From a virus, in the IMG/VR virus record IMGVR_UViG_3300007799_000013, positions 1-25,575 of that record: a stretch of 25,575 bases of DNA; one strand, given 5' to 3'. Below are positions 1-25,575 of this stretch, in pieces (the first letter of the stretch is position 1; the number at the start of each line of letters is the position of its first letter). Made by a program: the position numbers and the translations under genes. The notes under the pieces were generated by a model. It was given only the letters and a program-made list of their open reading frames with translations. It did no database searches and was not told the origin of the DNA.

Positions 1-336
1 ATCACCTGGAGCGCGGATGACGGCTCCTACCTGCTGCTCCTGCCCGGTGAGCGTCCCGATGCGATGGGCGGCGCTGCCCCTTTTTTGGTGCAGCGCGTGC
101 TCACCGTGCATGCGCCGCGGGCGCCCCTGGCGGCGGCACTCGTCGCGGATCCGCTCGCCGGCTTGCCAGCCGAACTCGATACCATCGACGCCGATGCGGT
201 CGGCTCACCCTTCGAGCGCCGCAGCTTCGCGGTGCGCGCCGTGGACGGCACGTTGCGCAGCCCGGTGGGCGGCGTGGATCCTACCCTGGAAATTCTCGGC
301 GGGCAGCAGCGCCGCTGGGATATCGAACTCGTCTGA
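1..336 (+). CDS. C-terminal part of an unrecognised protein upstream of sheath 1 (gene starts outside the window)
   Basis: The frame is open from base 1 and stops at TGA 334-336, giving 111 residues. The first internal ATG is at 64, but codons before it read as sensible protein, so this is the tail of a longer gene. The opening residues (WSADDGSYLLLLPGE) resemble the DGxYxLxLP strand pattern of carboxypeptidase-regulatory-like (CarboxypepD_reg) beta-sandwich domains. In eCIS loci a DUF4255 (Afp16-like cap) protein, sometimes carrying such a C-terminal domain, often sits just before the sheath gene. A cap or tail-terminator identity is therefore an inference from position; the visible part alone does not prove it. 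The stop is 12 bases before sheath 1, so the two are probably co-transcribed. Confidence 0.6.
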   Translation: MTWSADDGSYLLLLPGERPDAMGGAAPFLVQRVLTVHAPRAPLAAALVADPLAGLPAELDTIDADAVGSPFERRSFAVRAVDGTLRSPVGGVDPTLEILGGQQRRWDIELV

Positions 337-341
337 GGAGG
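335..341 (+). promoter_or_regulatory. Strong Shine-Dalgarno site for sheath 1
   Basis: GAGGAGG lies 7 bases before the ATG at 349 and overlaps the stop codon of the upstream gene. It fixes the start of sheath 1 and suggests high expression, as expected for the most abundant structural protein. Confidence 0.8.
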
Positions 342-348
342 TTGGCGC

Positions 349-2187
349 ATGCCCGAATATCTGGCCCCCGGCGTCTATATCGAGGAGACTTCCTACCGCG
401 CGAAGTCGATCGAGGGGGTCGCGACCTCCACGGCTGGCTTCGTCGGTCAGGCGCGTTCAGGGCCGGTCACCGGCGCACCGCTTCTGGTGACCTCCTTCGA
501 GGAGTTCCAGCGCTTCTTCGGCGACGCCGCCGACCTCGTGCTGGCGGATGGTCTGCGCAGCAACCAGTTGGCCCATGCCGCGCGACTGTTCTTCGAGAAT
601 GGCGGTCGACGCCTCTATGTCGCACGCGTGTTTCGCGCCACCGGCCCGGAATCGCGCGCGCGCGGCGCCGTGATGTCGATCTCCGGCGCTGACCGGCAGT
701 TGAGCGCGCGCTTCCCCGGCATCAGCGGCAACCTTGTCGTTGGCGCGCAGGCGCTGCGCAGCGGCAACCTGCTGACCGGCACCGGCGCAGCGCGCAGCCT
801 CGCCGGGGTGCGGCCGGGCGACATGGTCGAGAGCTCGAACGTCGCGGCGAAGGACCGGCTGGTGAGCACGGCCTCACCGCTCGACAACGCGGCGCTATGG
901 GCGGTGTCGATGGATCCCACCGGTCGGCCGTTGCTGACCGGCGCGGGCGGGACGCTCGACCTCACCAGCGCGGCGCTGCGCAGCGTACAGAAGGTGACGC
1001 TCAGCCTGCTGGTGCAGCCGAACGGCGATGGCTCCACCGGCAGCCGCAGCGACAGCGTCGGCGGTCTTTCGCCGCACCCGGATTCGGACATGTTCATTGG
1101 ACGGGTGTTGCGGCATGAGGACCCCGTCGCGGGCATCGAGCCGCCCTCCGACCGTTCCAACCGCATCTTCCTCGACCTTGGCGACCCGGCCACCATCCCA
1201 GCGGCGGCGCAACCACGCGCGGGCTTCGCCGCCGCGCTGCTCGGCGCGCTGGTCGCGGGCACGCCGCACCAACTCACCGGCGGGCTCGATGGCACGACGA
1301 TGACGGCCGATGACTTGGCCGGCGCGGGTGCCGGGCACGACGCCACCGGCCTCGTCGCGCTGGAGGCGATCGAGGATATCGCCATCGTCGCGGCGCCAGG
1401 TTCGTCGACGCTGGCCACCGATCAGGCGATGGTGGCGCGCAGCTATCTGATCGGCCATGCCGAGCGCATGCGCTACCGCTTCGCCATCACCGCCGGACCG
1501 CCGGATGCGGACCAGGCGGCGATCCGAGAGGTGCGCGGCCAGTACGACAGCACCTACGCCGCGATGTATTATCCCTGGCTGGTCACGCCCGCCCCCGGCG
1601 GTGCCGGCGGCGAAACCATGCTGCTGAGCCCCGAAGGCGCGGTAGCGGGCGTTTATGCGCGGTCCGATATCGAACGCGGCGTGCACAAGGCGCCGGCGAA
1701 TGAGGTGGTGCGCGGCATCCTTCGCTTCTCCCGCCCGGTCAACAAAGGCGAGCAGGATGTGCTGAACCCGGAAGGCGTGAACTGCCTTCGCTTCTTCGAG
1801 GGCCGCGGCAATCGCATCTGGGGCGCGCGTACCATCAGCAGCGACCCGGAATGGACCTATGTGAACGTACGTCGGCTGTTCATCTACATGGAGCATTCGA
1901 TCGACCGCGGCACGCAATGGGCGGTGTTCGAGCCGAACAACGAGGCGCTGTGGCTGCGCATCCGTCTGACCATCGAGAGTTTTCTCTACGATGTCTGGCG
2001 CACCGGCGCGCTGATGGGGACCAAGCCGTCCGAGGCTTATTTCGTGCGCTGCGACCGCACGACGATGTCGCAGGGCGACCTCGACAACGGCCGGCTGGTC
2101 TGCCTGATCGGCGTGGCGCCGACCAAGCCCGCCGAATACGTCATCTTCCGCATCGGCCAATGGACGGCCGACGCTTCCATCGTCTGA
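349..2187 (+). CDS. Contractile tail sheath protein 1 (eCIS/phage sheath family)
   Basis: This 612-residue protein should form the contractile outer sheath that drives the inner tube forward. The N-terminus has the PGVYIEE motif (residues 7-13) followed by a TAGFVG strand, typical of sheath proteins of phage tails and eCIS. The C-terminal domain (about 480-612) carries the family hallmarks NVRRLF (506-511), FEPNNEALW (527-535), EAYFVRCD (562-569) and AEYVIFR (595-601). The middle (about 100-450) is the more variable, surface-exposed part. The start is supported by a strong ribosome site, and tube 1 follows after 24 bases. Its length is in the usual range for single-gene sheaths. It is probably the main sheath, because it is paired with the better-ribosome-sited tube. 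Function is certain at family level; main versus baseplate-proximal role is inferred. Confidence 0.96.
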   Translation: MPEYLAPGVYIEETSYRAKSIEGVATSTAGFVGQARSGPVTGAPLLVTSFEEFQRFFGDAADLVLADGLRSNQLAHAARLFFENGGRRLYVARVFRATGPESRARGAVMSISGADRQLSARFPGISGNLVVGAQALRSGNLLTGTGAARSLAGVRPGDMVESSNVAAKDRLVSTASPLDNAALWAVSMDPTGRPLLTGAGGTLDLTSAALRSVQKVTLSLLVQPNGDGSTGSRSDSVGGLSPHPDSDMFIGRVLRHEDPVAGIEPPSDRSNRIFLDLGDPATIPAAAQPRAGFAAALLGALVAGTPHQLTGGLDGTTMTADDLAGAGAGHDATGLVALEAIEDIAIVAAPGSSTLATDQAMVARSYLIGHAERMRYRFAITAGPPDADQAAIREVRGQYDSTYAAMYYPWLVTPAPGGAGGETMLLSPEGAVAGVYARSDIERGVHKAPANEVVRGILRFSRPVNKGEQDVLNPEGVNCLRFFEGRGNRIWGARTISSDPEWTYVNVRRLFIYMEHSIDRGTQWAVFEPNNEALWLRIRLTIESFLYDVWRTGALMGTKPSEAYFVRCDRTTMSQGDLDNGRLVCLIGVAPTKPAEYVIFRIGQWTADASIV

Positions 2188-2197
2188 ACAGTCTGAG

Positions 2198-2202
2198 AGG
2201 AG
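2198..2202 (+). promoter_or_regulatory. Shine-Dalgarno site for tube 1
   Basis: AGGAG sits 9 bases before the ATG at 2212, in the short gap after the sheath 1 stop. It gives tube 1 its own strong initiation site rather than relying on coupling. Confidence 0.7.
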
Positions 2203-2211
2203 ACAACGGCC

Positions 2212-2667
2212 ATGGCTGTTCAACGCGACGATCCATATGGCGCCTTCAACTTCAAGGTCACCATCACCCCGGGCTCCGGCACCGAGATCAAGGCCGGCTT
2301 CTCGGACGTCTCGGGCCTCGGCACGGAGGTCACCTACGCCGATTACCGCGTCGGCACCGATCCGGCGAACCGGCCGCGCAAGGTGCCGCTGATGTACAAG
2401 GCGAATGACGTGACGCTGAAGCGCGGCCTCGCCGGCGGCCTGGATTTCTTCCAGTGGATCGACCAGGTCCGCCAGGGCAAGCAGGACGCCAAGGCAACCG
2501 TGGTGATCGAGCTGATGAGCGAGGATCGCGCCGCGGTGGTGATGACGTGGAAGCTCACCAATGCGCGCCCGTCGAAATACACCGGCCCGACTCTCGCCGC
2601 GAAGGGCGGCACCGACGTGGCCATGGAGGAACTCGCCCTGGTCTGCGAGGATATCGGCATGGAGTGA
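2212..2667 (+). CDS. Inner tube protein 1 (T4 gp19-like / eCIS tube family)
   Basis: This 151-residue protein should form the hexameric rings of the rigid inner tube, surrounded by the sheath. The pattern matches the conserved 'phage tail region' tube family: an N-terminal DPYGAFNFKV strand, FSDVSGLGTEV (about residues 31-41), a VTLKRGL motif (about 65-71) followed by FFQWID, and a C-terminal strand ending in EELALVCEDI. Length is typical for Afp1/Pvc1-type tubes. It lies directly after sheath 1 with its own ribosome site. A second, divergent member of the same family is encoded at 4858. Confidence 0.95.
   Translation: MAVQRDDPYGAFNFKVTITPGSGTEIKAGFSDVSGLGTEVTYADYRVGTDPANRPRKVPLMYKANDVTLKRGLAGGLDFFQWIDQVRQGKQDAKATVVIELMSEDRAAVVMTWKLTNARPSKYTGPTLAAKGGTDVAMEELALVCEDIGME
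2661..2664 (+). promoter_or_regulatory. Shine-Dalgarno-like GGAG preceding a 10-codon leader ORF
   Basis: GGAG lies 8 bases before an ATG at 2673. That ATG opens a very short reading frame, not the sheath 2 frame. The site overlaps the last codons of tube 1. See the leader ORF entry at 2673. Confidence 0.45.
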
Positions 2668-2672
2668 CGGGC

Positions 2673-2705
2673 ATGACGAGCCCAGTCGAGATGTGCGCAT
2701 CATGA
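2673..2705 (+). CDS. Possible 10-codon leader ORF coupled to sheath 2
   Basis: ATG 2673 opens a 10-residue frame (MTSPVEMCAS) whose TGA overlaps the sheath 2 ATG as ATGA at 2702-2705. It has a GGAG at suitable distance, while the sheath 2 ATG has no good ribosome site of its own. This could be a leader peptide that delivers ribosomes to sheath 2 by termination-reinitiation, as the ATGA overlaps elsewhere in this operon may do. It may equally be chance in a 34-base gap. No protein function is suggested. Confidence 0.35.
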   Translation: MTSPVEMCAS

Positions 2706-4861
2706 GCGCTTCCTTGCGTGGCGCCGAATTCGCGACAGGCGCCGCATGGCGCTCCGGCCTGCCGCCGGGCGTGTACGAGGCGCGCGCCACGCCGCCCACG
2801 CCGCGACTCGTGCGGCTGGACACCGCGGCGTTCATTGGGCTCGCGCAGCGGGGCCCGCTTAACACGCCGGTGCCGGTGGACAGTGCCGCGGCCTTCACGC
2901 GCACCTTCGGCGCCGCCATCCCGGGCCTGCTGATGCCGCAGGCCATCGCCGCCTTCTTCAATGAGGGTGGCCGCCGCGCCGTCGTCATCCGCTGCATGGA
3001 CCATCGCAACGCGCGCACCGCGCGCCTTGTGCTGCCGGGCGTCACCGTGGCGCACGCAGCGCCGTCGCGCCGCGCCATGCGCATCGCCGCGCGCAATCCA
3101 GGGGCTTGGGGCAATGGCCTGCTGCTGCGGCTGTGCGCGCCGCGCCGCGCCTTCCCGATGGTGCCGGAACTGGTGCGTGTGCCGAAGTCGGGTGGCGGCA
3201 CCATGCTGCGGCGCCGCTACCTGGTGCCGGCGCAGCGCGGCGTGCCCGGCACCACCGTGCGGCTCCCGGGAAAGATACTTGGCGAGGCCGCCTGGCATAT
3301 CGCGCGCGTGACGGAGGTGGAACAGGCCGGTCGCGGCACGGTGCGCCTGACGCTCGAGCCCGCGCTACCGCTCGGCTTCCGGCGGAACGTCTCGGCGCAG
3401 GCCGCGGAGGAAATCCTGCTGCGCCTCGACATCGCGCTCGACGGCGCGGTGCTCGAACGGTGGGATGAGGCTGGGCTGGATTGGCGCCACCCGCGCTTCC
3501 TGCCGCGCCTGCTCGGGCGGCGTGCGGCGTCCGAAGCGCTGCTGCCGGCGCCCATCGACGGCAGTGATCCGGAGACGGAAGCGGGCTCGCCCGACCGCAT
3601 CTGGGGCGATGTGGATGATCCCGCTGGCTCCGACCTGCTGCGCCCGAGCGCGTTGCTCCGCGATGCGTGGCTGCTGCCATCCCACGCCCTGTTGGCAGCG
3701 CCGGAGGGTCTGCTGGTAGCGGGCGCGGACCTCGTGCCGGTGCGCCGTGGCGCGGATGCCGAGGCGACCACGCGGCGCGACGTGTTCCTTACGTCCACCG
3801 AGATCAACCCCGCGCATCGTGCCGGCGATGCCGACCATCGCTTCCTGTTGTTCGGGGATCGCCCGGCGGCGCTGGATGCGTTGGGTGAATGGGATGTGAA
3901 GCAACCCTTCTCGCCGGTGGCGCTGGTGGTGCTGCCGGATCTGCTGCATCCCGCGCCGCCGCGCGACCTGCTGCCTGATCCACCGCCCGAGCCCGGCGCA
4001 CCCTGCTTCGGCGCCTGCCTGCCAGCGCCCGTGCCCGGCGTACGCCGCGCGCAGCCCTATCCCTGGCTCGGCCTCAACATGACCGATCTGCGCGCCGCGC
4101 AGCAGGCGGTGGTGCAGCATTGTGAGGCCGGTGCCACGCGCATCGCGCTTCTCGACCTGCCACCGCTTTTGACACCCGGCGACATCACCGCCTGGCGTCG
4201 CGCGTTGGCCTCCGACCGTGCCGCGCTCTATGCGCCCTGGCTGCTCGCCGCCGATGCGCGCGATGCACGCGCGGCGCCGGTGACGTTGCCGCCCGCCGCT
4301 GCGGCCGCGGGCATCGTGGCGCGGGTCGAGGCGGCCGCAAGACCTTGGGCTGCGCCTGCCAATCAGCAAATTCGTAGTGCCTTCGCGCTGGCCGACGACC
4401 CAGGCCTGCCCGATGCCGGTTTTCTGCATGAGGAACGCGTGGATGTGATCCGGCCGACCGAGCGTGGTCTGATGTTGCTCGGCAGCCGCACCACGTCGCT
4501 CGACCTCGACTGGACGCATATCTCGGTCCGCCGCCTGGTGGATTGGCTGAAGGCGCAGCTGGTGCATGACCTCGCCTTCGCACCGTTCGAACCGAACGGG
4601 CCCGATTTGTGGGACGCGATGGCACGCATCGCCACGCGCCGCGTGCGCGCAGTGTTCGACGCCGGCGCGCTGGCCGGGCGGAGCGCGGCCGAGTCCTTCT
4701 TCGTGCGCTGCGACGAAAGCACGACGCCGCGCAGCGCGCAGGATGCCGGCCAGGCCATCCTGCTGGTCGGTGTGGCACCTGCGGTGCCGGCGGAGTTCAT
4801 CGTCTTCCGCCTGGTCCGCTCGGGTGCCGAGGAGCCGGCGCTGGAGGCTCTCGGGCCATGA
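2702..4861 (+). CDS. Contractile tail sheath protein 2, enlarged variant
   Basis: This 719-residue protein is a second sheath-family member. The N-terminus has GVYEA, then AAFIGLAQRGP, then the strand/helix pattern ending FFNEGGRRAVVIR, which parallels sheath 1. The C-terminal domain repeats the hallmarks ISVRRL, FEPN (residues 629-632) and FFVRCDE (666-672), and ends with PAEFIVFRL. It is about 100 residues longer than sheath 1; the extra length is in the middle (about residues 200-500), which is Pro/Asp-rich and weakly conserved. The frame is open further upstream into tube 1, but ATG 2702 is chosen because sheath homology begins just after it and it overlaps a leader ORF stop. In Afp/PVC systems extra sheath genes contribute baseplate-proximal or minor sheath rings; that role is inferred here. 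It overlaps tube 2 by ATGA. Confidence 0.92.
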   Translation: MSASLRGAEFATGAAWRSGLPPGVYEARATPPTPRLVRLDTAAFIGLAQRGPLNTPVPVDSAAAFTRTFGAAIPGLLMPQAIAAFFNEGGRRAVVIRCMDHRNARTARLVLPGVTVAHAAPSRRAMRIAARNPGAWGNGLLLRLCAPRRAFPMVPELVRVPKSGGGTMLRRRYLVPAQRGVPGTTVRLPGKILGEAAWHIARVTEVEQAGRGTVRLTLEPALPLGFRRNVSAQAAEEILLRLDIALDGAVLERWDEAGLDWRHPRFLPRLLGRRAASEALLPAPIDGSDPETEAGSPDRIWGDVDDPAGSDLLRPSALLRDAWLLPSHALLAAPEGLLVAGADLVPVRRGADAEATTRRDVFLTSTEINPAHRAGDADHRFLLFGDRPAALDALGEWDVKQPFSPVALVVLPDLLHPAPPRDLLPDPPPEPGAPCFGACLPAPVPGVRRAQPYPWLGLNMTDLRAAQQAVVQHCEAGATRIALLDLPPLLTPGDITAWRRALASDRAALYAPWLLAADARDARAAPVTLPPAAAAAGIVARVEAAARPWAAPANQQIRSAFALADDPGLPDAGFLHEERVDVIRPTERGLMLLGSRTTSLDLDWTHISVRRLVDWLKAQLVHDLAFAPFEPNGPDLWDAMARIATRRVRAVFDAGALAGRSAAESFFVRCDESTTPRSAQDAGQAILLVGVAPAVPAEFIVFRLVRSGAEEPALEALGP

Positions 4862-5352
4862 GCGACAACTTCCTCTCGCACTTCAACTTCAGCGTGGTGA
4901 TCGACGTCTCCGGCTATGGCGGTGACGAGGGGCTGGCGCAGGGCGGGCCGAATGCCGCGCGCGGCGCCTTCAGCGAGGTGACGGGGCTTGAACTCAACAT
5001 CGAGATGACGGCGTTGCGCGAAGGCGGCTTCAACGCCGGCGTGCGGCAACTGCCCGGCAAGGCGACCTCGCCGGTGCTGATCCTGAAGCGCGGTGTGACC
5101 CTGGATGACGCTTTTTGGGCGTGGATCCGCCGCTGCACCGACGGCACCTTCCCGCTACCCTACGTCTCCGGTGCCATCACCGTATTCGGGCCGGAGGGCG
5201 CGGCAGCCAAGCCGAAGGCGAGCTGGAACTTCGTCAACGGGATCGTCACCAAGGTGAAGTCCGCCGACCTCAACGCGCATGAGGCGCGCGCCATGGCGAT
5301 CGAGGAACTGCACATCGCGCATGAAGGGCTGCTGCGGGGGGCCACGGCATGA
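4858..5352 (+). CDS. Inner tube protein 2 (gp19-like, probably baseplate-proximal)
   Basis: This 164-residue protein is the same tube family as the 2212 gene: an FLSHFNFSVVID strand, AFSEVTGLELNIEM, a VLILKRGVT motif followed by FWAWIRR, and a C-terminal strand ending in AIEELHIAHEGL. It has a short Gly/Asn-rich insertion after the first strand (about residues 19-36) that tube 1 lacks. Its ATG overlaps the stop of sheath 2 and its own stop overlaps the next gene, so translation is probably coupled. In Afp and PVC, a second tube protein (Afp5/Pvc5) forms the first ring on the spike. Position next to the Afp7-like gene fits that role, by analogy only. Confidence 0.93.
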   Translation: MSDNFLSHFNFSVVIDVSGYGGDEGLAQGGPNAARGAFSEVTGLELNIEMTALREGGFNAGVRQLPGKATSPVLILKRGVTLDDAFWAWIRRCTDGTFPLPYVSGAITVFGPEGAAAKPKASWNFVNGIVTKVKSADLNAHEARAMAIEELHIAHEGLLRGATA

Positions 5353-6668
5353 GTGCCGCCTTCAAGCGCGCCAGCATCGTGCCGTTCGACGAGGCCGGGA
5401 AACAGCCGACGGAGGCCGAGGCGATTCCCTTCGACTTCAACCCGGAAACGCTGACCCTGAAGGTCACCGCCAGCAGGGCGAGGGACAGGCAGCGCAAGGG
5501 CCGCCAACAGGTCCAGCATGTCGGCACGTCGGAGGCCACGCTGAACTTCGAGGCTGTGTTCGACAGCACGCGCCCGCGCGACGCTGCCGATGGGCGCGCG
5601 GTGGAGCAGGAGGAGAAGCTCGATGTGCGGCTGCGCACCATGGGCCTTGCCGCGCTGATCCAGCAGGCCGAGACGCAGCAGGGCGGCAGCGCCAACAAGC
5701 AGCCGGCGCCGAAGCGTGTGCAGTTCCGCTGGGGCAGCATCATCTTCAACGGCCTGATCACGCAGTATCAGGAAACGTTCGACTATTTCTCGCCCGGCGG
5801 CGTGCCGTTGCGCTCCAAGGTGCTGATCACGCTGACCGAGCAGGAATTCCGCTACGAGGTGAATGCGGTGGATCGCGCCGCGGCGCGTGCGGCCACGCCG
5901 CCCAGCCCCGCGGGGCTGCGCGATGCGGCGGCGGCGGCGGGCGCGGGCAGCCTGCTCGACATGGGTCCGGGTGGGCTCTCGCTGGGGCTGTCGGCCGGCT
6001 TCTCGGCCAATCTGTCACTCGGCATCTCCGCGGGCTTTTCGGCGGAATTCGACGCCTCGTTCTCTGCCGGTGTGTCGTTGCAGGCGAATCTCGGCCTGTC
6101 GGCCGATATCGGGCTGTCGTCGGCTGCCGGCATCTCGCTCTCGGCGGATGCGGCGGTGGACGTGTTCGGCGCGGGTGCCTTGAGCGCGGGGGGTGGCAAT
6201 GCCGGCGGCATCGCCGGGGCCGGTAGCGGCGCCAGCGCCGGGGCCGGTAGCGGCGCCAGAGCCGGCACGGCCGGGCGCGCGGGCCTGTCCTCGGGCACTC
6301 GCAGCGCTGCCGCGGGGGCGGCCAGCCCCTGGGCGCCAGATGGCCCCGCGCCGGGGACCCGTGCTGCCGGCCTTGCTGCCGTCGTCGCCGGACAGCGCGC
6401 CGCGGGCACGGCGCTCGCCGCCCCCAACACGCCCGCCGGGGCGACGCCCTTGGCGCCGCGTGGCAGCCCGCCCCCGGTGCTGCCGCGCGCCCCTTCCGGC
6501 GCCGTCCCGCCGGCCTTGCGCAGTGCCCCGCGCGAAACGGCGTGGGATGGCGAGCGGCGGCCGCGCTGGGAGACGCTGGCGATGCAGGCCCCGCGCACCC
6601 CCACCGCCCCGCGGGCGCATTCGATGGGCGGTGGCTGCGGCTGTGCGCGCTGCCGGGGAGGGCACTGA
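5349..6668 (+). CDS. Afp7-like CIS tube/baseplate adaptor with repetitive, Cys-ending C-terminal extension
   Basis: The first 180 or so of 439 residues match the N-terminal domain of eCIS tube-adaptor proteins (Afp7/Pvc7, CIS_tube family): IPFDFNPETLTLKV near the start, VFDSTRP, and a strand FRWGSIIFNG followed by TQYQETFDYFSPGGVPLR. Such proteins link the tube to the spike hub and usually carry a LysM domain afterwards; no LysM is visible here. Instead residues about 195-265 are Gly/Ser/Ala/Leu repeats of about eight residues (SAGFSA, SLGISAGF, SLQANLGL). Next comes a Gly/Ala stretch containing a perfect 24-base tandem repeat, then a Pro/Ala-rich linker. The extreme C-terminus has C430, C432 and C435 flanked by H424 and H439, which could bind metal. 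ATGA overlap with tube 2. Confidence 0.88.
   Translation: MSAAFKRASIVPFDEAGKQPTEAEAIPFDFNPETLTLKVTASRARDRQRKGRQQVQHVGTSEATLNFEAVFDSTRPRDAADGRAVEQEEKLDVRLRTMGLAALIQQAETQQGGSANKQPAPKRVQFRWGSIIFNGLITQYQETFDYFSPGGVPLRSKVLITLTEQEFRYEVNAVDRAAARAATPPSPAGLRDAAAAAGAGSLLDMGPGGLSLGLSAGFSANLSLGISAGFSAEFDASFSAGVSLQANLGLSADIGLSSAAGISLSADAAVDVFGAGALSAGGGNAGGIAGAGSGASAGAGSGARAGTAGRAGLSSGTRSAAAGAASPWAPDGPAPGTRAAGLAAVVAGQRAAGTALAAPNTPAGATPLAPRGSPPPVLPRAPSGAVPPALRSAPRETAWDGERRPRWETLAMQAPRTPTAPRAHSMGGGCGCARCRGGH
6212..6259 (+). repeat. Perfect 24-base tandem duplication inside the Afp7-like gene
   Basis: Bases 6212-6235 and 6236-6259 are identical 24-mers. Each encodes eight residues in frame (AGAGSGAS, then AGAGSGAR because the next codon base differs). 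The frame is kept, so the repeat only changes linker length. It looks like recent slippage in a low-complexity Gly/Ala segment. Confidence 0.9.
6655..6662 (+). promoter_or_regulatory. Shine-Dalgarno site for the DUF5908-like gene
   Basis: GGGGAGGG lies 9 bases before ATG 6672, inside the codons for the Cys-rich C-terminus of the preceding gene. It supports translation of the small ORF. Confidence 0.6.
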
Positions 6669-6671
6669 ACC

Positions 6672-6860
6672 ATGCCGGTGATCATCGACACTGTATCCAC
6701 CGACGTCATCGTCGATCCCGCCGCGGGCGGTGCGCGCGGCGGCGGCGGTGAGGCCGATGCCGCACCTGAGACGCAGGCCGATGACCTGCGCGCCGTGATC
6801 CGCGAGATCCTGCGCGAGGAACTGGAACGCGCGCTCCGCCTGGCCTTGCCGCAGCGATGA
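6672..6860 (+). CDS. Small DUF5908-like eCIS protein
   Basis: A 62-residue protein with a short N-terminal strand (PVIIDTVSTDVIV), a Gly-rich loop (residues 19-26) and a charged C-terminal helix (DDLRAVIREILREELERALR). DUF5908 proteins are about 55-60 residues, begin with a similar MPI/V strand, end in a helix and sit between the Afp7-like and gpD-like genes of eCIS loci. Size, architecture and position all fit, but residue identity is low, so the family call is tentative. It has a good ribosome site, a 3-base gap after the previous stop and an ATGA overlap with the hub gene. That and the regular codon use argue it is a real gene. Molecular role unknown; probably a baseplate or assembly accessory. 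Confidence 0.75.
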   Translation: MPVIIDTVSTDVIVDPAAGGARGGGGEADAAPETQADDLRAVIREILREELERALRLALPQR

Positions 6861-7945
6861 ACGACGGCCCGCCCCTTCTCGTCTCGGCCCGTCCCGTCCT
6901 GTCGATCGACGGGCAGGAGAACACGGCGCTCGGCCGCGACCTGATCCGGCTGGAGACGATGGAGGATTCGCAGGGCGTGGCGACGCTCGAAGCCGTGTTC
7001 CTGAACTTCGGCCAGACCGAGCGCGCGAGCGCGCCTGGCTATGTGCATTTCGACCGCGCGGCGATCGACCTCGGCAAGCGCATCACCGTGGCCTTTGGCA
7101 CGTCTGGCACGCCACAGACCGTGTTCGAGGGCACGATCAATGCGATCGGCGCGTCGTATCCGGAATCGCGACCGCCGGAACTCACCATCCTGGCCGAGGA
7201 TGCGCTGGCAAAGCTGCGCCTGGCGCGGCGTTCACGCACCTTCGAGAACGCGACGGACGCCGACATCCTCCGCCGCATCCTCGACGATGCCGGGCTGCGC
7301 GCCGATGTGGACGCCACCGGGGCCAACCACGTGCAGCGCTGGCAGGTTGGGCAGAGCGAGCTCGACCTGCTGCGCGAACGTGCGGATGCGCTGGATGCGC
7401 GCATCCTGCTGAAGGACGGCGCAGTGACGGCGCGGGCGCGGGCCGATGGCGCACGACCCATTCCACTGACCCACCAGAACGAGCTGATCCGCTTCGATGT
7501 GCGGGCCGACCTCGCGCAGCAGCGCACCAAGGTGCGCGTGCATGGCTGGGATGTCTCGGCCAAGGCGGCGATCCACGAGGAAGCCGGGCCCGACATCGCG
7601 CGCGCCGTGGCCGAGGCGCAGGGCCGCACCGGCCCGCAAGCGCTGCAGCAGGCGCTGGGCGAGGCGCCGGAGGACCTGCACCTGGAAATGCCGGCGACGA
7701 CCGAGGAGGCGCGCAACCTAGCGGAGGCACGCATGAAGCAGCGCGCGCGCGCCTTCATCCGCGGCACCGGCACCACGCGTGGAACGCCGGCGCTGCGTGC
7801 CGGCGGGCGCGCCGAGTTGCTCGACCTCGGGCCCTGGTTCTCCGGCATCTACGAGGTGACGCGCGTGCGCCACAGCTTCGACCAGACCAGCGGTTTCCGT
7901 ACCGAATTCGCCGCCTGCCGCGCGGCGCTGGAGCAGGGCGCATGA
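6857..7945 (+). CDS. Spike hub protein, phage late control gpD family
   Basis: This 362-residue protein should form the trimeric hub that adapts the sixfold tube to the spike (T4 gp27 / P2 gpD / N-terminal half of Afp8 or VgrG). Visible features are an N-terminal beta domain (VSARPVLSIDGQ, then LEAVFLNFG and ITVAFG), an EGTINAIG strand, and the classic ATDADILRRILDDAGL helix (about residues 134-149). After it comes the WQVGQSELDLLRERAD segment that precedes the second barrel. The C-terminus (about 300-362) returns to a barrel with the YEVTRVRHSFD motif of the family. In Afp/PVC and VgrG this module is fused to the spike; here the needle is a separate gene at 7942 with an ATGA overlap, as in many phages and some other CIS. 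Confidence 0.92.
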   Translation: MNDGPPLLVSARPVLSIDGQENTALGRDLIRLETMEDSQGVATLEAVFLNFGQTERASAPGYVHFDRAAIDLGKRITVAFGTSGTPQTVFEGTINAIGASYPESRPPELTILAEDALAKLRLARRSRTFENATDADILRRILDDAGLRADVDATGANHVQRWQVGQSELDLLRERADALDARILLKDGAVTARARADGARPIPLTHQNELIRFDVRADLAQQRTKVRVHGWDVSAKAAIHEEAGPDIARAVAEAQGRTGPQALQQALGEAPEDLHLEMPATTEEARNLAEARMKQRARAFIRGTGTTRGTPALRAGGRAELLDLGPWFSGIYEVTRVRHSFDQTSGFRTEFAACRAALEQGA

Positions 7946-8646
7946 GCCTCCTCGACCCCATCGCGACGGTCGTGCCCTTCCCTCGCCCGCGGCTCTACGG
8001 CGTCTATCCCGCGATCGTGCGCGACGTGCAGGACCCCGACAGCCAGGGCCGGGTGAAGGTGGAATTGCCCTTCGTTGCCTCCGACGACGCCGCGCCGGCA
8101 CAGGCCTGGGCGCGGCTGGCCACGATGATGGCGGGCGCGGAGCGCGGCAGCTGGTTCATCCCCGAGGTGGAGGACGAGGTGCTGGTGGCGTTCACCGCCG
8201 GTGACCCGAGCCGCCCGATCGTGCTCGGCGCGCTCTGGAATGGCAGCGACGCTCCGCCCGAGACCATGGACAGCGACAACAACAGGCGCTCGATCACCTC
8301 GCGCTCGGGCCACCGGCTGCTTTTCGACGATAGCGCGGGCGCCGAAAAGCTGCTGATCGAGACTCAGGGAGGCCATAAATTGACGCTGGATGATGCGTCC
8401 GGCGGCACTGTGACTCTGGAACATTCGAGCGGCGCCAAGATCACCATCGATGTCAGCGGCAAGGTGGAGATAACAGCGAACAGCAAGGTTGTGATCAACG
8501 CCGCGGCGCAGCTCTCGGTTACCGCCGGCATGGTCACTGTGGATGCCGGGATGAGCAAGTTCTCCGGCGTGGTGAAGTGCGACACGCTGATCACCAACGC
8601 GGTCATCAGTTCCAGCTACACGCCCGGCGCAGGGAATGTCTGGTGA
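7942..8646 (+). CDS. Spike/needle protein, baseplate assembly gpV family (OB fold plus beta-helix)
   Basis: This 234-residue protein should form the trimeric membrane-piercing needle. Residues about 18-105 are the gp5/gpV OB-fold (VYPAIVRDVQDPDSQGRVKVELPF, WARLATMMAG, SWFIPEVEDEVLVAF, PIVLGALWNG), all diagnostic. Residues about 115-215 alternate hydrophobic and polar residues in short strands rich in Gly, Ser, Thr and Val (LIETQGGHKLTLDD, KITIDVSGKVEITA), as in the beta-helical spike of T4 gp5. It ends in SYTPGAGNVW, a terminus I associate with this family. No lysozyme domain is present, as usual for eCIS. No PAAR tip is fused or encoded next to it. Local G+C falls in the beta-helix part because of its Lys/Asn/Ile/Thr content. 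Confidence 0.94.
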   Translation: MSLLDPIATVVPFPRPRLYGVYPAIVRDVQDPDSQGRVKVELPFVASDDAAPAQAWARLATMMAGAERGSWFIPEVEDEVLVAFTAGDPSRPIVLGALWNGSDAPPETMDSDNNRRSITSRSGHRLLFDDSAGAEKLLIETQGGHKLTLDDASGGTVTLEHSSGAKITIDVSGKVEITANSKVVINAAAQLSVTAGMVTVDAGMSKFSGVVKCDTLITNAVISSSYTPGAGNVW

Positions 8647-11171
8647 TGTCGGTGTCGCTCGCCCCCGCTGCGCTCAAACCCCGCCGACGCCGGCTGATCG
8701 TCCCCGCGCATCGCAGCGAGGCGCGCGAGACGCTGGCCATCGCCACGCCGTTTTTTCTGCGTGCCGGCACGGACCCGGCACCCGCCGCGCCGCCGCTGCT
8801 GAGCTTCGATGGCGATGCCTTCATGGAAGATCTCGCCGCGGCGGTGGCGGATCCGGCGAAATGGCCGAAGCTGCTGCCGTGGCGCGACTGGGCGGAACCG
8901 CCGCAGGGCATGCTCGATGCGAATGGCGCCGCGCGCTACGACACGCTCGCGGTCGCGCGCGGCGCGCCCGTGGCGATCGAGCGCGACCCTGCCTTGCCGG
9001 CGGGCGGTGATGGCGTGCCGGCGGGCACGCCGCCCTGGCTGCGCAAGCTTTACCTGCCGCTGCATCAGCGCTTCACCTTCGTCGCCTTCGACGTCGCCTG
9101 CCAGCGCGCCGGCTGGCCGCGCCTCGCGCGCTCTCGCGTGCTCGGCAGTGGCGCGGTGGTGCGCCGGCTCCGGCCCGGCGCGAACGAGGCGTGGGAGGAT
9201 TGGATCAGCGCCGATGGCAAACGCGGCATCTGGATCGCGCTGGCGCGGGCCGTATCCACCCCCAACCCGGTGGTGCTGCCACGCGTGGCAGCACCGCTCG
9301 ACCCCGAGGCGCTGACCGCCGCCGATTTCCAGGGCATCGAGGGCAGCGTGCGCGCGCGCCTTGGTCTGGTTGCGGGGGCTACGCTGCCGATGGCGCTCGA
9401 CAGTGCGAGGCTCACGCTGCTGCCGCCCGATTTCGCGGCCGGCGCGGCGGCGCAGCACTGCACGCTGCATGGCTATGTGCCGGTGTTCTCCGCGGCCGAG
9501 CAGGCCACGGACATCGTGGCCAGCACCGCGGCGTCGCTCACCACGGAGTTGCGCGCGAAGGCAACGGCGGCGGTGCAGGCGACAGCCGCGGCGGCGCCGG
9601 CGCTGCGCAGCCGGGTAGAGCCGGCGCTGAACACGCTGCTCGGGCTGACCGTGTTGCCGCCCCGGCCGGCGTCGAGCGCGGTGGCGACGGCCTGGATGGC
9701 GCTCGGCGCCTTCAACAGCGGCGACATCACCATCACCGGCGGGCGCGCCAACATCGAGCAGGCGCTGGATGCCGTGCTGCGCCGTCTGCTGGCCGAGGGC
9801 TGGGCCATGCTGGCGCCAAATTCCGCGCTGGATTCGGACGCGCTGCTGGCCGCCGGCGCGGCGCCCGATACCGCCGCCGGCTGGCTCGATCGCGCGCAGG
9901 CCGTGCTGCGCGCCGCGGCCAATGGCGGCGGCGTGATTGGTCATGAATGGACGCGGCGCAGCTTCGGGAGCCTCGCGGGGTCCTGGCGCATCCTGCTCGA
10001 CAATCGCCTGAACGACCTTGCCGACCGAATCCGCGCTGGCGTGCCACTGCCGCGGGTGACGCCTGCCGTGCCGGTCGGCGTGTCCGACGACGATGCGCAG
10101 CTTCTGCTGGCCTGCTGCGTGCTGCGATTGCGGCGGCTGCGCGTGGCGCTGGTGGTCTCGCTGCGGCAGCAGATGTTCGGCGACCAGCAGGCCGCGACGC
10201 TGACGGTGCAGCGCAACTCGGTGCCGCAGGTGACGGCTGGCGCGCTGGGGCAGGAGATCATGGCCTCGCTCGGCCTGGAATCCTGGCGCGGCACGGCGCA
10301 GGAGCCTGCCTGGCCGCCGCTGACAACGCAGGCGCCCCGCATCGGCGGCGACCAGCGCGCGGCCAATGCGCATGCCGCGGCGCTGATCCTGGAAGACGCC
10401 TTCGCCGATTTCGAGGCCGCCGGCGCCGAGGCCGGCAGCGTGTTCGAGGAGGAGCAGGATGCGCGGCTACGCGCCGCCAACGCCGCGCTGCTCGCCCGCC
10501 TTGCGCTTGCCGACCCTGCCAGCCAACCCTACAACGCGCTGCGTCGCCACGGCCTGGAGCCGCGCGAACAGCCGGCGCGCGGCCTGCTCGCGTTGCCCGG
10601 CCCGCGTCCCGACAGCGCGGCGCTGAACATCGCGGCCAGCGCCGTCGCGGCGCGTTTCAGCGCACCCAAGGCGGTAGTCGCCGCGCGGGACACGGCGCGC
10701 GTGCAGCGCCTGCGCTACGATCACAACAGCCTTTATGCCATCTGGTGCTGGGTGCGCGTTGCCGGCCGCGATGCCTGCGAGCCGCCGCAGATCATCTGGA
10801 CGCAGCGCACCGAACCGTTCTCGATCGCCGAGCCGACCGACGTGCTCGGTGCCCGCCCGGCCACCATCCAGTTGCCTGACATCGGCCGGTTGATCCGCGA
10901 CATCCCGCGCATCGCCAAGGCCAAGGCAAGGCCCTTCGCCGGCTTCGCCGCCCCGCCCAACAGCAGCTACATCACCGGCGAGGAAGCGGCCGATACGCAG
11001 CGCGCCTGGGGCATCGCCTGGGTGTGTTCCTTCGGCATCCCGGTGCTGACGATCTGCGCGTACATCCTGTTCAGCATCATATTCAGCATCCTGATCATCC
11101 TGCCCGGCTTCTTCTGGATGCTGCTGCTGAAATTCTGCATCCCCATCCCCGTCCCGAAGAAATCCCCATGA
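8646..11171 (+). CDS. Large eCIS-linked protein of unknown fold with C-terminal membrane segment
   Basis: An 841-residue protein with no domain I can name. The frame is open upstream to 8577, but ATG 8646 overlaps the needle stop (TGATG) and gives a sensible N-terminus with a basic PRRRRL patch. Residues about 130-175 contain LHQRFTFVAFDVACQRAGWPR. The middle is Ala/Leu-rich and helical, and residues about 690-760 are Arg-rich and aromatic. Residues about 790-833 are almost uninterrupted hydrophobic (starting IAWVCSFGIPVLTICAY), long enough for two membrane passes or a hairpin. The protein ends with the basic tail PVPKKSP. A membrane protein inside a baseplate operon recalls CisA of Streptomyces CIS or the anchors of cyanobacterial thylakoid CIS, but homology to either is not established. 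I recall unnamed eCIS-cluster proteins with similar ends. ATGA overlap with the gp25 gene. Confidence 0.85.
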   Translation: MSVSLAPAALKPRRRRLIVPAHRSEARETLAIATPFFLRAGTDPAPAAPPLLSFDGDAFMEDLAAAVADPAKWPKLLPWRDWAEPPQGMLDANGAARYDTLAVARGAPVAIERDPALPAGGDGVPAGTPPWLRKLYLPLHQRFTFVAFDVACQRAGWPRLARSRVLGSGAVVRRLRPGANEAWEDWISADGKRGIWIALARAVSTPNPVVLPRVAAPLDPEALTAADFQGIEGSVRARLGLVAGATLPMALDSARLTLLPPDFAAGAAAQHCTLHGYVPVFSAAEQATDIVASTAASLTTELRAKATAAVQATAAAAPALRSRVEPALNTLLGLTVLPPRPASSAVATAWMALGAFNSGDITITGGRANIEQALDAVLRRLLAEGWAMLAPNSALDSDALLAAGAAPDTAAGWLDRAQAVLRAAANGGGVIGHEWTRRSFGSLAGSWRILLDNRLNDLADRIRAGVPLPRVTPAVPVGVSDDDAQLLLACCVLRLRRLRVALVVSLRQQMFGDQQAATLTVQRNSVPQVTAGALGQEIMASLGLESWRGTAQEPAWPPLTTQAPRIGGDQRAANAHAAALILEDAFADFEAAGAEAGSVFEEEQDARLRAANAALLARLALADPASQPYNALRRHGLEPREQPARGLLALPGPRPDSAALNIAASAVAARFSAPKAVVAARDTARVQRLRYDHNSLYAIWCWVRVAGRDACEPPQIIWTQRTEPFSIAEPTDVLGARPATIQLPDIGRLIRDIPRIAKAKARPFAGFAAPPNSSYITGEEAADTQRAWGIAWVCSFGIPVLTICAYILFSIIFSILIILPGFFWMLLLKFCIPIPVPKKSP
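11013..11145 (+). other. Encoded hydrophobic membrane segment at the end of the 841-residue protein
   Basis: This stretch encodes residues about 790-833, dominated by Ile, Leu, Phe, Val, Cys and Trp. A Pro-Gly pair near the centre (LPGFF) could mark a hairpin turn between two helices. The T-rich second codon positions make the local base composition visibly less GC-rich than the flanks. It is the only convincing membrane segment in the operon. Confidence 0.8.
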
Positions 11172-11560
11172 GCGGCACGGCACCCCTCCTGCGCGGCATC
11201 CGGCTGCCGCTGTGCGGCCCGACTGGCTGGGCCTGGACCGAAGACCCTGAGGCGGCCGACCAGGCGGTGCGCGCCGTGCTGCTGACCGAGCCCGGCGAGC
11301 GTATCGGCCGGCCGCTGTTCGGCGCCGGGCTCAGGCGCTTCTTGTTCCAGCCGAACAGCCTCGAGACCCGCACGCGCCTTCGCCTCGCGATCGAGGAGGC
11401 GATGCGCCGCGACCTGCCGCGGCTGACGCTGGAAGGTGTCGATGTCGCGAGCGTGGCGCGGGAGCCGGAGCGGCTGGATATCGCGGTGCGCTTCCGCATC
11501 CCCGGCGGCAGCGCGCCGCGCCTCGTCGAAACCGGGCTTTCCCTGCAAGGAGGGACCTAG
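11168..11560 (+). CDS. Baseplate wedge protein, gp25/gpW family
   Basis: This 130-residue protein should link the baseplate wedge to the first sheath ring (T4 gp25, Afp9, TssE). Visible family features are a start in GIRLPL, LLTEPGERIGRPLFGAGLRRFLF (about residues 39-61; the central EPGER motif is diagnostic), and a helix LRLAIEEAMRRDLPRL followed by a final beta strand pair. The open frame runs back into the previous gene. ATG 11168 is chosen because it gives the typical family length and overlaps the previous stop as ATGA. The gpJ-like gene follows after 3 bases. Confidence 0.95.
   Translation: MSGTAPLLRGIRLPLCGPTGWAWTEDPEAADQAVRAVLLTEPGERIGRPLFGAGLRRFLFQPNSLETRTRLRLAIEEAMRRDLPRLTLEGVDVASVAREPERLDIAVRFRIPGGSAPRLVETGLSLQGGT
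11547..11553 (+). promoter_or_regulatory. Strong Shine-Dalgarno site for the gpJ-like baseplate gene
   Basis: AAGGAGG sits 10 bases before ATG 11564, inside the end of the gp25 gene. It supports the chosen start and gives the gpJ-like gene independent initiation. Confidence 0.75.
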
Positions 11561-11563
11561 GCC

Positions 11564-13834
11564 ATGGCGATCCAACCGCCGCGCCTGGATGATCGGTCCT
11601 GGCAGGATCTGCGCGATGAACTCGTGCGCCGCATCCCGGTGCATGCGCCGGAATGGACCGATCACAGCGCGGCCGATCCCGGGGTCACGCTGATCGAGCT
11701 GTTCGCCTTCCTCGGCGACAACCTGCTGTATCGGCTGAACCGCGCGCCCGAGGCTGCCAAGCTCGCCTTCCTGAAGCTGCTGAACCTGCCGCCACGCGCC
11801 GCAACGTCAGCGCGCGCGCAGTTGCGGCTGATACTGCCGAAGGGTGGGCTAGACCCCGTGACGCCAGATTTCTCGCCCACCGCGCCGCGGCTCGAACTCG
11901 CCGCCGGGGATGTGGTGTTCGAGGCGGAGGAGGAGATCACGGTACTGCCGGTAGAGCTATCCGGCTGGACCAAGGTGAGATACGCCGCCCCCGCCGGTGC
12001 TGCGGACCCGATCACCGACAGCGGCGTGAGCGATCTGCTGGAGGATCATTTCGACGGCACCACGCCGCTGGTCACCGCCTATCGCGCCACGCCGATGCCT
12101 GCCGTGAAGGGCGGCGCACTGCCGCCGCCCACCAGCACCGCGGCCGCGCTGGATCGCCGGCTTTGGCTTTGTCTGCTGGCGCCGGAGGATGCGCTGAAGG
12201 CGCTGGCGGCGCTACCGCCGGCCGAGGCGCTGGCCGAGTTGCGTCGCCGCGTCTCCGGCCGCGTGCTGAATGTCGGCGTGCGGACCGACGATGCGCTGTG
12301 CGGCCCGGCCGATGTGCAGCGCTGCCCGGACCCAGGCGCGCGTGCCACGCCATGGCCGGTGCGCTTCGAGATCTCGACCGGGCGTTTCACCGGCGCCACC
12401 GCGCGCATCGATCGTGCGGCCTTTCTGCGTCTTTCGGTGGAGGCCGATGGCACCGAGGGCCTGACACGGTCCGGCACCGTCAAGCTGCGGCTCCCCGACG
12501 CGGAACGCGATGCGCCGCGCCTGGGCGACTGGACGGCGGACAGCTTCACGCCGCCCGATCCCGACCTGCTCGGCATCGGCCCACTGCCGCCGCGCCTCGA
12601 TGATCCGAAGCTCGCCGCGCGTGTGCTCGGATGGATCAGCCTGCGGCGGATCGACCCCACGCATCCGCCGCTGCGCGTGCGGCTGGTCGAGGCGAATGTC
12701 GTCTCGGCCACCCAGGCGCAAACCGCGGCGCCGGAGTTGCTCGGCTATGGCGATGGCCGCCCCGCGCAGGCCGTGAAGCTGGCGAAGACGCCGGTCATCG
12801 CGGGCAGCGAGACGGTGCAGATCCGTGGCCCGCTTGGCTGGGAGCGCTGGAGCCCGACCGAGGACCTGGCCCTCGCCGGGCCGGACGACCCGGTCTACGC
12901 ACTCGATCCGCAGACCGGCACCTTGACCTTCGGCGACGGGCTGCATGGCCGCATGCCCCTGCCGGGCGAGGCGATCCGCTGCCTTGGCTACCGCGCCGGC
13001 GGCGGTGCGCGCGGCAATGTGCCGGCGCTGGCCATCAGCCGCGTGCGCAACGCTTCGCTGCGCTGCGAGAACAGGCTGCCCGCCGAGGGCGGCCAGGATG
13101 CCGAGACGATCGCGGAAGCCGAGGCGCGCATTCCGCGCACGCTGCGCACGCATGATCGTGCCGTTGCGGCCGAGGATTTCGTGGAGCTTGCGCTGGAAAC
13201 ACCGGGCCGCAAGGTGGGCCGCGCGCATGTGCTGGCGCGCCACAAGCCGCAGCAGCGCGTGGACGGCGTGCCCGGTGTGGTGACGCTGGTCGTGCTGCCC
13301 GCACATGACCCGATGACGCCCGATACGCCAACGCCGGATCGCGACATGTTGCGCCGCGTCTGCGCCTGGCTGGAGCCGCGCCGGCTGGTCACGACGGAGC
13401 TTTATGTTATCGCGCCGGAATACGTGCCGGTGGACATCTCCGTGGCCATCGAGGCGCTGCCCGGCACCGGCGGCGAAACTCTGAAGCGCTGGGTGGAATT
13501 GGCGCTGCGCCAGCATTTCGCGCCGCTGCCGCCCTATGGCCCGGATGGCGCCGGCTGGCCCTTCGGCCGCGCCGTGCGCGACCGCGACGCCGAAGCGGCG
13601 GCGCTGCGGGTTAAGGGCGTGCGCCTGGTCAACCAGGTATTGCTGGAAGGCGAGACGATCGGCGCCGATGGCACGCGCCTGCCGGCCTCGGGCAGCGTCG
13701 CCATGCTCGCCTGGCAATTGCCGGTGCTGCGCAGCGTGCGCGTCGCGATCGGCGATGTGGCCGAACCGATCGCCCCTGAAGCGGCGTTGCCGCTGGATGG
13801 CCTGCCTGTGCCGGTCGAGCAGCAGGAATGCTGA
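11564..13834 (+). CDS. Baseplate wedge protein, gpJ-like (putative baseplate assembly protein, TIGR02243-type)
   Basis: This 756-residue protein is a core wedge component equivalent to T4 gp6 / P2 gpJ / Afp11. The N-terminus is characteristic: DPGVTLIELFAFLGDNLLYRLNR (residues 38-60), then helices leading to LNLPPR. The gpJ-like core shows FGDGLHGRMP (456-465) and YRAGGGARGNVPA shortly after, both hallmark motifs. An RTLRTHDRAVAAEDF segment (about 526-540) precedes the C-terminal domains, which end in the EAAALRVKGVRLVNQVLLEGE region. Its length is usual for the longer TIGR02243-type members of eCIS loci. A strong ribosome site precedes the ATG. The stop overlaps the start of the next gene by 7 bases. 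Confidence 0.95.
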   Translation: MAIQPPRLDDRSWQDLRDELVRRIPVHAPEWTDHSAADPGVTLIELFAFLGDNLLYRLNRAPEAAKLAFLKLLNLPPRAATSARAQLRLILPKGGLDPVTPDFSPTAPRLELAAGDVVFEAEEEITVLPVELSGWTKVRYAAPAGAADPITDSGVSDLLEDHFDGTTPLVTAYRATPMPAVKGGALPPPTSTAAALDRRLWLCLLAPEDALKALAALPPAEALAELRRRVSGRVLNVGVRTDDALCGPADVQRCPDPGARATPWPVRFEISTGRFTGATARIDRAAFLRLSVEADGTEGLTRSGTVKLRLPDAERDAPRLGDWTADSFTPPDPDLLGIGPLPPRLDDPKLAARVLGWISLRRIDPTHPPLRVRLVEANVVSATQAQTAAPELLGYGDGRPAQAVKLAKTPVIAGSETVQIRGPLGWERWSPTEDLALAGPDDPVYALDPQTGTLTFGDGLHGRMPLPGEAIRCLGYRAGGGARGNVPALAISRVRNASLRCENRLPAEGGQDAETIAEAEARIPRTLRTHDRAVAAEDFVELALETPGRKVGRAHVLARHKPQQRVDGVPGVVTLVVLPAHDPMTPDTPTPDRDMLRRVCAWLEPRRLVTTELYVIAPEYVPVDISVAIEALPGTGGETLKRWVELALRQHFAPLPPYGPDGAGWPFGRAVRDRDAEAAALRVKGVRLVNQVLLEGETIGADGTRLPASGSVAMLAWQLPVLRSVRVAIGDVAEPIAPEAALPLDGLPVPVEQQEC

Positions 13835-16215
13835 GCATGCCCTCCCCTGGTTTCCTGCACGTGACGGGCCGGGCCATGTGGCGGCACTGCGACCATGCGG
13901 CGACTCGGATCGAAGGCCTGCCGGCGCGCGTGACGCTGGCCACCGCGGCGGCGGTGGATGCGGCGCGGCCGGCTGCCCATCTCGCAGCCTGGCGTGCGGC
14001 GATGGGGGCCGCGGTGCTGTTCGACTGCCCGCCCGACCTCTGCGAATGCGGCACGGTGGTGCTGGCCGATCCGCGGCAAGGCGTCTTTGCGCTGCAAGGC
14101 GGTACCTGGGCGGCGCTGGCCCTGCCAGTCGCGCCGGAGTCGCCAACGGGACCACTCGATTTCGCGCCGGTGCTGCCGCCCGCGCCCGCGCGGCCGCCGA
14201 ACGGCGTGGCGCGCGATCCCGCCGGCCGGCTCTGGCTGCTCGATGCCGTCCCGCCGGCATTGCGCCTGCTCGGCCACGAACTCCGCCCCGCCGCGGTGCT
14301 GCGGCTGCCCGCCGATGCGCGGCCTTTCGCCGTGGCCTGCACGCGCTGGGGCGTGGTGGTCGCCGATGCCGCCACGCCCCGCGTCTTCGTGCACGAATGG
14401 GGTGGCGAGTGGCAGGCCCATACGTTGCCCGGTGCCGCACTCTCGCTGGCCGGCGATGCGCGCTTCGGCGCTGCGGTGGTGGTGCTCGAGGGCCGACGCA
14501 TCGCCGTGCTGCGCGGCCCCGCCCCGCCCGCCATTTTTGCTCTGCCCGCATTGCGGACACCCTTGCAAGCCGTGATGACCGCCGAGAATGTCGTGCTGAT
14601 CGCCGATGTCGCTGGCACGCCGGGCGCCAAGCTGCCGACCTGGCTTGCCGAATTCACGCTGGCCCCCGACGGGCCGGAAGCCGAGCGCGGCTTCGCGGTG
14701 CGCGGCTTCGATGGCCGCGCGCTGTGGCTCGACGCGCAGGGCCATGTGCAGGCCAGCACCGTGAAGGGCGCGCGCGCCGCCCATGCGCGCGAAAGCCCGC
14801 TTGCCACCGCCGGCACGGTGGAAACCTTCGCGCTGGACTCCGGTGTTTTCGCCTGCGTCTGGCACCGTGTTTTCGTCGATGCCTGCGTGCCGCCCGGTAC
14901 CAGCGTCGTATTGGAAGCCCGCACCGCGGACACGCTGCCGCCGCGCGACCTGCAACGGGATGCGCGCCCACCTGCCGATCTTGCGGCGCCCGTGCCGCCC
15001 GACCCTGCTTGGCCGCCGCTCGGCACGCTGGCGCCCGAGGAGGAGATCGCCTGGTCGCCGATCGGCCTGATGGAGTCGCGCCCGGCCTATGCCGACACGC
15101 CGCTGCCGCCCTTCCAATCGGCGATCGCGAGCGAGGATCCACTACCCGCTGGGGCGCGAGGCCAAGCCATGCCGCCACCCGACGCGATGGTGACGCTGGA
15201 GGGCGTGGTGAAGGCGCCGCCAGGCCGCTGGCTTTGGCTGCGGCTTCGCCTCGCGGGCACCGAGCGCCGCGCACCTGGCGTATTCGCGCTGCGCGCCACC
15301 TGCCCGCGCGCCTCCCTGCTCGACCTGCTGCCAGCCTATTGGCGCGGCGATCCGGTGGCCGCGGACGCAACCGACCGGTCGCTCGCGCTGTTCGAAGGCT
15401 TCACCACCGAGATCGACCAGCGCATCACGGCGCTACGGCACATGCTGTCGGCGCACACCGCGCCGCCGGAAGCGCTGGAATGGCTCGGCGGTTTCCTCGC
15501 CCTCACCTTCGATGCACGTGTGACGGAGGCGGTGCGCCGCAGCCTGCTGGCCGAGATCGCCACGCTGTGGCGCAGCCGCGGCACCATCCCAGGGCTTACA
15601 CGGCTGCTCAGCATCCTGGCAGAGGCGCCGGTGCAGATTATCGAGGCCTATCGCCTGCGGCGCGAGAGCACCGCCATCATCGGCGCGGCAGAGTGGGGCA
15701 TCCTCGGGCCGGGCCTCCAGCTCGGCGACAATGAGGGACCGGAGAGCACGTCCTCCGAGCCCTGGGAGCAGACGCTGGAAGCGCAGCAGCTTGCGCTGAT
15801 GCTGCGCCGCGCCGCGGTGCGTGCCGAGGGCGGCACGCCATGCCCGGCCGCCGATCCACCGCCGCCGCTCGACCCCGACCCCGTCATCGCTTTCCATCGC
15901 CGCTTCGCGCATCGCTTCACCGTGGTAATTCCCGCCCATCGTAGCGATGCGCTTGCCGCCGTGCTGGACCTCGCGGTGGAGACCAACAAGCCGGCGCACA
16001 CGCTGCATGCGCTGTGCTGGCTCGATGCCGGGTTCCGGCTCGGCGAGGGCAGCCTCATCGGCATCGCGCCGATCGGCGGACACCCGGAATTCGCCCCTGC
16101 CATCCTCGATTCGCGCGCCCCGCTCGGTGCCGGCCACACGCTTGGCCGCGCGCCACCGGAAGATCGCTGGATGATCGGTGCCACGCGTCATTCCCAGGAC
16201 AGGAGTCGTTGCTGA
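13828..16215 (+). CDS. gpI-type tail/baseplate protein (TIGR02242-like) with propeller-like N-terminal domain
   Basis: The last third of this 795-residue protein matches the 'phage tail protein' family of eCIS and related loci: LLDLLPAYWRG (from about residue 497), LFEGFTTEIDQRI, then PPEALEWLGGFLAL and RRSLLAEIATLWRSRGTIPGLTRLLSI. P2 gpI and T4 gp7/gp53-like partners act with gpJ in the wedge. The first 430 or so residues are different: repeated strand units with PPNGVARDPAGRLWLLDA (about 123-140) and several similar strand-turn patterns that suggest an NHL- or WD-like propeller, a predicted surface or docking domain. Cys-rich spots (CPPDLCECG near residue 67) may bind metal. ATG 13828 overlaps the gpJ stop; ATG 13837 is an alternative start three codons later. 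The stop overlaps the next start as TGATG. Confidence 0.88.
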   Translation: MLSMPSPGFLHVTGRAMWRHCDHAATRIEGLPARVTLATAAAVDAARPAAHLAAWRAAMGAAVLFDCPPDLCECGTVVLADPRQGVFALQGGTWAALALPVAPESPTGPLDFAPVLPPAPARPPNGVARDPAGRLWLLDAVPPALRLLGHELRPAAVLRLPADARPFAVACTRWGVVVADAATPRVFVHEWGGEWQAHTLPGAALSLAGDARFGAAVVVLEGRRIAVLRGPAPPAIFALPALRTPLQAVMTAENVVLIADVAGTPGAKLPTWLAEFTLAPDGPEAERGFAVRGFDGRALWLDAQGHVQASTVKGARAAHARESPLATAGTVETFALDSGVFACVWHRVFVDACVPPGTSVVLEARTADTLPPRDLQRDARPPADLAAPVPPDPAWPPLGTLAPEEEIAWSPIGLMESRPAYADTPLPPFQSAIASEDPLPAGARGQAMPPPDAMVTLEGVVKAPPGRWLWLRLRLAGTERRAPGVFALRATCPRASLLDLLPAYWRGDPVAADATDRSLALFEGFTTEIDQRITALRHMLSAHTAPPEALEWLGGFLALTFDARVTEAVRRSLLAEIATLWRSRGTIPGLTRLLSILAEAPVQIIEAYRLRRESTAIIGAAEWGILGPGLQLGDNEGPESTSSEPWEQTLEAQQLALMLRRAAVRAEGGTPCPAADPPPPLDPDPVIAFHRRFAHRFTVVIPAHRSDALAAVLDLAVETNKPAHTLHALCWLDAGFRLGEGSLIGIAPIGGHPEFAPAILDSRAPLGAGHTLGRAPPEDRWMIGATRHSQDRSRC

Positions 16216-17426
16216 TGAGCGACACGGCACTGCTCTTCGAGCCCCTCGAAGGCGCCGATCCGGCGCGGCCCGGCGATCCCTTCGCGCGGCTCCGCTACCA
16301 ATACGGGCAGTTGCTCGGCGCCGAGGATTTCTCGGCCGAGCAACGCTATTTCGTGCTGCGGGAGCGGCTGCTGAACGCCGTGTTGCACGGCACCGGCACC
16401 GTCTGGGGCCTGCGTGTCACGGCGCGCGAGGACGCCACGACGAACGCCGTGCAACTGGTATGCGCCCCCGGCCTCGCGATCGATGCCTTGGGCCGGTTGA
16501 TCCATGTCGAGCAGGAGGTCTGCCTCGATGTCACCGGCCTCGCGCTGGCGCCTTTCTGGGTCGATCTCACGGCGCCGCCGGGCGCGGCGGCGGAGGCGCG
16601 AACGCGGCGCGCCTACATCGTCCTGTCGTACCGCGCCTGCCTGGACGGCCAGGTGCCGGCCATTGCGCCGCCCTGCTCCGACAGCGGCGATGCGCTGGCC
16701 TATTCGCGCGTGCTGGATCGCTGGCGGCTCTGCCTCGCCGCCGAACCGCCGCCGGATCCGCATCCGCTGGCGCGGGACTGGACGCGCTTTGCGGCCACCT
16801 TCGCGGCCCCTGGGGATCTGCGCGCCACGCTGCTCGACTTCATCCTGACGCCACCCGCCGCACTCGCGCGCCTGTGGTCGAACGGCGATGATGCGGGGCT
16901 GCTGCTGGCGACCATCGATCTCGACCCGGTGGGCGAGCCGGCCGAGCGCACCAAGCTCGCAACCGTGCCGGACAATGCGGTGCGTGCGCTGCTGCCGGAT
17001 GTGCAGACGGTGGCCAGCATCGCCACCGGGCTGCGGCTGGCGGGCGCGCCGGCCGATGCCGGCTTCCGGCTGCTCGGCGTCACGGCCGCGTCCGATGCCG
17101 GGCGCATCGTGCTGACCGCGCGCTTCACCGCCACGCCAGAGGCAACCAGCCGGACGGCCGACAACATCCGCGTCTTCCGTTTCGATCCTGCTACGGGTTG
17201 GGCCGATGTCACGGTCGTCGGCTGGGCGGTGCTCGGCCCTGAGACGCTGATCACGCTCGGCGAGGATTGGACCGCCGAGACCACCTGGCAATTGCTGCTG
17301 ACCGGTGCCGGGCCGAAGCCGCTGATGGATGCCGCGGCAAGGCCGTTGGCCGGCATGGCCGGTGATGCCGCGCCGGCGCCCGCCCAGGGCCGCGATGTTG
17401 CCCTCGTCTCCCACTTCACGCCGTGA
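16215..17426 (+). CDS. eCIS baseplate-associated protein with paired N-terminal module (first copy)
   Basis: A 403-residue protein without a named domain that I can assign securely. The N-terminus has a recognisable eCIS-cluster module: YGQLLGAEDF (residues 30-39), EQRYF, GTGTVWGLRV (59-68) and PGLAIDALGRLI (85-96). The same pattern recurs in the next gene, so the two are probably paralogous in this part. Residues about 110-130 continue in beta strands. The rest is mixed, with a strand-rich C-terminal half (FRLLGVTAAS, RIVLTARF, NIRVFRFDP). It starts with TGATG on the previous stop. Placed after gpI it may be a peripheral baseplate or fibre-network component; that is inference from position. 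No signal peptide or membrane segment is visible. Confidence 0.82.
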   Translation: MSDTALLFEPLEGADPARPGDPFARLRYQYGQLLGAEDFSAEQRYFVLRERLLNAVLHGTGTVWGLRVTAREDATTNAVQLVCAPGLAIDALGRLIHVEQEVCLDVTGLALAPFWVDLTAPPGAAAEARTRRAYIVLSYRACLDGQVPAIAPPCSDSGDALAYSRVLDRWRLCLAAEPPPDPHPLARDWTRFAATFAAPGDLRATLLDFILTPPAALARLWSNGDDAGLLLATIDLDPVGEPAERTKLATVPDNAVRALLPDVQTVASIATGLRLAGAPADAGFRLLGVTAASDAGRIVLTARFTATPEATSRTADNIRVFRFDPATGWADVTVVGWAVLGPETLITLGEDWTAETTWQLLLTGAGPKPLMDAAARPLAGMAGDAAPAPAQGRDVALVSHFTP

Positions 17427-17431
17427 AGGAG
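17425..17431 (+). promoter_or_regulatory. Shine-Dalgarno site for the 970-residue gene
   Basis: GAAGGAG overlaps the previous stop codon and lies 8 bases before ATG 17440. It decides this start over the longer upstream open frame that reaches back to 17329. Confidence 0.75.
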
Positions 17432-17439
17432 CCGCGCCG

Positions 17440-20352
17440 ATGAGTACGACCAACCAGATCCAGGCGAAGTTCTTCATGGCGATGGCCAAGAAGGCCGGCA
17501 ACCCGAACGCCGTGATGACCGCGGCCGAGGACGAAGCGATCGCTAAGTATCTCGGCTATGCGAAGGGCGGCGGCGACGCGCAGGGCCTGCCCGCGGGCCC
17601 CGCCGGCGATGCGCGGGGCACCAATGCAATGCGCCGCACCAATTGGTTCAACGGCCGCTTCCTGACCGCCGAGGCCCTTCGCCGACAAGACAGCTACTTC
17701 GACACCCGTGCGCGGCTCGATGCACATATGTCGATGCCGGGCGTGGCGCATGGCCTCGGGCTGTCGGCCGATGCGCTGAACGGTATGCCCGTAAATGGCG
17801 ACGGCAACGCCCCGCCCTCCAGCGGCGGCTTCGGCAAGACGCAGACCATCACCCTCTCGCCCGGCCTTGCCTTCGACCATGTGGGCCGTCCGATCCTGGT
17901 GTCGCAGCCGTTTGCCTTCACGCTGGAGCAGTTGATCTCGACGCAGCAAAAAACCCCACGCCGCGTGGCGCCGGGCGGGCTGGAATTCGCGCCCTGTGTC
18001 TGCCTGGTGCCCGACCCAGCCGGCCCCACTGGCGGTAGCGCGGCGGTGCGCCCGGGCTGCTATCTGCTGATCATCGAGCCCGGCGAAGTGCCGGAAGGTG
18101 AGGCGAAGGTTTACGGGGAGGCTTGCGCCGGCAGCGGCTCCGCCACCTGCCAGTCGGAATCCTGGCGCGGTGCCTTCGGCCTCTCGCTCGTCCGCGTGCC
18201 GCTGGAACTGCCGGAGGAGGACGGGCTCAATACCGCCTGGGCGCTCCGCGGCACCGCCTCCGCCTGGTGGTTCGACGTGTTCGAGCATTCGCTGATCAGC
18301 CGCTGGGACCCCGACTTCGCCACCGATGGCGGCTTCGCGCGGCCGGTCGGCCCCGGCCGGCACGAGAGTGGCGCGGTGGCGCTGGCGATGGTCTGGCTGG
18401 GCACGGATGGAAGCGCCATTTTCCTCGACCGCTGGATCCCCCGCCGCAGCATCGTGGCCACGCCGGGCGAGGATTGGCACCGCACGCGCTTCGGCGCGCC
18501 GCCCCGCGCCAGCGCCTGGGCACGCATCCATCAATTCCAGGCGATGCTGGATGAAAGCCTCGACGCCGCGCCGCTGATCGACGCGCAGCAGGGCGGGCGG
18601 ATCAACCTGTGGCAGCGCGGCTTCCGACACATCCCGCCGATCGGCTTCCTGCCGCTGGATCCCGCCGCGATCGGCGACCGGCTGTCTGGTGACAGGGGCA
18701 GCACGGGCGTGGCGTTGCTGGATCGCATCATCGCCGCCGGCGGTGGACGCATCCAGCTTGTCTCCGGGCTGATCGCGGGCGCCAAACAGCAGGCATTCAG
18801 CTATTTCCGTGGTACCACGGTGATGCCCTATTGCGTCGTCGCGCTGCATGATGACGACTTCCTGGAAGACCTCGGCAACGTCTTCGACAAGGACCCGGTA
18901 CAAGTGGCGCGCCGCGTCATCGTGAAGCAGGTGGTGGTGGTCGGGTCGGCCGATGCACAGGCGCCCGGCAGCATCGGCCCGATCACCCATCTGAACGACA
19001 CCACGGCGCCGTCGGCGCCGGTGACGGACAACGCCGCCGGCGCCTTCCTCGAACGCCTGGGCGCACTGTTCGACGTGCTCGGCCTGGACGAGCTCGTGAA
19101 CCGGCGCACCGAGATCGTGAAGATCATCATCCCGCTGCAGGGCCTGACACGCGCCCACCCGGTTCTGGGTGTAGTGCCGGAGGATGCGCGCGGCCAAGCC
19201 GCCGATTGGCTCGGTGCGCAGCCGCCAAGCTGGTGGACCAATTCGGCCGCGCTGTACGACGCCCGTGGCATGGCGCAGCTTTCGCAGCGCATGCCGCTGG
19301 AGATGTTGCCGCGGCACTTCGCGGTCTATGTCAAGCAGCGGATGGTGCTGCTCGACGTGCTCGTGATGCTGTTGGAAGTGCTGCAGGCGATGGTGGTGCT
19401 GGTGCGCGACATGCAGCGCGACGCGGCGCAGCCCAAGGATGGCATCGCCGGCCAACGCACCACCAAGACCTATGCCATGGCGTATCAGAAGCAGCCGGCC
19501 GAGAAGCGCGCAATCATCGAGGCCGCGATGGCCGAACCCCTGGTGCAGGACGCGGTAGCGCGTGCCGCGGTGGCGGCCACGCCCGATTTCCGGCTCGCCA
19601 CCCGCAACGCGGAGTTCACCGCGAAGGTGCAGGCAACCGAGGCGCAGCTTGCCACCGAGGTCGCCGACCCGACGGCGCGCCAGCAACTGGCGTTGGAGCG
19701 CGTGACCGACGCCTATGCGGTCGAGCACAGGGGCTTCGAGGTGATGCAGGTCATCGCCGCGGTGCAGCCCGCCGCACAGGCCAGGCAGACCTTCGGCGCG
19801 ATCTCGGCGCAGGCGGTCAGGCAGCCGTTGCGCGACGCAACCACGGGCGCGCGGGCCGACAGCACCGTCGCTGACAGCGTGGCCGCCGGCGGCCCGCGCG
19901 TCTTCGCGAAGGAAGAGACTGCCGCCGCCTATGCCAGCATGAACAGCGCGCTGGCCGAGAAAAGCGCGGCCAGCTACGCCCCTGGCGCGCCGGAGGGGCT
20001 GACCGCCAAGGACATCATGGCGAAGCCAAGGGAAGAGGCCGCTGCCGCGCTGGGCGGTGAGGCGCGCCTCACGGCGTTCACCGAGGCCATGGCGAAGGAA
20101 AAGGCGGAGGCCGCCGCGGCGGCCGAAACCCTCACCGCCGCGCCGCCGCCACCCGAGGTCACGGCCAAGCTGATGGAAGCGGTCGCGAAGGGCCAGGACG
20201 CCACGGCAACGCTGGAAGCGATGAAGGCCGAGGCCGGTACCGATGCCACCAAGCGCGCCTATCTCGACGCCGCCGGCACCATGATCCGCAACCTCGGCAC
20301 CGAACGCACGCTGCTGCTGGCACGCTCCACGACGATCAAGCGCGTGCCGTAA
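17440..20352 (+). CDS. Large eCIS baseplate-associated protein with paired N-terminal module (second copy) and long helical C-terminus
   Basis: A 970-residue protein. After an amphipathic N-terminus (residues 1-60) comes the same module as the 16215 gene: NGRFLTAEAL (71-80), GVAHGLGL (101-108) and PGLAFDHVGRPI (141-152). Residues about 170-430 are mixed alpha/beta with Trp-rich spots, and about 430-600 include repeated VIVKQVVVVG-type strands. A strongly amphipathic Leu/Val/Met helix (about 633-657) follows; it carries Asp and Glu, so it looks like a coiled coil rather than a membrane pass. From about 660 to 970 the chain is Ala/Glu/Lys/Arg-rich and predicted helical, ending in KRVP. The family is one I recognise only from eCIS loci, without a firm function. 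A wedge-periphery, tail-fibre attachment or cage role is possible. The next gene follows after 4 bases. Confidence 0.82.
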   Translation: MSTTNQIQAKFFMAMAKKAGNPNAVMTAAEDEAIAKYLGYAKGGGDAQGLPAGPAGDARGTNAMRRTNWFNGRFLTAEALRRQDSYFDTRARLDAHMSMPGVAHGLGLSADALNGMPVNGDGNAPPSSGGFGKTQTITLSPGLAFDHVGRPILVSQPFAFTLEQLISTQQKTPRRVAPGGLEFAPCVCLVPDPAGPTGGSAAVRPGCYLLIIEPGEVPEGEAKVYGEACAGSGSATCQSESWRGAFGLSLVRVPLELPEEDGLNTAWALRGTASAWWFDVFEHSLISRWDPDFATDGGFARPVGPGRHESGAVALAMVWLGTDGSAIFLDRWIPRRSIVATPGEDWHRTRFGAPPRASAWARIHQFQAMLDESLDAAPLIDAQQGGRINLWQRGFRHIPPIGFLPLDPAAIGDRLSGDRGSTGVALLDRIIAAGGGRIQLVSGLIAGAKQQAFSYFRGTTVMPYCVVALHDDDFLEDLGNVFDKDPVQVARRVIVKQVVVVGSADAQAPGSIGPITHLNDTTAPSAPVTDNAAGAFLERLGALFDVLGLDELVNRRTEIVKIIIPLQGLTRAHPVLGVVPEDARGQAADWLGAQPPSWWTNSAALYDARGMAQLSQRMPLEMLPRHFAVYVKQRMVLLDVLVMLLEVLQAMVVLVRDMQRDAAQPKDGIAGQRTTKTYAMAYQKQPAEKRAIIEAAMAEPLVQDAVARAAVAATPDFRLATRNAEFTAKVQATEAQLATEVADPTARQQLALERVTDAYAVEHRGFEVMQVIAAVQPAAQARQTFGAISAQAVRQPLRDATTGARADSTVADSVAAGGPRVFAKEETAAAYASMNSALAEKSAASYAPGAPEGLTAKDIMAKPREEAAAALGGEARLTAFTEAMAKEKAEAAAAAETLTAAPPPPEVTAKLMEAVAKGQDATATLEAMKAEAGTDATKRAYLDAAGTMIRNLGTERTLLLARSTTIKRVP

Positions 20353-20356
20353 CAGC

Positions 20357-21880
20357 ATGGCCGCGCCAGGCGTCGCCATCGGTCGCCTCTTCACGCGGGT
20401 CCGCGCGCCGGATCCCGAAGCGGGCTATGCGGCCGGGCGGCTGGTGGATGCGGCGGTGCAACGGCTTGGCCCCGCGCTCGACCGCGCCCTGCCGCGCGCC
20501 CTGGCGGCGGCGGGGTTAGCGGAGGATGCGGTACTGGCGATTCCGCACATCGCACTCCGCCTGCGGATCGAGGGCGAGGCGAGCGCCGAGGAATTCGGCG
20601 CCGCCTGGGCCGAGGCGCTGGCCGGCGCGATCGCCGCAGCACTTCCTGCCGCGCGCAGCGCCAGGATACCCGCTACGCCCCAGGACACGGCATCGCTTGC
20701 TGCGGCACAGGACGCTGCGCCGCAGCCGGCCATGTTCGAGACCCTCTGGGCGGCGGAGGTCGCGCTGCTGCGCGCCGCTGCGCGTGGCGAAGTTCCAACC
20801 TGGTGGGCGGAGGCCGCGCAGGCCGATCTGGCACGGCCGGGCGCGGCGGCGCGACTGGTGCTGGCCTGGGTCCGGCGCGATCCCGCGCGAGCCGCCGCAT
20901 CGATGGCGGCGCTGCTGGAGGCGGCGCCCGACGTCGCGGTGCTGCTGACCATGCGAGAGGCCGAGGCGGTGGCCGACGCGCTGCTCGCCGCGCTGCGCAG
21001 CGCCTTGGGGGAGACACCCGCCCTGGCCACCTTGGCCCGGCTCGAAGGTCCATCGGCCGCCCTGGCACCGCTGCTGGCGCGGGTGCCGGCGGCCCTCGGC
21101 GCGGCGCTGGCGGCGCTGCCAGTGGCGCTGCGCGGGCCCTGGGTGGTGGCTGTGGTTATGGCCAAGGTGCCGGCCTCCGCGGCCCTGCTGCCCGCGCTGC
21201 TGCCGCTGCTGGTGGCACTCGGCGCCGAATCCTGGCGTCGGCCGGATGTCGTGCCGCCGGCCCCCTCCGCCCCGGCGCCAGTGGCGCGTGCCCCCACCGT
21301 TGAGGACGCGCCGCAGGCGACGGAGGTCCTGGGTGGCGGGCTGCTGCTGCTGCTGCGCCCGCTCAGTGTCCTCGCCCCCGGCTGGCTGGCGCTGGGAGAG
21401 GGTCTGCCGCCCCGTCTGCTCGGCCTCGGGCTGCTGGCCCTCCAGCGCCTCGCCGCGCCGCTGGCACCGGCTGCCCGCCGTGCGGCGCTGGAGCGGGACC
21501 GCGTGCTGCTCACCGTGTTCGCCGGCACGGCCCCGCCCGACGCGCCACTCGAGGATTTGGCCGTCGCCGGACCCGAGATCGAGGACATGCTTGCGCGTCT
21601 GCTCGCCAGCGCGCCGCATGGCGTCGCGCATGCGCCCGGTGCGCTGCGCCGCGCCTATGGGCGTGACCCGTTCGGCCAAGACCCGGCCGCCGACACGCTG
21701 TGCCGCCTCCTGCTGCGCCCGGGCCGACTCCGCTGGGACGCGGCGATGGCGGAGCTGATCTGGCCGCTCGACGCTGCCGATATCGTGCTGCGGCGCGCCG
21801 GTTGGGACATCGATCCGGGCTGGCTGCCCTGGATCGGCCGGCGCATCGGCTTTCGCTACGGCGGCGAGGGCGGCGCATGA
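20357..21880 (+). CDS. Tape-measure-like protein (CIS_TMP type)
   Basis: This 507-residue, Ala/Leu-rich and largely helical protein sits directly before the ATPase, where eCIS loci place the tape measure (Afp14/Pvc14). The N-terminus (AVLAIPHIALRLRIEG, about residues 57-72) resembles the 'iprLeidLg' opening of the family. The C-terminal half has LGGGLLLLLRPLSVLAPGW, which parallels the 'aGlvLL.Pylp.lF' segment. A helix LQRLAAPLAPAARRAALERDRVLL follows. The end is LIWPLDAADIVLRRAGWDIDPGWLPWIG (about 467-493), matching the 'G.L..DPGWvPW' close of such proteins. It should set particle length and line the tube lumen. It is short for a tape measure, and the central part (about 100-260) is simple Ala/Leu helix. 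Family call moderate; alternative is a non-tape assembly factor. ATGA overlap with the ATPase. Confidence 0.72.
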   Translation: MAAPGVAIGRLFTRVRAPDPEAGYAAGRLVDAAVQRLGPALDRALPRALAAAGLAEDAVLAIPHIALRLRIEGEASAEEFGAAWAEALAGAIAAALPAARSARIPATPQDTASLAAAQDAAPQPAMFETLWAAEVALLRAAARGEVPTWWAEAAQADLARPGAAARLVLAWVRRDPARAAASMAALLEAAPDVAVLLTMREAEAVADALLAALRSALGETPALATLARLEGPSAALAPLLARVPAALGAALAALPVALRGPWVVAVVMAKVPASAALLPALLPLLVALGAESWRRPDVVPPAPSAPAPVARAPTVEDAPQATEVLGGGLLLLLRPLSVLAPGWLALGEGLPPRLLGLGLLALQRLAAPLAPAARRAALERDRVLLTVFAGTAPPDAPLEDLAVAGPEIEDMLARLLASAPHGVAHAPGALRRAYGRDPFGQDPAADTLCRLLLRPGRLRWDAAMAELIWPLDAADIVLRRAGWDIDPGWLPWIGRRIGFRYGGEGGA

Positions 21881-23817
21881 GCCGACGCCTACCCTTGCCG
21901 GAGCCCACCAGCCTGCTGCTGGCCATCGCCGCGGCGCGCCTTCAGCTGCGCCTGCCCGATGCGGCGTTGCAGGACATTGCCGGCAGCCTGGCCGAACCGG
22001 CGGCACTCGCCGCGGCCGGGGACCAATTGCTGGCGACGCTCGCCGCCACGGATACGCCGCTCGCGCGGGTGGCGCGTGCGGCGCAGCTTTCCTCCTTCGA
22101 CCTCGATCTGCTTGGCCTCGCCGTGCTGCCGGCGCTGGATGACCGCGCGGCGGAAGCCGTGGCGACGCTCACCGGCAGGCCACGGCGGCTGACGGCCGGG
22201 CGTGCGGCGAGGTTGCTGCTGCCGGCGGAGCACGATGCGGCGGCGCTCCGCACCGCGCTGCGCGACAGCCCGCTGTGGCGCGCCGGGCTGCTGCGCGCGG
22301 CCGATCCAGGGCAGGCGCCAGCGGACCGACTGCTGGACCCGACCCCCGCGCTACTCGCCGCGCTGGACGGCGCCTGGCCGGAGGCAACTTCGGGCGGTTG
22401 GACGGCGCAGCCGATCATCGCCGAGGGCGCGGTGCCCGCGAGCCTGGCGCCCGCGCTGGCGATCCTGGCCACCTGGGCCGACGGGCGGGCGGCGCCCTTG
22501 CTGCTGCTCGATGCGCCCCGGCCCGAACGCGCCGAGGAGGCGCTCGCCCGCGCCGCCGCCGCCGTTTCACGCGTCGCGCTACTGCTGCACGCGCCGCCAT
22601 CGCGTGAGGGCGCGCAGGACGCCGTGCCGCCACCCTGGGCGGAGGCCGGTCTCATCGCCGCCGCCACCGGCGCGCTGGTGGCGCTGGTGACCGACGCCGA
22701 GGCACTGCCCGGCCCCACCACGCCGCCCATCGCGCCGCTCGCCATCATCGGCCCGCAGGCGCTGCGCGGACCGCGCGTGGCGATGACCCGGCTCGCCGTG
22801 CCGCGGCCCCTGATGGCCGAGCAGCAGGCGCATTGGGCGCGCGCCCTGCCGGACCTGCCGGCAGCGGACCGCACCGCGCTGGCCGCGCAGACCTGGGCGG
22901 CGGAGGCCGATATCGCTGGCATCGCCGCGGCCGCGCGCGGCGCCACCCCGGCGGCATTGCTGGCAGCCCGCATGGCCACCGCGCCCCCGCGCGGCGCGCG
23001 GCTCGCCACGCTGCGCATCCCCAGCGTGCCCTGGCCCCGCCTGGTGCTGGAGCCCGGGACGGAAGCGCGGCTGCGTGAGGTGGTGCGCCGCTTCCGCCAT
23101 CGCGCGACGGTGCGCGAGGCCTGGGGCCTCGACCATGGCGGCCCCGCCCTCGTCGCGTTGCTGTCCGGCGAGCCGGGCACCGGCAAATCCCTGGCGGCGG
23201 AGGCGGTGGCGACCGAACTCGGCCTGCCGCTGCTGGCCGCCGACCTGTCGCGCATCGTCTCGAAATACATCGGCGAGACCGAGAAGAACCTGGCCGAGCT
23301 GTTCGCCGCCGCCGAAGGCTTCGCCGCGGTGCTGTTCTTCGACGAGGCCGATGCGCTGTTCGGCAAGCGCAGCGACGTACAGGACGCGCATGACCGCTAC
23401 GCCAACATCGAGGTGAACTACCTGCTGCAGAGGCTGGAACGCTTCGAGGGCATCGCCCTGCTCGCCACCAACCTGTCACAGGGCATGGACGACGCCTTCC
23501 TCCGCCGCTTCGACCTGACCGTGCCGATCCCCCGCCCGGGCGCGGCGCAACGCCTCGCACTATGGCGGCTGCACCTGCCGGCGGCGCTGCTGGCACCAGG
23601 GCTCGATCTGCGCGCCCTGGCCGAGGGCTTCGACATGACCGGCGGCGAAATCCGCAACGCCGCGCTGACCGCAGCCTACGACGCGGCCGAAGCCGCCAAG
23701 CCGATCGGCGCCACCATGCTGCGCGCCGCACTGATGCAGGAATTCGCCAAGCAGGGCAGGCCCTTTCCCGAAGGCAGCTTCGCCATGGATCGCATATCGG
23801 AAGGATCAAGCACATGA
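21877..23817 (+). CDS. eCIS AAA+ ATPase (Afp15/Pvc15 type)
   Basis: This 646-residue protein is the ATPase found in nearly all eCIS loci, thought to help assembly or recycling. The AAA+ core is complete: Walker A GEPGTGKS (residues 431-438, K437), a second-region motif SKYIGETEKNL, and Walker B LFFDEAD (486-492, D489 and E490). FGKRSDVQDAHDRYAN follows, then sensor 1 ATNL (530-533) and arginine-finger candidates R543/R544 in FLRRFD. The C-terminal lid follows (GGEIRNAALTAAYDA, about 589-603). The first 400 or so residues are Ala/Leu-rich with no second nucleotide site; in this family the N-terminal region is a divergent module. ATG 21877 overlaps the tape-measure stop. All catalytic residues are present, so it is probably active. 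Confidence 0.96.
   Translation: MSRRLPLPEPTSLLLAIAAARLQLRLPDAALQDIAGSLAEPAALAAAGDQLLATLAATDTPLARVARAAQLSSFDLDLLGLAVLPALDDRAAEAVATLTGRPRRLTAGRAARLLLPAEHDAAALRTALRDSPLWRAGLLRAADPGQAPADRLLDPTPALLAALDGAWPEATSGGWTAQPIIAEGAVPASLAPALAILATWADGRAAPLLLLDAPRPERAEEALARAAAAVSRVALLLHAPPSREGAQDAVPPPWAEAGLIAAATGALVALVTDAEALPGPTTPPIAPLAIIGPQALRGPRVAMTRLAVPRPLMAEQQAHWARALPDLPAADRTALAAQTWAAEADIAGIAAAARGATPAALLAARMATAPPRGARLATLRIPSVPWPRLVLEPGTEARLREVVRRFRHRATVREAWGLDHGGPALVALLSGEPGTGKSLAAEAVATELGLPLLAADLSRIVSKYIGETEKNLAELFAAAEGFAAVLFFDEADALFGKRSDVQDAHDRYANIEVNYLLQRLERFEGIALLATNLSQGMDDAFLRRFDLTVPIPRPGAAQRLALWRLHLPAALLAPGLDLRALAEGFDMTGGEIRNAALTAAYDAAEAAKPIGATMLRAALMQEFAKQGRPFPEGSFAMDRISEGSST
23799..23805 (+). promoter_or_regulatory. 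Shine-Dalgarno site for the Ala-rich terminal gene
   Basis: GGAAGGA lies 8 bases before ATG 23814, inside the end of the ATPase gene. It supports the start and shows that the last gene of the block is deliberately translated. Confidence 0.7.
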
Positions 23818-24713
23818 CCGACATCGCCGCGACCCTGGCCGCGCTGGCCGAGACCATGGCCACGAACCAGGCCACCGCCGCCGCCGCCGCCGCCGCGGAA
23901 GGCGCGCAGGGACGAACCGCCACCGCCGCGCAACAGGCCGCGGCAAAACTCCAATCCCTTGCAAGCCGGGCGCAGAGCACGCTCGATGCGCTGACCGCGC
24001 AGGGTGCACGGGTGCAGGCGGGGCTGGCCGCACGCGGCACCGTTCTGATTGCGGCCGAGGCCGTTCGGACCGATGGCGCCGCGCCGCCGCTCGCCGATGC
24101 GCAGGCCACCACGCTACGAGATCAGGTGGCCACACGCCTCGGCGTCACCGCCGGCCAGATCGCCGCCAAGACCAGCGCGATCCGCACCGCCATCACCGCG
24201 CTGGATACCGCGATGCTGGCGCCGGTCACCGCCGCGCAAGGCACGCTGGCCACGGCGCGCGCCACGCTCGCCACCAAGCAGGCCGCGCTCACCACGATCG
24301 AGGTGCAGGCGGCAACGGCACTGGCAGCCGGGGAAGGCGCTGCACCCGCGCTCGCCGGTGCGCTCGATGCCGCGCTGTCGAAACACGCCGCCGCCCTGGC
24401 TGTCACCCCCACCGCGAGCACCAGCGCCAAACGCAGCGCAGCGGTGGATTGGACGGATTACGAGGCCGCACGCGCAGCCCTCACCACCGCCGCCGCCGAC
24501 GCCCCCGGCGCCACACTGCACTCCGCCTGGGACGCCGCGGCCACCGCGCTGCGCTCGGCGCTGGCGGATGTCGTAATCGCGGAACAAGCCGTGGTCACGG
24601 CGGAGCTCGACCTCGCCACCAAACAGGCCACCGCCGACGCCGCCCGCACCACCCGACCCAACAGCGCCACCGCCAAAGTGGCCGAGGCACTGGCGCCGGC
24701 ACCGCCGCCGTAG
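23814..24713 (+). CDS. Ala-rich helical protein at the end of the eCIS operon, function unknown
   Basis: A 299-residue protein, more than one third alanine, with heptad-like runs of Ala, Leu, Thr and Gln (for example AALAETMATNQATAAAAAAAE near the start). Helices such as TARATLATKQAALTTIEVQ near the middle point to an extended coiled-coil or bundle. It has no signal peptide, membrane segment, Cys cluster or enzymatic motif; a small patch WTDYEAARAAL (from about residue 216) and the Pro-rich end APAPPP break the helices. It overlaps the ATPase stop as ATGA, so it belongs to the operon. I do not recognise the family. A second tape-measure or lumen protein, a secreted cargo, or a chaperone are all possible from position. 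Codon use matches the neighbours, so it is not a recent foreign gene. Confidence 0.8.
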   Translation: MTDIAATLAALAETMATNQATAAAAAAAEGAQGRTATAAQQAAAKLQSLASRAQSTLDALTAQGARVQAGLAARGTVLIAAEAVRTDGAAPPLADAQATTLRDQVATRLGVTAGQIAAKTSAIRTAITALDTAMLAPVTAAQGTLATARATLATKQAALTTIEVQAATALAAGEGAAPALAGALDAALSKHAAALAVTPTASTSAKRSAAVDWTDYEAARAALTTAAADAPGATLHSAWDAAATALRSALADVVIAEQAVVTAELDLATKQATADAARTTRPNSATAKVAEALAPAPPP

Positions 24714-24928
24714 CAACGGGTCAAGGTGCGCTGATGGCTGTTTGCGGATGGCAGCCGTGATCGTGGCGGCGATGTCCTTCACGCGCCAGATCAGGGCGTT
24801 CGCTTCGGTGGCTTCGATGCTGCCGGCGAACCATATCTGGCGTGGGTCGTCGAGCAACTCGCGCAGTGCGCAGCACTCGCCTCGCCGCCTGCGATCAGCC
24901 GTCGGGCGGCGGGCGAATCCAGCAGGCG
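24714..24928. other. Right boundary of the eCIS operon; no intact gene
   Basis: About 215 bases between the last CIS gene and the tail-tube remnant. No plus-strand frame reads as protein here: a nine-codon frame at 24733 ends at once, and the frame that later becomes the tail tube has low-quality Arg/Ser-rich codons. A weak inverted repeat (GGCTG 24736-24740 with CAGCC 24752-24756) has an 11-base loop and no T-tract, so I see no intrinsic terminator. The minus strand carries the remnant listed separately. Confidence 0.6.
24726..24925 (-). pseudogene. Probable minus-strand gene remnant with internal frameshift, truncated at both ends
   Basis: Read on the minus strand, the stretch below about 24,857 gives a natural-looking chain (LLDDPRQIWFAGSIEATEA, then NALIWRVKDIAATITAAIRK) with strong G/C preference at third positions. 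The part above about 24,870 continues convincingly in a different frame (LLDSPAARRLIAGGEAS), so a one- or two-base indel near 24,860-24,880 would join them. Neither end has a start or stop at a natural place: on the left the frame runs into the Ala-rich CIS gene, on the right it meets the tail-tube homology. I do not recognise the family. Chance antisense coding is the alternative, given the GC content. Confidence 0.35.
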
Positions 24929-25575
24929 GTGGTACCGGTGGACCTGATCAACATCGGCCACTGGCTGCGGCTGCTGCTGGGCGCGCCCACCACCACCGGC
25001 ACGACCAACTTCATCCACACCTTCGCCTCGGGCGCGGCGTCGCTGCCGAGCAATGCGATGGAGATCGGCTATCCGGACGTGCCGTCCTTCGACGTTTGCA
25101 CCGGAGTGCGGGCGGACACGATGGAGATGGACTTCACGCCGACCGGCGCTGCGACCGCGACCTTCGGGCTGCTCGGTCAGGGATCGGCCAGGACAGGCGC
25201 GACCTCCGGCGGCGCGCCGATCTCGGCCGCCTACACCGCCTTCAACAAGGTTCAGGGATCTATCACACGCACTGGATCCCCGCTGGCACAGGTCACCGGC
25301 GCGCGGCTCACCTATGCCAACGGCATGGAGGCTGTCCGCACCATCCGCGCCGATCGCCGCGTCGAGGGCGTGGATCCTGGCATCGCGCGCTGCACCGGCC
25401 AGATAACCGTGCGCTTCGAGAACACCACGCTGCTCGCTCAGGCGCAGGCCGGCACCTCGGCGGAATTCGCCATGGCCTTCACAATCGATGCCAACCGCAG
25501 CCTGACCATCACGCTGCACGAGGTGTATCTGGCGCTGGCCAAAACCCCGATCGAGGGGCCGGCGGGGGTGGAGGC
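24929..25575 (+). pseudogene. Siphophage-type tail tube protein, N-terminus missing, running off the window
   Basis: The frame is open from 24,761 to the window end but reads as protein only from about 24,929 (VVPVDLINIGHWLRLLLG, then APTTTGTTNFIHTFASGA). This matches the middle and C-terminal parts of the long-tailed-phage tail tube family (Phage_tube_2 type). Further matching segments are MEIGYPDVPSFDVCTGVRAD, ADRRVEGVDPGIARCTGQ and a strand ending in HEVYLALAKTP. Members usually have some 70-80 residues before this point; nothing like that is present upstream in any plus-strand frame, and no ATG with a ribosome site precedes it. The C-terminal end lies beyond the window. It is unrelated to the contractile tube genes at 2212 and 4858 and probably comes from a decayed prophage. 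Confidence 0.7.

What the first reader, a model, noticed from the sequence alone, without database searches (positions are those of the whole stretch)
8646..11171. 841-residue baseplate-operon protein ends in a long hydrophobic membrane segment
Residues about 790-833 form an almost continuous hydrophobic run with a central Pro-Gly, followed by a basic tail. It lies between the needle and gp25 genes, where a free extracellular particle would not need a membrane protein. It could tether the particle to the host inner membrane or mediate firing there, by analogy with Streptomyces CisA or cyanobacterial thylakoid CIS anchors. This would change the expected mode of action from released to cell-associated.
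Basis: partly seen in the sequence, partly recalled or inferred. Interest (0 to 1): 0.8.

Follow-up and report, generated by a model that had tools for sequence, protein, structure and literature searches.

The report
Membrane-tailed protein of bacterial injection machine
A gene inside a phage-tail-like bacterial syringe cluster encodes a large unnamed protein, shared by many distantly related bacteria, whose greasy C-terminal tail is strongly preserved and probably ties the syringe tip to a membrane, perhaps that of the cell that makes it.

Summary
Window 8646-11171 encodes an 841-aa protein with an uncharged hydrophobic stretch (residues 787-828) and a Lys-rich end. It belongs to a widespread family unnamed in the Pfam, NCBIfam, PHROGs and PADLOC scans run, with no PDB sequence relative. 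Of 72 non-identical members, 70 start within 200 nt of a spike gene, one at 263 nt, one is cut by a contig end. The tail (CSxSIPIxTICA...F.W.P..xxCFP.P..K) is narrowly the best-conserved stretch: median pairwise identity 66% against 35% for the rest. In 919 sampled genomes the family occurs in 16, all among the 83 with a CIS tube gene. In 23 of 24 clusters it is the only conserved ORF with a membrane-like segment. No PAAR spike-tip gene was found in its clusters; systems without it put PAAR, another protein, or nothing in that slot. AlphaFold of a relative (pLDDT 85.5) gives a folded body, a lower-confidence linker and one tail helix.

Best reading: a tail-anchored spike or baseplate adaptor holding the particle at the producer's inner membrane; it would work like CisA, but homology was not found. 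Which membrane it enters is unproven; 'cell-associated' is plausible, not shown.

The parts
7942..8646 (+). spike (phage baseplate assembly protein V-like, PF04717); stop overlaps the start of the membrane-tailed gene by one base
8646..11171 (+). membrane-tailed baseplate-slot protein, 841 aa, member of an unnamed CIS family
8733..9245 (+). N-terminal mostly beta region (residues about 30-200), contains the conserved KLYxPxHQRF..VA..xxC stretch
   Evidence: AF2 pLDDT block means 69-91, but 37-47 in residues 81-130
9492..10706 (+). variable, helical middle region (residues about 283-687)
   Evidence: low conservation, low to moderate confidence
10731..10880 (+). conserved C-terminal strand region (residues 696-745); may complete a sandwich with the N-terminal region (weak Ig-like alignments spanning 29-730)
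11004..11129 (+). 42-residue uncharged hydrophobic run (787-828); AF2 helix at 800-818
11025..11150 (+). conserved tail motif, residues 794-835 (CSxxIPxxTICA ... F.W ... C.P.P)
11130..11168 (+). short basic C-terminal end (residues 829-841)
11168..11560 (+). gp25-like baseplate wedge protein
6857..7945 (+). separate baseplate hub (Phage_GPD, PF05954)
349..2187 (+). tail sheath; closest solved relatives are haloarchaeal T6SS and Streptomyces CIS sheaths

Best explanation
The protein is a structural adaptor of a contractile injection system (CIS). Its folded body is made beside the spike and binds the spike or baseplate in place of, or near, the PAAR tip. A linker of about 40-80 residues leads to a conserved C-terminal membrane helix with a short basic end, like a tail-anchored protein. 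It most likely sits in the producing cell's cytoplasmic membrane and recruits or holds the loaded particle there so that the baseplate can fire. Shown by computation: the family, the conserved membrane-type tail, the fixed slot after the spike, co-occurrence with CIS genes, being the only conserved membrane-like ORF of the stretches examined, and no PAAR found in those stretches. Inferred: spike or baseplate binding, orientation, the identity of the membrane, and a role in firing.
For: Spike gene upstream in 71 of 72 members, within 200 nt in 70. Tail median pairwise identity 0.66 against 0.35 for the body, tail above body in 1591 of 1596 pairs; for the window protein in 56 of 56. Tail 3.31 bits per column, next best 42-residue window 3.13, body mean 1.42. 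A805 and F822 57/57, P799 and T802 56/57, C794 and C831 54/57. 16 family genomes of 919, all within the 83 with CIS_tube; hypergeometric p 5e-18, or 8e-14 without the 4 genomes used as centres. Only conserved ORF with a TM-like segment in 23 of 24 clusters and in the window. AF2 of relative L017: pLDDT 85.5, pTM 0.73, lower-confidence stretch 551-630, helix 635-664. No PAAR match in any of the 72 members' loci, and none near the family gene in 20 of 20 family genomes searched, 15 of which have no PAAR at all (20 of the 22 family genomes with handles were given). Nearest solved sheaths 9ezm and 8bky, nearest baseplate J protein 9gtp: deposited by papers on the haloarchaeal T6SS and on Streptomyces CIS, both cell-associated.
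Against: The C-terminal flank is positive (184 K/R, 14 D/E) and the N-terminal flank negative (77 K/R, 172 D/E) in the 69 of 72 members where both flanks could be located; by the positive-inside rule this disfavours a plain N-in/C-out tail anchor. The tail is conserved more than a simple anchor would seem to need. Kinship differs by gene: the spike's best solved match is 7aef of AlgoCIS, an extracellular system (9.5e-28; Streptomyces 9gtr 2.6e-21), and the tube's best are 9r9h (system not identified) and AlgoCIS, with the Streptomyces tube far down. The window's nearest relative, L068, has a marginal segment (summed score +0.72). Sister systems without the protein exist. 6 of 59 clusters carry collagen-like ORFs that could be target-binding fibres. 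I found no localisation data for any member.
Confidence: 0.45

Rival explanations
1. Particle-borne tip protein: the protein rides on the spike in place of PAAR in a released particle, and its hydrophobic tail inserts into the target cell's membrane on or after contraction, helping penetration or forming a passage.
For: It sits in the spike-gp25 slot where PAAR, or in one case a DUF2169 protein, sits in other systems. No PAAR found in its clusters. Tail residues are specifically conserved and the C-terminal end is basic. 6 of 59 clusters have collagen-like ORFs. The window spike is nearest to that of AlgoCIS, a released system.
Against: A free particle would need to shield a long greasy tail. 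No chaperone family known for such tails (Eag/DUF1795, recalled) appeared among the window ORFs scanned with Pfam. The sheath and baseplate J protein are nearest to cell-associated systems.
Confidence: 0.29
2. Assembly or cap factor: the tail is a hydrophobic plug or oligomerisation helix buried in the baseplate or around the spike, and never enters a bilayer.
For: Sequence-specific conservation with a helical periodicity in its first half (peak at 100 degrees, p 0.06, post hoc); constant slot among structural genes.
Against: Very low summed insertion score (-2.1 to -5.5 in the 23 clusters; recalled scale); in the L017 model the tail helix follows a lower-confidence stretch rather than joining the confident core.
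Confidence: 0.15
3. Release factor or effector: the tail perturbs the producer's membrane (release) or is an injected membrane toxin.
For: Hydrophobic tail with a basic end; TM-containing putative CIS effectors toxic on expression are reported for Streptomyces (PMC10066040, passages).
Against: Fixed structural position with conserved body motifs and tail, not variable as effectors usually are. No family match in the scans run.
Confidence: 0.06

Closest known systems
CisA (Sco4242) of Streptomyces coelicolor CIS
   Same: A membrane protein encoded in a CIS cluster and needed for firing; from the CIS whose sheath and baseplate J protein are among the nearest solved relatives of the window's.
   Different: [quoted passage not shown] PMC12237407 (sections 6-7) does not find it in particles, whereas PMC10020575 (passages) reports it in purified particles by mass spectrometry. 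Here the body is folded, the TM-like segment is C-terminal in 66 of 72 members, and the gene is between spike and gp25.
Cis13 of the Anabaena thylakoid-anchored CIS
   Same: A C-terminal transmembrane helix on a baseplate-bound CIS protein (PMC8894136, passages).
   Different: Cis13 is a fibre-like trimer; no PDB sequence matches the family profiles in a related way.
Hbor_38620 of the haloarchaeal T6SS
   Same: Putative membrane anchor tied to a CIS lineage whose sheath (9ezm) is the best solved match of the window's.
   Different: Six predicted TM helices and a roughly 150-residue cytoplasmic domain, encoded upstream of the core cluster (PMC11566945, passages).
PAAR spike-tip proteins (PF05488)
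   Same: Occupy the same gene slot after the spike in other CIS.
   Different: The three PAAR ORFs used here are 89-99 aa; no Pfam hit, PAAR or other, for the family.

Membership tests
Membrane-tailed CIS family described here (72 members) | Sequence similarity over body and tail | tested here: met
   Window protein is 20-27% identical to 51 of the 52 other rows of A2 and 34% to L068; its hit with the A1 profile is by construction, as it was a row of A1. Tail identity median 0.42 over 56 pairs.
Membrane-tailed CIS family described here (72 members) | Gene directly after the spike | tested here: met
   70 of 72 within 200 nt, L033 at 263 nt, L006 cut by a contig end; window overlap one base
Membrane-tailed CIS family described here (72 members) | Conserved hydrophobic tail with CS..IP..T.CA, F.W and C.P | tested here: met
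CisA family | Mid-protein TM followed by a conserved periplasmic C-terminal domain | tested here: not met
   Tail is terminal in the window protein and in 66 of 72 members; L063-L067 and L077 have an extension of roughly 115 aa
CisA family | Sequence similarity to CisA | tested here: inconclusive
   CisA-like ORFs of L093 and L094, assigned by position and architecture only, match no ORF of the family loci, but they do not match each other by phmmer either, so the test is weak. Sco4242 itself was not fetched.
PAAR tip proteins | PF05488 match | tested here: not met
   No Pfam family for the window protein, 7 relatives, or the Rhodococcus member
CIS membrane anchors, as a functional class | Localises to a membrane and tethers particles | not testable with these tools
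   Needs fractionation, fusions and cryo-tomography
T6SS TssK | Significant fold match | tested here: inconclusive
   Best Foldseek row 5m30_A, E 0.098, prob 0.07, rmsd 22.1: not usable

The most novel reading that the evidence does not exclude
A large, multi-phylum branch of what is catalogued as 'extracellular' CIS is a membrane-docked machine: a tail-anchored protein replaces the PAAR tip, plugs the spike into the producer's inner membrane and gates firing, giving a further independent solution to membrane docking beside T6SS, CisA, Cis13 and the haloarchaeal anchor.
Probability: 0.25. Interest if true: 0.85.

Novelty: new variant of a known kind. Interest (0 to 1): 0.62.

Why it matters
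Mode of action (released, cytoplasmic or membrane-docked) has been shown for only a few CIS, and even related systems differ (PMC12998442, passages). A single marker gene with a conserved membrane tail, found in genomes titled as Pseudomonadota, Acidobacteria, Chloroflexales, Polyangiaceae and Nitriliruptoraceae members, would let mode of action be predicted from sequence and tested by cutting about 45 residues. It also names a candidate spike-tip partner for systems in which I found no PAAR. It may have been missed because it has no Pfam domain: the survey of eCIS core genes in PMC8213781 looked for domains, and its main text has no 'transmembrane' or 'hydrophobic' (passages).

Tried and rejected
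Single-sequence scans with the window protein, its tail and the sheath found no relative in viral contigs; the spike found four, which opened the family. tblastn of the window protein in plasmids and phages: no match; of one relative in plasmids and another in phages: no match, although Rhodococcus WP_160093747.1 was later found on a plasmid by position and profile.

Helical hairpin (two short helices around the Pro-Gly): considered because both flanks could then be cytoplasmic; not favoured, since AF2 gives one helix in the window (800-818) and one long helix in L017 (635-664), though the last 20 residues are low-confidence in the window model. Fold matches: none at E 0.001 or better; the 50 rows shown in each second look are at Z under 8, many antibody-like or helical. 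TssK resemblance rejected. The idea that the anchor replaces target-binding fibres is not upheld: 6 of 59 loci with at least 7 kb downstream carry collagen-like ORFs; 13 loci were too short to judge. PAAR absence is not specific to family clusters: several comparators have neither. The window's own genome is only this 25,575-base record, so the host could not be checked.

Literature: searches; passages of nine papers and sections of one of them; nothing I saw describes this protein. The held library lacks most subscription papers, and the 2019 eCIS catalogue (PMC6899500) is not held.

Full report
WHAT IS THERE. The ORF at 8646-11171 is real: 841 codons, ATG overlapping the spike stop by one base, stop overlapping the gp25 start. 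The window is a CIS cluster: sheath, tube, second sheath, second tube, CIS_tube protein, GPD hub, spike, this protein, gp25, baseplate J protein, tail protein I, two further conserved ORFs, a weak tape-measure-like ORF and an AAA ATPase. It comes from a record classed as a virus, but no capsid or packaging family was hit among the ORFs I scanned. Residues 787-828 carry no charged, amide or histidine residue; 0 of 2000 shuffles reached that length.

FAMILY. The spike led to four relatives, each with a comparable tail on the next gene. An alignment of five (A1) found 63 genome loci and 9 viral-contig loci; these scans start from short peptide patterns, so counts are lower bounds. After removing the window copy, one fragment and four duplicates, 72 members remain. 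Record titles name Burkholderiales and other Pseudomonadota, Pyrinomonadaceae and other Acidobacteria, Chloroflexales, Polyangiaceae and Nitriliruptoraceae (Myxococcaceae only for the dropped fragment). Rhodococcus opacus WP_160093747.1, annotated 'hypothetical protein', is a further member. No match in Pfam (window protein and 8 relatives), NCBIfam (window and 6), PADLOC (window and 2) or PHROGs (window only). Profile A1 finds no PDB sequence up to E 10; A2 finds 19 with best E 0.56, farnesyltransferase and other unrelated proteins.

CONSERVATION. With 57 sequences under 80% identical, the tail (794-835) averages 3.31 bits per column, the next best 42-residue windows, around 710-770, reach 3.13, and the body averages 1.42; single 20-residue bins of the body can exceed tail bins (721-740: 3.35). 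Pairwise, the tail beats the body in 1591 of 1596 pairs (median 0.66 against 0.35; identity expected from tail composition alone 0.116), and in 56 of 56 pairs with the window protein (0.42 against 0.22). Six members (L063-L067, L077) carry a roughly 115-residue extension after the tail; 66 of 72 end with it. The window's own tail is divergent: the consensus Asp817, Arg823 and Pro826 are Ile, Phe and Leu, and it has the extra Pro-Gly.

LINK TO INJECTION SYSTEMS. The spike lies within 200 nt upstream in 70 of 72; L033 starts 263 nt after it and L006 is at a contig end. The next labelled gene downstream was gp25 in 37 and the baseplate J protein in 32 (in most of these at a distance that leaves room for a gp25 too divergent for phmmer); 3 had none in reach. 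Across four samples (321, 198, 199 and 201 genomes: class of G007, phyla of G004, G001 and G002) CIS_tube was found at E 0.001 or better in 24, 15, 10 and 34 (over the curated cut-off in 22, 14, 10 and 32) and the family in 8, 1, 4 and 3, always within the CIS_tube set. The family searches scored at most 3 or 6 candidates per genome, so misses are possible. Without the four genomes used as centres, 12 of 12 still fall within 79 of 915. The family thus marks a subset (16 of 83) of CIS. One tube-positive genome of the same lineage, G138, has its spike running off the contig end, so absence there cannot be judged.

THE SLOT. In comparators without the family the spike is followed by PAAR and then gp25 (L095, L096, L112), by PAAR with no gp25 detected (L097), by gp25 at once (L091, L094, L114; L092 after an ORF labelled as hub), by a 252-aa protein without a TM-like segment (L111), or by a DUF2169 protein (L113). 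phmmer with three PAAR queries matched only L093 (weakly), L095, L096, L097 and L112, none of the 72 members' loci. In 20 of the 22 family genomes with handles, searched with PF05488 (G002 and G316 were not given), 15 have none; in the other five the PAARs lie on other contigs or, in G252, about 50 kb away in a second CIS that has PAAR in this very slot. The family therefore occupies the PAAR slot, though some systems have neither.

MEMBRANE CHARACTER. In 23 of 24 representative clusters the family protein is the only plus-strand ORF conserved in at least four other loci that has a 19-residue segment with summed insertion score below 0; in L068 none passes. The stretch examined reaches about 10 kb either side, so distant cluster genes were not tested. 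In the window no other of 18 scored ORFs comes near (next best +2.73). The scale values are recalled. Flank charges put the basic end towards the cytoplasm if the positive-inside rule holds, which leaves topology open; bacterial tail-anchored proteins such as T6SS TssL (recalled) show that C-terminal anchors are used in related machines.

STRUCTURE. The window model is poor overall (pLDDT 56.9, pTM 0.47) but gives a fairly confident N-terminal region, C-terminal strands 696-727 and a helix 800-818. The L017 model is good (85.5, 0.73): body to about 550, a stretch 551-630 with block means 47-79 and short helices, then helix 635-664. No fold match reached significance.

MODE OF ACTION. The window sheath's best solved matches are 9ezm (E 4.5e-107), deposited by the haloarchaeal T6SS paper, and 8bky (5.5e-103), deposited by the Streptomyces paper; the baseplate J protein's best is 9gtp (6.2e-56), also Streptomyces. 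The haloarchaeal T6SS sits at the cytoplasmic membrane (PMC11566945, passages). Streptomyces CIS contraction and function depend on the membrane protein CisA (PMC12237407, abstract and sections 6-7), which that paper does not find in particles, while PMC10020575 (passages) does by mass spectrometry. Against this, the window spike is nearest to 7aef of AlgoCIS, an extracellular CIS (9.5e-28), and the tube to 9r9h (not identified) and AlgoCIS 7adz. Roseiflexus CIS, in the Streptomyces lineage, lie free in the cytoplasm and lack close cisA homologues (PMC12998442, passages). The nearest relatives therefore lean towards, but do not prove, a cell-associated mode.

VERDICT. A real, conserved, unnamed CIS component that would work like known membrane adaptors without being shown to be related to any. 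Adaptor in the producer's membrane 0.45; target-membrane tip 0.29; buried plug 0.15; release or effector 0.06.

Noticed in passing
window 24761-25573 (+): Right end, beyond the CIS genes, encodes a phage tail tube protein of another kind (PF18906, E 6e-35; phrog_290), cut by the window end: a separate phage element or other gene beside the CIS cluster.
   Followed up: partly
window 349-2187 and 2561-4861 (+): Two different sheath genes and two gp19-type tube genes (2212-2667; within 4609-5352); plasmid clusters L110, L111, L113 and L114 also have two annotated sheaths.
   Followed up: partly
window 6857-8646 (+): Hub (GPD) and spike are separate genes here, whereas comparators L091, L095 and L096 have one ORF of 588-596 aa that matches the spike, presumably fused; 49 of 71 family loci show a separate GPD ORF just upstream by similarity.
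   Followed up: partly
L111 26022-26780; L113 26419-27357: The spike-gp25 slot holds different proteins in sister systems: a 252-aa protein without TM-like segment in Roseomonas and a DUF2169 protein in Cereibacter. It looks like an exchangeable accessory slot.
   Followed up: partly
window 16014-17426 and 17329-20352 (+): Two conserved ORFs without Pfam or PHROG match (motifs LRYQYGQLLG and NWFNGRFLT seen); similar ORFs in 21 and 8 of 23 other representative loci.
   Followed up: no
L063-L067, L077: Sub-branch in which the membrane tail is followed by a roughly 115-residue C-terminal extension; useful for testing topology.
   Followed up: no
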